Shown here: piece by piece, positions 1-59,100 of the stretch
Numbering within the stretch: the stretch's first letter is position 1
Layout of the letters: every line of letters starts with the position of its first letter
Assembly (NCBI GenBank): GCA_030615855.1
Contig: JAUWYL010000004.1
Location: 1 to 59,100, forward strand
Direction of reading: 5' to 3'
Length of the DNA stretch: 59,100 nt
Source: a bacterium
Lineage (GTDB): Bacteria > UBP18 > UBA7526
Translations under genes and position numbers: made by a program
The notes under the pieces: model-generated
Told to the model about the DNA's origin: nothing
The model's input: only the letters and a program-made list of their open reading frames with translations
The model's database searches: none

Positions 1-43
1 CGATGACCACGATTACCGGGAGAATTAAGAGGATGGTAGTCAT
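1..43 (-). CDS. partial ORF at window edge, hydrophobic N-terminus
   Basis: An ATG at 43 (minus) lies 7 nt after a strong Shine-Dalgarno (GAAAGGAG) that sits just upstream of the mscS stop. The 14 visible codons read MTTILLILPVIVVI, a membrane or signal segment. The gene runs out of the window, so its identity cannot be told. It is probably co-transcribed with mscS. Confidence 0.55.
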   Translation of the reverse strand, partial: MTTILLILPVIVVI

Positions 44-45
44 GA

Positions 46-867
46 CTACTCCTTTCTCATATGGATTACTCTCTGGGGGAAGGGTATTTCTATTCCCGAT
101 TTGTCGAATTCCTCTTTGACCTTCTTTGTGAGTTCGAAGAAAACATTCCAATAATCTGCCAATTTCACCCAGGGACGGACGATGAGATTGACGCTGGAAT
201 CTCCTAACTCAGTAACTCCCACAAAGGGCTCTGGTTCTTTTAGGATGCGTTTATCTTTTTTTATGACTTTCTTCACCGCATCAATTGCCTTATCCATATC
301 AGAGGAATAACTGATCCCTACTTTAAGTTCCATCCTTCTGGTCTCATATCCCGCATAGTTTATGATGGTATCTCCCCAGACCTTTGAGTTGGGTAAGACG
401 ACTACCTTATTATCCGGGGTTCTTAAAACAGTGGAGAAGACATTGAGTTCCTCAATAAATCCTTTCTCTCCCCCAGCCTGAACGAAGTTCCCCACCTTAA
501 ATGGCTGTCTGATAATGAGTAAGACCCCACTGGCAAAGCTAGCCAAGACATCTTTTAGGGCAAAGCCGATGACAAAACCCGCCACTCCTACTCCAGCTAT
601 CAAGGCAGTAACATTAATCCCTATCTGCCCTAAGGCCATGATGAGAACAAAGATCATAATGGTCCACTTGATAGCGCCTAAGGTAAATTTAATAAGCAGG
701 ACATTATCTCTTACCCGAGAACGCTTCAGGGCTCCCTGGACGATCTTTACTGTTACTTGAGCAATTATATAACCAATAAGCAGAATGGCTAAAGCGGCCA
801 ATAGCCTTCCCCCCATAGGAATAGTGTTCTTCTCTAACCACTCCAGAGTTCGGGCTCGAATATCCAT
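46..867 (-). CDS. mscS: small-conductance mechanosensitive channel, MscS family
   Basis: The 273-aa product matches the family's usual length. After an N-terminal hydrophobic helix come two more membrane segments. The last (around residues 80-115) is rich in Gly/Ala and resembles the pore helix TM3 of MscS. A soluble beta domain follows, with the family pattern around PFKVGNFVQ and VVLPNSKVWGDTIINY, and then an alpha/beta C-terminus ending in IPFPQRVIHM. It would release ions and solutes on hypo-osmotic shock. A near-consensus sigma-70 promoter stands directly upstream. The family assignment is firm; gating properties are not readable. Confidence 0.93.
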   Translation of the reverse strand: MDIRARTLEWLEKNTIPMGGRLLAALAILLIGYIIAQVTVKIVQGALKRSRVRDNVLLIKFTLGAIKWTIMIFVLIMALGQIGINVTALIAGVGVAGFVIGFALKDVLASFASGVLLIIRQPFKVGNFVQAGGEKGFIEELNVFSTVLRTPDNKVVVLPNSKVWGDTIINYAGYETRRMELKVGISYSSDMDKAIDAVKKVIKKDKRILKEPEPFVGVTELGDSSVNLIVRPWVKLADYWNVFFELTKKVKEEFDKSGIEIPFPQRVIHMRKE

Positions 868-937
868 ATCTTACCTCCTGATTTTAATTTCATATATTAT
901 GACGACGCGCTTTCGCTTGCCTCGTTTAATATGTAAT

Positions 938-966
938 ATTATAACATATATGAATTTTTTTGTCAA
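938..966 (-). promoter_or_regulatory. sigma-70 promoter of mscS
   Basis: On the minus strand a perfect TTGACA (966-961) is followed by a 17-nt spacer and a perfect TATAAT (943-938). It lies about 70 nt upstream of the mscS ATG. Its -35 box abuts the terminator of the preceding gene. Confidence 0.9.
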
Positions 967-1004
967 AAACCCCCGAGCGTATTAAGAAACGATCGGGGGT
1001 TTTT
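965..1004 (-). terminator. rho-independent terminator (bidirectional sequence)
   Basis: AAAAACCCCCGA pairs with TCGGGGGTTTTT across a 16-nt loop. This gives a GC-rich stem flanked by A and T runs. It closes the transcript of the repeat-protein gene at 1103-1693. Confidence 0.85.
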
Positions 1005-1011
1005 AATCTTT

Positions 1012-1034
1012 AATCACAGATTTGATCTGTGATT
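1012..1034. repeat. perfect 10-bp inverted repeat
   Basis: AATCACAGAT and ATCTGTGATT flank a 3-nt loop, downstream of the 22-mer repeat gene. The wording resembles the ACACGGATT-type dispersed repeats elsewhere in the window. It could also act as an extra transcript 3' stem. Confidence 0.6.
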
Positions 1035-1102
1035 TCACTATTACGCCCTGACCGCAATTTTACCCCAAAAGTAACAAGGTTCTTGACGAAGTCAAGGCGT
1101 CC

Positions 1103-1693
1103 TTATTCCGATTTCTTCTCTTCCTTAAAGGGCTCCTTGATAACCTCCTTAGCTCCTGCGATAGTACCCCTTAAGGTATCCCTAACCTTTCTGCCCATTT
1201 CAGCGCCAATAGTTCCCGCAGCCTCAATAGCTCCCTCAATACTATCCTTGGTAACCTTGGCTACATCACCACCAACTTCTCTGGTAGTCTCGATGGCTGC
1301 TTGCACTGCCGTTTTGGCCGCTTCTACCACATCGCCTCCTACCTCAGAGACGCCATTCACCACGCCCTTTACCGCCTCTCTGGCTGTGCTACCAATCTCA
1401 CCACCAACCTCTGCTGCTCCCTTAATGACCCCGACCACTGTTTGCCGCGCGGTCTCGGTAACATTGCGGCCGGTCTCCTTTCCTGCTTTAATAGTACTGA
1501 TCACTGTCTCTTTAGCCACATTAATAATCTCTTGTCCCATATTACCTGTTCCTCTTACTGCAGAAACCAGGGTCTTGCTTACGACGTTGACCAGCTCCAC
1601 CGTTACCTCACCCGCTCCTTTAACCGCAGTCACTAAGGCCTCCTTGATATCGGAGACAATCCTGGTTATCAAACCTTTCCTCTCTTCTTCCAT
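1103..1693 (-). CDS. amphipathic 22-residue-repeat protein (LEA/apolipoprotein-like)
   Basis: After 19 leading residues the 196-aa protein is built of eight consecutive units of 22 residues, the last degenerate. Examples are VVGVIKGAAEVGGEIGSTAR and VKGVVNGVSEVGGDVVEAAK. Hydrophobic residues recur with an 11/22 spacing and alternate with Lys/Glu, which predicts a long amphipathic helix. There is no signal peptide, Cys or catalytic motif. Such 11/22-mer proteins bind lipid surfaces or protect against stress (apolipoproteins, LEA proteins), but a function here is inference. It is monocistronic, with its own promoter, Shine-Dalgarno AAAAGGAGG and terminator, suggesting high expression. The 228-aa plus-strand ORF across it is a shadow. 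Confidence 0.8.
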   Translation of the reverse strand: MEEERKGLITRIVSDIKEALVTAVKGAGEVTVELVNVVSKTLVSAVRGTGNMGQEIINVAKETVISTIKAGKETGRNVTETARQTVVGVIKGAAEVGGEIGSTAREAVKGVVNGVSEVGGDVVEAAKTAVQAAIETTREVGGDVAKVTKDSIEGAIEAAGTIGAEMGRKVRDTLRGTIAGAKEVIKEPFKEEKKSE

Positions 1694-1764
1694 AGTTATC
1701 CTCCTTTTACCCTAAAATTTTTCCGTACTACAATCGCTCTTTTTCTCACCTCCTTTTCAAGGAT

Positions 1765-1793
1765 ACTATATCATATCTGCCAGAAAAAGTCAA
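1765..1793 (-). promoter_or_regulatory. sigma-70 promoter of the 22-mer repeat gene
   Basis: TTGACT (1793-1788), a 17-nt spacer and TATAGT (1770-1765) read on the minus strand. The -35 box overlaps the stop codon of the UPF0280 gene, so this gene can be transcribed apart from its upstream neighbour. Confidence 0.85.
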
Positions 1794-2563
1794 ATAATCT
1801 TCAGGTCTCCCCAGACGCCAAGTTTATCATCCTTAATAATGACTATTCCTTTCAAGTCCTCTATCCCCTTTGCCTTCTCTATCCCTCTCGGGATATCTTC
1901 CTTTTTCTTTATTAGATTTCCAATGGCAGTGGCTGAAGCATCCGCTAAGGAGCAAGATTTAGAGACTGCCACTACGGCATCTGCCTTCCCAAAAGAGAGG
2001 GAATGACCCACGGTCCCAGAAGAGGTGCAGACTCCCAAAGGAGTCTCATCTGGTGATATCTCAAGGGCCAATCTATTAGAAAACTTAGACTTACCAGTAA
2101 AGATCCCAATCCTTCTCTTTCTTAAAGTCTTTAGGAATATATCCCCTCCGTTCTCAACGATGATTTCTTTAGAATACTTCAATAGCTCTTTTCCCACAAA
2201 CTCTGCCATGGCTCCCGCCACAGAGGCAAAGGGGCCCACTCCTGCTTTTAAGGAGGCCTCCTGCATAGTCCTAATAATCTCTGGTGCATTTTTATCTACG
2301 GGAAGAGGTTTTAAACTGTTCTGGAATAAATGATTCTCTCCTATGTAATCCTCAATCTGATTCCTATACTTTAGGATAGCATTGCTCGCTTCATCTTTTA
2401 ATTCCCTATTTACCCCGTTCGGGCTAATCCGTGCTAATCCGTGTTGTAATCCGTGTGAATCCGTGTTTACAGAAATAAAGAGGTCCGTCTCTTTGATCGC
2501 TACCTCAAAGGTGACCAGATCTTCAAGCCTTATTAAGTTCCGATAGAACCGTCTCTCATACAT
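1790..2563 (-). CDS. UPF0280 family protein with an in-frame repeat insertion
   Basis: The 257-aa product has the UPF0280 hallmarks: an N-terminal MYERRFYRN, the core GVGPFASVAGAMAEFVG, ENGGDIFLK, and CTSSGTVGHSLSFGKADAV. UPF0280 proteins belong to the ApbE-like (FAD:protein FMN transferase) superfamily, but their reaction is not established. Residues about 32-48 (NTDSHGLQHGLARISP) are extra relative to my memory of the family. They are encoded by a dispersed ACACGGATT-type repeat, so the gene carries a tolerated in-frame insertion. Upstream GAGGG precedes the ATG. It follows the outer-membrane-like gene by 55 nt. Confidence 0.88.
   Translation of the reverse strand: MYERRFYRNLIRLEDLVTFEVAIKETDLFISVNTDSHGLQHGLARISPNGVNRELKDEASNAILKYRNQIEDYIGENHLFQNSLKPLPVDKNAPEIIRTMQEASLKAGVGPFASVAGAMAEFVGKELLKYSKEIIVENGGDIFLKTLRKRRIGIFTGKSKFSNRLALEISPDETPLGVCTSSGTVGHSLSFGKADAVVAVSKSCSLADASATAIGNLIKKKEDIPRGIEKAKGIEDLKGIVIIKDDKLGVWGDLKII
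2423..2470. repeat. dispersed ACACGGATT-type repeat inside UPF0280 ORF
   Basis: Four loosely tandem copies of a roughly 10-nt unit (minus-strand CACGGATTA) lie inside the coding sequence. The same wording recurs in intergenic DNA at about 11148-11205 and 40255-40432. The reading frame stays open through it. Confidence 0.8.
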
Positions 2564-2618
2564 TCTGCCCTCGAAAATATAGAAACAGTGGTTAACTGTA
2601 AACCCCGTATTATTTTGC

Positions 2619-3938
2619 TTAGAATTTATATTTAAACCCCGTGGAGATCAGATGCTTTGTGGTGTCCCTTCTCTGGGGAGAGGGATGATCATAGTTCTTG
2701 ACCAATAGTTCATACTTTGCCTTCAGGGTCAGATCTTTGGTTACCTTACCACTCCAGGAGAGACGGAGGATATTCTGATGATTATCCCGGGAAGGGTCTC
2801 TTAGATAGTCCTGATTCTTATGGGTATACTTTATTAGATAAAGGGTGGCCACCCTTGGTCGGAACCGGAACTCTATAGATGGGGAGAGCACCCGATAATC
2901 GTTTACCTCCACATTCTCATAGTCCTTATCCTTAATGGTTATTAGTCCCTTAAGAGTAATCTTCTTTGTCGCTTTAACCTTGAGGCCTGGGGTATAATAC
3001 TGGGCTATGGAATCCTTATTCCGGTCAACAGAATAATAGTAATCCTTATCATCGAATTTATACTTGAAGAAGGGCTCATATTTCTTGCTAATGGGCTGGG
3101 TATACTTTATATAACCCTTGTGGAACCGATAGGCATCCCCCTCTTCCTCTGTCTCCTGAAAGGGGATGTCCTCGTCTAAGGAGGTGGCCCTATGTCCTCT
3201 GGTAAGGCTTAAGTCAATGATAGGCAGAAAGGTCTTTTTCTTGTGGTATTTAAAGCCTGCGGTGAGAGACTCCTTCCAGAAGTCCTTTCTCTGGGGAGCG
3301 GTGTGTTTATAATCCTTATATAATGCCCGGGCCCTTCCTTTTAAAATCAAACAATCGATGAATCCCTTCCTGGCAGAGAGAGCAAAGATATGTAGCTGAT
3401 TATCCTTAACAGGGTTATTGGGAAAGTCCTGATGTTTATAACTATACTTTAGACTATAACTTTCCTTTGGCCTGGGCTTTATTCCTAGTTCTATGGAAGG
3501 AGAGAGGGTGAGGTTATCATCTATACCGCCATGGGTATAGTTCTTGTCTTTTATTTCTAACTTTAATTTCAAAGTATAGATATCGGTTAATTTATACTTC
3601 AGGCTGGGAATGAGGTAGTGGGCGTGGCTATCTCTGTTTCTATTTGGGCCACTATAATCCCTTATAAAGTATTTATACTTGAAAGAGGTCTCTCCCCTCT
3701 TGAATGGCTGGATAATCTTTAGATAGCCCTTATCATACCGATAGACTAAGTCCTCATTCTCCCGGCCCAAAAGATCGACATCCTCATCCAGGTCAGTGAA
3801 CCTATACCCTCTCTCAAAGCCCCCACTCACTGTAGGTTTTTTCTTTTCTTCTGCCCAGGCCTTACCAGAAAAGACAACAATTAAACTAAGGATTACTGGG
3901 AGGATAGCGACATTCTTCATATTGCTAAATTCTATCAT
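2619..3938 (-). CDS. outer-membrane beta-barrel-like protein with internal duplication
   Basis: The 439-aa product starts with a signal peptide ending in AWA before EEKKK. It then shows many alternating, aromatic-rich strands and ends in KYKF, the terminal Phe typical of outer-membrane barrels. The chain is a two-fold repeat: the first half (KGYLKIIQPF, RNRDSHAHY, LSPSIELGIKPRP, KHQDF, PQRKD) is mirrored in the second (KGYIKYTQPI, RNKDSIAQY, LSPSIEFRFRPR, KNQDY, PQRRD). I do not recognise a named family. It lies just past the terminator of the cobalamin operon. AAGGA precedes the ATG. Confidence 0.7.
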   Translation of the reverse strand: MIEFSNMKNVAILPVILSLIVVFSGKAWAEEKKKPTVSGGFERGYRFTDLDEDVDLLGRENEDLVYRYDKGYLKIIQPFKRGETSFKYKYFIRDYSGPNRNRDSHAHYLIPSLKYKLTDIYTLKLKLEIKDKNYTHGGIDDNLTLSPSIELGIKPRPKESYSLKYSYKHQDFPNNPVKDNQLHIFALSARKGFIDCLILKGRARALYKDYKHTAPQRKDFWKESLTAGFKYHKKKTFLPIIDLSLTRGHRATSLDEDIPFQETEEEGDAYRFHKGYIKYTQPISKKYEPFFKYKFDDKDYYYSVDRNKDSIAQYYTPGLKVKATKKITLKGLITIKDKDYENVEVNDYRVLSPSIEFRFRPRVATLYLIKYTHKNQDYLRDPSRDNHQNILRLSWSGKVTKDLTLKAKYELLVKNYDHPSPQRRDTTKHLISTGFKYKF

Positions 3939-3956
3939 ACTTTTTCCTTAAACGCA

Positions 3957-3982
3957 AAAGCCCCAATTCTAACGGGGCTTTC
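3957..3982 (-). terminator. rho-independent terminator after cobD
   Basis: AAAGCCCC and GGGGCTTT form an 8-bp stem with a 9-nt loop and a T run on the minus strand. It ends the btuB-to-cobD transcript. Confidence 0.88.
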
Positions 3983-3999
3983 TTGTTTAAAAACAGTTT

Positions 4000-5073
4000 T
4001 TAAAGGATTTTAGAGAGGGAGTTAATTAAACGAAGGCTTTTCTTGCGAGTTCTTACTGCGATACGGATGTATTTATTATTTAAGGAGTGAAAGAAGGAGC
4101 AGTCTCGAATGAGAATATGCTTCTGGATCAGTTCCTCTCGAAGTTTTTTAGAGCCCATTCTATCGGTCAATCGGCAGAGTATAAAGTTGGTGACTGAGGG
4201 ATAGGGTTTCAGGCCATCGATTTTAGATAATCCATGATAGAGAAACTTTCTCTCTTTCGAGACAAGGCTCTTTGTTTTTTTAATATATTCTTTATCTTTC
4301 AGGGCCGCTATTCCTGCTATCTGAGCAAGGGCATTGACGCTCCAGTATTCCTTATGAATCTTCATCCTTTTTAGAAGATCCTTATTCCCTATTCCATAAC
4401 CAATCCTTATTCCGGGAAGGGCAAAGAATTTTGTTAAAGATTTGATTATAAACAAATTATTCTTTTTAACTGCTTCCTGAATTAAAGTCTCTTCTTTTTC
4501 ATTTTCAACGAAGTCCATGAATACCTCGTCTACGACAACAAAAATTCTCTTTTTTCGGGCGATGCCGATTATCTTCAGTAGGTCGGCTTTATTTATAAGT
4601 TGGCCCGTGGGATTGTTTGGATTGCATAAGAAAAGCAAATCCATTTTATCCAAATCTTTCAATAATTTTTCTACATCTAACCTAAAGTTGTCTTTGAATT
4701 TTAAGGGGAAAAACCGTATCCTACATCCCACGCTTTTTAAGGCAAATTCATACTCGCTAAAAGTGGGAACCACGATTAATGCTCTCTTTGGCCTAAGAGT
4801 GCGGCAGATGAGATAGATAAGTTCTACTGCCCCATTTCCGGCAATAACATTTGCTGGACTAACCTTTAGATATTTAGAGAGTTCTTTTCTTAGATTTATT
4901 GTCTCCGGGTCAGGATAACGAGCAATTCTATCTAAATTTTCTTTCAAGGCTTTGATTACTCTTGGAGAAGGACCTAGAGGATTGATATTGGCACTGAAGT
5001 CTATTATCTTCTCTTCTCTTAATCCATATTGTCTGGCAATCTCTTCTACATTCCCCCCGTGAACATGTTTCAT
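4000..5073 (-). CDS. cobD: threonine-phosphate decarboxylase (cobalamin aminopropanol arm)
   Basis: The 357-aa PLP-dependent fold-type I protein begins HGGNVEEIARQYG and continues DFSANINPLGPSP, the usual start of CobD. Later come NPNNPTG (residues 151-157), the PLP-binding Asp in VVVDEVF (about 182) and the Schiff-base Lys in SLTKFFALPGIRIGY (about 215). It resembles HisC, but the context decides: PduX and CbiB are encoded directly upstream. It converts L-threonine phosphate to (R)-1-amino-2-propanol phosphate, which CbiB attaches to cobyric acid. AGGGAG precedes the ATG. It is the last gene of the operon. Confidence 0.92.
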   Translation of the reverse strand: MKHVHGGNVEEIARQYGLREEKIIDFSANINPLGPSPRVIKALKENLDRIARYPDPETINLRKELSKYLKVSPANVIAGNGAVELIYLICRTLRPKRALIVVPTFSEYEFALKSVGCRIRFFPLKFKDNFRLDVEKLLKDLDKMDLLFLCNPNNPTGQLINKADLLKIIGIARKKRIFVVVDEVFMDFVENEKEETLIQEAVKKNNLFIIKSLTKFFALPGIRIGYGIGNKDLLKRMKIHKEYWSVNALAQIAGIAALKDKEYIKKTKSLVSKERKFLYHGLSKIDGLKPYPSVTNFILCRLTDRMGSKKLREELIQKHILIRDCSFFHSLNNKYIRIAVRTRKKSLRLINSLSKIL

Positions 5074-5089
5074 TTTCTCTCCCTATCAT

Positions 5090-5129
5090 TTGTTGCACTC
5101 GTTGTCCGATCGGACACAACTTGCAACAA
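5090..5129. repeat. 40-bp dyad upstream of cobD
   Basis: TTGTTGCA plus TGTCCGA on one side mirror TCGGACA plus TGCAACAA on the other. Arms are 20 nt with five mismatched central positions. It sits 17 nt upstream of the cobD ATG, in the pduX-cobD gap. It could be an operator, an mRNA stem or another palindromic repeat. Confidence 0.6.
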
Positions 5130-5263
5130 TTTACTCTATCCTCTTCTAAAAAATATCCTGCAGTATCGGAACTCGAATAAAAACCACGAGATTAATGCAG
5201 ATTAACACAGAGAAAGTTTTCAAAATCTTGTGAGAATCTGGTGAAAATCTGTGGTTTTAGTGA

Positions 5264-6187
5264 TTATTTTGAGATTATTTGTAAGCCATCGTTCACTATT
5301 TTTGTTTTGTAGAAAACTTTGCCAATTCCCCTGCCCTGTAAGGAGTTCTTCAGTTCTTTAAAATCGACTTCATTTGGTTCAGCCAGAATGCCTACTACGG
5401 TTCCGCTGTGGGCGATGTTTATTCCTAAAGCCCCGGCCTCTTGGGAGATCTCCCATATTCTATCAAGAGCAGGCTTATAGAGGATTCTCTGGTTACTGAA
5501 GGCGCTAATCGTTGCTCCTTTGGCAATCGATCTTGGATTCTTTCCCTTTATCCCTTCTTCCACTAACTTTAAGGCTTCTTTTATTTCTCCTTCTCTCTGC
5601 CGATTGATTTCAGTCAAATCCTTCTTATTGAACTCTAAGGTATCAACTCTCCCCCCCAGATCGATAACAAGTATCTCCATATCTGGTGCTTTCCCTAAGA
5701 ATTTGAAGAGGGCGCCGTTTCTATGATCGAAGATGGTTATTCCTTCAAATAAGGTTCCATCCGTGGGCTCGATGGATAGGGCAATCTTAGCAATTTCTTG
5801 GAGAGATATCTCTTTGCGTTTTTCAGTTTCAGCCTGAGGCTGATCCGCCTTTGGCGGAAAATTTTGCGCTTTGGCGGTTGCAAGAGAGGTGGCTCCAATG
5901 TCTGCGGTAGAAGAAGCCATTCCCTTCCCCAAAGGTATTTTAGAATCAATCTCAAAATTCGCTCCAAGATTTTCTTTGCCGAAGAATTTTAAAGTCTTTT
6001 TAATTGCTTCTCTCGTCTTCCACTTATCAGGAGGGCCAATTATCTTACCCCTGTCATTCAAGACAATTCTCACCTGTGAATATAGATTTATGGGGCAAGA
6101 GATATGAAAACTTTCTCCATTGAGCGTTCCCTGAACCAATTCCCCGCAGGAGCCAGGTGCCTTTGCTATACCTATGAGAGAAGCCAT
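5264..6187 (-). CDS. pduX: L-threonine kinase, PduX-type GHMP kinase
   Basis: The 307-aa GHMP-family kinase starts with a substrate loop (APGSCGELVQG) and has the ATP-binding motif PLGKGMASSTADIGA (85-99). PduX phosphorylates L-threonine, the substrate of CobD encoded next. Residues about 105-126 (KAQNFPPKADQPQAETEKRK) come from an inserted repeat with a perfect CCGCC-TTT-GGCGG palindrome; a related copy without that palindrome lies after rpmB. The ATG overlaps the end of cbiB by 16 nt, implying translational coupling. Confidence 0.9.
   Translation of the reverse strand: MASLIGIAKAPGSCGELVQGTLNGESFHISCPINLYSQVRIVLNDRGKIIGPPDKWKTREAIKKTLKFFGKENLGANFEIDSKIPLGKGMASSTADIGATSLATAKAQNFPPKADQPQAETEKRKEISLQEIAKIALSIEPTDGTLFEGITIFDHRNGALFKFLGKAPDMEILVIDLGGRVDTLEFNKKDLTEINRQREGEIKEALKLVEEGIKGKNPRSIAKGATISAFSNQRILYKPALDRIWEISQEAGALGINIAHSGTVVGILAEPNEVDFKELKNSLQGRGIGKVFYKTKIVNDGLQIISK
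5813..5881. repeat. composite dispersed repeat inside pduX
   Basis: On the minus strand this reads GCAACCGCC...CGCAAAATTTT, a CCGCC/GGCGG palindrome, then CTGAAAAACGCAAA. The outer parts reappear on the plus strand at 51584-51622 (GCAACCGCCGAGACGCAAAA and CTGAAAAACGCAAA) without the central palindrome. Confidence 0.8.
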
Positions 6188-7134
6188 CTAACAAAAACCC
6201 CCAAGATTAGAGTGAGAACAGATGTTAGATACATTAGATTGCTGGATTCTTTGATATGGATTGGAGAAAGTTTTCTTTTGGGGCTGCCTAAATATGGCTT
6301 TACCGTCTTTTTGCCCCGATAATAATTTACTCCACCCAATCTAATCCGCAGGGCTCCAGCCATCGCCCCCTGGGGAAGAGCGGCATTTGGGCTATGATAC
6401 TTGCTTCCGTCTCTAAACATAACATGGAAGGCACTCCTCCCATCTTTCCTAAACAAGAACGCTCCCAGTGAGATCAATACCCCTCCTAAGCGAGCAGGAA
6501 TGTAGTTAGCGATATCATCTAATTTCGCTCCTGCCCAACCAAAGTCCTTATATTTTTTGTTTTGATACCCAATCATGGAGTCTAAAGTATTTATCGCTTT
6601 ATAAGCAAAGGCCAAGGGAACACCGCCTAAGAAGAGATAGCATAGAGGAGCTACTACACCGTCTATGGTGCTCTCTGCTATAGACTCCACTACCCCTCGA
6701 ATTATTCCCTTTTTCCTTAGATCTTTAGTATCCCTTCCTACAATTTGAGAAAGTCTCTTCCGGGCCGACTTAAGGTTCTTCTTCGCTAATGCTTGATAGA
6801 CCCTTTCTCCTCCCTGAGCAAGTCCTCTTATAGAAAGAGTGGTAAAAGCGCCCCAGATGGTCACAATTAAACCCAGAACGGGGTGCAGCTCATAGGCTAT
6901 TTTAATAACTGTCCAGGCAATTAAGAAACTTCCTCCCACAACAATAACCGCTAAAATAACCCCGGCAATCTTTTTACGATTTAATTCTTTGCCGTAAACG
7001 GTAAACCGTAAACTGTAAACCTTTCTTTCCAAAAATGAAATGGCTTTTCCCATCCAAACCACAGGATGGCCCAGCCACTCGGGATCCCCCAAGGTTAAAT
7101 CCATGATATAGGCGATAACATATTCCAAGCCCAC
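6172..7134 (-). CDS. cbiB: adenosylcobinamide-phosphate synthase, CbiB
   Basis: The 320-aa membrane protein has the family's DLTLGDPEWLGHPVVWMG start, four to five hydrophobic segments, the GDPEW-type motif and the conserved region SKYHSPNAALPQGAMAGAL. It joins aminopropanol phosphate to cobyric acid at the membrane. The start is a GTG preceded by AAGGAG at good spacing. Residues about 38-49 (KVYSLRFTVYGK) are encoded by four heptamers (GTAAACx), which likely lengthen a variable loop. It lies between tonB and pduX in the riboswitch operon. Confidence 0.95.
   Translation of the reverse strand: MGLEYVIAYIMDLTLGDPEWLGHPVVWMGKAISFLERKVYSLRFTVYGKELNRKKIAGVILAVIVVGGSFLIAWTVIKIAYELHPVLGLIVTIWGAFTTLSIRGLAQGGERVYQALAKKNLKSARKRLSQIVGRDTKDLRKKGIIRGVVESIAESTIDGVVAPLCYLFLGGVPLAFAYKAINTLDSMIGYQNKKYKDFGWAGAKLDDIANYIPARLGGVLISLGAFLFRKDGRSAFHVMFRDGSKYHSPNAALPQGAMAGALRIRLGGVNYYRGKKTVKPYLGSPKRKLSPIHIKESSNLMYLTSVLTLILGVFVRWLLS
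6991..7021. repeat. heptamer tract inside cbiB
   Basis: Four consecutive 7-bp units of the form GTAAACN lie in frame within cbiB. The same family occurs intergenically at 25107-25137 and 51307-51322. Confidence 0.85.
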
Positions 7135-7143
7135 GGTAACTCC

Positions 7144-7737
7144 TTACTTTAAAGTAAAGACAAGGGAGACTTCCATCTGGAGAGAGGAACTGGCTATTTC
7201 CTTTGGATGGGGTGGGAAGGGGGAGGCTCTTTTTATGGTAGCGATTGCTTCCTGGTCTAAAATTTTAGATCCTGAGGAACGTATTAATTTAATCTCTTGA
7301 CCCTTACCATTAGCTAAAATTACGAATTCAAGATGGGCAATCCCTTCAATACCTTGCTTCTTCGCCCACTCAGGATATCTTTTCACCTCTTCTATTTTCT
7401 GTTTGACCATATCCTGATAGCGGAGCATGGCTTCGTCGGCTGGGTTTAAGACCTCCACTCTTTCTGTGACCGGCTGGGGACTTACTTCTTCTAATGCTAC
7501 CTCCTTAGCCTGTTTTTCAGGCTCTGCTTTCTCTATTACTTCTTTTATCTTCTTTTCCTCACCCATCCTCTCTATTTTAGGTAGAAGTGAAGGTTTCTCT
7601 ATCTCTATCTGGAGAGTAAGTTCTTTGGGCTTCTCAAGCTTGGGCGAGTTGATATTAAATGAGGGCATACCTAAAAAGAAACCATGGCTAATAAGGGAAA
7701 TTATAAATGTAGTTCTAATTACTCTATCTTTTAACAT
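7144..7737 (-). CDS. tonB: TonB energy-transducing protein
   Basis: The 197-aa protein has one N-terminal membrane helix (TTFIISLISHGFFLG), a Pro/Glu/Lys-rich periplasmic spacer, and a C-terminal TonB domain (about 110-197) with YPEWAKKQGIEG and an AIKRASPFPPHP-like end. It links the ExbBD proton motor to the outer-membrane receptor BtuB. Its start overlaps exbD by 14 nt. Being in a cobalamin-riboswitch operon suggests dedication to corrinoid uptake. Confidence 0.93.
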   Translation of the reverse strand: MLKDRVIRTTFIISLISHGFFLGMPSFNINSPKLEKPKELTLQIEIEKPSLLPKIERMGEEKKIKEVIEKAEPEKQAKEVALEEVSPQPVTERVEVLNPADEAMLRYQDMVKQKIEEVKRYPEWAKKQGIEGIAHLEFVILANGKGQEIKLIRSSGSKILDQEAIATIKRASPFPPHPKEIASSSLQMEVSLVFTLK

Positions 7738-8137
7738 CTTCTTCTAATTTAGTAGAGATTATTAACCTCTCGGCCTCAGCCTGTCTGGCAAGGTCCATAA
7801 CCTTAACCGCCAAGCCTAAGTCTATCTTCTCGTCAGCCTTGATAATTACGGTCTTCTTCTCGGTCTTTACTATCTCCATCTTTAATTGCTTAAGAAGGTT
7901 TTCTAAGGTTACCAGTTTTTCATTTAGATATAGGTTACTATCTTCTGTGATAGAGATAATAATATCTTCCTCGGCATGTAGTTTGGCAGTAGCCGCAGAA
8001 GGAAGGGTAATCTTTATCCCTGGTTGAGTAACAAAATGAGAAGAGAGCATGAAGAAAATCAGAAGGAGAAAGACGACATCTATTAAGGGAGCGATATTGA
8101 GGCGAGTGCTAACTCTTCTTCGTCCTTCAAATTCCAT
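7724..8137 (-). CDS. exbD: ExbD/TolR biopolymer transport protein
   Basis: The 137-aa protein is of family length. It has a single N-terminal membrane helix with the proton-pathway Asp in LIDVVFLLLIFFML and a periplasmic C-terminal domain (VVIKADEKIDLGLAVKVMD). It works with ExbB as the proton-driven motor for TonB. Its start overlaps the exbB end by 11 nt. The TolQR pair is similar, but the position beside tonB and btuB favours ExbD. Confidence 0.93.
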   Translation of the reverse strand: MEFEGRRRVSTRLNIAPLIDVVFLLLIFFMLSSHFVTQPGIKITLPSAATAKLHAEEDIIISITEDSNLYLNEKLVTLENLLKQLKMEIVKTEKKTVIIKADEKIDLGLAVKVMDLARQAEAERLIISTKLEEDVKR

Positions 8138-8783
8138 AGTTCTTATTCCCTTTTATCTTTTTCGCTTCGACTGGAACTGATTTTGTTCCTAGGAACTCGA
8201 GGAGTTCTGATGCTACCTCTTTCATCCAAGAAGACATATTGTCAATCTTGCCTTCAAAATAGTGATAGGCAACCAAGGTAGGTATAGCCACAGTCAACCC
8301 GGCGGCAGTGGTAAGAAGTGCTTCCCAGATACCACCAGCAAGCACACTGGCATCTACTCTGCCGCCCAATTCCTGGATCTTTACAAAGGCCTTAATCATC
8401 CCCACAACAGTGCCCAAAAGACCTATGAGGGGAGTGATGTTGCCAATAGTAGCCAGGCCTCTTAGATGCTTTTCTAAACCCCTCACTTCCCAGGAGCCCA
8501 CGCGAGAGATTGATTTTTCCTGGACCGCAGCATCTTTTTTATGGTTCTGAATGCCACAGGCCAAGATGCGTGCTATTGGGGCTCGGGTTTTTTGACACAG
8601 GTCCAGGGCCTCTCTAACCTTCTTTTTTTGGAGAAGATTTCTTATGGATGCGAAAAACTCAGGAATATTTATCCTTATTTGATGGAAGTGATAGAGTCTT
8701 TCCAGAATAACGGCTACGGATATTACCGAACAGAGAAGAATGGGCCACATCAAGACCCCACCTTTTACCATAATGTCAAACAT
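8127..8783 (-). CDS. exbB: ExbB/MotA/TolQ proton channel protein
   Basis: The 218-aa protein has an N-terminal helix (GGVLMWPILLCSVISVAVILERL), a cytoplasmic stretch with RGLEKHLRGLATIGNITPLIGLLGTVVGMIKAF, and a last helix (GIWEALLTTAAGLTVAIPTLVAYHYF). This is the ExbB/TolQ fold. It forms the stator with ExbD. GGAAAGGAGG precedes the ATG. It follows btuB after a 217-nt gap that holds a palindromic repeat. Confidence 0.93.
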   Translation of the reverse strand: MFDIMVKGGVLMWPILLCSVISVAVILERLYHFHQIRINIPEFFASIRNLLQKKKVREALDLCQKTRAPIARILACGIQNHKKDAAVQEKSISRVGSWEVRGLEKHLRGLATIGNITPLIGLLGTVVGMIKAFVKIQELGGRVDASVLAGGIWEALLTTAAGLTVAIPTLVAYHYFEGKIDNMSSWMKEVASELLEFLGTKSVPVEAKKIKGNKNYGI

Positions 8784-8944
8784 AATACAGCCTCCTTTCC
8801 ATTTGAGTTAGGTAAGTTGAGTATGCTGAATTGGGGAATCGGTGAAGCGGCGAATCGGAGACTATTTTTCGTTCCCCGTGTCACCGTTTCACCCTTTCCC
8901 CGTTTCTTGAAATCTGCGGTCATTGCTTGATATTCATGCTCTCT

Positions 8945-8967
8945 CGGATGCCAGCGAAGCGCATCCG
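8945..8967. repeat. REP-like palindrome between btuB and exbB
   Basis: CGGATGC and GCATCCG flank a 9-nt loop containing the complement of CTTCG. A close relative with the same core (GGATGC..CTTCG..GCATCC) lies at 23077-23099. Confidence 0.75.
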
Positions 8968-9000
8968 GCATCTGCGTTTTGATCTGCGATTATCTGCGTC

Positions 9001-10902
9001 TTAGAACTTTATCTTCATTCCCACTATCCCCGTCCTTCGGGGCATGGGATAGTGCTCTCTCATCTCATAGTTGGTATTGAAAACGTTGTTAATCCCAGCA
9101 AACCAGGTGAAATACTTCTTAGTGTATTCTACCCTGAGGTTGGTCAGGAAATAACGAGGGAGTTCTCTTGCTTTTGTATTGGCTTTATTAACGAAGCGAG
9201 AGTCAACGAACTCCTCTTCTATCCGAGCAAGAAGCCCAAATTTAGACTTATACTCTAAGTAGGCATTGGCCTTATGTATCGGCAGATAGGTAAGATGGTT
9301 GTTGTAATTAACTCCTACTGTCTTATTCCTCGTCTCTAACCAGGTATAGCCTATGCCACTTGATAAATACTTGCCCATCTTGGCCTTCAGTTCTGATTCT
9401 ATCCCCCAGATTAAGGCTTTTTCTACGTTCGTCGGATTCCAGGTGTTGTCTCCATCCTCATCCGCCCAAATGATGAGGTCTTCCACTTCCCTTCTGAAGA
9501 AGGTCAGTTTTCCTAATAGATTCTTGGTGAAAACCTGGTCTATTCCCCCTTCATAGGCCCAGGCCTTCTCTGGCTTCAAATCAGGGTTTCCTACCCCCAT
9601 CCCAGGATCATTGGCATAGAGGTCAGATAGGGTAGGGGCCCGGAAGGCTTTCCCTCCAGAGGCCCTCAAGGTAGTCTTCTTCGTCACCTTATAGAGGATG
9701 CTTGCTTTAGGAGAGCCCTCTGTGCCAAAGGCCGGATGGTAATCCCATCTGCTTCCTATGGTAAAGGTTAGAGGCTTGCATATCTTTATCTCATCCTGAA
9801 TCCAATAGGCCTGGGTGGTCAGATCATGCTTAATATCCGGTCTCACCCCCGATTGTATAGAGTCTAACCCATCCTCATGAAGGTCAGTCCCAAGAGTAAT
9901 CTTATTTCTCTTCCCAATCTCTATGGAGTACTCTGCCTCCCCTCCCAAGACATCCATTCTATGAAAGGAGGGCGCTTTGGTATGGGTGATATTTTTTAAT
10001 TTCTCTTCCCTTCCGTAGGCCTTCAAAGAGAGGTTGGATCGCTCACCTAACTTTGCTTTCCATCCCAGGCTTCCCCAAACCCGGTGCTTATGATTTCTAT
10101 CGTCATAATCCGGCGTAGTTTTCTTATCCGGATTTCCATGCTCCCCATTATAGTATCCACCCTCAAGGATGAATTTTGACCAACCAGCCAGATCATAAGT
10201 CAATTTTCCAAAGATGGCATGGGCGTCATAATCGCTGTTAGGCCGATGTCCCTGGGATTGATACTGCCCACCAGAGAGGAGGTAGCCAAACTTCTTTATC
10301 TTTGCCCCATGGGCAAACTTATTAATGAAGGTATTATGCGTAGCATAGGATGTTTCATAACTAAAGGTAGGCTTCTTGGGCGGCTTCTTGGTAATGATAT
10401 TTATCACCCCACCCATGGCACCCGAGCCATAAAGAGCAGATCCCGGACCTCTCACCACTTCTACTCTTTCAATATGTTCCAGAAGAGGGAATTCGCCAAA
10501 ATCTACATAGCCATATTGGATACAGTTCATCCTCTGACCATCGATCAAGACCAAAACCTGTTTCGATGAAGAACCACGCATACTCACCGTGGTAGAAGCC
10601 CCCATGGCTCCGTAACTATCTACCTTAACCCCGGTCTCCCTCTCTATTACTTCTCCGATGTTTCTCGCTCCACTCTTTGCAATCTCTTCTTTGGTAATGA
10701 TGGTAGTGTGGAGAGATACATCTCCCAGGAGTTTGGGGGTTCTGGTGGGAGTGATAACTACCTCTCCTAAGTCAAAGATTTCTTCCTGCCTGCCCTCAGC
10801 CGCGTAGGCAGGAGTGAACAGTGAACAGTGAACAGTGAACAGTGAAGCCAGGATGCCGCTTAGTGCTGATAATAAAACTATTAAACCTCTTTTCCCTTTC
10901 AT
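9001..10902 (-). CDS. btuB: TonB-dependent corrinoid receptor, BtuB-like
   Basis: The 633-aa protein has a signal peptide, a TonB-box-like EVVITPTRT, a plug domain (about 60-165, with VLVLIDGQRMN and GALYGSGAMGGVINIITKKP) and a 22-strand-type barrel ending in IVGMKIKF. A cobalamin riboswitch directly upstream fixes the likely substrate as corrinoids. Residues about 20-40 of the leader, including the predicted AYA cleavage site, are encoded by a palindrome plus a 7-bp tandem array. RBS GAGGAGG lies next to a small hairpin that may mediate translational control. Confidence 0.93.
   Translation of the reverse strand: MKGKRGLIVLLSALSGILASLFTVHCSLFTPAYAAEGRQEEIFDLGEVVITPTRTPKLLGDVSLHTTIITKEEIAKSGARNIGEVIERETGVKVDSYGAMGASTTVSMRGSSSKQVLVLIDGQRMNCIQYGYVDFGEFPLLEHIERVEVVRGPGSALYGSGAMGGVINIITKKPPKKPTFSYETSYATHNTFINKFAHGAKIKKFGYLLSGGQYQSQGHRPNSDYDAHAIFGKLTYDLAGWSKFILEGGYYNGEHGNPDKKTTPDYDDRNHKHRVWGSLGWKAKLGERSNLSLKAYGREEKLKNITHTKAPSFHRMDVLGGEAEYSIEIGKRNKITLGTDLHEDGLDSIQSGVRPDIKHDLTTQAYWIQDEIKICKPLTFTIGSRWDYHPAFGTEGSPKASILYKVTKKTTLRASGGKAFRAPTLSDLYANDPGMGVGNPDLKPEKAWAYEGGIDQVFTKNLLGKLTFFRREVEDLIIWADEDGDNTWNPTNVEKALIWGIESELKAKMGKYLSSGIGYTWLETRNKTVGVNYNNHLTYLPIHKANAYLEYKSKFGLLARIEEEFVDSRFVNKANTKARELPRYFLTNLRVEYTKKYFTWFAGINNVFNTNYEMREHYPMPRRTGIVGMKIKF
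10785..10846. repeat. palindrome plus GTGAACA heptamer array in btuB leader
   Basis: CCTGCCTGCC pairs with GGCAGG (10785-10812) and is followed at once by 4.7 perfect tandem copies of the 7-mer GTGAACA (10814-10846). All of it lies in the signal-peptide coding region in an open frame. A degenerate copy of the same heptamer array is intergenic at 37880-37922. Confidence 0.9.
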
Positions 10903-10912
10903 TTCTTACCTC

Positions 10913-10929
10913 CTCTTCCCTCCGAAGAG
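10913..10929 (-). promoter_or_regulatory. possible SD-adjacent hairpin of the btuB riboswitch
   Basis: In the mRNA, CUCUUC and GAAGAG pair around a GGAGG loop, and the 3' arm runs into the Shine-Dalgarno GAGGAGG. No T-run terminator separates aptamer and gene, so control at translation is the likely mode. This is inference from layout. Confidence 0.45.
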
Positions 10930-10943
10930 AGATAACGTTTTTG

Positions 10944-11120
10944 GTAGATAGCCAGGTCTCCTGACTTCCCGCACCTTTGGTTAACCTTCCCTCCCGATTC
11001 AAATCGAGAAGTGGTATTATTGCTCTAAAGCATATACCAAAGGCGCAACCTTCTAAAAAGATGCGGATTACAGTGGCGGGGCCATTCCGGATTTTAACCG
11101 GATTCCCTTAGGCTATCTAC
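10944..11120 (-). promoter_or_regulatory. cobalamin riboswitch (btuB leader)
   Basis: The minus-strand transcript has a perfect 10-bp closing stem (GUAGAUAGCC/GGCUAUCUAC), the GGGAAUCCGGU element, the B12-box core GCCCCGCCACUGUAAUCC and the 3' element GUCAGGAGACCUGGC. The class is unmistakable. It controls btuB-exbBD-tonB-cbiB-pduX-cobD. The aptamer is nearly the same as that at 20089-20267. Confidence 0.96.
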
Positions 11121-11207
11121 TCTTTTCCTTCACCTCCTCTCCATACACGGATTTCCTTTTACTGCCTATTGTTAATGCATATTTGACACGGATTATCGCA
11201 GATAAAA

Positions 11208-12008
11208 TCAAACTTGTTTTCTTTTATTCCTACCAGATACTAAGAAGACGTGGGGCTTGAAAGAAACCGGGCTTTTTTCTACTACTACTAATGTTTTATA
11301 AACCTTCTCGATATTCTGATAGGTTAGAATCTCTTGAGGTGAACCCTCCTGAAATACTCTCCCCTCTTTTAAGAGGATTAGTCTCTCACAATACTCTGCT
11401 GCTAAGTTGAGATCATGGGATACCATGAGAACGGTCAAATTTCTCTTCTGGTTCAAGTTCTTAATCAGATTTAGGATCTCTACCTGATGATTGATGTCTA
11501 AATGGGCGGTTGGTTCATCAAGGAGGAGGATCTCCGGCTCCTGGGCTAAGGCCTGAGCAATTACCGTCCTCTGCCTCTCCCCTCCGCTTAAATCCTCCAA
11601 ATTCCTCTCCTCCAATCCTAAGGTGTCTGTCTCCTCCATAACCCCTCGAACTACTTTTAAATCCTCTTCGCTTTCTAATAGTTGGAATCTTCTCAAGTAG
11701 GGGGTGCGACCTAAGAGAATAAAATCTCTTACAGAATAAGAAAAGAAGAGTTCCTGCATCCTCTGAGGAACAATAGCCATCCTCTTGGCTAATTCCCTAT
11801 ATTTAATCTCATCTAACCCTCTTTCCTCTAAAGTCACCCTTCCCTTCCAGGGCTTGAGTATCTTACTGATTACTCTTAGAAGAGTCGTCTTGCCGCTTCC
11901 ATTGGGCCCGATCACCCCTAAAAAATCTCCCTTTTTAATGGTAAAGCTAATATCATTCAGGATGGCTTTTGTATTATATCCTGTGGTCACTTTCTCTAAT
12001 TTGAGCAT
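11208..12008 (-). CDS. btuD: corrinoid ABC transporter ATPase
   Basis: The 266-aa ATPase carries Walker A GPNGSGKTT, the signature LSGGERQR, Walker B EILLLDEPTAHLD and a switch His (VSHD), in FecE/BtuD order. It powers BtuC-mediated import. It begins immediately after btuC and closes the cobU operon, with the second riboswitch following. The family also covers siderophore importers; the operon indicates corrinoids. Confidence 0.92.
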   Translation of the reverse strand: MLKLEKVTTGYNTKAILNDISFTIKKGDFLGVIGPNGSGKTTLLRVISKILKPWKGRVTLEERGLDEIKYRELAKRMAIVPQRMQELFFSYSVRDFILLGRTPYLRRFQLLESEEDLKVVRGVMEETDTLGLEERNLEDLSGGERQRTVIAQALAQEPEILLLDEPTAHLDINHQVEILNLIKNLNQKRNLTVLMVSHDLNLAAEYCERLILLKEGRVFQEGSPQEILTYQNIEKVYKTLVVVEKSPVSFKPHVFLVSGRNKRKQV

Positions 12009-12009
12009 C

Positions 12010-13005
12010 TCATTTCCCCAACTTTAGTCTCTTCTTGGTAAGAAAATAGATGAAGAGCGAGCCACCAAGAATCCCAGTAATTACTCCCACGGGGAGTTCC
12101 AGGGGAGAGATGATAGTTCTCGCTAAGGTATCGCTGGCGATTAGAAATATCCCTCCTGCCAGACAGGAAGTAGGAAGGAGGATCCTATGGTCTGGACCGA
12201 CGAAGAGGCGCATGAAGTGAGGAACAAGTAATCCTACAAAACCGATTATTCCCGATACCGAGACCGCTACTCCAGCGATTAAAGAACCTAAGATGAATAG
12301 GGTTCTCTTCGTCCTTTCAATATTTACTCCCAGATGCAGGGCCTCCTCCTCTCCTAAAGATAGGACATTCAGGTCCCGACTAAAAAGGAAAGAGATGGCT
12401 ATTCCGACCAAGATAATGAGTGAGACTAACTTTATAAGGGGAAAATTGGACTCTTCCAGGCTCCCCATAATCCAGAATAATATTCCGTGCAATTGATGTT
12501 CCCGAGATAAGGACATGATGAGAAGGATGATGGCAGAGGCAATGAAGCTTATCATCACCCCGGTCAGTAAGAGCATAGATATTCTAAGATATCCTTGCCT
12601 CCGGGCAATGAAATAGACCAGGGAAACGGCTCCCAGGGCTCCCAGGAATCCCGCTAAGGGGAGGATTCTGAAGCCAGCAATAATGGATAAGCTTACTCCT
12701 AAGGCCGCTCCCCCAGAGACCCCTAAGGTATAGGGCGAAACTAAGGGATTCCTAAACATCCCCTGGAAAATGACCCCGGTAACACTTAAAGCTCCGCCCA
12801 CAATCAGGGCTAAAATAATACGTGGGAGCCGGATATCAAAGAGAATAGAATATTCAATGCTTTTCTCTCCAGAAATAATCAAGGGAATAATCTTTTTAAA
12901 AGGAATCCCGGCTGAGCCCATGCTTAAAGAGAATAGTCCCACAACTAAAAGGAGCCCCATCAAGGCCAATATCCAGATAATCCAGCGGATCAATTTCTTA
13001 TCCAT
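12010..13005 (-). CDS. btuC: corrinoid ABC transporter permease
   Basis: The 331-aa permease of the FecCD/BtuC family has about ten membrane segments. Family marks include DIRLPRIILALIVGGALSVTG, the GMFRNPLVSPYTLGVSGGAALG stretch and the ATPase-contact region IGFVGLLVPHFMRLFVGPDHR. It forms the inner-membrane channel with BtuD. It overlaps btuR by 8 nt. Confidence 0.93.
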   Translation of the reverse strand: MDKKLIRWIIWILALMGLLLVVGLFSLSMGSAGIPFKKIIPLIISGEKSIEYSILFDIRLPRIILALIVGGALSVTGVIFQGMFRNPLVSPYTLGVSGGAALGVSLSIIAGFRILPLAGFLGALGAVSLVYFIARRQGYLRISMLLLTGVMISFIASAIILLIMSLSREHQLHGILFWIMGSLEESNFPLIKLVSLIILVGIAISFLFSRDLNVLSLGEEEALHLGVNIERTKRTLFILGSLIAGVAVSVSGIIGFVGLLVPHFMRLFVGPDHRILLPTSCLAGGIFLIASDTLARTIISPLELPVGVITGILGGSLFIYFLTKKRLKLGK

Positions 13006-13522
13006 CTATTCCTTTCCGTTCTTTTATTCCTTGATCAAAAGGATGTTTAATTTTTCTTATTTCGCTTACTAAATCAGCCCTTTCAATCAGCCACTGCGGT
13101 GCTCCTCTTCCAGTGAAAACGATCTCCAGCCCTTCGGGTTTCTTTTCCAGGAATCTCAAGATCTCCTTTTTCCCAAGATAACCTTCCCGCAAAACAATGT
13201 TCATTTCGTCAAGGATGAGCAAATCGTAATCCTTTTGGAATGTTCCTTCGATGAAAGAAAGTGCCTTCAAACACTTCTTTCTCCCTTTCTCAAAGCCCAT
13301 CTTCTTGTAAGAATGGAGTTTTACAGGAATAAGATCATGGACCTCAATGCCCAGTCTTTTTAAAACCTTGCCCTGTCCTTGTTCGAAGATATCCCGGGGT
13401 TTAAAGAAAGTAATAAAACAAACCTTAAAGTTATAGGCAATAGCCCGAACAGCTAACCCCAGGCTGGCGGTAGTCTTTCCCTTACCATTCCCGTAGTAGA
13501 CCTCAATCAGCCCTTTCTCCAT
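12998..13522 (-). CDS. btuR: cob(I)yrinic acid a,c-diamide adenosyltransferase (CobA/CobO/BtuR)
   Basis: The 174-aa protein opens with YYGNGKGKTTASLGLAVRAI, the modified P-loop of the CobA/BtuR type, and keeps DLLILDEMNIVLREGYL and FTGRGAP. It transfers 5'-deoxyadenosine from ATP to Co(I) corrinoids, which commits imported corrinoids to salvage. It starts 1 nt after the btuF stop. Length is close to that of E. coli BtuR. Confidence 0.94.
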   Translation of the reverse strand: MEKGLIEVYYGNGKGKTTASLGLAVRAIAYNFKVCFITFFKPRDIFEQGQGKVLKRLGIEVHDLIPVKLHSYKKMGFEKGRKKCLKALSFIEGTFQKDYDLLILDEMNIVLREGYLGKKEILRFLEKKPEGLEIVFTGRGAPQWLIERADLVSEIRKIKHPFDQGIKERKGIDG

Positions 13523-13523
13523 C

Positions 13524-14372
13524 TCAATCCCCTTTCTTTGGGTGAAGGAATTCCGCTATCTCCTCCAGGGCCTCAACGAAACTTACCGGTGTGGGACTAC
13601 AGGTCTTATTAGAATCAATGATATATATTCTGTCATTCTTGACTGCATCCAGGGTCTTAAACTTCCTCCAAACTTTTTTCTCTTCTTCGCCCACAATGCC
13701 CATGGTTACGATGATAATTACTTCAGGGTTTTGCCTGATAACATCTTCCCGGCTGTAAAGTCCACTCTTCGCTCCGCGAGCAATGTTTATCCCGCCGCCG
13801 AGAGCGATGAGATCTTGAATAAACGAATCTTTGATTATCGTAAATAATGGCCTTGCTCCTATCTGAACGAAAACTTTTGGCTTGGGCAGGCCTTTAATCC
13901 CTTTACTGATGGAATCTATCTTATTTTTCATCTGGCAAACTATCTCTTCCGCTTCAGCTTCTCTTCCAACAATCCTCCCTAATTCCATAAACTGCTCACA
14001 GATCTGGGAAAAATTCTTGTTCTCATAGAGGGGGAAAGAAATGACCCTCATGCCCAGAGATTTCAGTTTTTCAATCTGCCCAGGATCGGTTAAAGATGTA
14101 GCCAGTATTAAATCTGGTTTGAGAATCAGTATCTTTTCCAGGTCCACTTTAATTACTGTGCCCACCTTTTCTTTTTCCTTAGCTTCAGGGGGGCGGTCGC
14201 AATATACGGTTGTGCCCACAATTCTATCCTCCATTTCCAAGAGATAGAGTTCTTCAGTTATGGCGGGACTTAAGGAGACAATCCTCTGGGGCGATTCACC
14301 TCTTGTTTGTGAGATTAGGAGAAGAGAAATAGATAAAATTAGGATTAAAATACTTATCCCCTTAATTTTCAC
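13524..14372 (-). CDS. btuF: corrinoid-binding periplasmic protein
   Basis: The 282-aa protein has an N-terminal signal sequence (ISILILILSISLLLIS) and a two-lobed type III binding fold with RIVSLSPAITEELYLLEMEDRIVGTT and LEKILILKPDLILATS. This is the BtuF/FhuD pattern. It hands corrinoid to BtuCD. No lipobox Cys is visible, so it is probably soluble in the periplasm. It sits between the radical SAM gene and btuR. Confidence 0.92.
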   Translation of the reverse strand: MKIKGISILILILSISLLLISQTRGESPQRIVSLSPAITEELYLLEMEDRIVGTTVYCDRPPEAKEKEKVGTVIKVDLEKILILKPDLILATSLTDPGQIEKLKSLGMRVISFPLYENKNFSQICEQFMELGRIVGREAEAEEIVCQMKNKIDSISKGIKGLPKPKVFVQIGARPLFTIIKDSFIQDLIALGGGINIARGAKSGLYSREDVIRQNPEVIIIVTMGIVGEEEKKVWRKFKTLDAVKNDRIYIIDSNKTCSPTPVSFVEALEEIAEFLHPKKGD

Positions 14373-14384
14373 TTTAAGTCTCCA

Positions 14385-15245
14385 TTAGGAGGTTAGAATC
14401 TGGTTCATGGTGAGATACTGCATATCCCAGTCCTTGATAATCAATTTAGATATTTCATCGATTCTCTTAAAATCCTCTAATAGCTCATCTGAGCGAACCT
14501 CTATACACTTATAGGGATCGGGCTTATAGGCAGTGTTAGTGGTATAAAATTCGACATGGTCTAAGTAGCTTCTGGCAACATTGAAGGCCTTTAACATCTT
14601 CTTTTCGGTCGGTCTTCTTTTTGAAATGTTATTCTTCACATATTCGGGTGAGAATTGGTATATTTTATAAGTTATACCTTTATTAATCTTACTTAAAAAT
14701 CTTGCTATCTCTTCAATCTCACCAAAGTCTATGACGTCTGGAATGAATATTGTTCGCACATAAAAATTTAGACCATATCTATTTAATATCTCTACCGCTT
14801 TTAATACCTTAGCATTGCTTTCACCAGTGTACCATTTATGAATTTTATCGTGGTATGCTTTCAGGTCTAATTTAATATAATTCACATCTAAAGACCTTAG
14901 CTCTTTAACTAAGTCTTTACCGAGCAGATGGCCATTGGTTGAGATACCAATTTTACTCACCTGGAGTTCTCTTAATTGGCGGATTAGAGAAAGTAGGTAA
15001 TCGGTATTCATCGTTGGCTCGCCACCTGTAAATTGAACATCCTCGATCATTTCGCCATAGATGAACTGGCAAGACTTAATAAGTAGATTGAGAAGTTCCT
15101 CAACTGACAGGGCTCTGCCCACTTCTTGCTTGGCGATGGCAAAGCATCCTCGGCAATCAAAATTACAGCCGGATAGATTGATCTTCACTTTTCTCTTGGG
15201 GCTTACCACAAATGTTAAGAATGGCACTCTTCTGCATAAGGTCAT
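14385..15245 (-). CDS. radical SAM protein in the cobalamin operon
   Basis: The 286-aa protein has the cluster motif CNFDCRGC (CX3CX2C) near residue 27, then QFTGGEPTMN, the SAM-binding GGE motif, and a TIM-barrel-like body. It resembles PFL-activating-enzyme-type radical SAM proteins in size. No auxiliary cluster motif or B12-binding domain is obvious. It abuts cbiZ (stop/start adjacent) and precedes btuF, so it is co-transcribed with salvage genes. Substrate unknown; a corrinoid-linked role is inference from context. Confidence 0.82.
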   Translation of the reverse strand: MTLCRRVPFLTFVVSPKRKVKINLSGCNFDCRGCFAIAKQEVGRALSVEELLNLLIKSCQFIYGEMIEDVQFTGGEPTMNTDYLLSLIRQLRELQVSKIGISTNGHLLGKDLVKELRSLDVNYIKLDLKAYHDKIHKWYTGESNAKVLKAVEILNRYGLNFYVRTIFIPDVIDFGEIEEIARFLSKINKGITYKIYQFSPEYVKNNISKRRPTEKKMLKAFNVARSYLDHVEFYTTNTAYKPDPYKCIEVRSDELLEDFKRIDEISKLIIKDWDMQYLTMNQILTS

Positions 15246-15977
15246 TTAGTACCTTCCATTTTGTTTCAAAATGGCTTCCTTTACAGCAGAGGTCACCGCT
15301 CTCGCCATCAATTCTCCGGCCTTAGTATGCCCACCCACATAGCTTATTCTTGGGCCATTGCCTGATACGATTACAATATTATCGGTTCCTGTGCCCGTGG
15401 CCTGAATTTCAGGACTATACGAACTCCTTATATCCATATCTTGGAAGGCTATTACTTTGGACTCAGTTATAGTAATTATGCTTCTCGACATGGCACCATC
15501 CGTGAGTGATGCATTGGTCAAAACTATTATATTGACGGTACCGAGGCGCTCGAATTTGCCTTCCTCCTTCTCCACACTTCCCGCTTTGTCTACTCCCACC
15601 CTCTGGGCGTTAGATTTCGCTCCCGCGGTAACGCAGGCATAGACCCTGAAGTCTTCGTATTCTTCCCTCTTGATGGAAAGGTTATCCATATCTGCGCCCG
15701 TAAACAACATGGCTACATCACCGGGCTCGAGTTTTAAATCAGCACAGATTCTTTCCTCATATTCCTTCCTATTTTGATGAACGAAGTCCCAGAGCTCAGG
15801 GGGATTGTAGTGATTAGCCACGTATCGCACTTTCTTAAATCCTTCCAAGGTGCTCAAGGCCTTTCTTCTCTCGGCAAAGAAGATGAGAAAGGTTTTTACT
15901 TCAGTCTCTTTAAAGCGATGATAGATTATCTGCGCTTTTATATCTTCCAAATCCAAAACAATCTCTTTACTTCTCAT
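15246..15977 (-). CDS. cbiZ: adenosylcobinamide amidohydrolase, CbiZ
   Basis: The 243-aa protein shows CbiZ family marks: VYACVTAGAKSNAQRVG, NIIVLTNASLTDGAMSRSIITITE and the TGTGTDNIVIVSG motif. CbiZ removes the aminopropanol side chain from adenosylcobinamide to give adenosylcobyric acid. CbiB plus PduX/CobD can then re-derivatise that product. This route is best known in archaea and some bacteria. It overlaps the PP-loop gene by 11 nt. Confidence 0.93.
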   Translation of the reverse strand: MRSKEIVLDLEDIKAQIIYHRFKETEVKTFLIFFAERRKALSTLEGFKKVRYVANHYNPPELWDFVHQNRKEYEERICADLKLEPGDVAMLFTGADMDNLSIKREEYEDFRVYACVTAGAKSNAQRVGVDKAGSVEKEEGKFERLGTVNIIVLTNASLTDGAMSRSIITITESKVIAFQDMDIRSSYSPEIQATGTGTDNIVIVSGNGPRISYVGGHTKAGELMARAVTSAVKEAILKQNGRY

Positions 15978-16632
15978 TTTTAGGGATAACCTCCAAGAAC
16001 CAATGTTTGTTTTTAAACACTTTTCTGCCGGTTGTAAACTTTACAGGCTCTCTAAAAATTGGCTCATCAAAGACAAAGGTATGGTATTCACCTTTCTCTC
16101 CACAGAGATCGATATTGCCTAATCTCTTCAGGTCTTTTATGAATTCTTCATCTATTCTACGGCCCAGCCACTCTTTGCCTAATAAATCAGCCTTAGTGGC
16201 TACCACAATGGCTTTGAAACCAGCTCGGATAAATTCTTTCAGTAATCTCTCCCGATCTTTTCCCCATAAAGGTAATACTGGTTTAATTTCTATCTCTCTA
16301 CAAACTCTTTCTATCCAATCCCGGTGTTCCTGAAGGTCGATATCACCGAAAATACCTATCTCAACACCCTCCTTTTTCAACTCTGAAACTGTTCTTTTAA
16401 ACACCTTTTCATAACTTTCCCAAGTAGTCTTCCTTTGGATGATGGGGATGCCCATGGCATCCGATTGGGCCCTCAAAAGAGCTGAGCTAAGTCCGTGGGA
16501 GCGAGAACGTTTACCATCCTCTGATACCATATTTACAAGATATTCGACCTTAAGGTTCTTGTTCTGCATCGCTCTATAACAGGCTAAAGATGTTTCCTTG
16601 CCTCCACTCCAGGAAACAAATGCCTTTTCCAT
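15967..16632 (-). CDS. Dph6-like PP-loop ATP-pyrophosphatase (COG2102/MJ0570 type)
   Basis: The 221-aa protein starts with the PP-loop FVSWSGGKETSLACYRAM and has GIFGDIDLQEHRDW and CGEKGEYHTFVFD, the marks of the diphthine-ammonia-ligase-related family. Eukaryotic Dph6 adenylates a carboxylate and amidates it with ammonia. Bacteria lack diphthamide, so another acid must be the substrate. Encoded between an AsnB-like protein and CbiZ, it may amidate or adenylate a corrinoid or its linker; this is inference. Confidence 0.85.
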   Translation of the reverse strand: MEKAFVSWSGGKETSLACYRAMQNKNLKVEYLVNMVSEDGKRSRSHGLSSALLRAQSDAMGIPIIQRKTTWESYEKVFKRTVSELKKEGVEIGIFGDIDLQEHRDWIERVCREIEIKPVLPLWGKDRERLLKEFIRAGFKAIVVATKADLLGKEWLGRRIDEEFIKDLKRLGNIDLCGEKGEYHTFVFDEPIFREPVKFTTGRKVFKNKHWFLEVIPKNEK

Positions 16633-17592
16633 TTACATCCGCCAGTCCAAAACATTTCCGCAAATCTGGCAATGAAAGCTATTTAAATTCATCCCCGCCC
16701 CGCAGCCTGGACAGGTTTTCTGATTATTTTTAGGTTCAGTAATTTCTCCCACTTCCTTTTTGTAAATCTCATAATAGTAGAGATGCTCCTTATTCATAAA
16801 CTTCACTGGATATCGCCTGTTTTTATGTTCAAACTCTTCATCCGGGATCTTTGAGGTAATAATCTCTCTTAATTTTCTCATACCCGAGCCATACTCCAAG
16901 GGTCTCTTATCCTGCCAGATAATCTTAGCAGGCAACATCTTCTTAAAAGCCTTGCGCAAAATCCATTTTCCCCATAAATTTCCGTTTTCTTCTTTAATCT
17001 TAAGTTCTACGGGTATCTTGAGGGAAAAGTCGATAAATTCTTTGTCCAGAAAGGGCTGTTTGACCTTAATATTAAAAAAACTACCCAACTCATTAGAACT
17101 AAATTGTAGCGAAGAAGATATTTTTTTAATGTATTTATCCAAATTTTCTATATCCTTCACCCCGCTCGTGCTTGCACGGGCGGGGTTCATGAAATCATAG
17201 CCGGCAAAGAGCTCATCGCTTCCATCGCCAGTCATTATCTCTTCCATTCCCATCCCCTTTGCTAATTTTAGGCCAAAGTAAACAACCAGGTCATTGGGGA
17301 TTGCCGGATCAAAGCTCTTAAGGATCCTTATTACATCTGGAATAGAATCTATCGCTTCATCTATACTCACCCTTCTGTGATAATGCTTTAGTTTTAAATT
17401 CTTGGCCACTAATCCAGCATATGAGATATCCTCTCCAAAGGATTCCAGGCTGACCGTGATGGCCTTCATATTGGGATTTAAAACCGCTAAGATACTGGTA
17501 TCCAATCCTCCAGAAAAGAGTAGCCCCTCTGCAGAATTCCGCCTGACAGCCTCTCTCAATTTTTTTCTTAGTTCGCTAGAGACTACTTTCAC
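16633..17592 (-). CDS. asparagine-synthase-like ATPase with C-terminal zinc ribbon
   Basis: The 319-aa protein has only the synthetase half of AsnB: PP-loop LLFSGGLDTSILAVL (27-33) and the GDGSDELFAGYDF motif (122-134). The N-terminal glutaminase domain with its Cys nucleophile is absent, so it should use free ammonia or another nucleophile. The tail has CPGCG and CQICG, a rubredoxin-like zinc ribbon. Residues about 136-144 (PARASTSGV) come from an inserted palindrome. It overlaps cobS by 4 nt. True substrate unknown. Confidence 0.82.
   Translation of the reverse strand: MKVVSSELRKKLREAVRRNSAEGLLFSGGLDTSILAVLNPNMKAITVSLESFGEDISYAGLVAKNLKLKHYHRRVSIDEAIDSIPDVIRILKSFDPAIPNDLVVYFGLKLAKGMGMEEIMTGDGSDELFAGYDFMNPARASTSGVKDIENLDKYIKKISSSLQFSSNELGSFFNIKVKQPFLDKEFIDFSLKIPVELKIKEENGNLWGKWILRKAFKKMLPAKIIWQDKRPLEYGSGMRKLREIITSKIPDEEFEHKNRRYPVKFMNKEHLYYYEIYKKEVGEITEPKNNQKTCPGCGAGMNLNSFHCQICGNVLDWRM
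17160..17188. repeat. CCCCGC palindrome inside the AsnB-like gene
   Basis: CCCCGCTCGTGC pairs with GCACGGGCGGGG (11 of 12) across a 2-nt loop and is followed by TTCA. The same head-and-tail design occurs at 21738-21794, 26549-26577 and 30400-30453. Confidence 0.85.
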
Positions 17593-18341
17593 AGAATTCC
17601 CTTGGTGAGATTAAAAAGTAAGAAAAGAATGAATAGGGTTCCCACTTCAATTATCTCGTTTACTGCTCCTAGGGTATCACCCGTCATTCCTCCAATCCTT
17701 TTAGAAATAAATCTCGTCAAAAGAAGGGTCAGAGCTAGAATGAAGAGGAATAGTTCCAGGCCCAAGATCTTTAAGAAACCTCCAGTAATTATTAAGGCAA
17801 TTAAACTGGCAACAATTAGCTCTTTTCTTCCACAATAATCAAGAAACGCCTTTCCTGTTCCTTTCTTCCGAGCATAAATAGATAAAGAAGAAGCGACCAC
17901 CATAGCCCATCTTCCCATAACAGGAAAGAGAAGTAGGGCCCCCCTCTTTATTTCTAAAGGCATCTCGTGGAGCAGGACTAACTTGAGCATTATTAAAGAG
18001 ACTACTCCCACTATGCCAAAAGCGCCCACCCGGCTATCCCTCATAATTTTTAGAATCTCTTCCTTCGTTTTTCCTCCAGAGAGTCCATCAATAGTATCGA
18101 TAAAGCCATCGATATGTAAGGCCCCGGTTAGAATGATTAAAGCAATGATAGTTAAGGCATCTGCTACTAAGGGAGCTAAAAGAATAGAGAATCCCCAGTT
18201 GACTAGAACTAAAATCCCACCTAAAATCAATCCCACAATCGGGAAATAGGCCATGGACTTTCCCAGTCTCTTCTCATCTTTAGGATATTTACCCACAGGA
18301 ACTCGAGTTAAAAATCGAAGAGCGATTAACAAATTTATCAT
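17589..18341 (-). CDS. cobS: adenosylcobinamide-GDP ribazoletransferase, CobS
   Basis: The 250-aa integral membrane protein begins LIALRFLTRVPVGKYP, typical of CobS. It has GALHIDGFIDTIDGLSGGKTKEEILKIMRDSRVGAFG, the metal-binding CDP-alcohol-transferase-like motif, and about six membrane segments. It joins alpha-ribazole (phosphate) to cobinamide-GDP. It has 4-nt overlaps with cobT upstream and the AsnB-like gene downstream. Confidence 0.95.
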   Translation of the reverse strand: MINLLIALRFLTRVPVGKYPKDEKRLGKSMAYFPIVGLILGGILVLVNWGFSILLAPLVADALTIIALIILTGALHIDGFIDTIDGLSGGKTKEEILKIMRDSRVGAFGIVGVVSLIMLKLVLLHEMPLEIKRGALLLFPVMGRWAMVVASSLSIYARKKGTGKAFLDYCGRKELIVASLIALIITGGFLKILGLELFLFILALTLLLTRFISKRIGGMTGDTLGAVNEIIEVGTLFILFLLFNLTKGIL

Positions 18342-19405
18342 TTTTCCTCTATACTTTTCGAGACTTCAGCAGATTCGAAGGTTGCCATCTCGGTCAATAT
18401 CTTCACTCCGACCTCAATGAGACTAATCCCTAAACAAGCGCCGGTTCCTTCGCCCAAGCGCATATCCAAGTCTAGCAAAGGTCGTAATCTCATCCTTTCC
18501 AAGATAGCCCTATGGCCTACCTCAACTGAAGAGTGGCTAGCGAAGATATAATCTTTTACTTTGGGTTCTAATTCGAAGGCGATCAATGCTCCAGCAGTAA
18601 CGATGAAACCATCAGTAACCACTGGTATCCTGTGAGCTGCTGCTGCCAGAAAGGAACCGGCCAATCCTCCGATCTCGAAGCCCCCTACCTTGGCCAAGAC
18701 ATCTATGGGATCCTTTGGATTAGGTCTATTTAATTTGATAGCCCTCTTTATTACCTTTATCTTATTTTCAAATATTCCATCATTTATTCCTGTTCCCCGA
18801 CCAGTAACCTCTTCTACTGGCCTACCAGTAATGACTGCCGTGACAGCGCTTGAGGGCGTAGTATTCCCTATCCCCATGTCTCCTAAGCCCAGGATGTCGA
18901 TTCCCTTCTTATACTCTTCCTCAAATACCTCTATTCCGGCCTCAATAGACTCTATTGCCTCTTCCCTGGTCATGGCCGGCCCCTTGGCCATATTCTTTGT
19001 CCCATACTCTATCTTTTTAATTTTTAATTTTTCATTTTTCATTTTTAATTCGCTAGCTACCCCCATATCTACAACTATTACTCTTGCTCCTATATGGCGG
19101 GCTAAGACATTTATTCCCGCTCTTCCCCGTATGAAGTTATAGACCATCTGGGGGGTTACTTCTTGGGGGAAGGCGCTTACTCCTTCTTTAACTACTCCAT
19201 GGTCTCCGGCCATAGTGAAGATAACTTTGTTCTTAAAGGAAGGGTTCTTTTCCCCAGTAATTCCTACTACTTTCTTGGCCAATTCTTCTAACCTTCCCAG
19301 AGAATCTTGTGGCTTAGTCAGATTATCTAGTCTCTTTTGAGCCTCTACCATTAGTTTCTTATCAACTGGCCCTATTCTTTTGATTATTTCTTCAATCCTT
19401 CCCAT
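18338..19405 (-). CDS. cobT: nicotinate-nucleotide-dimethylbenzimidazole phosphoribosyltransferase, CobT
   Basis: The 355-aa protein has LTKPQDSLGRLEELA, FTMAGDHGVVKEGVSAFPQEVT, GLGDMGIGNTTPSSAV and the catalytic-Glu region LDLDMRLGEGTGACLG, all standard for CobT. It makes alpha-ribazole phosphate from a lower-ligand base. No lower-ligand synthesis gene (bluB, bza) is in the window. Residues about 119-132 (ELKMKNEKLKIKKI) fall on a TTTTTAA heptamer tract, though total length there stays near normal. Confidence 0.95.
   Translation of the reverse strand: MGRIEEIIKRIGPVDKKLMVEAQKRLDNLTKPQDSLGRLEELAKKVVGITGEKNPSFKNKVIFTMAGDHGVVKEGVSAFPQEVTPQMVYNFIRGRAGINVLARHIGARVIVVDMGVASELKMKNEKLKIKKIEYGTKNMAKGPAMTREEAIESIEAGIEVFEEEYKKGIDILGLGDMGIGNTTPSSAVTAVITGRPVEEVTGRGTGINDGIFENKIKVIKRAIKLNRPNPKDPIDVLAKVGGFEIGGLAGSFLAAAAHRIPVVTDGFIVTAGALIAFELEPKVKDYIFASHSSVEVGHRAILERMRLRPLLDLDMRLGEGTGACLGISLIEVGVKILTEMATFESAEVSKSIEEK
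19014..19052. repeat. AT-rich heptamer tract inside cobT
   Basis: TTTTTAA, TTTTTAA, TTTTTCA, TTTTTCA, TTTTTAA follow one another with a 7-bp period, in frame in cobT. Related tracts fill 19945-19995 and 42189-42330. Confidence 0.7.
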
Positions 19406-19410
19406 TTACA

Positions 19411-19926
19411 TCACCCCTTCACTTTTACTGGAATTCCAGATACCACCAGATAGACTTCATCTGCTGCCTGGGCGACTATCTGGTTTGCTCTGCCTGCTAT
19501 ATCTCTAAACCTTCGGGCTAATTTGTTATCCGGTATAATCCCCATTCCTACTTCGTTAGAGACTATCAAAACGGTTGCCTTAATCTCTCTTATTTTGTTT
19601 ACCAGTTGCCTAATTTCTTTTAAAACATCCTTTCTACCGCTCAATAATAAATTAGAAATTAAGAGGGTGAGGCAGTCTAAGAGAATGACCTCACTCTTTT
19701 CTGCTATTCGGGATAATACTTCAGTAATATTCTTCTCCTTCTCTACTGTTCTCCAGTGAGAAGGACGATTCTTTCGATGAATCTTTATCCGCAGTTCCAT
19801 CTCCTTATCTCTTGCTTGGGCAGTAGCAATATAGGTCACTTTCTTACTTAACCTATTGGCCAACTTCTGGGCGAAAGTGCTCTTGCCGCTCCTCGCTCCT
19901 CCAGTAATGAATATTAACCTTCCCAT
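19411..19926 (-). CDS. cobU: adenosylcobinamide kinase / guanylyltransferase, CobU
   Basis: The 171-aa protein has the P-loop FITGGARSGKSTFAQKLA at its N-terminus, VTYIATAQARDKEM, and VSNEVGMGIIPDNKLARRFRDIAGRANQ, the classical CobU set. It phosphorylates cobinamide and transfers GMP to give cobinamide-GDP. It is the first gene of the long salvage operon. GAGGT precedes the ATG, about 80 nt after the riboswitch terminators. Confidence 0.95.
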   Translation of the reverse strand: MGRLIFITGGARSGKSTFAQKLANRLSKKVTYIATAQARDKEMELRIKIHRKNRPSHWRTVEKEKNITEVLSRIAEKSEVILLDCLTLLISNLLLSGRKDVLKEIRQLVNKIREIKATVLIVSNEVGMGIIPDNKLARRFRDIAGRANQIVAQAADEVYLVVSGIPVKVKG

Positions 19927-20006
19927 CTTTACCTCGCTTCGCTCGGAGTTAACAGTTTACAGTTAAAATTAAAAATGAAAGATTAAAAGATTTTTATTCG
20001 TGTCAT

Positions 20007-20043
20007 AAAAAAATCCTCAAGGCCTTCTTGAAGGAACCTTGAG
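20007..20043 (-). terminator. second of two tandem terminators before cobU
   Basis: CTCAAGG/CCTTGAG plus an inner CCTTC/GAAGG form a strong stem with a 2-nt bulge. It is followed on the minus strand by a run of seven T. It lies between the riboswitch and cobU. Confidence 0.85.
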
Positions 20044-20046
20044 AAT

Positions 20047-20086
20047 AAAAAAAGTACTTCAACCTTCCCTCGAAGGCCAGTTACTT
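20047..20086 (-). terminator. first of two tandem terminators, directly after the aptamer
   Basis: CCTTC-GAGG-GAAGG, extended by GTA..CT/AG..TAC, is followed by seven T on the minus strand. It begins a few nt after the aptamer closing stem and is the natural expression platform. Confidence 0.75.
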
Positions 20087-20088
20087 CA

Positions 20089-20267
20089 GTATCCAGTGAG
20101 GTTTCCTGGCTCTCCCGCACCTTTGGCTAACCTTCCCTCCCGACTTAAAGCGAGAAGTGGTATTATTGCTTCCGAGCATATGCCAAAGGCACAACCTTTT
20201 AAAAAGGTGCAGGATTACAGTGGCGGGGCCACTCCGGTTTCTCACCGGATTCCCTCCACCTGGATAC
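20089..20267 (-). promoter_or_regulatory. cobalamin riboswitch (cobU leader)
   Basis: Closing stem GUAUCCAG/CUGGAUAC, GGGAAUCCGGUGAGAAACCG, core GGCCCCGCCACUGUAAUCC and the 3' GAGCCAGGAAACCU element define a cobalamin aptamer on the minus strand. With terminators downstream it should repress transcription of the cobU-btuD operon when adenosylcobalamin or a related corrinoid is bound. Confidence 0.97.
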
Positions 20268-20291
20268 TTACTAGATTTAGTTACTAAATCT

Positions 20292-20320
20292 AGTTTAACC
20301 TATTATTTCTCGTTTGTCAA
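20292..20320 (-). promoter_or_regulatory. sigma-70 promoter of the cobU operon
   Basis: TTGACA (20320-20315), a 17-nt spacer and TAAACT (20297-20292) on the minus strand, about 25 nt before the aptamer. It overlaps the 3' end of the cobC gene. Confidence 0.8.
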
Positions 20321-20932
20321 ATTTTTTATTGGGTGGGAGGTATTATTCTGGAGCAAAACCTCTGCTTCATTGCTTTGATACTCGATAATGGAGATTCCTC
20401 CATTACTGGTGATCGTCTTCCACCAATCGTCAAGTCCCAAACCCAAGGCATCCATGAGGATGATACGAATCGGCCCCCCATGGGTGACAATGGCTACCCT
20501 TTGATTGGGGTAAGTGCTAATAATTTTCTTTATTGTAGTCCTGGTACGTTCTGCTAATTCCTGGATGCTTTCTCCCCCGGGAATCTTAATCTTAGAGGGC
20601 TCTCTCTCCCATTCATCAAGAAGCCCTCTCCACTTCCTTTGAATTTCGTCATGCGTCTTCCCTTCCCAATCACCGAAGTCGATCTCCCTTAACTGGGGAA
20701 GGATATTTATCTTCAAGGAGTGATAACGATTTATAGCCTTTGCTGTATACTCTGTTCTTTTTAGGTCGCTGGAGTAAATGGCATCTAAGGGTTCGTTTCT
20801 TAACCTCAGGGCGATCTTCTCTGTCTGCCTCTTCCCCTTTCTTGTCAAGGGCGTATCCCTATGCCCCTGATACCTTCTATCCCTATTGTAAGGCGTTTCT
20901 CCATGTCTTATCAAAATTAAGGTAGTGCTCAT
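20303..20932 (-). CDS. cobC: alpha-ribazole phosphatase / histidine phosphatase, CobC-like
   Basis: The 209-aa protein has the catalytic LIRHGETPYNRDRRYQG, a second-shell IVTHGGPIRIIL and IDFGDWEGKT, a phosphoglycerate-mutase-like phosphatase. It sits just upstream of the cobU promoter, which suggests CobC, removing the 5' phosphate in lower-ligand assembly. The family is broad, so the substrate is inferred. It overlaps the PHP gene by 4 nt and lies outside riboswitch control. Confidence 0.8.
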   Translation of the reverse strand: MSTTLILIRHGETPYNRDRRYQGHRDTPLTRKGKRQTEKIALRLRNEPLDAIYSSDLKRTEYTAKAINRYHSLKINILPQLREIDFGDWEGKTHDEIQRKWRGLLDEWEREPSKIKIPGGESIQELAERTRTTIKKIISTYPNQRVAIVTHGGPIRIILMDALGLGLDDWWKTITSNGGISIIEYQSNEAEVLLQNNTSHPIKNLTNEK

Positions 20933-21810
20933 AGCTTCGCCTTTGCTTCCTTCAATTTTTCTACGATCTCATAGGGGGCCTTCACTCTTCCCAAGCGTAT
21001 CTCTCCTTTGGCCTTTCCATGGCAGTCACTTCCCCCGGTAACTAAGAGACCATACTTCTTCGCCAGACTTATGTAATAACGAGCGACAGAAGGAGGGTTT
21101 ATGACATCATAGGCTTCCAGGCCCATAAGACCATTCTTTACCAATTGTGGGATGAGCTCATCGACCTTTGTCCCTGCAGGGTGGGCAAGAACTGGGATTC
21201 CACCTGCTTTCAAGATGATATCTATAGCCTCAGAAGGCCTCAGTTTATACTTAGGAACAGAGACTGGGCCTCCGCTTCCCAAATACCTCCAGGCGCCCTC
21301 AGGAATATTTGAAGCATATTCTTTCTCTACTAGAACCTGAGCGATGTGAGGTTTACCGATGGAGCCCTTTCCGGCGATCTCTTCCACCCTTCCGAAGTCA
21401 ATTTCCATTCCTAAACTTTTTAGCCTTTTGACCATCTCCTTTGCTCTCTCATATCTCGCTTTCCTGAAAAGGGCTAGTTTCTTCTGGAATTCTTCATCCT
21501 CACAATCAATATAGTAGCCCAGGATGTGAACCTCCTTCTTCCCGTAATCGCTGGAAAGCTCCACCCCAGGCACTACCTCTAATCGGTACTTAGAGGCTGT
21601 CCTCTGGGCTATCTCGATTCCATCTGTGACATCATGGTCCGTTATCCCTATCGCTACCAATCCCTCTTTGTGAGCGTACTCTATTACTTCTTTGGGAGTA
21701 AGTGCTCCATCTGAGATGGTGGTATGAATGTGAAGGTCAACCCCGCCCCTTTTACTTTGGGGTATTTCTTTAAAGTAGAAAGGGGCGGGGTCAACGTATT
21801 TTTCGGGCAT
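20929..21810 (-). CDS. PHP-domain phosphoesterase (YciV/RNase AM-like)
   Basis: The 293-aa protein carries PHP metal motifs: VDLHIHTTISDG, GITDHDVTDG, VELSSDY, LAHPAGT and GGSDCHG. This order matches YciV-type 5'-3' exonucleases/nucleotidases. The usual start would be near VDLHIH. Here about 22 extra residues (VDPAPFYFKEIPQSKRGG) are encoded by an imperfect palindrome, and no start codon exists between it and the core, so the extension is probably translated. It is coupled to cobC. Confidence 0.85.
   Translation of the reverse strand: MPEKYVDPAPFYFKEIPQSKRGGVDLHIHTTISDGALTPKEVIEYAHKEGLVAIGITDHDVTDGIEIAQRTASKYRLEVVPGVELSSDYGKKEVHILGYYIDCEDEEFQKKLALFRKARYERAKEMVKRLKSLGMEIDFGRVEEIAGKGSIGKPHIAQVLVEKEYASNIPEGAWRYLGSGGPVSVPKYKLRPSEAIDIILKAGGIPVLAHPAGTKVDELIPQLVKNGLMGLEAYDVINPPSVARYYISLAKKYGLLVTGGSDCHGKAKGEIRLGRVKAPYEIVEKLKEAKAKL
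21738..21794. repeat. long imperfect palindrome at the 5' end of the PHP gene
   Basis: TCAACCCCGCCCC...TTTACTTT mirrors AAAGTAGAAAGGGGCGGGGT. Arms are about 20 nt and a short middle separates them. It belongs to the CCCCGC...GCGGGG(T) family and codes for the N-terminal extension. Confidence 0.8.
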
Positions 21811-21821
21811 AATATTTTCTT

Positions 21822-21990
21822 ATAGAGAATTTCCAATATCCCCGCCGAAGGCGAGGCTCGCCAAGGGCGGCAATACCCAATTTCCAATGATTTCGGATTG
21901 ATCATTTGGCATTTAAGTAGTTTGGTCCGACCATCCGTTTTTACCGGATGGACGGATAGAAATTGGAAATTAGCAATTAGAAATTCGCTG
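21822..21990. repeat. intergenic repeat cluster between nusB and the PHP gene
   Basis: The gap holds GGAAATT-type heptamers (TTTCCAATTT, GAAATTGGAAATT), a CCGCC..GGCGG palindrome near 21842-21871, and an inverted repeat CCATCCG/CGGATGG at 21931-21951. The same wording recurs at 45985-46025. No gene is seen. Confidence 0.7.
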
Positions 21991-22010
21991 TTTCTCCTTT
22001 TCTTACCTGC

Positions 22011-22430
22011 TCACTTTCTTAGTTTCTTATTTTTTTCGTGGGCTATTCTATCGAGGAGGGCATTGACGAACTGGCTCGACTTCTCTGTGGAAAATTTCTT
22101 GGCTAATTCTACCGCTTCATTCAGACTTACCTTAACGGGGATATCCGGGCAGTAAAGAATCTCGTAGGCTCCTAAGCGCAGGATATTTCTATCCACAGTG
22201 GGCATCCTCTTCATCTCCCAGTGTTCGGCATAGCAAGCTATCTTTTCATCAATGGCCTTGATATTCTCCCAAGTGCCCTCGACTAATCTATTGGCAAAGT
22301 CCTTTATCTCTCTTGGGTGTCTGTGGAGAAACCAAAAGGTCTCTAAGGCTTCTTTTAGATTCTCCTGGCCACTATCCAGCTGGAAGAGAATCTGTAAAGC
22401 CAGCTCTCTCGCTTTTCGGCGTCTACCCAT
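22011..22430 (-). CDS. nusB: transcription antitermination factor NusB
   Basis: About 139 aa, starting MGRRRKARELALQILFQLD, with DRNILRLGAYEILY and PVKVSLNEAVELAKKFSTEKSSQFVNALLDRIA, the canonical NusB. It binds boxA RNA with NusE in rRNA antitermination. The usual ribH-nusB neighbourhood is kept. ATG at 22430 with GGGAG is chosen over the track's TTG at 22433. Confidence 0.96.
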   Translation of the reverse strand: MGRRRKARELALQILFQLDSGQENLKEALETFWFLHRHPREIKDFANRLVEGTWENIKAIDEKIACYAEHWEMKRMPTVDRNILRLGAYEILYCPDIPVKVSLNEAVELAKKFSTEKSSQFVNALLDRIAHEKNKKLRK

Positions 22431-22441
22431 CAATTTCTCCC

Positions 22442-22505
22442 GTGGTTACTAACAGTTAATATCAGTTAATAGTGGTTAATATCAGTTACTCTATTCACTG
22501 CAACT
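22442..22505. repeat. degenerate AACAGTTAAT-type tandem tract
   Basis: GTTAAT/CAGTTA units recur with 7-8 nt spacing between ribH and nusB. No gene is present. Confidence 0.6.
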
Positions 22506-22555
22506 GATTTTAATCGTTGATAACATTTTTAACCGATATTAACTTTTTTTCGTTC

Positions 22556-23026
22556 TTACTTTTTCAGTTGGGCGAAGAGGTCTGCCATCTCGATGGCGGT
22601 GATGGCTGCATCCCGTCCTCTATTGCCTTCCTTTGTTCCTGCTCTCTCAATGGCCTGCTCTATGGAGTCTGCAGTGATTACTCCAAAGATGACAGGAACT
22701 CCGGTAGCAAGGCTGGTAGAGGCCACCCCCTTTGCCACCTCACTTGCCACATACTCAAAGTGGGGGGTAGTTCCCCGGATGATGGCCCCAAGACAGATCA
22801 CGGCATCAAACTTTTTGCTCTTGGCCAGCCTGCTTGCTGCATAGGGAATCTCAAAGGAGCCCGACACCCTGGCCACGGTAATATCTTTCTCATCTGCTCC
22901 ATGGCGCAAAAGGCCATCCAGCGCTCCTTCTAAGAGTCGCTCGCTGACAAACTCGTTGAACCTGGCTACTACTATACCAAATCTTTTCCCTTTTGCCAAG
23001 ACTTTTCCTTCATAGGTCTTTGTCAT
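22556..23026 (-). CDS. ribH: 6,7-dimethyl-8-ribityllumazine synthase
   Basis: About 156 aa with [60 protein letters not shown] and [24 protein letters not shown], a full lumazine synthase. It condenses the RibBA and RibD products. ATG at 23026, 8 nt after AAGGAGG, is preferred to the GTG in the track. It is followed by nusB. Confidence 0.97.
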
Positions 23027-23076
23027 TTTTCTCACCTCCTTCTAACACAGATTTACACAGATAGATTATAGATTAC

Positions 23077-23099
23077 AGGATGCACTTCGTTAGCATCCT
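23077..23099. repeat. REP-like palindrome upstream of ribH
   Basis: AGGATGC-ACTTCGTTA-GCATCCT, a perfect 7-bp stem. It shares the core design of 8945-8967. Flanking DNA (23040-23215) holds ACACAGATT-type repeats and an 8-bp CTACTTTC tract; no gene is seen. Confidence 0.75.
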
Positions 23100-23213
23100 A
23101 GAGAGCATAAATAGTTAAGCATTGTCACAGATCACAGATAATTGCTAATTTTGCATTTTTATTTTGCATTGATTCTACTTTTTTACTTTCCTACTTTCCT
23201 ACTCTCCTACTTT

Positions 23214-24419
23214 TTACTTATCCAGTTTTAGAATGTGTCCTAATTTTTCCTTCTTCGTCTTTAGATACTTTTTGCTTATTCTCATTGTTTTAATTTCGAT
23301 GGGGACTCTCTTTATTATTTTCAAACCATATCCCTCCAGGCCCACGATCTTCCTTGGATTATTGGTTAAAAGTCTAATGCTCTTAAGTCCCAGGTCCACT
23401 AAGATCTGGGCTCCGATCCCATAATCCCTCAAGTCTGGCTTGAATCCCAGTTCGATATTTGCCTCTATGGTATCCTTTCCCTCATCCTGTAAGCGATAAG
23501 CTCTCAACTTATTTATTAAACCAATCCCCCTTCCCTCCTGATGCATGTAGAGTAATACCCCGCACTTCTCTCTTGCTATGGCTTTCAACGCTGCCTCAAG
23601 CTGTGCCCCGCAATCGCATCTCAGGGATCTGAAGACATCGCCCGTCAGGCATCTAGAATGAACCCGAACCAGGACATCCTTCCTTTTCTTAATATCCCCC
23701 ATAACCAAGGCAATGTGATGCTCTCTATCCAGGATGCTCTCATATAATATTCCTCGGAAATCTCCATATTGAGTGGGTAGTTCAAAGTCAACGATCCTTT
23801 TCACCAATTTTTCTTTTCTCCGGCGGAATTCAATTAAATCGGCGATAGTCACAATCTTCAGGTTATGTTTTTTAGCGAGTCCTCTTAGCTCCGGTAATCG
23901 GGCCATGGTCCCATCGGAAGCCAAGATCTCACAGATTACTCCCGCAGGATATAGTCCGGCCAATCTTGCTAAGTCCACTGCTGCCTCAGTATGGCCGGCC
24001 CGGGCCAGGACCCCTCCCTCCCTATAGCGCAGAGGAAGGACATGCCCCGGTCGGGCGAGATCCTCTGATTTTGTTTTGGGATTTAAGACCGTTCTTATGG
24101 TTGTTGCTCGATCATGAGCCGAGATGCCAGTAGTGGTTCCCTCCTTAGCGTCTATGGATACCGTGAAGGCTGTTCCCAAGAGACTAGTGTTCTCCGGCTC
24201 CATTAATGAGATATTGAGTTCCTCTAGTCTTTCTCCAATGATGGGAAGGCAGATTAATCCCCGGGCATATTTTGCCATGAAGTTAATCGTCTTTGGAGTC
24301 ACCTTCTCTGCCGCCAGGACAAGGTCCCCCTCGTTCTCCCGGCTTTCATCATCTAAGACGATGATCATCTTCCCTTTTCTAATCTCTCTTATTGCTTCCT
24401 CTATTGAATCGAACTTCAT
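23214..24419 (-). CDS. ribBA: bifunctional DHBP synthase / GTP cyclohydrolase II
   Basis: About 401 aa in two domains. The N-terminal half is RibB ([47 protein letters not shown]). The C-terminal half is RibA ([25 protein letters not shown] with the zinc Cys set, and [16 protein letters not shown]). It feeds both branches of riboflavin synthesis. The start at 24419 follows GAGGTGAAAGGA; the track's GTG at 24428 is an alternative that overlaps ribE. Confidence 0.97.
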
Positions 24420-24424
24420 TCCTT

Positions 24425-25069
24425 TCACCTCGTGTAACCGTGTTTTTTCAAGAAATCTAAAGTAATGCTTTTCTCTTCCTTTATCGTTTTAAAAACATAT
24501 TTCCCGATTATGTCTGCCTCAAGATTGACCTTATCCCCCACCCTTTTAAGGCCCAGGGTAGTCACTTCTAAGGTATGAGGAATGATGGAGACGCTGAATC
24601 TATTTTTGTTAAAATCAACAATGGTCAGACTTATTCCATCTAGGGTGATGGAACCTTTAGGGATGATATAGTTCATAATTTCATTTGGGGCTTCAATCTC
24701 AAAGAGGAAAGTATCTCCTTCCTTAATTCTCTTTCTTATAATTCCCACCCCATCGATATGCCCAGTAACGAAATGGCCTCCCAATCTTTCACCCATCTTT
24801 AAGGCCCTCTCTAAATTCACCTTCTCTCCAATCCTTAACTCCCCAAGACTTGTTCTTCTCAATGTCTCTGCCCCAACATCTATTTTAAACTGGCTAACTG
24901 GCAAACTGGCTAACTGGCTAACCGTCAAACATACCCCATTCACCGAAATACTATCTCCCTTCTTCGTGTCTTTTATCACTTCTTTACCAGAGATGGTAAG
25001 TTCCATAGATTTCGCTCTTCTCTTGATACTTTTAACTGTTCCCATCTCTTCTATCAATCCAGTAAACAT
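24425..25069 (-). CDS. ribE: riboflavin synthase alpha chain
   Basis: The 214-aa protein begins [12 protein letters not shown] and shows the two homologous lumazine-binding barrels (SVNGVCLTV and [13 protein letters not shown]), usual for RibE. It dismutates two lumazines to riboflavin. Residues about 49-61 ([12 protein letters not shown]) come from an octamer array, a few residues longer than the usual loop between strands. It lies between ribD and ribBA. Confidence 0.96.
24887..24924. repeat. octamer tract inside ribE
   Basis: AAACTGGC, TAACTGGC, AAACTGGC, TAACTGGC, TAACCGTC: five 8-bp units in a row in an open reading frame. Confidence 0.88.
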
Positions 25070-25106
25070 TTCTTTCTCCTGCTTATTTAGGGGGCTGTTG
25101 GTTTAC

Positions 25107-25137
25107 CGTTAACGGTTAACGGTTCACGGTAAACGAT
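25107..25137. repeat. heptamer tract over the ribD stop codon
   Basis: GTTAACG, GTTAACG, GTTCACG, GTAAACG in a row. The ribD stop (TGA at 25124-25126) and its last residues NRLP are written in this tract, so the repeat sets the C-terminus. Confidence 0.85.
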
Positions 25138-26236
25138 TAGCTACGTATCCTTCTATGAGCACATCCTCTTCAAATCTTTTGACGCTAATATCTTTTAATT
25201 TTATGGCGTCTTTTATTCTTTCTATTCCTCCCCCTTCTACTGGAGTAAGTGCTTCTTCTCCTCCGATTATTTTGGAGGCGATAAAGAACAGAACCTTATC
25301 CACTAGACTATTCTCCAAGAATGAGGCATTGATCTTTCCCCCTCCCTCAACCAAGAGGCTGGTTACCTCTAATTCCCCAAGTTTTTTCAATAATTTTTTC
25401 AAATTAACCTTTTTATCTCTATCCTTAATAATTAAAACCTTGACTCCCTTCTTTCTTAATGCTTCTATCTTCCTCTTTAATGCAAACTTTGTCGTAGCAA
25501 TAATCGTTGGGGCCTTTTTATTTAAAACTCTCGCCCTTAGAGGAATCCTTGCCTTGCTATCTACAACAATGCGTATAGGATTTCTAACTGGGATCCTGGA
25601 TCCTGGATCCTGGATCCTGGATGTTAATCTCGGATTATCTTTCAAGACCGTCTCTATACCGACTAAAATAGCGTCTACTTCTCTTCTCAATTTATGAACA
25701 TACTTCCGTGATTTCTCATTCGTAATCCACTTGGAATCCCCAGTCTTAGTAGCGATCTTTCCGTCTAAGCTCATGGCGGTCTTCAGGATAACGAATGGCT
25801 TCTTGGTAGTAATGTATTTAGTATAGGCTTCGTTTATCTTCTTCGCTTCTTCTTCCAAAACCCCTACCTTTACCTCTATTCCTGCTTTTCTTAGTTTTTT
25901 AACTCCTCTACCACAATTCAGGGGATTAGGGTCGATCATGGCTATTACTACTTCCTTTATCCTAGAAGAGATTATCCTTTTGGTACAGGGTGGGGTTCTT
26001 CCGAAATGGGCGCAGGGCTCTAAATTAAGATATAGAGTAGCACCTCTTGCTCTTTCTCCCGCCATATTCAGGGCGTTAATCTCTGCGTGAGGTTCCCCTG
26101 CCCTTCTATGACACCCCCTTCCAATAATTCTATTATCTTTAACAATAACCGCCCCCACTAAGGGATTGGGAGAGGTCCTTCCCTTCGCCTTAATTGCTAA
26201 CCTTAGAGCCAATCTCATATACTTTTTATTGTTCAT
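25124..26236 (-). CDS. ribD: riboflavin biosynthesis deaminase/reductase RibD
   Basis: About 370 aa. The N-terminal deaminase has the zinc motif HAEINAL...EPCAHFGRTPPC, and the C-terminal reductase has KTAMSLDGKIATKTGDSKWIT and VEGGGKINASFLE. It performs two successive steps after GTP cyclohydrolase II. The ATG at 26236 (MNNKKYM) has AGGT before it; the track's start at 26260 lacks an RBS. Residues about 206-218 (RIQDPGSRIP) are encoded by a GGATCCT array. First gene after the FMN riboswitch. Confidence 0.96.
   Translation of the reverse strand: MNNKKYMRLALRLAIKAKGRTSPNPLVGAVIVKDNRIIGRGCHRRAGEPHAEINALNMAGERARGATLYLNLEPCAHFGRTPPCTKRIISSRIKEVVIAMIDPNPLNCGRGVKKLRKAGIEVKVGVLEEEAKKINEAYTKYITTKKPFVILKTAMSLDGKIATKTGDSKWITNEKSRKYVHKLRREVDAILVGIETVLKDNPRLTSRIQDPGSRIPVRNPIRIVVDSKARIPLRARVLNKKAPTIIATTKFALKRKIEALRKKGVKVLIIKDRDKKVNLKKLLKKLGELEVTSLLVEGGGKINASFLENSLVDKVLFFIASKIIGGEEALTPVEGGGIERIKDAIKLKDISVKRFEEDVLIEGYVANRLP
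25590..25623. repeat. GGATCCT heptamer array inside ribD
   Basis: Four perfect tandem copies of the 7-mer GGATCCT plus a partial copy lie in frame between the RibD catalytic and NADPH regions. Confidence 0.92.
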
Positions 26237-26331
26237 ATTTACCTGCTTGCCCCGTAGCATCCCGTAGGGATTGGTATGGGATCTGCCAGTCAGCCAGTTG
26301 TTTTTTTATTTGCGATGATTCGCGTACAAAG

Positions 26332-26360
26332 AAAAAGCCCCGAAGACTTCTCTTCGGGGC
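26332..26360 (-). terminator. terminator of the FMN riboswitch
   Basis: GCCCCGAAGA and TCTTCGGGGC form a perfect 10-bp stem with a 4-nt loop, followed by five T on the minus strand. It is the expression platform before ribD. Its 5' arm can also pair with the aptamer's first strand (antiterminator). Confidence 0.94.
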
Positions 26361-26403
26361 TTATTTCGCGCTTTGACGGAAATTTTGCGTTTTCGCGTTT
26401 ACA

Positions 26404-26545
26404 ATCTTCTCCCGTCCGGACTAGACCGTCGGCACCGGAATCGCACCGGTTCAATCCGGACATAACCATATCCAGACTCGCGGGCTTCCTGCCTATCGGC
26501 AGGCAGGTTACCGCCGATCGAGGAATTCCACCTCACCCCGAAGAT
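26404..26545 (-). promoter_or_regulatory. FMN riboswitch (RFN element)
   Basis: The minus-strand RNA has closing stem AUCUUC/GAAGAU, GGGGUGAGGUGGAAUUCC, CGGCGGU, AGCCCGCGAG, GAUUCCGGUGCCGACGGU and UAGUCCGGACGGGAGAAGAU, the complete RFN consensus. FMN binding should stabilise the closing stem and allow the downstream terminator to form, shutting off rib genes. The variable stem is the palindrome CCTGCCTGCC..GGCAGG. Confidence 0.98.
26488..26507. repeat. CCTGCC palindrome forming the RFN variable stem
   Basis: Minus-strand CCTGCCTGCCGATAGGCAGG is nearly identical to the intergenic copy CCTGTCTGCCGACAAGGCAG at 47309-47328. It shares its arms with the btuB copy at 10785-10812. Confidence 0.7.
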
Positions 26546-26548
26546 TCA

Positions 26549-26577
26549 CCCCGCTCCTCCATGAGGGGCGGGGTTCA
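26549..26577. repeat. CCCCGC palindrome just 5' of the FMN aptamer
   Basis: CCCCGCTCCTC pairs with GAGGGGCGGGG (10 of 11) across CAT and is followed by TTCA. Same family as in the AsnB-like gene. It would be transcribed at the very 5' end of the rib leader. Confidence 0.85.
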
Positions 26578-26599
26578 GCCAATATTCAATTACAAAATT

Positions 26600-26628
26600 A
26601 GATTAACACAAATAATCTCAGTTGTCAA
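26600..26628 (-). promoter_or_regulatory. sigma-70 promoter of the rib operon
   Basis: TTGACA (26628-26623), a 17-nt spacer and TAATCT (26605-26600) on the minus strand, 55 nt before the aptamer and just after smc. Confidence 0.75.
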
Positions 26629-26649
26629 ATTATATTTTTATTCGCGCTC

Positions 26650-29600
26650 TTATTCTTTTGCTTTCATTCGCGATGATTTGCGTCTCTGTCTCTCGATCTC
26701 CTCCTGGGCAAACTTAACCGAGACCAGCTTCGATACCCCGGATTCCTCCATGGTCACTCCATACATGGTATCCGAGGCCTCGATGGTTCCCCGATTGTGA
26801 GTAACGATAATGAACTGTGACTTTTTGGCAAATTCTACCAACACCCGGGTAAATCTACTGATGTTCGCTTCATCCAGGGCGGCGTCGATCTCATCTAGGA
26901 CACAGAAGGGAGAGGGCTTGACCATGAAGATACCAAATAATAGAGCGATGGCCGTCAGGGCCTTCTCCCCTCCAGATAAGAGGGAAATACTTTTCAAAGT
27001 CCTTCCTGGCGGTCGAGCCTTGATCTCTATTCCTGATTCTAAGATATTCCGCTCATCCAATAGGACTAGGTCCGCCTTCCCTCCTTCGAATAGTCTAGTG
27101 AATACCATATTGAAATTCTCTCGTATTTGTTCAAAGGTTTTGGAGAAGAGGCTTCTCGTTGTCTTATTGATCTTAGCAATGGCCTCTTTAAGAGAAGTGG
27201 CGGCTTCTTCCAGGTCCTTCTTCTGGCCAGTCAAGAAGTTATACCTCTCCTCAAGTTCCTTATGCTCCTCCATGGCCACTAAGTTCACCGGTCCCATGGC
27301 CTCCATCTTCTCTTTCAACTCTCTTATCCTTACTCTATAGCCTTCCCTATCTTCTATCTCCTGTATCTGATAATCCCTTTCAATCTCTTCTAGGGAAACC
27401 CCATAATCCTCTCTCACTCTGCGAGAAAGGTTCTCCAATTCGAGGTTGAGCTCCCGGCCCTGGAAAGTTAATTCATTAAACTGACCCTGAAATCTTTCGC
27501 CTAAGGTCCTGACCTCTCTCAATTCCTCCTCTCCTTTAGATACTTCGCCAGCAATTTCTTCCTTTTTCTTTTTTAGGTCTTCAAGTTCTTTTTCTGCCTC
27601 TTCGCTTTCTCTCGATAATTCCTTCTGCCTATCTTCCTCTTTGGCGATTAAATCTCCAATCTCTTCCTTTCTCGTTCCTCCCTCATCGACCTCTTCTTGG
27701 CGGGCCTTGATCGACTGGACGAGGTCGTTTAAATTCTCCCTCATGCGCCCCAGACTTTCTCGAAATCCAGTCTCCTTCTCTACCAAGGAAGCGATAGAGA
27801 TCTTAAGTGCCGTCACCTCACTACTATTTTTACTAATCTCTTTTTCCCTTTCCCCAATCTCTTCCTTTAACTTAGCCGTCCTCTCCTGGGTCCCAATCTC
27901 CTTCTCCTTGAGATTTTCTAACTGGGCCTCCAGTTCTTCCCTCTTCTTGGTTAGTTCCTCCCCCTCTTTATCCAGTTCCTCGGCTTCTGTCTTTAAGAGC
28001 GAGAGGTCTTTCTTTATCCTCTCTCCTTGAGAGTTGATGCTTGCTAAGTCCCTTTCCTTAAAATTTATCTCCAGTTCCTCTTTCTTGATATCGGAATCGA
28101 TGTTTGCCACTCTTTTTCCAATCTCGAGCAACCTCTTCTCTAGATTAGCCCTATCCTTCTCTAACTTCTTAAGGTTCTCGTTCAGGGCCTTGAGCTCTCT
28201 GGCGAGTCCTTCTTTCTCCCTCTCTTTCCCCAGCAAGCGCCTCAGAGAACCACCAGTAATTTCCCCCTGAGGAGTAACTATCTCTCCTTCGAGGGTAACT
28301 ACTCTGATATCTCCCCTTGCCTGCCTGCTGATTTCAAAGGCCGCCTTAAGGTCTTCTACCACCAAGGCATTTCCTAAGAGATACTCTATAATCGGCTGAT
28401 ATCTTGCTTCATACTTGACGAGGCCAGAAGCAAGGCCAATGGCTCCCTTCTCCTTTATCAGAGAAGAGGGATTCAATCTTCTACCTGGCTTAATGGCCTT
28501 TAAGGGAAGGAAGGAGGCCCTTCCCAGACTCCTGGCTTTCAGATACTCCACGGCCTCTTGGGCGGCCTTCACATCCCGGATAACAATATCCTGTATCCTC
28601 TCCCCCAAGGCAGCTTCGATGGCCTTCTCATATTCTGGGGAGGTCTGGATTAGATCTATTACCACTCCCTCGATGCCCGATAGTCTATCCCGGGCAAGGA
28701 GAACCTCTCTCACTCCGCCATAGTAACCTCCAAGCCCTTCTTGTAGGAATTCTAAATGGGAGGTCTTCTTCGTTATCTGGGCCTTCAATCCATCGATCTT
28801 TTCCTCTAGGGCGTGAAGCCCTTCTCCATCTCTCTTCTCCTCTTCTAAGAGACTCTTCTTCTCCTCCTCGAGCCCAGAGATTCTTTTCCTGTGGTCTTGG
28901 ATGCTCTTCTTTATCTCCCTCGTTTTTCCCCCAACATCCTTCGATTCCTTCTCAACCCTCGTCTTCTCAGTTAAAAGTCTCTCCTTCCTGATATCAACAT
29001 TCCTCTGCCCGGTCTCTAGATATCTCAGGTCATTTCTGGTGCTGGCTGTTTTGGAGAGGGTCTCGATGATTTCATTCTTCAGGATCTCCAAGGCCTCTAT
29101 AGCCTTTTCTAACTCCTCATTAAGTCCTTTAAAGGATTGCTCTTTCTCCTTTGCTTTCGCAGTTTCTTCTTCAATCTGGGTGGCAAGGGTTTTTAATTCC
29201 TCTTCCCTTCTCCCTATCGCTTGCTCTAAACCCTTTTCTTTTTCCTTAAAGGCCTCTATCTCCTTTCTTCTTCTTGCCTTCTCTCCTTCAACTCCTTCTT
29301 CCCTTTCCTGATAGGTAGCAATCCTGTCCTTCGACCTCTCAATATCGCTTGCTATTTTGAATACCTTCTGGTGGATTTCGTAGAGGTTTCTCTCTATCTC
29401 CCTTGCTCCTTTCTCGATCTCTTTTGAGGCCTTCTCCTTTTCTTCTATCCTCTTTCCTAAGGATTCCCTCGAATCCTCTAACTTAGTAGTCTCCTCCAAA
29501 GAGGTTTCCTTTCTCTTCTTCAATTCCCGAAATTTAATTATCCCAAGGTTTAGGTCCAGATCCTTTAATTCATCCTTTAACTTCTGATACCTCTCTGCTT

Positions 29601-30231
29601 TACCCACCTGTCTCTTGAGAGAATTGATCTGGCGCCTCACCTCTCCAATAACATCCTCTAAGCGCAGGAGGTTCTCCTGAGTGGCCTCTAACTTCCTGAG
29701 GGTCTCTTCTCTCCGGTGCTTATACTTTGAGATCCCGGCCGCTTCCTCAAACAAAAATCTCCTATCCTCTGGCTTGGAAGATAGGATGAGTTCAATCTTC
29801 CCCTGCTCGATCAGGGAGTAGGTGCTGGAGCCCAAGCCAGTATCCATAAAGAGTTCCTGGATATCCTTGAGCCTCACTGGTGCCTTGTTGATATAGTATT
29901 CACTCTCCCCACTCTGAAAGAGCCTTCTGGTGATGGTGACCTCAGTAAACTCAATGGGGAGTTTCTTATCCTCATTGGTCACTGTTAGGGAGACCTCTGC
30001 CATACCCAGGGGCTTCCGGGCTTCGGAACCAGAGAATATGATATCCTCCATCTTACTCAAGCGCAGGGCAGTTGGCCGCTGCTCACCTAAGGTCCACCTG
30101 ATGGCATCCGAGATATTCGACTTTCCACACCCATTGGGACCCACGATGGCGGTGAGGCCAGGTTCGAACTCTAACTTGGTCTCATCAGCAAAGGACTTAA
30201 ACCCCTGCATGACCAGATTCTTGAAGTACAT
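26650..30231 (-). CDS. smc: chromosome segregation protein SMC
   Basis: The 1193-aa protein has Walker A in VGPNGCGKSNISDAIRWTLG, Q-loop RLSKMEDIIFSGSE, two long Glu/Lys-rich coiled coils (about 170-500 and 680-1010), a hinge around residues 510-640 with GGYYGGVREVLL, signature SLLSGGEKALTAIALLF and Walker B FCVLDEIDAALDEANI. It is a full-length bacterial SMC, the condensin motor. No scpA/scpB is nearby. It has its own promoter; GGAGAGAAG precedes the ATG. Confidence 0.98.
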   Translation of the reverse strand: MYFKNLVMQGFKSFADETKLEFEPGLTAIVGPNGCGKSNISDAIRWTLGEQRPTALRLSKMEDIIFSGSEARKPLGMAEVSLTVTNEDKKLPIEFTEVTITRRLFQSGESEYYINKAPVRLKDIQELFMDTGLGSSTYSLIEQGKIELILSSKPEDRRFLFEEAAGISKYKHRREETLRKLEATQENLLRLEDVIGEVRRQINSLKRQVGKAERYQKLKDELKDLDLNLGIIKFRELKKRKETSLEETTKLEDSRESLGKRIEEKEKASKEIEKGAREIERNLYEIHQKVFKIASDIERSKDRIATYQEREEGVEGEKARRRKEIEAFKEKEKGLEQAIGRREEELKTLATQIEEETAKAKEKEQSFKGLNEELEKAIEALEILKNEIIETLSKTASTRNDLRYLETGQRNVDIRKERLLTEKTRVEKESKDVGGKTREIKKSIQDHRKRISGLEEEKKSLLEEEKRDGEGLHALEEKIDGLKAQITKKTSHLEFLQEGLGGYYGGVREVLLARDRLSGIEGVVIDLIQTSPEYEKAIEAALGERIQDIVIRDVKAAQEAVEYLKARSLGRASFLPLKAIKPGRRLNPSSLIKEKGAIGLASGLVKYEARYQPIIEYLLGNALVVEDLKAAFEISRQARGDIRVVTLEGEIVTPQGEITGGSLRRLLGKEREKEGLARELKALNENLKKLEKDRANLEKRLLEIGKRVANIDSDIKKEELEINFKERDLASINSQGERIKKDLSLLKTEAEELDKEGEELTKKREELEAQLENLKEKEIGTQERTAKLKEEIGEREKEISKNSSEVTALKISIASLVEKETGFRESLGRMRENLNDLVQSIKARQEEVDEGGTRKEEIGDLIAKEEDRQKELSRESEEAEKELEDLKKKKEEIAGEVSKGEEELREVRTLGERFQGQFNELTFQGRELNLELENLSRRVREDYGVSLEEIERDYQIQEIEDREGYRVRIRELKEKMEAMGPVNLVAMEEHKELEERYNFLTGQKKDLEEAATSLKEAIAKINKTTRSLFSKTFEQIRENFNMVFTRLFEGGKADLVLLDERNILESGIEIKARPPGRTLKSISLLSGGEKALTAIALLFGIFMVKPSPFCVLDEIDAALDEANISRFTRVLVEFAKKSQFIIVTHNRGTIEASDTMYGVTMEESGVSKLVSVKFAQEEIERQRRKSSRMKAKE

Positions 30232-30313
30232 TCTTCTCTCCGGAATATCAGAGTATCAGGATACCAGGTTATCAGGAACTTCCCGATAACCTGATTACCC
30301 GATCACCTGATTC

Positions 30314-30342
30314 AATATATCACATTTTCGTCTAAAAAGCAA
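30314..30342 (-). promoter_or_regulatory. sigma-70 promoter of smc
   Basis: TTGCTT (30342-30337), a 17-nt spacer and TATATT (30319-30314) on the minus strand. An 8-bp TATCAGGA-type tract (30247-30310) fills the leader before the smc ATG. Confidence 0.7.
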
Positions 30343-30343
30343 C

Positions 30344-30391
30344 AAAAAATGCCCTTCTCCCGATTGTATTCAGGATTCCTGGGCACTTTTC
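30344..30391 (-). terminator. probable terminator of the etf-CPBP operon
   Basis: TGCCC and GGGCA pair around a 26-nt middle, with a TTTTTT run on the minus strand. The stem is short, so the call is moderate. Confidence 0.5.
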
Positions 30392-30399
30392 AAAATATA

Positions 30400-30453
30400 C
30401 CCCGCACCTTTTGCTATTCAATTCCTTCTCTTTACTTAAAGGTGCGGGGTTCA
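30400..30453. repeat. CCCCGCACC palindrome overlapping a stop codon
   Basis: CCCCGCACCTTT and AAAGGTGCGGGG are perfect 12-nt inverted arms followed by TTCA. The right arm encodes the last residues (EPRTFK) and sets the stop of the CPBP-like paralogue. Confidence 0.85.
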
Positions 30454-32129
30454 GTGCTTCTCAGTCTCTTTCTAAGATAGGCAGCGAGTAATAGAATGAG
30501 AGGTAAGACGGCTAAAACAAGTATGATTACCCCATGGATTATGAAATAAGGATGTTTGAAAGTAACCAGATACCAGCCGTTTGATAATAGAAGGATAAAG
30601 TAAATAGAAAAGAGATAGCAGAGGATATTGAAGCGGAAGTAATGAACAATGAAGAGGATCGTTACTCCCAAACCTAAGAGAGAAAGGCCACTCCTTATCA
30701 TTCCTTCAGAAAAGCTCTTTGCCTCACTAGCAGCTCCTAGAAGAGAAAGAAGAATGAAGGTTAAAATAACCCACCTCCATCTTTTCAAGAACTTCTTGAG
30801 TAAGAGAATGAAGAGAAGGAAGGCTGCTCCTCCCCATAGGGCGGCTCCCCAGGCCTTTCCCCAGGAAGCGAGAGAAGGGATGAAGGTCTGGAGAATACCC
30901 GTGGGAAGTTGGGAATGGGCCCTTAATGAAGAAGTGAGATATCTTTGGGTTATCCAGCCAATTGGAAGGGAATAGATCCCCAAAGCTCCAAATATCAAAT
31001 ATCCTACCAGGCAGCCATCGATATACTCTCGAGATAGCCAGTTGCTGGGCTTTAATTTTTTGAACCAAGTAGTGAGCGGCTCTATTTTAGGAAAGACCTC
31101 TCTCCACAGGGATTCTACAACAGAGAGTAGAACGCAAGAGAAAAGGAACCCAGATACAATACCAGTTAAATTCCATATGATTCGCCGGGTAACGAATACC
31201 GGTAAATCCTTCGCTGTCGAGTAATGAGAGAAGAAAGTGGGTAGGCCGTTTAGTAGACCTATTATCTTCCAAGCAGCCAATATTCCAGCTAAGATTAAGA
31301 CCAATCTCCATCTGATATCCCTTCTCGTAAACTTTATGAAAAATAAAACAATTGCAGTAATCGCTAAGGTGATAAAAAAGAGGACCATTAGTCCACCGAT
31401 GATCGCCTTCCTAATGCCTGCTTTTCTCTCTTCCCTGATAAACTCCTCTGGAGTCTTGAAGAAGTAGTGATAACCGAATAATCTGTCTCCTTTTACCCTC
31501 AGTTTTAATCTAAATCTTCCCTCCCCTATCTCGGGCTCCTCCTTCTCATAAAGGAAGATATGGTCTCTTCTATTCTTCTGCTTCTCAGAATCGGTCTTAA
31601 TCAACCTAAATTCTGATAGATCAAATCTCCCTTCTTCCTTAGTGGATTTCTCTGCGATTGCTCTCGCTACCTTGGGAGAGAGGTTAGCACCCGGGGCATC
31701 CTCTTCTATGGGGTGCCAGAGACCACAGACCCTTCCTTCAGGGTCGATCCAGACATTTATCTCTTCCTTCTCTAATGGCCTATACCACCTCGCTCTCCAT
31801 CTCCAGAAGGGAAGTTGCTCAGTGAATATCTGGTTGGTCTTCTTCATCCCCACCTGGCGAAGAACATAGGTTTCTGCCCAGACTCCGGCTCCCCGAGTGG
31901 TAAAGTAGGTTACAGAGCGATAATCCTCCAAGGAAAGGCCCAAGCCCTCTAAGTATTCTTTAGAGACTTTTTTTGCCTGATAACGAGTAGTGGCCAGATG
32001 AAGGGTCTCACCAAAATCCTGAACCTCGGGAAGGATAGCGAAGAAGGAGAGAAGGTATAGAGTTATTCCTATAACTGCCAGTCCAACCAGGATTAGTATA
32101 TTCCTTCTCGACAGGGGCTTATATTTCAT
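30432..32129 (-). CDS. CPBP-protease paralogue lacking catalytic motifs
   Basis: The 565-aa membrane protein is co-linear with the next gene: an N-terminal helix, two PepSY-like extracytoplasmic units (with WRARWYRPLEKEE and DPEGRV), then about nine membrane helices. Where the neighbour has DEEFFFR this protein has LWGGAAF, and GFLH is replaced by LGAAS, so metal binding is lost. It is probably a non-enzymatic partner of its neighbour. The 4-nt overlap suggests coupled synthesis. Palindromic DNA supplies its C-terminal tail. Confidence 0.75.
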   Translation of the reverse strand: MKYKPLSRRNILILVGLAVIGITLYLLSFFAILPEVQDFGETLHLATTRYQAKKVSKEYLEGLGLSLEDYRSVTYFTTRGAGVWAETYVLRQVGMKKTNQIFTEQLPFWRWRARWYRPLEKEEINVWIDPEGRVCGLWHPIEEDAPGANLSPKVARAIAEKSTKEEGRFDLSEFRLIKTDSEKQKNRRDHIFLYEKEEPEIGEGRFRLKLRVKGDRLFGYHYFFKTPEEFIREERKAGIRKAIIGGLMVLFFITLAITAIVLFFIKFTRRDIRWRLVLILAGILAAWKIIGLLNGLPTFFSHYSTAKDLPVFVTRRIIWNLTGIVSGFLFSCVLLSVVESLWREVFPKIEPLTTWFKKLKPSNWLSREYIDGCLVGYLIFGALGIYSLPIGWITQRYLTSSLRAHSQLPTGILQTFIPSLASWGKAWGAALWGGAAFLLFILLLKKFLKRWRWVILTFILLSLLGAASEAKSFSEGMIRSGLSLLGLGVTILFIVHYFRFNILCYLFSIYFILLLSNGWYLVTFKHPYFIIHGVIILVLAVLPLILLLAAYLRKRLRSTEPRTFK

Positions 32130-33739
32130 TTCTTCCTCCTTAACAACCTAATGACAACGGGGATGATGGGTAGAAGGGCTAATCCTACCACTACCAGGCC
32201 AGAGATAAAGAAGTAGGGGCTCTTGGAGCGCAAGAGGGGTAGACTCACTATCAGGGCATTTATAACATAATGGGCAATGAGGACAGAGAATAATCCAAAC
32301 CTCAAGAAGACTATCCCAAAGATGATCCCGGCAATGGTTAATTCCAATCCTCTGATGTAGATGGGCTCCACAGCGTAGAGACAATGCAAGAAACCCCAGA
32401 TGATGGCGGGAATAATTACTGCTAGATAGATTTTCTTTAAATATTTCTTTAAAAAGGAGATGGCAAAGAGGCGAAAGAAGAACTCTTCATCTACTGCTGC
32501 CATGACTCCTACAGTTAGAGGATAGATCCAGGGAAGGGCGGTGGAGATGATATTATCATAGGGGCTGTGGGCTGGAGCCCAGGCACCCAGGTATCTCTTA
32601 CCAAAGAGGTAGAATACCACTAAATAGCCCAAGAAGGCAAAACCAATAGAATAACCAACTAAGGAGGCTTTGGTAAATTCAGGAGATAGTATATTCCTCC
32701 ATCTAAAGCTCTTAATCAAGGGGGTCTTTTGGGGGAAGACCTCACGATATAGGGATTCACCGCTGGAACCGATAAACCAGAGGTAGAGACCACCCAGGCC
32801 GGTGATGATAAGAGCACTAAAAATCCATTTAATGATCTCATTCGATAAGGTCACTTTAGTAGAGAAGTACGATCTTACTAAAGAGAGAGAATTGATCTGA
32901 GCGGTCAGGATCAGGAATGCTGCCAGAGAGGCCAAGACCAGGGCCCATCTCCATCTTATATCATTTGCCCTGAGTTTGAACATAAAGACCAGGATTAATC
33001 CAATGAATAATAGTCCCTGAAGAGACCCGGCGATCTGAGAGAGAAGGCCAGCCCGGGAACGTGTTTTCCTATAATCCCTCCTAAACTTCTCAGGAACCTT
33101 CAGGTATTCTGTGAAGGAATCTACTCTATTCCCCTGGACACTTACTGTTAAGCGATAGGTGGCATCCCCTATCTTAAAATCCTTTCTCTTCCAGTTAAAG
33201 TAATGGTCTGTTCGGTTCTTCCTCTTCTCCTTTGAGACTTCTACAAGTTCATATTCTGCGAGATTAAAGTCTTTCTCTTCAGTCAGGAATATTCGGGCAA
33301 GTTTCAGAGCCTGAGGTTTTGAAAGATTCGCCCCCTTAGCGTCTTCTAAGAGAAGATGGCTATATCTAACCACTCTCCCCCCAGGATCAAGGCAAACCCT
33401 AAACTCCTCCTTCTGCAGGGGCTTGAACCATCTCGCCCTCCAGTACCAGACGCTCACCTCTTTTCTCATCAACCTATTGGCCTCTTTTAATCCAATGGTC
33501 TTCTCCATATAGATCTGGGCATAGTAGTCGTGAGAGAAGATGATGGTTTCCTGATAGTCCTTCAGGTCAAATCCCCGGGAGGTTACAAACTTTCGAGCAT
33601 TTTCTAAGGCTTGTGGTCGAGATATTTTGAAGTCTAAAGAGGCGGTAGGAAAGACAGAATCGTAGAGAGCAATAAAGGCCCCCAACCCGGCCAATCCAAT
33701 TAAGATAATAACTGAGACAATTAAAATTTCTTTTTTCAT
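32126..33739 (-). CDS. CPBP-family intramembrane metalloprotease with PepSY-like N-terminus
   Basis: This membrane protein carries CPBP motif 1 DEEFFFR (E437/E438 and R442 in track numbering), motif 2 His in WGFLHCLY (471) and a third His in LIAHYVINA (509). It is thus likely an active Rce1/CAAX-like protease. The N-terminal third is extracytoplasmic and repetitive (ALENARKFVTSRGFDLKDY, ALKLARIFLTEEKDFNLAEY), as in PepSY units. The start is set at ATG 33739 (AAAGG before it); the track's TTG overlaps etfA. Substrate unknown. Confidence 0.8.
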   Translation of the reverse strand: MKKEILIVSVIILIGLAGLGAFIALYDSVFPTASLDFKISRPQALENARKFVTSRGFDLKDYQETIIFSHDYYAQIYMEKTIGLKEANRLMRKEVSVWYWRARWFKPLQKEEFRVCLDPGGRVVRYSHLLLEDAKGANLSKPQALKLARIFLTEEKDFNLAEYELVEVSKEKRKNRTDHYFNWKRKDFKIGDATYRLTVSVQGNRVDSFTEYLKVPEKFRRDYRKTRSRAGLLSQIAGSLQGLLFIGLILVFMFKLRANDIRWRWALVLASLAAFLILTAQINSLSLVRSYFSTKVTLSNEIIKWIFSALIITGLGGLYLWFIGSSGESLYREVFPQKTPLIKSFRWRNILSPEFTKASLVGYSIGFAFLGYLVVFYLFGKRYLGAWAPAHSPYDNIISTALPWIYPLTVGVMAAVDEEFFFRLFAISFLKKYLKKIYLAVIIPAIIWGFLHCLYAVEPIYIRGLELTIAGIIFGIVFLRFGLFSVLIAHYVINALIVSLPLLRSKSPYFFISGLVVVGLALLPIIPVVIRLLRRKK

Positions 33740-33785
33740 AAAAAATGCCTTTCTAAGCAATGGATCTTTATTCTTCCTTTTAAAT

Positions 33786-34982
33786 TTACCTGCCAAGGAC
33801 TTCTTTGAACTTCTTTATTAAGGCTGGCATTACCTCAAACAGGTCTCCCACAATGCCATAGGTGGCGACATTGAATATTGGTGCCTCAGGGTCCTTATTG
33901 ATGACCACGATGATATCTGAGGACTGCATGCCAGCCAGGTGCTGAATCTGGCCCGATATTCCGCAGGCGATGTAGATTTTGGGGCAGACCGTCTTTCCCG
34001 TCTGGCCCACCTGATGGGCATAGGGAATCCATCCGGCATCGACCGTGGCCCTTGAGGCCCCCACCGCTCCTCCCAAGGTCTTGGCCAGTTCTTCAATGAT
34101 TTTGAAATTCTCCGGTGCTCCCAATCCCCTTCCTCCAGAGACGATGATGTCCGCCTCCTCCAAGAGAACCGTCTCCTCCATCCTCTCCACCATCTTGATT
34201 ACCTCTGTCCTCAGGGGGATTCTCTTGGGATCGACTTCTATTCTAATTATCTCTCCACCCTTTCTATTCTCATCAAAAGGGGCCTCCTTCATCACCTTAT
34301 GCCTTACGGTAGCCATCTGGGGCCGGTGGTTGGGGCAGATGATGGTGGCCATGATGTTCCCCCCAAAGGCGGGCCTGGTCTGGAGTAAGATATTCTTCTC
34401 CTTGTCGATGTCCAATCCAGTGCAGTCTGCGGTAAGTCCGGTCTCTAAACGAGTGGCTACCTTAGGAATGAGAGATCTTCCGATGGAGGTTGCTCCGGCC
34501 AAGATGATCTCTGGCTTATATTCACTGACCAGATCAACTAGAACATCGGCATAGGAGTCATCTCTGAAGTCCTTCAGTTTCTCATGGTCCACAAGATAGA
34601 CCTTATCTGCTCCATGGCTAATAAGTTCCTGGGCTTCTTTATTTATCTTTTCTCCCAGTAAAACAGCAGAGAGTTCCACCTTTAACTGATCAGCGAGTTT
34701 CCTTCCTTTGCCCAGGAGCTCATAGACTACGCTCTGTATCCTTCCATTCCTTTGCTCAGCGAAGACCCACACTCCCTTATATTTATCGAGGCCAGCCATT
34801 TTAACTTCTTTCTTGGTAAGTTCTATGGCCTTAAAGGGACAGGAGCCAACGCATGCTCCGCAGAGGGTGCAGTTATCTTTAATGATTGCTTTCTTATCAA
34901 TAACTTCTATGGCACCATAGGGGCAGCTGGGAATACATTTCTCACAGCCGGTGCACTTATCGGTTATCTTAATCTCGATCAT
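33786..34982 (-). CDS. etfA: electron transfer flavoprotein alpha subunit with N-terminal 2[4Fe-4S] ferredoxin
   Basis: The N-terminus has two cluster motifs, CTGCEKCIPSCPYG and CTLCGACVGSCPF. The EtfA body (KGVWVFAEQRNGRI) and FAD-binding end (GRGLGAPENFKIIEELA, GATVDAGW-like, GQTGKTVCPKIYIACGISG) follow. Ferredoxin-fused EtfA occurs in flavin-bifurcating Etf such as CarE and LctC. I set the start at ATG 34982; the 16 codons upstream in the track are an octamer repeat. It follows etfB. Confidence 0.92.
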   Translation of the reverse strand: MIEIKITDKCTGCEKCIPSCPYGAIEVIDKKAIIKDNCTLCGACVGSCPFKAIELTKKEVKMAGLDKYKGVWVFAEQRNGRIQSVVYELLGKGRKLADQLKVELSAVLLGEKINKEAQELISHGADKVYLVDHEKLKDFRDDSYADVLVDLVSEYKPEIILAGATSIGRSLIPKVATRLETGLTADCTGLDIDKEKNILLQTRPAFGGNIMATIICPNHRPQMATVRHKVMKEAPFDENRKGGEIIRIEVDPKRIPLRTEVIKMVERMEETVLLEEADIIVSGGRGLGAPENFKIIEELAKTLGGAVGASRATVDAGWIPYAHQVGQTGKTVCPKIYIACGISGQIQHLAGMQSSDIIVVINKDPEAPIFNVATYGIVGDLFEVMPALIKKFKEVLGR

Positions 34983-34985
34983 GCT

Positions 34986-35068
34986 TTCACCATTATCCGT
35001 CTGAGCCGTCGAATCCGTCGTATCCGTCATTAAATGGACGGACTGACGGACAGACGGACTGACGGAAA
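34986..35068. repeat. octamer tract upstream of etfA
   Basis: CCGTCTGA, GCCGTCGA, ATCCGTCG, TATCCGTC units, then GACGGACT, GACGGACA, GACGGACT, GACGGAAA: 8-bp period in two mirrored halves. It is open in the etfA frame. A close copy is intergenic at 57190-57250. Confidence 0.85.
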
Positions 35069-35078
35069 GACGTAGGTT

Positions 35079-35864
35079 TTATACGATTTTTGTCTCCCTC
35101 AGCTTTTCTACTAACTTCGCTGCCTGCTCAGGAGGCGTTCCTTCTATTGTCTCCCCTTTTCCTCTCGGCTGAGGAGTAAATATCTTAATCACCTGAGTAG
35201 GTGAACCCTGTAATCCAATCCTATCCTCTTCGGCTTCTAAGTCTTTGGCACTCCAGGTAATTATTTGAGCATTCTTCGCTTTTAACTTGCCCTTTAAAGA
35301 AGGCATCCTCGGCTCATTAATCTCCTTCACCACAGTAATTAATGCTGGAAGAGGCATTCTGATTACCTCATATCCTTCCTCCATCAATCTCTCGACCTGG
35401 ACATAATCATCCTTAATCTCTTCAATCTTCTTTACATAGGTGACATGGGGGATATTCAGTTTCTCCGCGATCCCTGGTCCCACCTGGGCGGTATCCCCAT
35501 CCATGGCCTGTTTTCCGCAGATGATGAGATCGAACTTCCCTATCTTTTTAATCCCTTCAGCTAAGGTATAGGAGGTGGCTAAGGTATCCGCACCCGCAAA
35601 GGCCCTATCGGATAATAAGACCCCTTCATCCACTCCTAAGGATATGGCCTCCCTCAGAGCATCCTCTACCTGAGGAGGGCCCATGGATATCACGGTAACC
35701 TTCCCTTGATACTTCTCCTTTAGCCTCACCCCTTCCTCAATGGCATAGGTATCGAAGGGATTGATGATGGAAGGGACCCCCTCCCTTATCAGGGTATTTG
35801 TCTTAGGATCAATCTTGATGTCCGCAGTATCCGGTACCTGTTTGATACAGACAATGATTTCCAT
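35079..35864 (-). CDS. etfB: electron transfer flavoprotein beta subunit
   Basis: The 261-aa protein opens with IVCIKQVPDTADIKIDPKTNTLIREGVPSIINPFD, followed by VISMGPPQVEDALREAISLGVDEG and CGKQAMDGDTAQVGPGIAE, the EtfB adenine-nucleotide domain. NPFD and DGDTAQVGP suit the bifurcating-type EtfB, which holds a second FAD rather than AMP; this is inference. It pairs with the ferredoxin-type EtfA next to it. Confidence 0.95.
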   Translation of the reverse strand: MEIIVCIKQVPDTADIKIDPKTNTLIREGVPSIINPFDTYAIEEGVRLKEKYQGKVTVISMGPPQVEDALREAISLGVDEGVLLSDRAFAGADTLATSYTLAEGIKKIGKFDLIICGKQAMDGDTAQVGPGIAEKLNIPHVTYVKKIEEIKDDYVQVERLMEEGYEVIRMPLPALITVVKEINEPRMPSLKGKLKAKNAQIITWSAKDLEAEEDRIGLQGSPTQVIKIFTPQPRGKGETIEGTPPEQAAKLVEKLRETKIV

Positions 35865-35932
35865 AAAATTTCCTCTAACACCTTTAGGCTTTATATCATT
35901 CGCTCATTCGTGCGAATGTTTCCAAGATTAGA

Positions 35933-36703
35933 TTAGGGTGTTGTCTCTATTATTTGGCCTTTGCAGTTTCTTATGCCCCCGATAAGGAATACAATATAAA
36001 CGGCGATGTATAACAATCCAAAGAGAGGGATTTTGAGGCCGGCGAGATTAAAGATGGTGGCCAGTAGGACGGGTGGGGTAAGGGCAAAGAGTGAGATATT
36101 GAAAAGGTTTTCATACTTCAGGTTCGCTTTAATGGCAGTATTTATTATTAAAGCGATGAGACTAAATAATAATATATGGATTAGTTTGGCAACTATGAAA
36201 TAAGGAAAGAGGCTTACAAGTAGAATAGGGAAGGCGAAGCGAGAGAAAGTCTTCTTCCATCTCTCCATTGCCTCCTTATTCACGGTAAAGGACTTTATCT
36301 TTGAGAGGTCATACTCTCTGGTCTCAATCTCACTCTGCCTATGGATTAATTTATTCTTGGTAAGGAGAATCCCCTGCTTGTAAGAAGGATCTACGGTGGT
36401 TATCTTTCCTGTGGTATCAATAATGAATATAAAATACTTCTCTTCGATGGTGAAGGGCTCCTGAGCATCTGTGGAGACTATTCCATTCTCTATTCTTATC
36501 TCTGGTAATCTATCCCCTAACTCCTTACTCACCTCATCCATTCCCTGAATTAGGGTGGTGCTAAATTTCATAGAGAGAATGAGGGTAATAAGAAAGATGA
36601 AGAGAAAGAAGTAGCCAATACTCTTTGATACCTTCTGAAAGGCAACCTCCTTATAGAACCTAAAGTTTGTTGTACTCCTCCAGAGGTTGATGAAGAACTT
36701 CAT
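35933..36703 (-). CDS. DUF1189-family membrane protein
   Basis: The 256-aa protein has one N-terminal helix (FFLFIFLITLILS), an external domain of about 110 residues (LPEIRIENGIVST, FIIDTTGKITTVD), and four C-terminal helices. This is the DUF1189 layout. Function unknown. It overlaps the acyl-CoA dehydrogenase gene by 4 nt and precedes etfB, so it belongs to the same transcript. Confidence 0.8.
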   Translation of the reverse strand: MKFFINLWRSTTNFRFYKEVAFQKVSKSIGYFFLFIFLITLILSMKFSTTLIQGMDEVSKELGDRLPEIRIENGIVSTDAQEPFTIEEKYFIFIIDTTGKITTVDPSYKQGILLTKNKLIHRQSEIETREYDLSKIKSFTVNKEAMERWKKTFSRFAFPILLVSLFPYFIVAKLIHILLFSLIALIINTAIKANLKYENLFNISLFALTPPVLLATIFNLAGLKIPLFGLLYIAVYIVFLIGGIRNCKGQIIETTP

Positions 36704-37866
36704 TTCTTCTTCCTCCTTTTGGCTGCTTCTTTGATCAATGCCAAGGCAATGATATTGCGTTGAATCTGGTTTGTTCCCTCGTAGATCTGGGTGATCTTGG
36801 CATCCCTCATCATCTTCTCTACCGGGTACTCCTTCATATAACCATAGCCCCCAAATATCTGAACAGCATCTGTGGTGACCTTCATAGCCATATCACTGGC
36901 GAAGAGCTTACTCATAGCACTTGGCCTGGCAATATCCTTACACCCCTTATCCACCATCCGGGCTACCGCATAGACTAAGGCACGAGCGGCCTCTATCTGG
37001 GTGGCCATATCGGCTAACATATGCTGTATCCCTTGAAAGGAGGATATGGGATGGCCAAACTGCACCCTTTCTCGGGCATAATCTATGGCCCTATCCAGTG
37101 CTCCCTGGGCAATGCCCACTGCCTGAGCACCGATACCCGGCCGAGAAGAGTCAAAGGTCTTCATGGCCACAATAAATCCCCCCCCCTCCTTTCCAATTAA
37201 ATTTTCTTTGGGAACTTTACAATCACTAAAGACCAGTTCCCTGGTTGCTGAAGCCCGAATCCCCATCTTATCCTCTTCCTTCCCAAAGGTGAATCCTTCT
37301 GTTCCCTTCTCAACGATGAGGGCGCTTGCTCCCCGCGCCCCTTTCTTCTTATCGGTCATAGCGATGATGGTATAGATCTCTGCCTCTCCCCCATTAGTAA
37401 TGAAACACTTTGTTCCATTCAGAACGTAATGGTCTCCATCCTTGACTGCCGTAGTCTGGATGGCACCGGCATCGGATCCGGCTTCTGGCTCTGTTATGGC
37501 GAAGGCGGTTAACTTCTTACCGCTTGCGATATCCGATAAATACTTCTTCTTCTGCTCCTCTGTTCCATATAATAGGATGGGAAAGGCCCCTAAGGCGCTT
37601 GCCGCATAACTTACCGCCACTCCGCTACATGCCCTGGATAATTCCTCAGTCACTAAACAGAGTTCGAATACCCCTCCTCCCAGCCCACCATACTCCTCAG
37701 GCAAGAAGACCCGAAAGAGGTCGGATTGGGCCAAGACCTTTATTATCTCCCATGGAAACTCCCCCTTCTCATCCAGTTCCTGGGCCTTAGGTGCAATTTT
37801 CTCCTCTGCGATTTTCCTCGCTAAGTCCCGAATCATGACCTGCTCTTCAGTCAAGAAGTATTCCAT
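36700..37866 (-). CDS. acyl-CoA dehydrogenase
   Basis: The 388-aa protein has AFAITEPEAGSDAGAIQTTA, LNGTKCFITNGGEA and the C-terminal EKMMRDAKITQIYEGTNQIQR, in which the catalytic Glu of short-chain enzymes lies. Length is standard. It passes electrons to EtfAB encoded downstream. With a ferredoxin-bearing EtfA it could run as a bifurcating acyl-CoA dehydrogenase/enoyl-CoA reductase. A G9 homopolymer (37178-37186) codes for Gly residues. AGGGAGG precedes the ATG. Confidence 0.95.
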   Translation of the reverse strand: MEYFLTEEQVMIRDLARKIAEEKIAPKAQELDEKGEFPWEIIKVLAQSDLFRVFLPEEYGGLGGGVFELCLVTEELSRACSGVAVSYAASALGAFPILLYGTEEQKKKYLSDIASGKKLTAFAITEPEAGSDAGAIQTTAVKDGDHYVLNGTKCFITNGGEAEIYTIIAMTDKKKGARGASALIVEKGTEGFTFGKEEDKMGIRASATRELVFSDCKVPKENLIGKEGGGFIVAMKTFDSSRPGIGAQAVGIAQGALDRAIDYARERVQFGHPISSFQGIQHMLADMATQIEAARALVYAVARMVDKGCKDIARPSAMSKLFASDMAMKVTTDAVQIFGGYGYMKEYPVEKMMRDAKITQIYEGTNQIQRNIIALALIKEAAKRRKKK

Positions 37867-37879
37867 CTAAACCTCCCTT

Positions 37880-37922
37880 CGGTCGGAGTGAACAGTGATC
37901 AGTGAACTGTGAACGGTGATCG
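37880..37922. repeat. degenerate GTGAACA heptamer array between rnc and acyl-CoA dehydrogenase
   Basis: Six 7-bp units (GTGAACA, GTGATCA, GTGAACT, GTGAACG, GTGATCG, ATGAACA) follow TTCGGTCGGA. The same family is found in the btuB leader. Confidence 0.88.
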
Positions 37923-37985
37923 ATGAACAGAAATTTTGCATTTTGCACTAATCTCCGTTTCACCCCTTCACCGATTCTCACTTTC

Positions 37986-38663
37986 TCACCTGCTCACTTT
38001 CTCACTTTCCATTTTTACCAGGGCTTGCTGGGCGGCCTTTTGTTCGGCCTCCTTCTTACTCTTCCCTTTGCCCTTTCCTATAGTTCTCTTGCCCAGCCTG
38101 GCCTCTACAGTAAAGACCTTCCTATGCTGGGGGCCCCTTTGGCCAATGACCTTATAACTCGGCTTTCTCTTGAACCCGTCCTGAATGATCTCCTGCAACA
38201 GGCCCTTATAGTCCTGAAGATACTTCTCCTTGACCAGAAAATTAATCTCTTCACCAAATTCCCTTAAAATAAAATGGCGGGCTGCTCCCAGCCCGCGATC
38301 TAGGTAAAGGGCACCGATTATTGCCTCTAAGGCGTCGGAAAGGATAGAGGAACGATACCTTCCCCCCGCCCTTTCCTCCCCCTTGCCTAAGAGGAGATGC
38401 TTCCCTACTCCCAAAATCTTAGCCCGCTTTGTCAATATTGGTTCACTGACTACAATGCCCTTTAACTTGGATAGCTCCCCAGAGGAGTACTCAGGATATT
38501 TTCGATAGAGATAATCACTGATTACCAGACCTAAGACGGCATCCCCCAAGAACTCCAGCTCTTCGTTATCCTTTGAATCCTTCAGTCTATTCTCGTTAAT
38601 GTATGATCTGTGAGTCAGGGCCTCTCTGAGGAGTCCTCGATTCCTTATTCCAAAGCTTATCAC
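37986..38663 (-). CDS. rnc: ribonuclease III
   Basis: The 225-aa protein has the catalytic signature [36 protein letters not shown] and a C-terminal double-stranded RNA-binding domain (about 155-222, ending [18 protein letters not shown]). It processes rRNA and structured mRNA. It sits in the conserved fabF-rnc position with a 4-nt overlap. Confidence 0.97.
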
Positions 38664-39904
38664 TTTTCAAGTTTCTTAATGATTAAGACCGCATTGTGGC
38701 CCCCGAAGCCGAAGGAGTTGGACATAGCCACCTTAACCTCCTTCTTCCTGGCCTGGTTGGGGACGAAGTCCAGACCCTGACACTCGGGATCAGGATATTT
38801 GTAATTCATGGTAGGAGGGATAATTCCTTTCTCCAAGGCCAGAAGGCAGGCAATGAGTTCCACTCCTCCTGCAGCTCCCAGGAGGTGGCCGGTCATGGAC
38901 TTGGTAGAACTTACCGGAATTTTTTTAGCATACTCTCCAAAGATCTTCTTAATGGCCATGGTCTCGTACTTATCGTTCAAGGAAGTCGAGGTCCCATGGG
39001 CATTGATGTACTCCACCTCTTCTGGTTTCATCTTAGCATCATCTAAAGCCATCTGCATGGCATTTGCCGCACCCTCTCCTTCTGGCGCGGGAGCGGTCAT
39101 ATGATAGGCATCACCGCTCATCCCATAGCCTACCACCTCAGCATAGACCTTCGCTCCTCGACTTTTAGCGTGTTCCAGGGATTCTAAGATTATTATCCCT
39201 GCTCCTTCTGCCATAATGAAGCCATCCCTCTCCTTATCAAAGGGTCGGCTCGCCTTATGAGGATCATCATTCCTTGTGGATAGGGCCTTCATGGAACAGA
39301 AGCCAGCCAGGCCCAAAGGCGTTATGGCGCCTTCTGTTCCACCAGTGATCATGACCTCCGCATCCCCTCTCTGGATGATCTTATAAGAGTCTCCCAGGGC
39401 ATGAGCAGCACTGGCGCAGGCAGTAACTACCGCACTATTAGGGCCCTTCAATCCATACTTTATGGAGACCAGGCCAGAAGCCATATCGATGATGAGCATG
39501 GGAATGAGGAAGGGGGAGACCCTCCTGGGACCCTTCTCCAGGAGCACCTTATGCTCTTTCTCAATGGTCCCCAGGCCACCGATGCCAGAGCCAAGCAAGA
39601 CCCCGATCCTCTTAGTATCCTCTTTAGATAGGTCTAATTTTGAATCTCGAATGGTCTCAGAAGTCGCTGCCATGGCAAACTGGGCGAACCTATCCATCCT
39701 CCTCGCTTCCTTCTTATCGATATACTTCTCTGGCTCAAAGCCCTTTACCTCTCCCGCTATCTGGGAAGTGAACTGGCTGGCGTCAAAGAGGGTTATCTTC
39801 TCTATTCCCGATTTACCCTGGGAAAGGGCCTCCCAGTACTCCGGGACATTATTCCCAATGGAAGTAATAGCTCCTATTCCAGTTATGACTACCCTTCTCT
39901 CCAT
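38660..39904 (-). CDS. fabF: beta-ketoacyl-ACP synthase II
   Basis: The 414-aa condensing enzyme has the active-site Cys in [13 protein letters not shown], the His motifs [11 protein letters not shown] and [15 protein letters not shown], and a Gly-rich [12 protein letters not shown] end. It elongates acyl-ACP with malonyl-ACP. AAGGAGG precedes the ATG. It lies between acpP and rnc, as in many bacteria. Confidence 0.97.
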
Positions 39905-40000
39905 ATTCCCTCCTTAACGCGAATAGTCGCGAATCTATAAGGCTGATTAAGCAATGTTTTAGCGCGAATAGTCGCGAATTTATTCGTGTTGGTTCGTGTC
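39905..40000. repeat. GCGAATAGTCGCGAAT repeats between acpP and fabF
   Basis: Two copies of GCGAATAGTCGCGAAT (39919-39934 and 39963-39978), and TTCGTG units near the acpP stop. The gap holds no gene. A related GATTCGCG tract is at 48955-49060. Confidence 0.7.
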
Positions 40001-40240
40001 TTACTCTTTTTTGGTATGCTTCTTGATATACTCTATGGCCGCTGTTACCTTGGTGATCTTCTCTGCATCCTCATCTGGAATCTCGATGTCAAACTCTTCT
40101 TCTAAAGCCATGACCAATTCCACAGTATCAAGGGAGTCTGCTCCTAGATCATCGATGAAGGATGCCTCATTCGTCACCTCTTCGGCATTCACTCCTAACT
40201 GATCGACAATGATCTGCTTTACCTTCTCCTCAATCGCCAT
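40001..40240 (-). CDS. acpP: acyl carrier protein
   Basis: The 79-aa acidic protein has the phosphopantetheine site [21 protein letters not shown]. Sequence and length are canonical. It carries growing acyl chains for all Fab enzymes encoded around it. Shine-Dalgarno AAGGAGGTGGAGAG. Confidence 0.98.
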
Positions 40241-40254
40241 TTCTCTCCACCTCC

Positions 40255-40432
40255 TTTAACACGGATTTCTTTGTATCGCTTACTGCGAATGCTTATTTGA
40301 CGCAGATTAGCACGGATAAATCTTGGACACGGATTGTGAGTATGTCTACTACATGGGCAAAATACCACGAATTATCATAGATAAATCCGTGCCTATCCGT
40401 GTTGTAATCCGTGATTATCCGTGTCTATAGCA
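40255..40432. repeat. ACACGGATT-type repeat tract between fabG and acpP
   Basis: At least eight units of the form (A)CACGGATT(A) or its complement AATCCGTG occur in both orientations. This is the same family as the insert in the UPF0280 gene. No gene is seen. Confidence 0.8.
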
Positions 40433-41162
40433 TGCCGCCATCTACCTTTACCACTTCTCCGGTGATATAGCTGGCATCGCCGCTGGCTAAAAAAACTACC
40501 AGGTTGGCAACATCTTTCACTTCCCCTAGTCTCTTTAAGGGAATCTGACTGGTCAATCTTTCCTTTATCTCGTCGCCCAAGGCCTCGGTCATCTTAGTCT
40601 TTATGAAACCGGGGGCGATGGCATTAACATTTATTCCCCGAGAGGCGAGTTCCTTTGCTGCTGATTTGGTCAGGCCAATAATTCCGGCTTTGGAAGCGGC
40701 GTAGTTTGCCTGACCGGGATTCCCCATTATTCCTACTACAGAGGCGATGTTGATTATCCTGCCCGACCTGGCCTTCATCATGGGCCGAGCAACAACCTTT
40801 AAACAATTAAAAGTGCCTTTTAAATTAATATCCAAGACCTGATCCCACTCCTCTTCACTCATACGCAGGATGAGGTTGTCCCGGGTAATTCCCGCATTGT
40901 TTACTAATATATCAATTTTAGTGAATTTGTCAAGTGCTTTTTTCACCATCTCTTCCACTTCACTTACCTTAGAGACATCGGCCCTCAAAATGAGAATTTT
41001 TCTTCCCAATTTTTCTATTTCGGTTGCCACTTCCTTTAAGTTCTCCAGATTAATGTCACAGGCCACAATATCTGCTCCTTCTTTAGCCAGAGCAAGGGCG
41101 ATGGCTTTGCCGATCCCTCTTCCTCCTCCAGTAACCAGGGCCACCTTATTTTCTAATCGCAT
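40425..41162 (-). CDS. fabG: 3-oxoacyl-ACP reductase
   Basis: The 245-aa short-chain dehydrogenase has the cofactor motif TGGGRGIGKAIA, NNAGITRDN, and catalytic YAASKAG with the preceding Ser (NIASVVGIMG). It reduces 3-oxoacyl-ACP with NADPH. It follows fabD by 4 nt. Its final codons touch the downstream repeat tract. Confidence 0.96.
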   Translation of the reverse strand: MRLENKVALVTGGGRGIGKAIALALAKEGADIVACDINLENLKEVATEIEKLGRKILILRADVSKVSEVEEMVKKALDKFTKIDILVNNAGITRDNLILRMSEEEWDQVLDINLKGTFNCLKVVARPMMKARSGRIINIASVVGIMGNPGQANYAASKAGIIGLTKSAAKELASRGINVNAIAPGFIKTKMTEALGDEIKERLTSQIPLKRLGEVKDVANLVVFLASGDASYITGEVVKVDGGML

Positions 41163-41166
41163 CTCT

Positions 41167-42102
41167 TTATTCCCCCAATGCCTTTATCGTTTTCTCCAGG
41201 CTTGCCTTATCTTCGACATTGAGAACCCTTACTTCTCTGTTTATTCTCTTCAAAAGGCCGCTTAGAACTTTCCCCGGACCAACTTCAATAAAGGTATCAA
41301 AGCCATCTCCAATTATTCTCTTCATAGAATTTTCCCAACGGACAATCCCACATACCTGATCGATGAGAGCTTTCTTTATACTTCCCGCATCTCTAACATA
41401 ATCAGCGCTTACATTGGCCACTAAAGGAATTTTAGGGTCAACAAAATCAGTCCTCTCAATCTCCTGGGTTAACTTCTCTTTTGCAGACTCCATCAAGGGA
41501 GAGTGCCAGGCACCAGAGACCTTCAGAGGAATGGCCCTCTTCGCTCCCGCCTCTTCTGCCATTTTAACCGCTTCATCGATTCCTCTCTTCTCACCCGAGA
41601 TAACCACCTGGCCAGGGGAATTCAGATTGGCGATGACTATTATCCCAACAGAAGAGGCTTTCTCACATATCTTTTCCACTCTGCTAATATCCAATCCGAT
41701 GATGGCTGCCATTCCACCGGGATGTTCTGTTGCTGCCTGGTGCATAAACTCCCCTCTCTTCCTCACCAATCTTAATCCATTTTCAAAGTCTATTGCTCCA
41801 CTGGCTACTAAGGCAGAGTATTCACCGAGACTGTGTCCAGCAGTAACCTTTGGGGCTATCCCTTTCTCCTTCAATACTTTATAACATGCTACATTTACCG
41901 TAAATATTGCTGGCTGAGCATTTATAGTCTCCTTTAACTCCTCCCCTGGGCCTTCAAAGATTAGTCTTGTTAGATCTATTCCCAAGACCTCATCTGCTCT
42001 CTGGAATACTTCCTTTGTTTTAGGGAAGTTGTCATATAGTTCCTTCCCCATCCCCACTTCCTGTGAACCCTGACCCGGAAATAGAAACGCCAGCTTAGCC
42101 AT
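41167..42102 (-). CDS. fabD: malonyl-CoA:ACP transacylase
   Basis: The 311-aa protein has the oxyanion motif LFPGQGSQEVGMG, the nucleophile elbow GHSLGEYSALVASGA, and catalytic His in SGAWHSPLM. It loads malonyl onto ACP. AGGGGGG precedes the ATG. It is separated from fabH by a 283-nt AT-rich tract. Confidence 0.97.
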   Translation of the reverse strand: MAKLAFLFPGQGSQEVGMGKELYDNFPKTKEVFQRADEVLGIDLTRLIFEGPGEELKETINAQPAIFTVNVACYKVLKEKGIAPKVTAGHSLGEYSALVASGAIDFENGLRLVRKRGEFMHQAATEHPGGMAAIIGLDISRVEKICEKASSVGIIVIANLNSPGQVVISGEKRGIDEAVKMAEEAGAKRAIPLKVSGAWHSPLMESAKEKLTQEIERTDFVDPKIPLVANVSADYVRDAGSIKKALIDQVCGIVRWENSMKRIIGDGFDTFIEVGPGKVLSGLLKRINREVRVLNVEDKASLEKTIKALGE

Positions 42103-42188
42103 GAAACCCCCCTAATTGTCCAAAGTCCTCGACTATAGATTATATTATTGAAAGATTACGGTAACGAAGCCCGTATCAGATGGCAATA

Positions 42189-42330
42189 TTAAAAATCAAA
42201 ATGCAAAAATTAAAATGACAATGTAAAATGAGGCAGTAAAATCAAAAATGAAAATGGAAAATTACAATGCAAAATGTAAAATTTTGAATCTTAATCTGTA
42301 ATTTTGATATTTAATCTTTAATATTTAATT
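42189..42330. repeat. AT-rich degenerate heptamer tract between fabH and fabD
   Basis: AAAATCA/AAATGCA/AAAATTA/GTAAAAT units recur with mainly 7-nt spacing over about 140 nt. No gene, promoter or terminator is evident, although it splits an otherwise tight fab operon. Confidence 0.7.
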
Positions 42331-42385
42331 TCTTTACCGCAACCGAATGGCTTCTTATTTAATACACAATATGTAACGATATTTC

Positions 42386-43366
42386 CTACCACCTCATAAC
42401 GCAGGAAGCCCAGGTAAAACCGCCACCGAAGGCCACTAAAATAATCAGGTCTCCCTTCTTTATTCTTCCCTTCTTCACCGCCTCATCCAGGGCAAGGGGA
42501 ATGGAAGCCGCAGAGGTATTACCATATCTATCGAGATTAATGTAGACCTTCTCTGAAGGAAGACCCAGCCTCTTGGCCACGGCATTGATGATCCTCGCGT
42601 TTGCCTGATGGGTGATGAGAAGGGAGAGCTCCTCTGCTTTTACTCCTGCCCTCTTCATTCCTTCCAAAGCAGCCTCTTGCATGGACTGTACCGCAATCTT
42701 GAAGACCTTATTCCCCTCCATCTTCATGTAATGGAGTCTTTTGTCTATGGAATCATGGGTGGCTAAAATGCGTGAACCCCCAGCCGGTATCCGGAGGAGG
42801 TCCCAGTTTCCTCCATCTGCCCTTAAGTAACTGGAGAGGATCCCCTGGCCCTCTTCAGCCGGTTTCAATACCGCGGCCCCTGCCCCATCACCGAAGAGAA
42901 TGCAGGTAGTACGATCCTCCCAGTCCGTGATCTTGGATAGGACCTCAGAGGCAATGACCAGGACGGTATCATACTCTCCAGAAGCGATGAAACCTCGGGC
43001 AATAGAGAGGCCATAGATGAAACCAGAGCAGGCAGCCTCCAGATCAAAGGCCGCTGCCTTCTTTGCTCCCAATCTATCCTGGATGAGGCAAGCAGTAGCG
43101 GGGAAGACGAAATCTGGAGTAACGGTAGCGACGATAATTAAGTCCAGTTCCTCTGAGTTTACCTTAGCATCTTCCAGGGCTCTTCTGGCTGCTTCAAGAG
43201 CAAGATCCGAGGCCGCTGTTTTATCATCTGCGATATGGCGTTCCCTTATCCCCGTTCTCGCTATAATCCATTCGTTAGAGGTATCGACCATCTTCTCCAG
43301 GTCTTCATTGGTCAGAATCCTCGGTGGAGCATAAGAGCCAACACCGACAATTTTAGCCGACCTCAT
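42386..43366 (-). CDS. fabH: beta-ketoacyl-ACP synthase III
   Basis: The 326-aa protein has the catalytic Cys in DLEAACSGFIYGL, His in ITHQANARIINAVAKRLG and Asn in YGNTSAASIPLALDEA. It starts fatty acid synthesis from acyl-CoA and malonyl-ACP. Overlaps plsX by 4 nt. Confidence 0.97.
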   Translation of the reverse strand: MRSAKIVGVGSYAPPRILTNEDLEKMVDTSNEWIIARTGIRERHIADDKTAASDLALEAARRALEDAKVNSEELDLIIVATVTPDFVFPATACLIQDRLGAKKAAAFDLEAACSGFIYGLSIARGFIASGEYDTVLVIASEVLSKITDWEDRTTCILFGDGAGAAVLKPAEEGQGILSSYLRADGGNWDLLRIPAGGSRILATHDSIDKRLHYMKMEGNKVFKIAVQSMQEAALEGMKRAGVKAEELSLLITHQANARIINAVAKRLGLPSEKVYINLDRYGNTSAASIPLALDEAVKKGRIKKGDLIILVAFGGGFTWASCVMRW

Positions 43367-44361
43367 ATCTTCTCTCCTTTAATGTCCTCTATAATGTGGG
43401 CATTCACTTTATGGTTAATGAATTCACCCGCTACCCTGAGAGCATTCTTTATTGCCAAGCTAGGGGCCCCGCCATGGGTTATAATGCATACCCCATTGAT
43501 CCCCAAGAGTGGCGCCCCTCCATACTCCGAGTAATCAAACCTCTTCTTCAATGCCCGGTAGGCCCCCATTGATAGTAGGGCACCAAGTTTGCGCAAAAAA
43601 TTCTTGGTGATTTCTTTCTTAAGCATTCCCTGTATGGTCTCTGCCAGGCTTTCCCCAGTTTTCAAAACAATATTGCCGATAAAGCCATCGCAGACGATGA
43701 CATCCACAGAGCCATTAAAGATATCCCTTCCCTCAACATTTCCAATAAAGTTTAGAGAAGTTTTTGCTAACAGGTCGTAGGTGGCCTTTGTTAACTCATT
43801 TCCCTTAATCCTCTCTTTTCCTACATTTAAAAGACCTACCTTTGGTTTTTCTATTCCTAAGATCTCTTTAGCATAGGTATTCCCCATGATGGCGAACTGG
43901 AGAAGATGCTGGGGTTTACAGTCCACATTCGCTCCCACATCGGTCAGTATTGAGACCCCGTATATGTGAGGTGTTAAGATGGCAATGGCTGGCCTCTCAA
44001 TCCCCTCCAATGTTCCCAAGACGACCTTAGTAGCCACCATGGCCGCCCCGGTATTCCCAGCAGAGACGATGGCCTGTGCCTTCCTCTCTTTCACTAACCT
44101 GGCAGCTACCATAATGGAGGAGTCCTTTTTCTCACGTAGAGCACTGGTGGGCAGCTCACCCATCTCCACTACCTGAGAGGCATGAATAATAGAAAGGGAG
44201 AGTCCTTTAGCAGGATATTTGGCTAACTCCTTCTTTACTTTCTCTTCATCCCCGACCAAGATTACTTCTAAATCCTTGTATTCTCTTAGAGCCTGGATGG
44301 CTCCCTCAACTATTATTCCCGGAGCCCTATCCCCTCCCATGGCATCCAGGGCAACCCTCAC
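43363..44361 (-). CDS. plsX: phosphate acyltransferase PlsX
   Basis: The 332-aa protein starts MRVALDAMGGDRAPGIIVEGA and includes VSAGNTGAAMVA, LTDVGANVDCKPQHLLQFA and GVCIITHGGAPSLAIKNAL, as in PlsX. It makes acyl phosphate for phospholipid synthesis. The rpmF-plsX-fabH order is conserved in many bacteria. 4-nt overlaps on both sides imply coupling. Confidence 0.97.
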   Translation of the reverse strand: MRVALDAMGGDRAPGIIVEGAIQALREYKDLEVILVGDEEKVKKELAKYPAKGLSLSIIHASQVVEMGELPTSALREKKDSSIMVAARLVKERKAQAIVSAGNTGAAMVATKVVLGTLEGIERPAIAILTPHIYGVSILTDVGANVDCKPQHLLQFAIMGNTYAKEILGIEKPKVGLLNVGKERIKGNELTKATYDLLAKTSLNFIGNVEGRDIFNGSVDVIVCDGFIGNIVLKTGESLAETIQGMLKKEITKNFLRKLGALLSMGAYRALKKRFDYSEYGGAPLLGINGVCIITHGGAPSLAIKNALRVAGEFINHKVNAHIIEDIKGEKI

Positions 44362-44678
44362 TTCTTCTCCTTCTTCTTGGGAGGGATGATCTCCCTTCCC
44401 TCATAGTAGCCGCACTCTGGACATACCCTATGGGGAAGTTTTGGAGCCCCACACTGAGGACAGCGGGATAGGTTAGGGCTTTTTATCTTCCACTGCGCCC
44501 TCCTCTTATCCCTTCTTGATTTGGAATGCCTCCTCTTGGGCAGCTGTAAAACAATAACCATGCCTTTGAGAAGCGCCATTTCGCTCAAAGGCTTCTCTTT
44601 AAAGGCGAAGATAACTATTCCCACCAGCAGCAACAGTGTGCCCGCTAGAATTACTCTAAAGACTTTTCCCTTCTCCAT
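44358..44678 (-). CDS. rpmF: ribosomal protein L32 with N-terminal membrane extension
   Basis: The C-terminal part is a typical L32: LPKRRHSKSRRDKRRAQWK and a zinc ribbon CPQCG...CPECG. Ahead of it stand about 40 residues with a strong hydrophobic helix (FRVILAGTLLLLVGIVIFAF), not part of L32. A consensus promoter and AAGGA lie just upstream of the ATG at 44678, so the extension is likely translated. L32 could also start internally at MALLKG or MVIVLQ, with AAAGG near the latter. The usual yceD neighbour is missing. Confidence 0.85.
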   Translation of the reverse strand: MEKGKVFRVILAGTLLLLVGIVIFAFKEKPLSEMALLKGMVIVLQLPKRRHSKSRRDKRRAQWKIKSPNLSRCPQCGAPKLPHRVCPECGYYEGREIIPPKKKEKK

Positions 44679-44704
44679 ATTCGTTCCTTTTAAATCGCCT
44701 TGTC

Positions 44705-44732
44705 ATTCTACCAAAACGAAAGAATTTGTCAA
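44705..44732 (-). promoter_or_regulatory. sigma-70 promoter of the rpmF-plsX-fab operon
   Basis: TTGACA (44732-44727), a 16-nt spacer and TAGAAT (44710-44705) on the minus strand, about 27 nt before the ATG at 44678. No clear FapR-type operator is seen beside it. Confidence 0.8.
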
Positions 44733-44865
44733 GTTTTGTTACGAGATTTTTGAAAAAAGGATGCAAACGGATTGTGGCGGATGCAGACGGAAATTCTTCT
44801 TTGACGATTTGTCCGTTTGAATCCGCTTAAATCTGTCTGAATCCATGACTTTTTTAGAGCTCTCG

Positions 44866-45858
44866 TTATTGGGCCTGGAGAGAAGTAATGGCTACCAGAT
44901 TGATGATATCCTCGACGCTACAGCCTCGGGAGAGATCATTCACCGGTTTTGCCAGTCCCTGCAAGATAGGGCCGATGGCCTGAGCACCGGTCAATCTCTG
45001 GACCAACTTATAACCAATATTTGCAGAGTTTAAATCGGGAAAGATTAAAACATTTGCCTTTCCCGCGATAGGACTCTTGGGAGCCTTTTGAGTTGCCACC
45101 TCTGGGATCAAAGCAGCATCTGCCTGTAGCTCCCCATCGACCAAAAGCCCTGGCGCTTTCTCTTTGACTATTTCTGTTGCTTTTCTCACCTTATCTATTA
45201 ATTTATGGCTAGCACTTCCCTTTGTGGAAAAAGAGAGCATAGCCACTCTCGGTTCGCACCCCATTAAATCCTTTGCCGTCTTGGCTGAAGCGATAGCAAT
45301 ATCTGCTAATTCCTCTTCATTCGGATTGGGAAGGATGGCACAATCAGCGAAGATTAATGTCCCATTCTCTCCAAATTTCTCATCCTTTAAAATCATAAGA
45401 AAGGAACTCGATGCCTTCTTCACTCCGGGGGCGGTCTTTATGATCTGTAGGGCAGGCCCTATGGTCTCTGCCGTAGTATGGATTGCTCCGGATATTGAAC
45501 CATCTGCCTCGCCCTTCTTAACCATCATTGTCCCATAGAAAAGAGGCTCCTTCATAACAGAAAGAGCCTCATCCTTGCTTATTCCCTTCTCTTTTCTAAG
45601 TTCGCAATAAGTGTTTGCGTAATCCTCTAATCTCTCTGATTTCTCTGGCTCAATAATCCTTGCTTTTCCAATATCTACTTTTAGAGATTGGGCTATATCT
45701 TTTATCTTTGATCCCTCTCCCAGAAGGATTGTCTCTGCTATGCCCTCCTTTAGAATCTCTGCCGTTGCTTTAATGGTTCTCTCTTCCTCACCTTCAGGAA
45801 GGACAATCCTCTTAGGACTCTTTCTTGCCTTCTCCCTAATCTCTTCCAATAAATCCAT
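44866..45858 (-). CDS. pta: phosphate acetyltransferase
   Basis: The 330-aa protein fits the short Pta/EutD type: RIVLPEGEEERTIKATAEILKEGIA, DGSISGAIHTTAETIGPALQII, FADCAILPNPNEEELADIA, and VFPDLNSANIGYKLVQRLTGA-like end. It interconverts acetyl-CoA and acetyl phosphate, suggesting acetate fermentation and substrate-level ATP. No ackA is in the window. Confidence 0.95.
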   Translation of the reverse strand: MDLLEEIREKARKSPKRIVLPEGEEERTIKATAEILKEGIAETILLGEGSKIKDIAQSLKVDIGKARIIEPEKSERLEDYANTYCELRKEKGISKDEALSVMKEPLFYGTMMVKKGEADGSISGAIHTTAETIGPALQIIKTAPGVKKASSSFLMILKDEKFGENGTLIFADCAILPNPNEEELADIAIASAKTAKDLMGCEPRVAMLSFSTKGSASHKLIDKVRKATEIVKEKAPGLLVDGELQADAALIPEVATQKAPKSPIAGKANVLIFPDLNSANIGYKLVQRLTGAQAIGPILQGLAKPVNDLSRGCSVEDIINLVAITSLQAQ

Positions 45859-45959
45859 TATCTACCCCAATCCGAAACAAGCACAAATAACCAAACACCA
45901 AGGAACAAATCCATTAAATTTCTAATTACTAATTTCCAATTTCTAACAAAATGTTCAAT

Positions 45960-46030
45960 TCTTCAATGTCAAATGTCTAACTTGGCTTATTGGAAATTGG
46001 AAATTGGATATTGGGTATTGGAAATTCTCT
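45960..46030. repeat. GGAAATT-type heptamer tract between coaD and pta
   Basis: TTGGAAA/TTGGATA/TTGGGTA/TTGGAAA units in tandem, the same family as 21822-21990. The 223-nt gap holds no gene. Confidence 0.75.
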
Positions 46031-46081
46031 ATTTAGTTATTGTATCTTGACATTTATTCGTCATTTTCCAGCTATTGCTCA

Positions 46082-46564
46082 TTACTTAGTTAATTTCTCC
46101 TTCAACCTCTCCTCTATCACCTTGGGAACCAACTCACATAATGAGCCACCGAAACTCACCACTTCCTTAATCATGCTTGAGGAGAGATAGGAATATTTGG
46201 CAGAGGGCATCATGAATACCGTCTCGATCTCCTTATTCAACTTCCTATTCATCAATGCCATCTGAAACTCATACTCGAAGTCGGAGATGGCCCTCAAGCC
46301 TCGGATAATGACCTTTGCTCCAATCTTCTTGGCATAATTGACCAATAGTTCATCAAAGCTATCGATCTTTACATTCTTAAGATCTTTAGTAGCCTCTTTT
46401 AACATATCAATCCTCTCCTCCACGCTGAAGAGGGGCTTCTCCTCTGGATTCTTCACTACCGCCACTACTAGTTCATCCACAATTCTTAAGGCACGCTTTA
46501 TCAGATCAATATGACCATTGGTTACTGGATCGAAACTTCCCGGATAAACAGCAATCTTCTTCAT
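46082..46564 (-). CDS. coaD: phosphopantetheine adenylyltransferase
   Basis: About 160 aa with KIAVYPGSFDPVTNGHIDLIKRAL (nucleotidyl-transferase HIGH-like motif TNGHID), RGLRAISDFEYEFQMALMNR and SSSMIKEVVSFGG. It makes dephospho-CoA, and its prosthetic arm supplies AcpP. ATG at 46564, after GGAGG, is chosen over the track's GTG. Follows rsmD, a common pairing. Confidence 0.97.
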   Translation of the reverse strand: MKKIAVYPGSFDPVTNGHIDLIKRALRIVDELVVAVVKNPEEKPLFSVEERIDMLKEATKDLKNVKIDSFDELLVNYAKKIGAKVIIRGLRAISDFEYEFQMALMNRKLNKEIETVFMMPSAKYSYLSSSMIKEVVSFGGSLCELVPKVIEERLKEKLTK

Positions 46565-46584
46565 AAGGCCTCCCACTCTCCTTC

Positions 46585-46675
46585 ATTGAACTTTGAACAT
46601 TTTACATTGAACATTAAAATCCATTTTGCATTTTACATTTTTCACTAATCTACTCTCCTACTTTCCTACTCTCCT
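46585..46675. repeat. CATTGAA heptamers and CTACTCTC octamers between rsmD and coaD
   Basis: CATTGAA/CATTTTA-type 7-mers are followed by four 8-bp CTACTCTC/CTACTTTC units ending at the rsmD stop. No gene is seen. Confidence 0.8.
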
Positions 46676-47226
46676 ACTATCTTTTTATAAAAAGTAAGAA
46701 CCGTATCTCCGTATCTCTCTTGCCTAATCTGAATTAGTGAGCCAATTTCCTTATCTAAATTAAGGGATTTATGATGTTCGGCAATGACTAAAGTAGTAAT
46801 TTTCAATATATCACTTTTTGCCAGTGCTTGCAAGGTATTTTTTACTAATCTACTTTCGTAAGGTGGATCCAGAAATATGATATCAAATCTCTTCTTTTCC
46901 TTGCTCAGATTACCGATTGCTTTCAGGACATTATTTCGAGGGATCTTAAGACCCTCTTCAGGATGCAAGAAGCCTAAATTGGTACGGATTAATCTTATCG
47001 CAGAAGGATGATTATCAATAAAGATGACCTCTTTCGCCCCCCGGCTTAAGGCCTCAATCCCGATCTGCCCGCTTCCCGCATATAAGTCAAGAAAGCTCGC
47101 GCCAACTACCCTATTGCCCAAGATATTAAATAGTGCCTCCTTCACCCGCATAGGGGTAGGCCTCATCTTAACGCTCTTCAGAGTCTTCAGCCTTCTTCCC
47201 CTAAACTCTCCCCCAATTATTCTCAT
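46666..47226 (-). CDS. rsmD: 16S rRNA (guanine966-N2)-methyltransferase RsmD
   Basis: The 186-aa protein begins MRIIGGEFRGRRLKTLKSVKMRPTPMRVKEALFNIL, with SAM motif FLDLYAGSGQIGIEALSRGA and catalytic FLDPPYES. It methylates 16S rRNA. AGAGGAG precedes the ATG. Its position before coaD is conserved widely. Confidence 0.96.
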   Translation of the reverse strand: MRIIGGEFRGRRLKTLKSVKMRPTPMRVKEALFNILGNRVVGASFLDLYAGSGQIGIEALSRGAKEVIFIDNHPSAIRLIRTNLGFLHPEEGLKIPRNNVLKAIGNLSKEKKRFDIIFLDPPYESRLVKNTLQALAKSDILKITTLVIAEHHKSLNLDKEIGSLIQIRQERYGDTVLTFYKKIVGE

Positions 47227-47241
47227 CTTCTCCTCTTATAT

Positions 47242-47348
47242 TTTACATTGAGCATTGAACATTTAACAATGAACATTTTGCATTGAACATTGAACATTTT
47301 GCATTTTGCCTGTCTGCCGACAAGGCAGGCACTTTGCATTTTTCATTG
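47242..47348. repeat. CATTGAA heptamer tract with an embedded CCTGCC palindrome
   Basis: CATTGAA/CATTTTG units run for about 100 nt. They are interrupted at 47308-47330 by GCCTGTCTGCCGACAAGGCA(GGC), the palindrome family also seen in the FMN riboswitch. No gene is seen. Confidence 0.8.
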
Positions 47349-47382
47349 ATCTATTTTCCCCTTTCCTACTCATAACCCCTGA

Positions 47383-48846
47383 TTAAAGAGACTGAAGAAT
47401 AGTAGCCAAGTTACAATCGGCACAACCTACCTCTTCATTTCCACAGTAGTTGTTAAATATCTGATAGAGAGCCTGCTGGTGCCGGGCGCTATTTATCTTC
47501 TTTCTGCCGAAGAGATGGTGGGTGACAAACTTAGTAATGCGATCATTTCCTGAAGAGGGTTGGGAGGTATAGATGCGGTGCAATATTCCTTCCAGCCCTC
47601 GATCCTTCTTCTTTCGGGCATAGGCAAGCATGGCTGGGATGAGGGCGTTAATGAGAATGATAACTGCCCGCTCCCTTCCGATAAGTCTCACTGGTCTCTT
47701 CTTCCTCCTGCCTCCCCAGCTATAACGGTAGTTCCAGTAATTATCCTCTTCTGGATTAAAGACCCTTAATAGATATTGAAGTAACGCTTCCTGATTGACA
47801 ATAACTTTCTTAAAGAAACTAAAGATATTTCTATTGGAGTACCTGGCTAAGAAATGGCTCATTCCTGCTATCCTCCGGCTGGGAAGGTTGGCCGGCCTCG
47901 TCTGTAGGGGCCTCCATCCCCGGGACTCTATTACGCGAGTCTGGAATTTTTTAGGTATCTTTTCCCAAAGTTCTTTTACCACCTGAAGATACCTTATACT
48001 CTCCCGGTCATATCCTCTTTGAGGCTTTTCGGGAAGTAATCCGGAGACTCCAAAGAGGAATGCCTGAAGGCTTTTCACCTTCTCTTTAGCGGTTACTTTC
48101 TGCATTATACCTCGAATATCCTTAATAGTCGCTTTTTGGGCTAACTCCAGAAACTCTCCCTTTAATCCCCTATATCCTAGGCCAATCATAATCTCTTCAT
48201 AGAGGGACTCTTCCCAGCCAACGCTATCTGCCCTTTTTCTAAAGTATTCTGCTTTCTTCAAAATACGGGCATCCCCCGCTAAGTCGAGAAATTGGGTTAT
48301 GCTCTCTGGATCTACCTCTTTGATCTCTAGATAACAGGGGCCAAAATCAGCGCTACTGGCTAAGGGATACTTCTCTGGACTTATACTTTCTTTAAGTGTC
48401 TCTAAGTCATTAGAGAGATAAGAAGAAAGGATTAGCTGAGGTATTTTTCTACCTTTTATATCTCGAATAGATTTTTTATTTCTATCATCCCAGAGGGCGA
48501 TATGGAGGATTATCTTGTCATAGCGGGGGTCTTTGTGGTGACCGTGACCTTTCCAGTCCGAGGTATAGACGTGGGCCTCGATCTCACCTTTCAATCGTTT
48601 CCCTTCTATCTCTATCTCTGCCTGGCAAAAGTCGGCTCCTTCCCCAGTATTCCACCATCCAGGTGAGATAATCTTTATTCTTTTACCACCTAAGGTCTTG
48701 AGCCTATTCTTCTTGATTAACTGGTCCAGCCAGATGCACCTCACCAGCCTCTCTCTAACTCTCTCCGGTGCCTTTTCTCTTACCAGTAGTACTTCATCCC
48801 ACAAGTGGTAATAACGATCAGAAAAACAATGCCCCTCTTCTCCCAT
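47383..48846 (-). CDS. DUF2851 family protein
   Basis: The 487-aa protein shows DUF2851 marks: YYHLWDEVLLVREKAPERVRE-like start, ISPGWWNTGEGADFCQAEIEIEGK, GEIEAHVYTSDWKGHGHHKDPRYDKIILHIALWDD, and a Cys-bearing C-terminus (NNYCGNEEVGCADCNL). The middle region suggests a nuclease-like core (acidic residues, HxxDPRYD), but no activity is established. It lies between recG and rsmD. Confidence 0.85.
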   Translation of the reverse strand: MGEEGHCFSDRYYHLWDEVLLVREKAPERVRERLVRCIWLDQLIKKNRLKTLGGKRIKIISPGWWNTGEGADFCQAEIEIEGKRLKGEIEAHVYTSDWKGHGHHKDPRYDKIILHIALWDDRNKKSIRDIKGRKIPQLILSSYLSNDLETLKESISPEKYPLASSADFGPCYLEIKEVDPESITQFLDLAGDARILKKAEYFRKRADSVGWEESLYEEIMIGLGYRGLKGEFLELAQKATIKDIRGIMQKVTAKEKVKSLQAFLFGVSGLLPEKPQRGYDRESIRYLQVVKELWEKIPKKFQTRVIESRGWRPLQTRPANLPSRRIAGMSHFLARYSNRNIFSFFKKVIVNQEALLQYLLRVFNPEEDNYWNYRYSWGGRRKKRPVRLIGRERAVIILINALIPAMLAYARKKKDRGLEGILHRIYTSQPSSGNDRITKFVTHHLFGRKKINSARHQQALYQIFNNYCGNEEVGCADCNLATILQSL

Positions 48847-48894
48847 CTCACTATTCTTCCTAATAGTTTCTTATTCCCCGTAAAGTCGCTACGC

Positions 48895-49053
48895 TTCCAC
48901 GGGGCCCTGTACCATATGGTTCAGGACGGGGTAGACCGCGTCCTTTCTTTATTCGCGACCATTCGCGGTGTTTTTTCATTCGCGTTTATTCGCGTTTTCG
49001 CGATGATTCGCGTTCTCGTATTTTCGCTCCGTGCCATTCGCGTTGATTCGTGT
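48895..49053. repeat. intergenic repeats between recG and DUF2851
   Basis: At least eight ATTCGCG/TTCGCGTT units (48955-49050) and a CCGTAAAG..CTTCCACGG-like inverted stretch near 48878-48902. No gene is seen. Confidence 0.7.
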
Positions 49054-51117
49054 TCAGCTGATCTCCAATCCTCCTTTGAATTTTGAGAGGAGGCTCTTTC
49101 TTATTAGTCTATGCTCTGGTTTTTTTAGATTGGGATCTTTCTTTATGAAGGTAAAGGCTTCTTGGCGGGCGGTTTCTAAAAGTCTCTGATCTCTTAAGAG
49201 ATTGGCGATTTTTAAGTCCGGTAGGCCATGCTGTCTGGTTCCGAAGAATTCACCCGGCCCCCGAAGTTCCAGATCCTCCTCTGCGATCTGGAAGCCATCC
49301 CCAGTCTCGGTCATGACTTTTATTCTTCTCTTGCCTTCAAATGTCCGAGGAATGGCGAACATCAAACAGTAGGACTGGTATTCTCCCCTTCCAATGCGGC
49401 CTCTCAACTGATGGAGTTGGGCCAGTCCAAAGCGCTGGGCATCCTCAATAAGCATGATAGAGGCATTGGAGATGTCGATCCCCACCTCAATGACCGTGGT
49501 GGAGACTAAGATATTCATCTTTTTATTCTTAAAATCGGTCATTATTCTCTCTTTCTCATCACCAGGCATCTGACCGTGGATGAGTCCCACTCTGAAATTA
49601 GGAAAGACCTCTTCTTGAAGGTGCTTCTGCATCTCGGTGGCTGCCTTTAACTCTTCCATCTTCTCTGATTCTGAGACTAAAGGATAGACGATATATGCCT
49701 GGCGTCCCTTCTTTATCTCATTCTCAATGAAGAGGTAGATATTCCTTCTCTGGCTCTGGGGAACCCAGTAAGTAGTGATTCCTTTTCTTCCCGGGGGCAT
49801 CTCATCCAGGACAGATATATTGAGGTCTCCATAGACAGTAAGGGCTAAGGTTCTTGGTATGGGGGTAGCGGTCATGACTAAGACATCGGGGGTCAGGCCC
49901 TTCTTTCGCAAGGTTGCCCTCTGTAATACCCCGAACTTATGCTGCTCATCGATAATGATTAGCCCCAGTTTGGCGAACTTCGCTGCCTCCTGAACCAAGG
50001 TATGGGTTCCAATGATGATGTCGACCTTTCCTTCCTCTACCTTTTTGCGGATCCTCTTCTTTTCCTTCTCACGCGTGCTCCCAATCAATAGTTCTATCCT
50101 TATCTTAAGAGGGATAAGAAGTTGCTGCAGGGTGAGATAATGCTGTTGGGCCAGGATCTCTGTAGGAGCCATGATCGCCCCCTGATAGCCATCTTCTATC
50201 GCTTTTAGTAGAGCATAGACAGCAACTACAGTCTTTCCGCTCCCCACATCTCCCTGAAGGAGTCTGTTCATAGGTTTATCTTGCTGCATATCGGAAATAA
50301 TCTCACCGATTACCCTTCTCTGAGCAGAGGTGAGTTCAAAGGGCAGGAGTTGGGAGAACTTCCCAATAAGCTCCCCAGGCTTCCTATACCTTATTCCCTT
50401 TCCCACCTCTTCTATTTTTTTCTTCCGTAGAGCAATTCCTAATTGTAGTAGAAAGAATTCATCGAAGACCAGCCTCTTCCGGGCATCCTGATAATTCCTT
50501 CTTATTCTTGGAAAATGGATACTATTTATTGCCTGCGAAATTCTTATTAGTTTATTCCTCCTTCTGATGTCAAGGGGCAAGGGCTCGGGCAAGGAAGAGG
50601 CATATTCATCAAGGACTCTTTTAACAATGGTCCTTAGGTACTTTTGGTTTATTCCCTCTGTCAGGTTATATACCGGAACAATCCTCAAGGTATTAAGTAA
50701 TTCCTTTTCTTCTTCAATTATCTCATAGGCAAAGTTCTTTATCTCTGTCTTCTTATACTTCTTCTCCACTGTTCCGCTTATGGCTATCTTCGTCCCTTCC
50801 TTTAGATATTCTATTAGATAAGGCTGATTATACCAGTCGGCATAGGCGATCCCGGTCCCATCATCAATGGCCACCTTAATGATCTCCAAACCTTTTCTGG
50901 GTCTAATAACACTCCTTACCTTAATTACTCCCGTTATAGTGGCATACTCCCCATCCAAGAGGCCTGCGATGGGCTTGGGGCGACTGCGATCAGAATGAGT
51001 CCGGGGAAAGTAATATAAGAGGTCCTCAATGGTCTCGATTCCCAATCTATTCAGGATGCGTACCCTCTTGGGGCCCACCCCTTTTACATATTGAACAGAA
51101 TCGGATAGTTTGGTCAT
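49054..51117 (-). CDS. recG: ATP-dependent DNA helicase RecG
   Basis: About 687 aa: an N-terminal wedge/OB domain (LNRLGIETIEDLLYYFPRTHSDRS, GEYATITGVI), then helicase lobes with Walker A GDVGSGKTVVA, DEQH box (IIIDEQHKFG), ATPIPRTLALT and the TRG-type end region. It remodels stalled forks. I start it at ATG 51117 (MTKLSD) after GAGGC; the 21 codons upstream in the track are heptamer-repeat DNA. Confidence 0.96.
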   Translation of the reverse strand: MTKLSDSVQYVKGVGPKRVRILNRLGIETIEDLLYYFPRTHSDRSRPKPIAGLLDGEYATITGVIKVRSVIRPRKGLEIIKVAIDDGTGIAYADWYNQPYLIEYLKEGTKIAISGTVEKKYKKTEIKNFAYEIIEEEKELLNTLRIVPVYNLTEGINQKYLRTIVKRVLDEYASSLPEPLPLDIRRRNKLIRISQAINSIHFPRIRRNYQDARKRLVFDEFFLLQLGIALRKKKIEEVGKGIRYRKPGELIGKFSQLLPFELTSAQRRVIGEIISDMQQDKPMNRLLQGDVGSGKTVVAVYALLKAIEDGYQGAIMAPTEILAQQHYLTLQQLLIPLKIRIELLIGSTREKEKKRIRKKVEEGKVDIIIGTHTLVQEAAKFAKLGLIIIDEQHKFGVLQRATLRKKGLTPDVLVMTATPIPRTLALTVYGDLNISVLDEMPPGRKGITTYWVPQSQRRNIYLFIENEIKKGRQAYIVYPLVSESEKMEELKAATEMQKHLQEEVFPNFRVGLIHGQMPGDEKERIMTDFKNKKMNILVSTTVIEVGIDISNASIMLIEDAQRFGLAQLHQLRGRIGRGEYQSYCLMFAIPRTFEGKRRIKVMTETGDGFQIAEEDLELRGPGEFFGTRQHGLPDLKIANLLRDQRLLETARQEAFTFIKKDPNLKKPEHRLIRKSLLSKFKGGLEIS

Positions 51118-51123
51118 GGCTTG

Positions 51124-51180
51124 CCTCATTACAAGTGTAGAAGTAACCAGTAACCAGCGAACAGTAACCAGTAAAAACAT
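51124..51180. repeat. AACCAGT heptamer tract at the 5' end of recG
   Basis: GTAACCA, GTAACCA, GCGAACA, GTAACCA, GTAAAAA in tandem, open in the recG frame. An 8-bp ATATCAGA tract (51181-51260) and GTAAACT heptamers (51307-51322) follow in the recG-rpmB divergent gap. Confidence 0.85.
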
Positions 51181-51334
51181 AGAATATCAGTATATCAGAA
51201 CATCAGAATGAGAATTCAGAAGGTCAGAATATCAGATTTTGTCTGATTTCTGATAACTGACCCTTTTTATCTGGTATTCTGATTATCTGGTACTCTTTTA
51301 TTTTTACTGTAAACTGTAAACTATGAGAAATTGC

Positions 51335-51363
51335 TTGCAAAAGTTTTTCTTTTATGTTAGTAT
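51335..51363 (+). promoter_or_regulatory. sigma-70 promoter of rpmB
   Basis: TTGCAA (51335-51340), a 17-nt spacer and TAGTAT (51358-51363), giving a leader of roughly 15 nt before the ATG. It is the only plus-strand promoter supported. Confidence 0.65.
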
Positions 51364-51384
51364 TCTTTATGCGGGGGGGGTACC

Positions 51385-51573
51385 ATGAAAGTCTGTGCAA
51401 TATGTGGAAAAGGAATAAGATCAGGTCATAAGATCAGTCATGCCCATAAGTTATCTAAGAGGAAATGGCATCCCAATATCCAGAGAGTAAAGGTAATTAT
51501 GGGTGGTACGGTCAAGAGAATCTATGTCTGCACCAAATGTCTCAAGAGCGGAAAAGTAAAGAAAGCCATCTAA
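51385..51573 (+). CDS. rpmB: ribosomal protein L28
   Basis: The 62-aa protein opens MKVCAICGKGIRSGHKISHAHKLSKRKWHPNIQ and has a second Cys pair (VCTKCLKSGKVKKAI), the zinc-binding form of L28. It is the only gene on the plus strand. The ribosome site is odd: a run of eight G (51373-51380), 4 nt before the ATG, instead of AGGAGG. A short promoter-proximal leader supports independent expression. Confidence 0.96.
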   Translation: MKVCAICGKGIRSGHKISHAHKLSKRKWHPNIQRVKVIMGGTVKRIYVCTKCLKSGKVKKAI

Positions 51574-51583
51574 GACGCGAATT

Positions 51584-51622
51584 GCAACCGCCGAGACGCA
51601 AAATTTAACTGAAAAACGCAAA
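51584..51622. repeat. dispersed repeat copy downstream of rpmB
   Basis: GCAACCGCCGAGACGCAAAA...CTGAAAAACGCAAA matches the outer parts of the repeat inserted in pduX, here without the CCGCC/GGCGG palindrome. Confidence 0.75.
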
Positions 51623-51664
51623 AAAGAAAAGGACGTGAATTAACACAACTGAAATTAAAAGATT

Positions 51665-51865
51665 CTATTTATTTTTTAGAAGATTGTTTAAATCCTCAAT
51701 TATTTTTTGAGGATTGACATCGTTAATCCTGGCGATGGCCTCAATAGTTTCTGTCAAGGCTCCCATAGTAAGAATATGCTCCAAGCCATATTTAGTAAAT
51801 ACTCCCCTTGCTTCAGGATGCATCTCCAAGGCTTCGCCAATTAGGGTATATTTAGTAACTCTCAT
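51665..51865 (-). CDS. small DUF1858-type protein
   Basis: The 66-aa protein reads TLIGEALEMHPEARGVFTKYGLEHILTM...ETIEAIARINDVNPQKIIEDLN, the DUF1858 pattern of a small helical domain. It lacks the CxxC pair seen in one subset of the family. Function unknown. It is 2 nt after the DUF456 gene and is the last gene of the secDF transcript. Confidence 0.75.
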   Translation of the reverse strand: MRVTKYTLIGEALEMHPEARGVFTKYGLEHILTMGALTETIEAIARINDVNPQKIIEDLNNLLKNK

Positions 51866-51867
51866 CT

Positions 51868-52368
51868 TTAGAAAATTCTTACTAAGACTAAGATTATCAT
51901 TACTATTGCTAAGATAATCTTGGTGAGGATGCCGCCAATCCTGCCCGTGAAGGTTCCCCAGCCTGCTCGCAATGCCTGAGCAGGTTTTTTCTTTACTATT
52001 AGTTCCATAAGAAAGGCGCCAGAGAAGGCGCCGATTAATAGTCCAATCACTGAACCGACAAGAGGAAGAATTCCCGTTCCCACTATCCCGCCTAAAATTC
52101 CTCCTATAATCGCTCCAATAATTCCTGCCCGAGAAGCCCCAAACTTCTTCGCTCCAAATATTCCAGCAAAGTACTCCATCAATTCTCCAAAGAGAGCGAT
52201 TCCTAAGAGAATCCAGATTAGGGCTTGGGTAATCTGGGCGAAGTGGGTAATTATCCCATATATGAGACTCGCTAAAAAAATGACGAATGTTCCCGGAATA
52301 CCAAAGGGAATGACAATCAGGGCAGCAACTAAGATAATGATGAAGATAACGATTCCTGCGGTATGCAT
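51868..52368 (-). CDS. DUF456 family membrane protein
   Basis: About 166 aa, almost wholly hydrophobic, with Gly-rich helices (IIGAIIGGILGGIVGTGILPLVGSVIGLLIGAF) and FGASRAG before them, typical of DUF456. No function is established. ATG at 52368 (MHTAGIVIF) follows GGAAG; the track's TTG at 52380 is less likely. Confidence 0.82.
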   Translation of the reverse strand: MHTAGIVIFIIILVAALIVIPFGIPGTFVIFLASLIYGIITHFAQITQALIWILLGIALFGELMEYFAGIFGAKKFGASRAGIIGAIIGGILGGIVGTGILPLVGSVIGLLIGAFSGAFLMELIVKKKPAQALRAGWGTFTGRIGGILTKIILAIVMIILVLVRIF

Positions 52369-52381
52369 ACTTTCTTCCAAA

Positions 52382-52612
52382 TTGGTAGTAGAATATCAGA
52401 TGGAGAAGGAAGGCCAGCTATCAGAGAGGCCAGAATACCAGGATGAGGGTGAGTTGTGGGTTATGAGTCGGGTTGTGGGGGTGAGGGTGGGGAACATATC
52501 CCCATCCACACAACACACTACCCGACACACTACTCACTACCCATCCTTACCCTTAATTAATCTGACCTTCTGAATTCTCGTTCTGATGTTCTGATGTTCT
52601 GATGCTCTATTT
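52382..52612. repeat. repeat-filled gap between secDF and DUF456
   Basis: It holds ATATCAGA/GGCCAGAATA units, a CACACTACCC-type stretch (52500-52545) and TGTTCTGA octamers (52580-52602). No gene or clear terminator is seen. Confidence 0.65.
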
Positions 52613-52613
52613 C

Positions 52614-54854
52614 TTATCTTCTTGCTCTCTTCTGCCAGGCAACGAGGATGGGGCTGGCGACAAAGATGGAGGAATAGGTTCCTACGATAATCCCTACTAA
52701 AAGGGCAAAGGCGAAGTCATGGATTACCTCTCCTCCCAGAAAGAAGAGACATAGAACAACGACCAGGGTGGTTAGCGAAGTGAGAAGCGTCCGGGAAAGG
52801 GTCTCGTTTATACTAATATTAACCATAACCTCATAAGGTTCTTTTCTCAATATCTTGGTATTCCTGCGTATTCGATCAAAGACCACAATAGTATCATTCA
52901 ATGAATAGCCCACGATGGTCAATAAGGCAGCAATGATGGGTAGGGAGAACTCCTTTCCCGTTAGAGAGAAAGCACCGATGGTAATCAAGACATCATGGAA
53001 TAAAGCAATTATGGCAGCGATGGCGAATTTTAACTCAAACCTCCAGGCAATATAGATGAGTATCCCGATCAGAGCCCATAACAGAGCAAGGAGGGCTGCC
53101 TTTCTTAGGTCCTTACCCACCTCCGGGCCTACCATCTCCCGTCGCTGGACCTCTTCTAATTTAAAGGCCTGGGAAAACTTACTTACAATAGTAGTAGCAG
53201 CATCTTTAGTGCTTCTGATGATCATTCCCTTGCCAGTATCGAACTGCTGGATGGTACTTGCTCCCAGTCCGATCTCGGATAGGGCTCTCCTTCCCTCATC
53301 CGCATTAATGGGAGAGGTGAATTTTAATTGCACTAAGCTCCCTCCCCTGAAATCGATACCAAAGTTCTTCTTTATTCCCAATAATTTATCCTCTCCCTTG
53401 GTCACAAAAGAAACCAGCCCAACAACAATTAGAAGGATGGAAAAAGCAAAAGCAATCTTGCGCCTATTTATGAAGTCTATTCTGGTGGGGCCGATGAGGC
53501 TTGCCATGGAGAGTCTCTTAAATCTCCTTCTGCTAGTTAAGAATTCGAAGATAGCACGAGAGACTATAAGGGCAGAGAACATGCTGGCCAGTATCCCAAT
53601 GGATAGCGTAACGGCAAAGCCCTTTACTGGGCCGGTGCCGAACTGGAAGAGAACTAGGGCAGCGATTAATGTGGTGACATTGGCATCCATAATGGTTAAA
53701 AAGGCTTTAGTGTAGCCCCCTTCTACAGAAGCCCGGATCGACTTTCCACTCCTCAGTTCTTCTTTCATTCTCTCAAAGATTAGGACATTGGCATCCACCG
53801 CCATACCGATGGTCAATATGATACCAGCAATTCCCGGAAGGGTAAGGGTGGCACCGAAGCCGGCTAAGGCCGCTAAGAGAAGAAGGAGAGTTAGAAAAAG
53901 AGCGAAGTTAGCGATAAGACCTGAGAAACGATAACAAATAAGCATGAAGAGGGCAACCAGGACCAACCCCAGAATAGCTGCTCTTACCCCCTTATTGATA
54001 GAGTCCAGGCCTAAGGAAGGACCAACCGTCCGCTCCTCGATCTTCTCCACAGAACTGGGTAGGGCACCGCACCTCAAGACTACCGCCAGATCCTTTGCCT
54101 CATCCATGGTGAAGCGACCAGTAATGCGAGCTTCGCCACCCGTTATTTTCTCCCTGATTACTGGGGCAGAATAGACTACATCATCGAGGACAACGGCCAA
54201 TTGTTTTCCTACATGCTTCCCGGTCACCTCCTTGAATATTCCCGCCCCCTTTCTGGTAAACTCTAAAGAGACCTCGGGTCGCGCCTCGTAAATCTCTGGA
54301 GCAGCAGTAGATAATTCCCTTCCCGTTAACGCTGGTTCTTTTTCTACTAAGAAGACCCCCTCTTCCTTGCTTTCTGGAATATAGTATCCCGGGGGTATTT
54401 CATTATTCAGTTTGGTTAATAATTTCTCTTTACTATCTGCCCAATCTTTAACTATCTTGAATTCTAAGAGGGCTGTCTTCCCAATGAGTTCTTTCGCCCT
54501 CTCCGGATCCCTTATTCCAGGAAGCTGAATGATGATCCTATTCTTTCCTTGTCTCTGAATCTTGGGCTCTGCTACCCCAAACTCATCGATCCGATTTCTG
54601 ATAATGGTCAAGGCCTGTTCTACAGCGAGATTAGTATCCTTGGCTGATAAATCTTTAGTATCTACTTCTAAGACAAGATGCATCCCTCCCTGGAGGTCCA
54701 GGCCCAGATGGATGGCTCTATCCCTTAATTCCTTCTCTAATTCCCTCTTTTCTGGACTCAATTTATAATACTTAAGGCTGGGATAGAGTTGCCATAGAGC
54801 AAGGCCGATTACCAAAATAATAGCCAATAGTTTAACGAGTCTATTTCTATTCAT
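52614..54854 (-). CDS. secDF: protein translocase SecDF (fused SecD and SecF)
   Basis: The 746-aa fusion has SecD first (GLDLQGGMHLVLEVDT, GKTALLEFKIV, GMAVDANVLIFERMKEELR) and SecF second (KNFGIDFRGGSLVQLKF, GYSLNDTIVVFDRIRRN). About twelve membrane helices and a P1 domain are visible. It uses proton flow to pull proteins out across the inner membrane. GGAAG precedes the ATG. YajC is encoded two genes upstream, separated by the HD gene. Confidence 0.97.
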   Translation of the reverse strand: MNRNRLVKLLAIILVIGLALWQLYPSLKYYKLSPEKRELEKELRDRAIHLGLDLQGGMHLVLEVDTKDLSAKDTNLAVEQALTIIRNRIDEFGVAEPKIQRQGKNRIIIQLPGIRDPERAKELIGKTALLEFKIVKDWADSKEKLLTKLNNEIPPGYYIPESKEEGVFLVEKEPALTGRELSTAAPEIYEARPEVSLEFTRKGAGIFKEVTGKHVGKQLAVVLDDVVYSAPVIREKITGGEARITGRFTMDEAKDLAVVLRCGALPSSVEKIEERTVGPSLGLDSINKGVRAAILGLVLVALFMLICYRFSGLIANFALFLTLLLLLAALAGFGATLTLPGIAGIILTIGMAVDANVLIFERMKEELRSGKSIRASVEGGYTKAFLTIMDANVTTLIAALVLFQFGTGPVKGFAVTLSIGILASMFSALIVSRAIFEFLTSRRRFKRLSMASLIGPTRIDFINRRKIAFAFSILLIVVGLVSFVTKGEDKLLGIKKNFGIDFRGGSLVQLKFTSPINADEGRRALSEIGLGASTIQQFDTGKGMIIRSTKDAATTIVSKFSQAFKLEEVQRREMVGPEVGKDLRKAALLALLWALIGILIYIAWRFELKFAIAAIIALFHDVLITIGAFSLTGKEFSLPIIAALLTIVGYSLNDTIVVFDRIRRNTKILRKEPYEVMVNISINETLSRTLLTSLTTLVVVLCLFFLGGEVIHDFAFALLVGIIVGTYSSIFVASPILVAWQKRARR

Positions 54855-54936
54855 TCTTCCTTTTTCTGGTAAGTATACAAGTTAACAAGGATACAAGTTA
54901 ACCCGAAACTTATCAACTTGTCAACTTGTCAACTAT

Positions 54937-55602
54937 TTAGAGGAGTTTCACTCCATTTATTACCAATTTGAAGTCACACTTTAAGACCTTGGCGGCCCTT
55001 CTGCAGATCATCATTCGGGATAAGAAGATCTCAAAGTATTCCATAACCTGAGAGATCTTGGTATCGATGGTCAGTTCCAGGGCGATGGTCTTCTTCCTCT
55101 CGTCCGCTCTAACGAAGGAGTGCTCTGCAGCATAATTCACTCTGTCATGAATATCAAAGGTGGCTATATTGGGATTTCTCACCCGTGACCTATGGACATC
55201 CGATTTATCTGCGATGACTAAGGCAGCTGCCTGAGGGGAAGGGGGTTCTCCAATCTCTTCCTCATGATTCCCCACCGCCCCCATGATGATTGCGATATCC
55301 TTATCCTCCATCCCCATCTCTCCCAGGATACGGGAGGCTAAGATGGCTGCTGCTTGGCCATGGTTCGTCCTTCCCGCCACATTGCCAATATCGTGCAAAT
55401 ACCCGGCGATAGCAGCCAGTTCTGCCTCATCTTTGCTATACCCCAAGCGAAGAAGGATATTGCGAGCGATCTTTGCTGTGAGGTCAGCGTGGCGATGGCC
55501 ATGCTCTGTATATCCTATGGCCTCTAATTGCCTATTTGCTCCCTCCAGATAGGCCTGCACCTTCTCATTCTTTACCACATCATTCAAGGTAATTTTTGGC
55601 AT
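54937..55602 (-). CDS. HD-domain metal-dependent phosphohydrolase
   Basis: The 221-aa protein has the HD motif set: HGHRHADLTAKIA, IAGYLHDIGNVAGR, HGQAAAILA and VGNHEEEIG, then ADKSDVHRSRVR. The C-terminal about 80 residues contain no recognised domain. Its substrate is not readable; HD proteins of this kind often act on nucleotides. It is nested between yajC and secDF, an uncommon place. Confidence 0.85.
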   Translation of the reverse strand: MPKITLNDVVKNEKVQAYLEGANRQLEAIGYTEHGHRHADLTAKIARNILLRLGYSKDEAELAAIAGYLHDIGNVAGRTNHGQAAAILASRILGEMGMEDKDIAIIMGAVGNHEEEIGEPPSPQAAALVIADKSDVHRSRVRNPNIATFDIHDRVNYAAEHSFVRADERKKTIALELTIDTKISQVMEYFEIFLSRMMICRRAAKVLKCDFKLVINGVKLL

Positions 55603-55699
55603 AATTCCCTCCGTAGTTCAGAGATTATAAGGATTAGTACGGAATAGCAAGGATTAGCAAGGATTTTCCCTTCTCATCCCTTCTAGTCCCTGCTTATCC

Positions 55700-56014
55700 C
55701 TATCGTTTTTTGCGATAGGCGATGGCGCTCTTGGAAACCTGAATCTCCAGCTTCTCCGCCACCTTTAAGGTGACCACATCCTCTTTGATTCTCACAATGG
55801 TTCCATGGATCCCACCATTGGTCACTACCTCATCTCCCCTCTCCAGATTCTGTAGCATCTCCTTATGCTTCTTCTGCTTTATCTGCTGGGGTCGGATGAG
55901 GAGGAAGTAGAAGATGATGAAGATTAAGATTATGGGAACGAAAGGTCCTAAACCTCCTATTCCACCAGGGGCCGCCCCCTCTGGTCTGGGCGCCATGGCA
56001 TATGCCTGATTCAT
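55700..56014 (-). CDS. yajC: preprotein translocase subunit YajC
   Basis: The 104-aa protein has a Gly/Pro-rich N-terminus, one helix (FVPIILIFIIFYFLLIRPQQ) and the conserved LIRPQQIKQKKHKEML, GDEVVTNGGIHGTI tail. It is an accessory of SecDF. GAAAGGAGG precedes the ATG, which overlaps the SpoIID-like gene by 4 nt. Confidence 0.95.
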   Translation of the reverse strand: MNQAYAMAPRPEGAAPGGIGGLGPFVPIILIFIIFYFLLIRPQQIKQKKHKEMLQNLERGDEVVTNGGIHGTIVRIKEDVVTLKVAEKLEIQVSKSAIAYRKKR

Positions 56015-57138
56015 TCCACACCTCCTTTCTCAAGTTTAACACCTGGATAGTAATGTTTTAGAATTTCCTTATAATTATAGCCTTTCTCTGCCATCCCTTT
56101 CGCTCCCCACTGGCACATTCCTACTCCATGCCCCCAGCCCTTTCCTTTAAACTCCACCCTTCCCCTCTTCTCTTTCATTTTGAAGAGGGTGCTCCTAATT
56201 AGATTGGGGCCGAGAGCCATCCGAAACTGATTCCCAGAAATAATATGCTTACCAAATTCGTCTTCCACAATCAGTTTCGCTATCCTGCCTGTGCCACCTC
56301 TCTTATAGACCTCTATAGATTCAATCTCACTAATCCCTTTACGACTCAAGGCATTGCTAATCTCTAAAAGGCTCAAATTCTCCTCCCATTCATAGTGAGG
56401 AGAATTTTTACAGTACTTGCATCTGACACTCTTCAGATAGGGTAGTCTTCCGCCCCAGACATTTTCTACATCCGCTGTTTCCCCTCCACAGGTAGCATGA
56501 TAATAGGCCGCTATTGGTTTTTCTTGATAGATAAGTATCTCTCCTTTGGTTTCATCAATGGCCTCGTTAGATCTGGGATCCTCACCCGATAGGCCACCAT
56601 ATACCTGAGAGGTAATAGTGGCGCATAAGTCATAGGGCTTACCAATGTTCTTTAGTTTTTTATTCAGAGCAAAACTTCTGGCAGCTACGGCCTGGGCCTT
56701 TACCGCTTCCTTTGGCCAGGCAGGCGATATCTCATGCTTCATCACTCCCTGAAGATACTCCTCCAAGTCCACCTCATTGATAACTAATAAGGTATCGTTC
56801 CTCTTTCTAACCTCTATCTCTCCTCGATAGGTCCGGTTATTTACTCTTATAAAAGAATCCCCTAAGGGCTTAACCTCCAAGATATCTCCATACTCCTCTG
56901 GCCCATCCATCTTCAATCCAAAGAGGCCAGATTGAATCATATAAATAGCCTCTTCATCTCCAATAGCTACGGCCTCCAATTTTCCAGGGGCAAAGATTTT
57001 AAATCTTCCCGTGGCAGATATTTTTGCAGATGAAGCATCCAGAAGAATAGCCACCCGAATCTTGAAATCGGGACTATCTTTAAAACCCGTTAAGATAAAA
57101 CACGCTATTATTAAAAATAGTAGCAGGGGTTTTTTCAT
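56011..57138 (-). CDS. SpoIID/LytB-domain peptidoglycan-binding protein
   Basis: About 375 aa: a signal or anchor helix (KKPLLLFLIIACFILTG), then a SpoIID domain with LEEYLQGVMKHEISPAWPKEAVKAQAVAARSFA, YHATCGGETADVENVWGG and GKGWGHGVGMCQWGAKGMAEKGY. SpoIID cuts glycan strands lacking stem peptides; in non-sporulating diderms it is linked to cell division or wall turnover. ATG at 57138 follows AAAGGA; the track starts at a TTG. Confidence 0.9.
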   Translation of the reverse strand: MKKPLLLFLIIACFILTGFKDSPDFKIRVAILLDASSAKISATGRFKIFAPGKLEAVAIGDEEAIYMIQSGLFGLKMDGPEEYGDILEVKPLGDSFIRVNNRTYRGEIEVRKRNDTLLVINEVDLEEYLQGVMKHEISPAWPKEAVKAQAVAARSFALNKKLKNIGKPYDLCATITSQVYGGLSGEDPRSNEAIDETKGEILIYQEKPIAAYYHATCGGETADVENVWGGRLPYLKSVRCKYCKNSPHYEWEENLSLLEISNALSRKGISEIESIEVYKRGGTGRIAKLIVEDEFGKHIISGNQFRMALGPNLIRSTLFKMKEKRGRVEFKGKGWGHGVGMCQWGAKGMAEKGYNYKEILKHYYPGVKLEKGGVE

Positions 57139-57189
57139 TCTCGACATCCTTTGTTCATCACGCAAGATATGCGTTTTTCTGTCTTGGCC

Positions 57190-57250
57190 GTCGAATCCGT
57201 CGTTCGAATCCGTCTATACTACTGACGGACTGACGGGCAGACGGACTGAT
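57190..57250. repeat. octamer tract, copy of the etfA leader repeat
   Basis: CCGTCGAATCCGTCGTTCGA then GACGGACT, GACGGGCA, GACGGACT: mirrored 8-bp units nearly the same as 34986-35068. Confidence 0.85.
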
Positions 57251-59100
57251 TTACCTCTTCTCTAAATGCGCCCTGTATCGCCTTGCTTTATGCATGAAGA
57301 CTTCCAGATTTGTCCTGGTATTTGGATCATGAACTCCATCCATCCTTAAGGTGAGCACCGGTATCTTAAATTCTCGGTGCATCTTCTCCAGCATGTATTG
57401 GAGAATCCCTCCCGGCATACAATAGGAGGGGACGGGGGAGAGTATCCCGTGAATCTTTCTGGATGCGATATAGAGTCGCGCCAGACCGGTTCCCTCCAGG
57501 GCCTCACTATCTGCTGAAAGGTGAAGGTAATGGGAGGCCGCGGCTAACATTTCTTTAGCCTTCGGCTCCGGGAAGAGTAGATGGTGACGGATCTTCTTAG
57601 TGACCTGATGTTCCAGGAATTCCTGGAGGTATTTTAGGGGTTTCAAAATAGGGTGTCTCTTTGCTATGACCTCAAAGGCATAGTTCAGAAAGGAACCAGT
57701 CATAGGCAGGATGACTATACCGCCCAGGGATTCTATTCTTTTGACCATGTATTCATTGCTATGCTCGTGGACTCTGACATAGGCCTCCCCCACAATCCCG
57801 ATATTAACCTTCTCTTCCTTTCTGCCGATAGGAACCCTTTCTATCAGCTTGAAGAGTTTATAGGTTCTGGAGGCCATATTGCCTTCCCGCATCCCTTCCA
57901 GTATTAAATTCATATTCTTTTCAAATGCTCTATCAATGCTGCCGGGAACTAATTCATAGGGCCGCCTCTCCTTGACATATTGTCTAATAACCTCCATGGC
58001 CACCAGGCCTTTCCAGAATCTGGTAAGGAACCTAAACCCCCTTATCTTGCTGATCTTTATTCCCCCATTTACCAGTTCAAATCCCTTCCAATAATTGATG
58101 GTGTCTGGCTCCGGGGTTATTATGGGAACCTCAAAACCCAATTCTCGTAAGGTCTGTTCCTGCAATAAGTAATAGCACTTCTGTCTACAGGAACCATCCG
58201 CCTGCATGTTAAAGAAGGCAATCTTATCTGGATCGCAAGGGTGCCGGAGCACATAGTCTAAGAAATCCCCGGCGGTCTCCCTGGTGGGCAGGCAGGTTTT
58301 GTCCGATATGAATCTATTGGCCAGGGTTAATGTGGCATCTGATGATCGGGGTAAGAGCTCTGCTTCAACCCCTATGAATTTCAGGGCCTCAACCAGGATA
58401 TGGGCATCCTCGTCCATATAGGGGAGGAGCAATTTTCTCTTCCCTGGTTTAGGGGAAGAAGAAACCTCTTTACCTTTAAAACTTAGCTGGTGAATCTTTT
58501 CTATCCTTTCTCTGACACTGTCCAGGAATGCCTCACATCTTGTGCGCAGATGGGCCTGAGCAGTTGTCTTTCCCACCTCAAGGTTTAGAAATGGCTTCCC
58601 TCCCATCCTATTTTTGAAGAATGTGGTGAGAAAGGAGTCTGGGCCACAGGCGAATGTAGAGAAGTAGACGGCGTTCAACCGCGGAGTCTTCCTTATTAGT
58701 TCCGCAGCCCGCAGGATCCTCTGACCATAACTCCAGTTAATTCTACCCTGATAAGTCCCCAAGTCTTGCTCATCCAATGGTAGGAAATCGAGGGGAATAG
58801 GTAGGGCGCCCAGATCCAGAAGCATCCTCGGTAGATCAACATTTATTCCTGGATCACCGATGGTGTAGGATCTACTCACGATGACCAGGGGAAGGGGATA
58901 ATCACCAATATTCTCTAATATTTCTCTTCCCTTCTTCTTTATCGCCTTATTAAAATGGGTGAGGGACGCCAGGCCCTTGCTCAAGGCCCTCCTTACACTC
59001 TTTGGGTTCTGGCCCAGGGTTCTCCCAATCTCCATCATTGCCCTTTCTAGGTTATACCTCTTCTTATGGAAATGGATGGGGACGGTGAGCAACTTCTTGC
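57251..59100 (-). CDS. 2-hydroxyglutaryl-CoA dehydratase/activase-related protein (DUF2229/HgdB-like), 5' incomplete
   Basis: The visible 613+ residues look like the C-terminal half of the long acyl-CoA dehydratase activase-related proteins: GGKPFLNLEVGKTTAQAHLRTRCEAFLDSV, RFISDKTCLPTRETAGDFLDY, MQADGSCRQKCYYLLQEQTLRELGFEVPIITP, GIVGEAYVRVHEHSNEYMVKRIESLGG. Several Cys could hold an Fe-S cluster. The track start is a TTG, and the frame stays open upstream (KK before it), so the real start lies beyond the window. Role in radical dehydration or corrinoid/benzoyl-type reduction is unproven. Confidence 0.78.
   Translation of the reverse strand, partial: KKLLTVPIHFHKKRYNLERAMMEIGRTLGQNPKSVRRALSKGLASLTHFNKAIKKKGREILENIGDYPLPLVIVSRSYTIGDPGINVDLPRMLLDLGALPIPLDFLPLDEQDLGTYQGRINWSYGQRILRAAELIRKTPRLNAVYFSTFACGPDSFLTTFFKNRMGGKPFLNLEVGKTTAQAHLRTRCEAFLDSVRERIEKIHQLSFKGKEVSSSPKPGKRKLLLPYMDEDAHILVEALKFIGVEAELLPRSSDATLTLANRFISDKTCLPTRETAGDFLDYVLRHPCDPDKIAFFNMQADGSCRQKCYYLLQEQTLRELGFEVPIITPEPDTINYWKGFELVNGGIKISKIRGFRFLTRFWKGLVAMEVIRQYVKERRPYELVPGSIDRAFEKNMNLILEGMREGNMASRTYKLFKLIERVPIGRKEEKVNIGIVGEAYVRVHEHSNEYMVKRIESLGGIVILPMTGSFLNYAFEVIAKRHPILKPLKYLQEFLEHQVTKKIRHHLLFPEPKAKEMLAAASHYLHLSADSEALEGTGLARLYIASRKIHGILSPVPSYCMPGGILQYMLEKMHREFKIPVLTLRMDGVHDPNTRTNLEVFMHKARRYRAHLEKR

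Follow-up and report, generated by a model that had tools for sequence, protein, structure and literature searches.

Repeats of 11, 22 and 33 residues are typical of 3-11 lipid-binding helices (PMC6164224). The closest described systems are the 11-mer region of the perilipins, especially that of Plin4 with its 33-mers (PMC5889406, PMC8064757), the synucleins, and the 22-mers of the apolipoprotein A-I type (PF01442). Here we analysed a small repeat protein encoded in a window of 59,100 nucleotides (the whole of the DNA studied; contig JAUWYL010000004.1, positions 1 to 59,100) from a UBP18 bacterium. Like the perilipins and synucleins, the protein is built from gapless repeats whose length is a multiple of 11 and has the character of a 3-11 amphipathic helix, and like the Plin4 helix (PMC5889406) it is rich in Val, Thr and Gly and poor in aromatic residues, with similar hydrophobic and charged fractions. 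It differs from them in being bacterial, in its 22-residue unit with a predicted glycine break, in having no PAT domain or 4-helix bundle, and in matching no profile. With apolipoprotein A-I it shares tandem 22-residue amphipathic helices, one per unit, but its units end in glycine rather than proline and contain far fewer Leu and aromatic residues.

Bacterial phasins (PF09361) and lipid-droplet proteins such as MLDS of Rhodococcus (PMC5504291) are likewise small, stand-alone amphipathic helical proteins; the Phasin_2 match of the repeat protein, however, lies below the cut-off, and the six UBP18 genomes yielded no PHA synthase. The designed helical repeats DHR4 and DHR7 resemble its predicted helix-turn array (TM-score 0.52-0.63), but their cores are formed by Leu and Ala, whereas the repeat protein is based on Val, Gly and Thr. 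Hendecad coiled coils have the same 11/3 hydrophobic periodicity, while the repeat protein is glycine-punctuated, with a broad hydrophobic face and a unit of 22 rather than 11 residues. Helix-repeat proteins of this general kind are already known, and the present one lies outside every named family tested on its sequence.

Gene organization and transcription

The repeat protein (196 aa) is encoded on the minus strand at positions 1103-1693, with the ATG at 1693, and consists of eight 22-residue amphipathic helix repeats and short charged ends. It has no evident signal peptide or transmembrane segment (maximum 19-residue Kyte-Doolittle mean, 1.26). A ribosome-binding site, AAAGGAGG (1700-1707, minus), lies 6 nt 5' of the ATG. 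The next upstream gene encodes a PRK04334 (UPF0280-type) protein (1790-2563, minus), and the next downstream gene an MscS-family mechanosensitive channel (46-867, minus), which is also adjacent in G003, a genome of the same family.

The preliminary description placed the gene under a strong consensus promoter, which overstates the case. The promoter-like site of the gene, TTGACT-17-TATAGT with the TG of an extended -10 element (1765-1793, minus), is a consensus match only, at 10 of 12 positions; such sites are common by chance (15 seen versus about 7.6 expected per 4.5 kb), and this one is absent in the G003 orthologue. The perfect 12/12 promoter, TTGACA-17-TATAAT with TG (938-966, minus), serves the downstream MscS gene, not the repeat gene. 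The terminator named in the same description was confirmed as an intrinsic hairpin followed by a T tract at 963-1006 (minus; about -25 kcal/mol, z = -6.8), and its T tract overlaps the -35 box of the MscS promoter. Since the terminator is strong and MscS has a separate perfect promoter, the repeat gene is a transcription unit of its own in the window. In G003, which lacks the promoter, 13 bp separate the repeat gene from an upstream gene for a PF05552 membrane protein, and the two are probably co-transcribed.

Repeat architecture and composition

Residues 11-186 (1136-1663, minus) split into eight gapless 22-mers, in agreement with the eight-fold amphipathic repeat first described. The consensus of the unit is roughly E-[IV]-x-x-x-[AV]-[KR]-[ED]-[TA]-V-x-G-[AV]-I-[KE]-G-A-x-E-V-G-[GA], with glycine at the unit boundary. 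BLOSUM autocorrelation against shuffled sequences gave z = 12.9 at lag 22, 8.9 at lag 44 and 8.8 at lag 66, and a weak signal at lag 11 (z = 2.2). This makes the unit a true 22-mer and not a duplicated 11-mer; hydrophobicity alone follows the period of 11. The earlier reading of the unit as 2 x 11 thus survives for the helix and not for the sequence: the hydrophobic moment over the 176 residues peaks at 98-98.5 degrees (98.2 for an 11/3 helix), and its value of 0.384 lies above the maximum of 2000 shuffles (0.303). Among 55 non-redundant ORFs of the window, high 22-periodicity was found only in the antisense frame at 1029-1715 (plus; z = 6.2), which the longest-ORF filter had retained in place of the repeat gene itself. 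The repeats share 23-34 of 66 bases with each other, which points to an old array rather than a recent tandem expansion.

Hydrophobicity keeps its 11/3 period from one end of the repeats to the other, with hydrophobic positions spaced 4+4+3. This pattern would also suit a hendecad (11-residue) coiled coil, a homo-oligomeric rod in which several chains pack their long helices against each other. We consider such a rod unlikely, given the broad hydrophobic face (65-196 degrees), the in-helix glycines fixed at unit positions 12, 16 and 21, and the helix break that AlphaFold2 places at every unit.

The composition (fractions of 0.39 hydrophobic, 0.005 aromatic and 0.30 charged residues, with a mean moment of 0.37-0.38) is within the range of known 3-11 lipid-binding helices and unlike that of LEA proteins, and so leans towards lipid. 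The corresponding values are 0.47, 0.02, 0.24 and 0.30 for alpha-synuclein, 0.37, 0.01, 0.23 and 0.35 for Plin3, and 0.40, 0.065, 0.35 and 0.39 for apoA-I (PMC5889406, Table 1). No Pfam or NCBIfam family matched the protein above the cut-off. Among lipid-binding families, the best Pfam match below it was Senescence (20.3 bits versus a cut-off of 24.6), and Phasin_2 (PF09361; 15 versus 24.9) and ApoLp-III (13.9 versus 36.3) also fell short; the Pfam matches at E<=1 included neither PF01442 (Apolipoprotein A1/A4/E) nor any perilipin, synuclein or LEA profile. The likeness to apolipoprotein helices claimed at the outset accordingly holds for the 22-residue amphipathic units, their 3-11 character and their composition, but not for membership in PF01442.

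The claimed closeness to LEA 11-mers did not stand. A protectant of the LEA type against desiccation or stress, which would lack structure in water and become helical when dried, might be expected to be a repetitive helix former rich in Gly, Thr, Lys and Glu with no other domain, as this protein is. However, the protein is no hydrophilin: its GRAVY is about -0.1, and its normalised mean hydropathy of 0.49 is on the folded side of the Uversky boundary. Together with the missing LEA match, this makes such a role highly improbable. PHROGs tape-measure profiles (1e-6 to 1e-3) and a PDB tape-measure match (0.0097) were read as shared amphipathic composition, and a phage tape-measure origin was rejected; no relative was found on viral contigs or on plasmids.

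Predicted structure

From two sequences, AlphaFold2 predicts eight helices, each about 18 residues long and interrupted where the glycine-rich ends of the units fall (pLDDT 77.7, pTM 0.74); over residues about 100-170 the pLDDT exceeds 90. The single-sequence model has identical breaks at lower confidence. The model can be read as a compact helical array or as flexible helices that would lie on lipid and were packed together because the model offers them no lipid surface.

The compact array corresponds to the main rival of a lipid-binding role, a soluble alpha-helical repeat in which every 22-mer contributes one helix followed by a glycine turn. Packed against one another by their hydrophobic sides, the eight helices would then form a compact solenoid or bundle that serves as a protein-binding scaffold. 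The pTM, the well-predicted segment and breaks located exactly at the unit boundaries, even from one sequence, are consistent with it, and so are the best PDB fold matches, the designed helical repeats DHR4 (TM 0.63) and DHR7 (TM 0.52), and a copy number and repeat order fixed between phyla. On the other hand, 2.6% Leu, almost no aromatic residues, 13% Gly (12.8%) and 15% Val would make a poor packed helical core. The models also disagree, with mean pLDDT from 77.7 down to 41.4 on an input of only two sequences, the best fold matches include no natural solved structure, and a length difference of 33 residues in distant relatives equals 1.5 units. We regard a packed scaffold as possible but rather doubtful. 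A folded repeat built on 22-residue units, if that is what the protein is, would give the designed helical repeats a natural counterpart.

Homologues and selection

The named genome collection gave a single relative, L009, from bacterium UBP18_UBA7526. Within the phylum, sampled by six genomes, the gene is present in two, that of the window (G000) and G003; the orthologue in the second UBP18 genome is 85% identical. In G001 the locus is intact and the gene is missing, with the UPF0280-type gene and MscS 68 bp apart. The gene was not found in G002, G004 or G005, where its absence is uncertain: in G002 and G005 the contig that carries MscS stops at this place, and G004 has no MscS match. The assembly of the window contains a second C-terminal MscS piece at a contig end (G000:C41:2-331, L008), 88% identical to the gene at 46-867 and followed by a TrkA_C gene; by eye it is nearer to the G001 sequence, and the bin may mix two close species.

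A homologue in G368, a genome of another small phylum, has the same eight repeats in the same order, and the alignment across them is gap-free (E 3e-25, 35% identity). It scores 90.5 bits against the UBP18 profile. When its residues were shuffled within each of the 22 columns, the score was 68.5 +/- 7.6 bits, and 7 of 500 shuffles reached the real score; shuffles within 11-mer positions gave at most 53 bits and full shuffles at most 3. Thus, most of the score reflects the shared 22-mer motif, and a significant part reflects repeat-by-repeat correspondence. In-order pairing of the repeats gave 307 against a permutation mean of 210, a value reached by 20 of 40,320 permutations. To judge from these alignments, the UBP18 and G368 proteins likely descend from a common ancestor with eight repeats; independent amplification of a similar unit is a less probable alternative.

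Strong matches were confined to three genomes among those searched, so the protein is rare. Weaker matches, with E of about 1e-5 to 1e-8 and lengths of 163-207 aa, came from six genomes, all belonging to one family (f287) of the G196 phylum, which, from gene content, is probably Cyanobacteriota; the profile-profile probability with these relatives is 93%. In two of them (L030 and L032), 33 additional residues (3 x 11) stand at one and the same position, which would fit a need for length changes to preserve the 11/3 helix register. First-look matches to an apolipoprotein-like protein in G196 and a YtxH protein in G044 were set aside as probably convergent, and two further phylum searches returned no match. 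A separate 11-mer repeat family was seen at L034 (1093-1875) and L035 (1486-2199), whose proteins combine an EF-hand-like start with a long 11-residue repeat, G-K-G-I-x-x-A/G-x-K-A (z11 about 9-10), and adjoin a SAM-radical-like gene.

Between the window gene and L009, dN is 0.079 and dS 0.59 (Nei-Gojobori), close to the values for MscS (0.078/0.80). The ratio of about 0.13 indicates purifying selection on a functional protein. Identity to the orthologue is 92.5% at hydrophobic-face positions and 81% at polar-face positions.

Genomic neighbourhood and a possible membrane coat

Inner-membrane transport genes neighbour the repeat gene in all three genomes with strong matches. In G003, it lies 13 bp after the gene for the PF05552 mechanosensitive-type membrane protein and before the genes for MscS and a TrkA_C protein; in G368, it has an HMA_2 gene on one side and a P-type cation ATPase gene on the other, across gaps of 44 and 68 bp. 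The G196-phylum relatives are surrounded by different genes. Since the partner gene varies between genomes, these neighbours point to a shared location rather than a shared complex. A specific accessory subunit of the adjoining channel or transporter would account for MscS beside the gene in both UBP18 carriers and the P-type ATPase beside it in G368, but the partner is not the same between phyla, the window gene ends in a strong terminator ahead of an MscS gene with its own perfect promoter, and G001 keeps MscS without the repeat gene; we judge such a subunit very unlikely.

The full cluster in G368 (L013, 3117-7916) reads DUF5132, HMA_2, 22-mer protein, HMA_2-type P-type ATPase and metK, and G196 has DUF5132, the ATPase and metK in the same order without the 22-mer gene. 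A ferrosome-like operon (DUF5132, HMA_2 and P-type ATPase) was considered for G368 and dropped, as other DUF5132 loci (G052, G327 and G196) have no adjacent 22-mer gene; that FezC is a DUF4405 cytochrome (PMC10979944) also counts against this assignment. No HMA_2 was found in the genome of the window organism itself.

The reading that we tentatively favour, at slightly less than an even chance, is a cytosolic peripheral coat on the cytoplasmic membrane that acts like the 3-11 helix proteins. The protein would be soluble and cytosolic, with nothing but eight amphipathic 18-residue helices joined by glycine hinges. The helices would lie flat against the cytosolic side of the cytoplasmic membrane, or against some other lipid surface, and would coat or stabilise it peripherally after the manner of the 3-11 repeats of alpha-synuclein, the perilipins and the apolipoprotein 22-mers. 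We infer lipid binding, this location and a role in stabilising or organising the membrane under osmotic or ionic stress from several features: a moment peak outside all shuffles with a composition like those of synuclein, Plin3 and apoA-I, the transport neighbours in three genomes, predicted helices broken at the repeat boundaries, a 33-residue length difference in distant relatives that keeps the helix register, and the low dN/dS. Other features count against a coat. No lipid-binding family profile matched above the cut-off; the compact AlphaFold2 array would bury the hydrophobic face; the intact G001 locus without the gene indicates that MscS does not need the repeat protein; the relatives in the phylum of G196 have different neighbours; and a net charge near zero (-2) would exert no strong electrostatic pull to an anionic membrane.

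Of the surfaces suggested in the preliminary description, coating a membrane is plausible, while coating of PHA storage bodies finds no support: PHA synthase (PhaC_N) was not found in six UBP18 genomes, only one of them at least 90% complete, in a search that matched only Caulobacter among 14 control genomes. A WS/DGAT search matched nowhere and has no bearing either way. A broader proposal, that an unnamed bacterial family of glycine-punctuated 22-mers in UBP18, a second small phylum and, distantly, the phylum of G196 coats the cytoplasmic membrane beside mechanosensitive and cation-transport proteins, as a counterpart in mechanism of the synuclein and perilipin coats that is not tied to storage lipid, seems distinctly doubtful to us. 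A membrane coat, if real, would offer a very small and regular bacterial model for the recognition of lipid surfaces by weakly hydrophobic 3-11 helices, and this in a cell in which no PHA synthase was found. Either reading, coat or folded repeat, is modest in scope, as the protein is rare and has no link to a known pathway.

Two further features of the window were observed upstream of the repeat gene. The gene at 2619-3938 (minus) encodes a 439-aa protein that begins with a signal-like segment and whose two halves share 42% identity (E 8e-45); it matches nothing in Pfam or NCBIfam, looks like a beta-rich outer-membrane protein born by duplication, and is missing from the matching place in G001. 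Positions 4000-19926 (minus) hold a large co-oriented cluster that, as read from its ORF translations, would serve cobalamin salvage and uptake, with a CobD-like aminotransferase, a GHMP kinase, a CbiB-like protein, TonB/ExbB/ExbD, BtuF/C/D-like ABC genes and CobS/CobT/CobU-like genes.

Follow-up and report, generated by a model that had tools for sequence, protein, structure and literature searches.

The DUF71 family has been divided into Dph6 and DUF71-B12, the latter being tied to btuFCD and cbiB (2012, PMC3541065). DUF71-B12 proteins are recognized by a histidine in place of Glu188, and a role for them in B12 salvage was predicted (de Crecy-Lagard et al. 2012, PMC3541065). The same study argued that they possibly hydrolyse rather than ligate, reported that DUF71-B12 and CbiZ are strictly anticorrelated in bacteria, and described AsnB-DUF71 fusions in some archaea (PMC3541065). 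The salvage link of DUF71-B12 is therefore not new, having been published in 2012, and the first-pass annotation of the locus described below, which had counted it among undescribed features, was mistaken on this point. The new part of this system is the AsnB-like protein: a search of open papers found nothing tying an AsnB-like protein to corrinoid amidation, and no link of an asparagine synthase with CbiZ and a radical SAM protein.

Genomic context of the AsnB-like gene

The window (the whole stretch of 59,100 nt that was analysed) is contig 27 of a 1.375 Mb genome that is 93.6% complete, from a phylum with only six genomes in the collection. Four consecutive ORFs are found on its minus strand between 14385 and 17592: an AsnB-like putative amide synthetase without a glutaminase domain and with a C-terminal zinc ribbon (16633-17592; PF00733, E = 1.8e-38), a DUF71-B12 PP-loop protein (15967-16632; PF01902, E = 2.2e-58), CbiZ, by family an adenosylcobinamide amidohydrolase (15246-15977; a full-length PF01955 match, E = 2.1e-53, 181.6 bits against a cut-off of 27), and a radical SAM protein (14385-15245; PF04055, E = 3.4e-25). 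The AsnB-like and DUF71 genes are separated by 0 bp, as are the cbiZ and radical SAM genes; DUF71 and cbiZ overlap by 11 bp, and the AsnB-like gene overlaps the stop of cobS by 4 bp.

This block is flanked on one side by cobU (19411-19926; PF02283, E = 1.2e-65), cobT (18338-19405; PF02277, E = 5e-141) and cobS (17589-18341; PF02654, E = 3.2e-56), and on the other by btuF, encoding a corrinoid-binding protein (13524-14372; PF01497, E = 1.6e-30, with a BtuF-like NCBIfam match), the adenosyltransferase gene cobO/btuR (12998-13522; PF02572, E = 3e-50), and the ORFs for the permease BtuC (12010-13005) and the ATPase BtuD (11208-12008), all on the minus strand behind a cobalamin riboswitch upstream of cobU (20078-20279; RF00174, 63.2 bits). 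A second cobalamin riboswitch on the same strand (10934-11131; RF00174, 60.1 bits) heads btuB, an ORF for a TonB-dependent receptor (9001-10902), followed by exbB, exbD, tonB, cbiB (6172-7134; TIGR00380, E = 2.8e-73, over the cut-off), a gene for a PduX-like GHMP kinase (5264-6187; a name inferred from GHMP kinase Pfam domains only) and cobD, encoding threonine-phosphate decarboxylase (4000-5073; TIGR01140, E = 3.7e-104, over the cut-off), likewise on the minus strand. The names btuB, btuC, btuD, exb and tonB were given from sequence and context.

The ORFs, the Pfam matches and the two RF00174 matches confirm a riboswitch-controlled B12 operon with four tightly packed genes, as the first-pass annotation had it. 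Its idea that these genes make a different linker found no support, since the window has cbiB, cobD and the PduX-like kinase gene for the usual aminopropanol linker. Elsewhere in the window, an FMN riboswitch lies on the minus strand at 26400-26549, and the ORFs downstream of it were read as riboflavin synthesis genes.

Sequence and distribution of the AsnB-like family

The AsnB-like protein aligns to the synthetase half of Escherichia coli AsnB (1CT9, E = 4e-25); it starts at this half, with a PF00733 domain and no N-terminal glutaminase. Fifteen homologues share a set of invariant motifs, with SGGLD, GDxxDE and the lysine of WQxK conserved, and the cysteines of the C-terminal zinc ribbon are invariant in all 15 complete aligned homologues. 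The missing arginine of the E. coli AsnB aspartate site was considered as proof of a changed substrate. This argument was dropped, since the E. coli motif is missing from the lineage's full-length AsnB homologues too. An AlphaFold2 model built from a five-row alignment (pLDDT 40) was set aside. Palindromic, GC-rich in-frame inserts are observed in two AsnB-like genes (10 aa at 17158-17188 of the window; 18 aa near 2412-2466 of locus L002); their sites differ and their ends are the same, and they may be small mobile palindromes. The AsnB-like frame of locus L051 (7477-8400, genome G283) has two in-frame stops, as a decayed gene or through assembly errors.

We searched for the AsnB-like family in 386 genomes across the domain and in 237 Omnitrophota genomes, almost all of the genomes surveyed being MAGs. 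The matches come from the lineage of the window, 12 Omnitrophota and, from other families, the three genomes G097, G419 and G509. Every one of the 19 annotated AsnB-like loci belongs to a B12 cluster, and in the Omnitrophota a B12 gene lies no more than three genes away in 60 of the 72 DUF71 loci surveyed. In these loci neither of the two PP-loop proteins sits mainly away from B12 genes, the pattern that would have refuted the first-pass annotation. In a twentieth locus (L004) the AsnB-DUF71 pair is at a contig end, with no further B12 gene visible. Of 17 AsnB loci scanned for cobalamin riboswitches, that of the window among them, 14 have one and the remaining three begin at a contig edge; the AsnB-like gene comes first after the riboswitch in L130.

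It could be asked if the protein is an ordinary ammonia-dependent asparagine synthetase that was carried along by chance, since among curated families asparagine synthase B is the nearest, yet the protein scores 161.9 bits, under the cut-off of 499. The exclusive B12 linkage across families, the riboswitch control and the full-length AsnB homologues encoded elsewhere in the window genome all speak against this explanation, which we consider quite improbable.

DUF71, CbiZ and the radical SAM gene

The DUF71 protein of the window has a histidine at the Dph6 Glu188 position (EKGEYHT, aligned with GEFET of PF0828, in agreement with the ENGEF/YH signature), scores under the Dph6 cut-off of the curated family, and is encoded in the same operon as btuF and cob genes, as expected of DUF71-B12 proteins. 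It departs from the distribution described for this subgroup (no CbiZ in a bacterial genome), as CbiZ is encoded by the next gene. We keep the protein in DUF71-B12: the absence of CbiZ concerns how the subgroup is reported to be distributed and says nothing about the protein itself. The DUF71-CbiZ pair is seen again in L036, from the same family as the window, and genome G030, from another family related to the window only at domain level, has DUF71, CbiZ and the radical SAM gene in the order of the window (across two contigs with an identical 143 bp end, which were read as joined). These adjacent genes are clear exceptions to the published bacterial anticorrelation (PMC3541065), and the adjacency of the two genes, overlapping in the window, argues against DUF71 being merely a substitute for CbiZ. 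Within the Omnitrophota the anticorrelation is insignificant (DUF71 in 76 and CbiZ in 6 of 237 genomes, zero overlap, P = 0.095).

Most AsnB-DUF71 loci have neither cbiZ nor the radical SAM gene. The related loci L002, L003 and L005 carry AsnB and DUF71 and no CbiZ, and a genome-level search found no CbiZ in any of the four genomes of L002-L005. Homologues of the radical SAM gene follow DUF71 or CbiZ in L038, L047 and L132 (directly after DUF71 in L038). In other loci a second, related radical SAM protein (29% identical to that of the window) has its gene between DUF71 and btuF. CbiZ and the radical SAM protein are thus optional members of AsnB-DUF71 loci, and the four genes do not form the undescribed module that had been proposed at first. 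It had also been claimed that both PP-loop proteins adenylate for amidation; this is not established, since DUF71-B12 may hydrolyse rather than ligate (PMC3541065). A CbiZ 45% identical to that of the window is encoded near a reductive dehalogenase gene on the Dehalococcoides mccartyi plasmid pDhc6 (locus L129, 5.9 kb).

AsnB-like genes alternate with cbiP

CbiP calls in the fetched loci were confirmed by TIGR00313; NCBIfam matches confirmed eight more CbiP genes. Among 21 DUF71/AsnB clusters with cbiB, 11 have AsnB only, 10 have CbiP only, none has both and none has neither; as the loci were picked for carrying DUF71 or AsnB, the class of cbiB with neither is tested inside that set only. No surveyed DUF71/AsnB locus holds AsnB and CbiP together. 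Some AsnB loci have no cbiB nearby, and in eight genomes with DUF71 clusters without cbiB, CbiP is absent too. Genome-wide, CbiP (TIGR00313) is under the cut-off or missing in 18 out of 19 AsnB genomes; the absence of CbiP from the window, noticed at first, extends to the whole 93.6%-complete genome, which has no TIGR00313 match anywhere. The one AsnB genome with a CbiP over the TIGR00313 cut-off (G307) encodes it in a second cluster without AsnB, and this MAG may be a mixture of two genomes.

The two genes also take the same place: the position directly upstream of DUF71 is occupied by AsnB in L055 and by CbiP in L100, L102 and L123, and the position upstream of cbpB is likewise occupied by either. 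The probability of a perfect split is about 3e-6 if the 21 cbiB loci are taken as independent; the loci are related. On trees of DUF71, CobT, BtuC and BtuF, at least 3, 4, 7 and 8 state changes, respectively, are needed, of which one to four independent swaps per tree are well supported (not significant), so that the trees do no more than suggest that the swaps arose independently. Near-total non-co-occurrence and the shared genomic place suggest that the AsnB-like protein took over the job of CbiP. The earlier idea of amide rebuilding in this way gains support for the AsnB-like protein, and not for the four genes as one unit.

Other functions can be put forward for the AsnB-like protein. It may couple a corrin carboxylate to some amine other than ammonia, as a linker or conjugate, so that a modified cobamide is made and CbiP is not replaced; AsnB-fold enzymes are known to use other amines (one example is beta-lactam synthetase, here a weaker match), and the glutaminase is missing. 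We think this unlikely: AsnB comes with cbiB and cobD, the standard linker genes, and the gene that is exchanged is that of CbiP, an amide synthase, and not cbiB or cobD. Alternatively, AsnB and DUF71 may be one two-part enzyme, or DUF71 may receive activated nitrogen from AsnB, in a reaction of B12 salvage that has nothing to do with CbiP. In most loci the AsnB gene immediately precedes DUF71, and the two often overlap; the archaeal fusions (PMC3541065) point the same way. However, AsnB occurs without a nearby DUF71 in three loci (L043, L049 and L130), DUF71 is mostly found without AsnB, and CbiP fills the same place upstream of DUF71, which makes this explanation rather unlikely as well.

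Small unlisted ORFs matching CbpA (TIGR04164) are found after AsnB and before cbpB (TIGR04163) in B12 operons (L002:3230-3480, L046:7160-7400, L047:8640-8900, L054:8640-8920 and L049:11600-11715). An action of AsnB on the CbpA peptide together with CbpB, as in peptide-modification pathways, would fit the order of genes in these five loci. We rejected such a peptide role on distribution and hold it to be very improbable: CbpB has no match in the window genome (G000), though G002, from the same family, does encode it; it is missing from most AsnB loci, and it is found beside CbiP without AsnB in L090, L098 and L105. DUF4430 proteins are encoded beside btuB in two loci (L054:13776-14192 and L123:6550-6987), and are a possible extra corrinoid-binding protein.

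A candidate second route of corrin amidation

The reading towards which we lean, from sequence and genomic context, is that the AsnB-like protein stands in for CbiP as a non-orthologous replacement, re-amidating corrin carboxylates with ATP and ammonia and feeding CbiB. Corrinoids would be imported by BtuB/TonB/ExbBD and BtuFCD and adenosylated by CobO; where CbiZ is present, it would cleave at the f amide and so remove the old nucleotide loop. The free carboxylates of an under-amidated corrin would then be activated as acyl-AMP by the AsnB-like protein, as is expected because it is an AsnB-type enzyme, and amidated with ammonia, the probable nitrogen source because the glutaminase is missing. 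Fully amidated cobyric acid would thereby be supplied to CbiB, and the nucleotide loop would be rebuilt by CbiB, CobD, the PduX-like kinase, CobU, CobT and CobS. We infer for DUF71-B12 a related ATP-dependent job in the same salvage step, and for the radical SAM protein an optional accessory role. A salvager would need amidation if imported corrinoids are partly de-amidated, as they may be, or if hydrolysis by CbiZ or DUF71 is imprecise.

In its broader form, the proposal is that a second, unrelated cobyric acid synthase, AMP-forming, ammonia-using, of the asparagine-synthetase fold and controlled by cobalamin riboswitches, has taken the place of CbiP in salvage operons on several occasions, allowing bacteria to repair or complete corrinoids that are under-amidated; we regard this form as evenly balanced between right and wrong. 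If it is true, corrin amidation has a second enzyme solution, B12 predictions from genomes that require CbiP misjudge organisms with the AsnB-like gene, and the salvage of partly de-amidated corrinoids becomes a testable idea.

Comparison with known systems

With asparagine synthetase B (E. coli AsnB, 1CT9) the AsnB-like protein shares the homology of the synthetase domain and the ATP-site motifs; it differs in the lack of a glutaminase, the added zinc ribbon, the family-specific motifs and its restriction to B12 operons. With the DUF71-B12 subgroup (PMC3541065), the DUF71 of the window has in common the PP-loop fold, the histidine for Glu188 and the btuF and cbi/cob neighbours, whereas its gene is adjacent to, and overlaps, cbiZ in one bacterial genome. 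As in CbiZ cobamide remodelling, the presence of CbiZ with CbiB and CobU/T/S permits the nucleotide loop to be removed and rebuilt; here, however, CbiZ is joined to the AsnB-like, DUF71 and radical SAM genes, and most operons related to that of the window do without it. Sister operons carry the cobopeptide system (CbpA/CbpB, TIGR04164/TIGR04163), placed between DUF71 and either AsnB or CbiP, but the window genome lacks CbpB, which is a SPASM radical SAM enzyme unlike that of the window. With the CbiP/CobQ cobyric acid synthase (TIGR00313) the AsnB-like protein shares its genomic place and its partners (CbiB, CobD, DUF71 and BtuFCD), and both are expected to synthesise amides; the families are unrelated (an AsnB PP-loop fold without glutaminase versus the glutaminase-bearing CbiP), so that the relation between the two would be one of functional analogy only, and not of homology.
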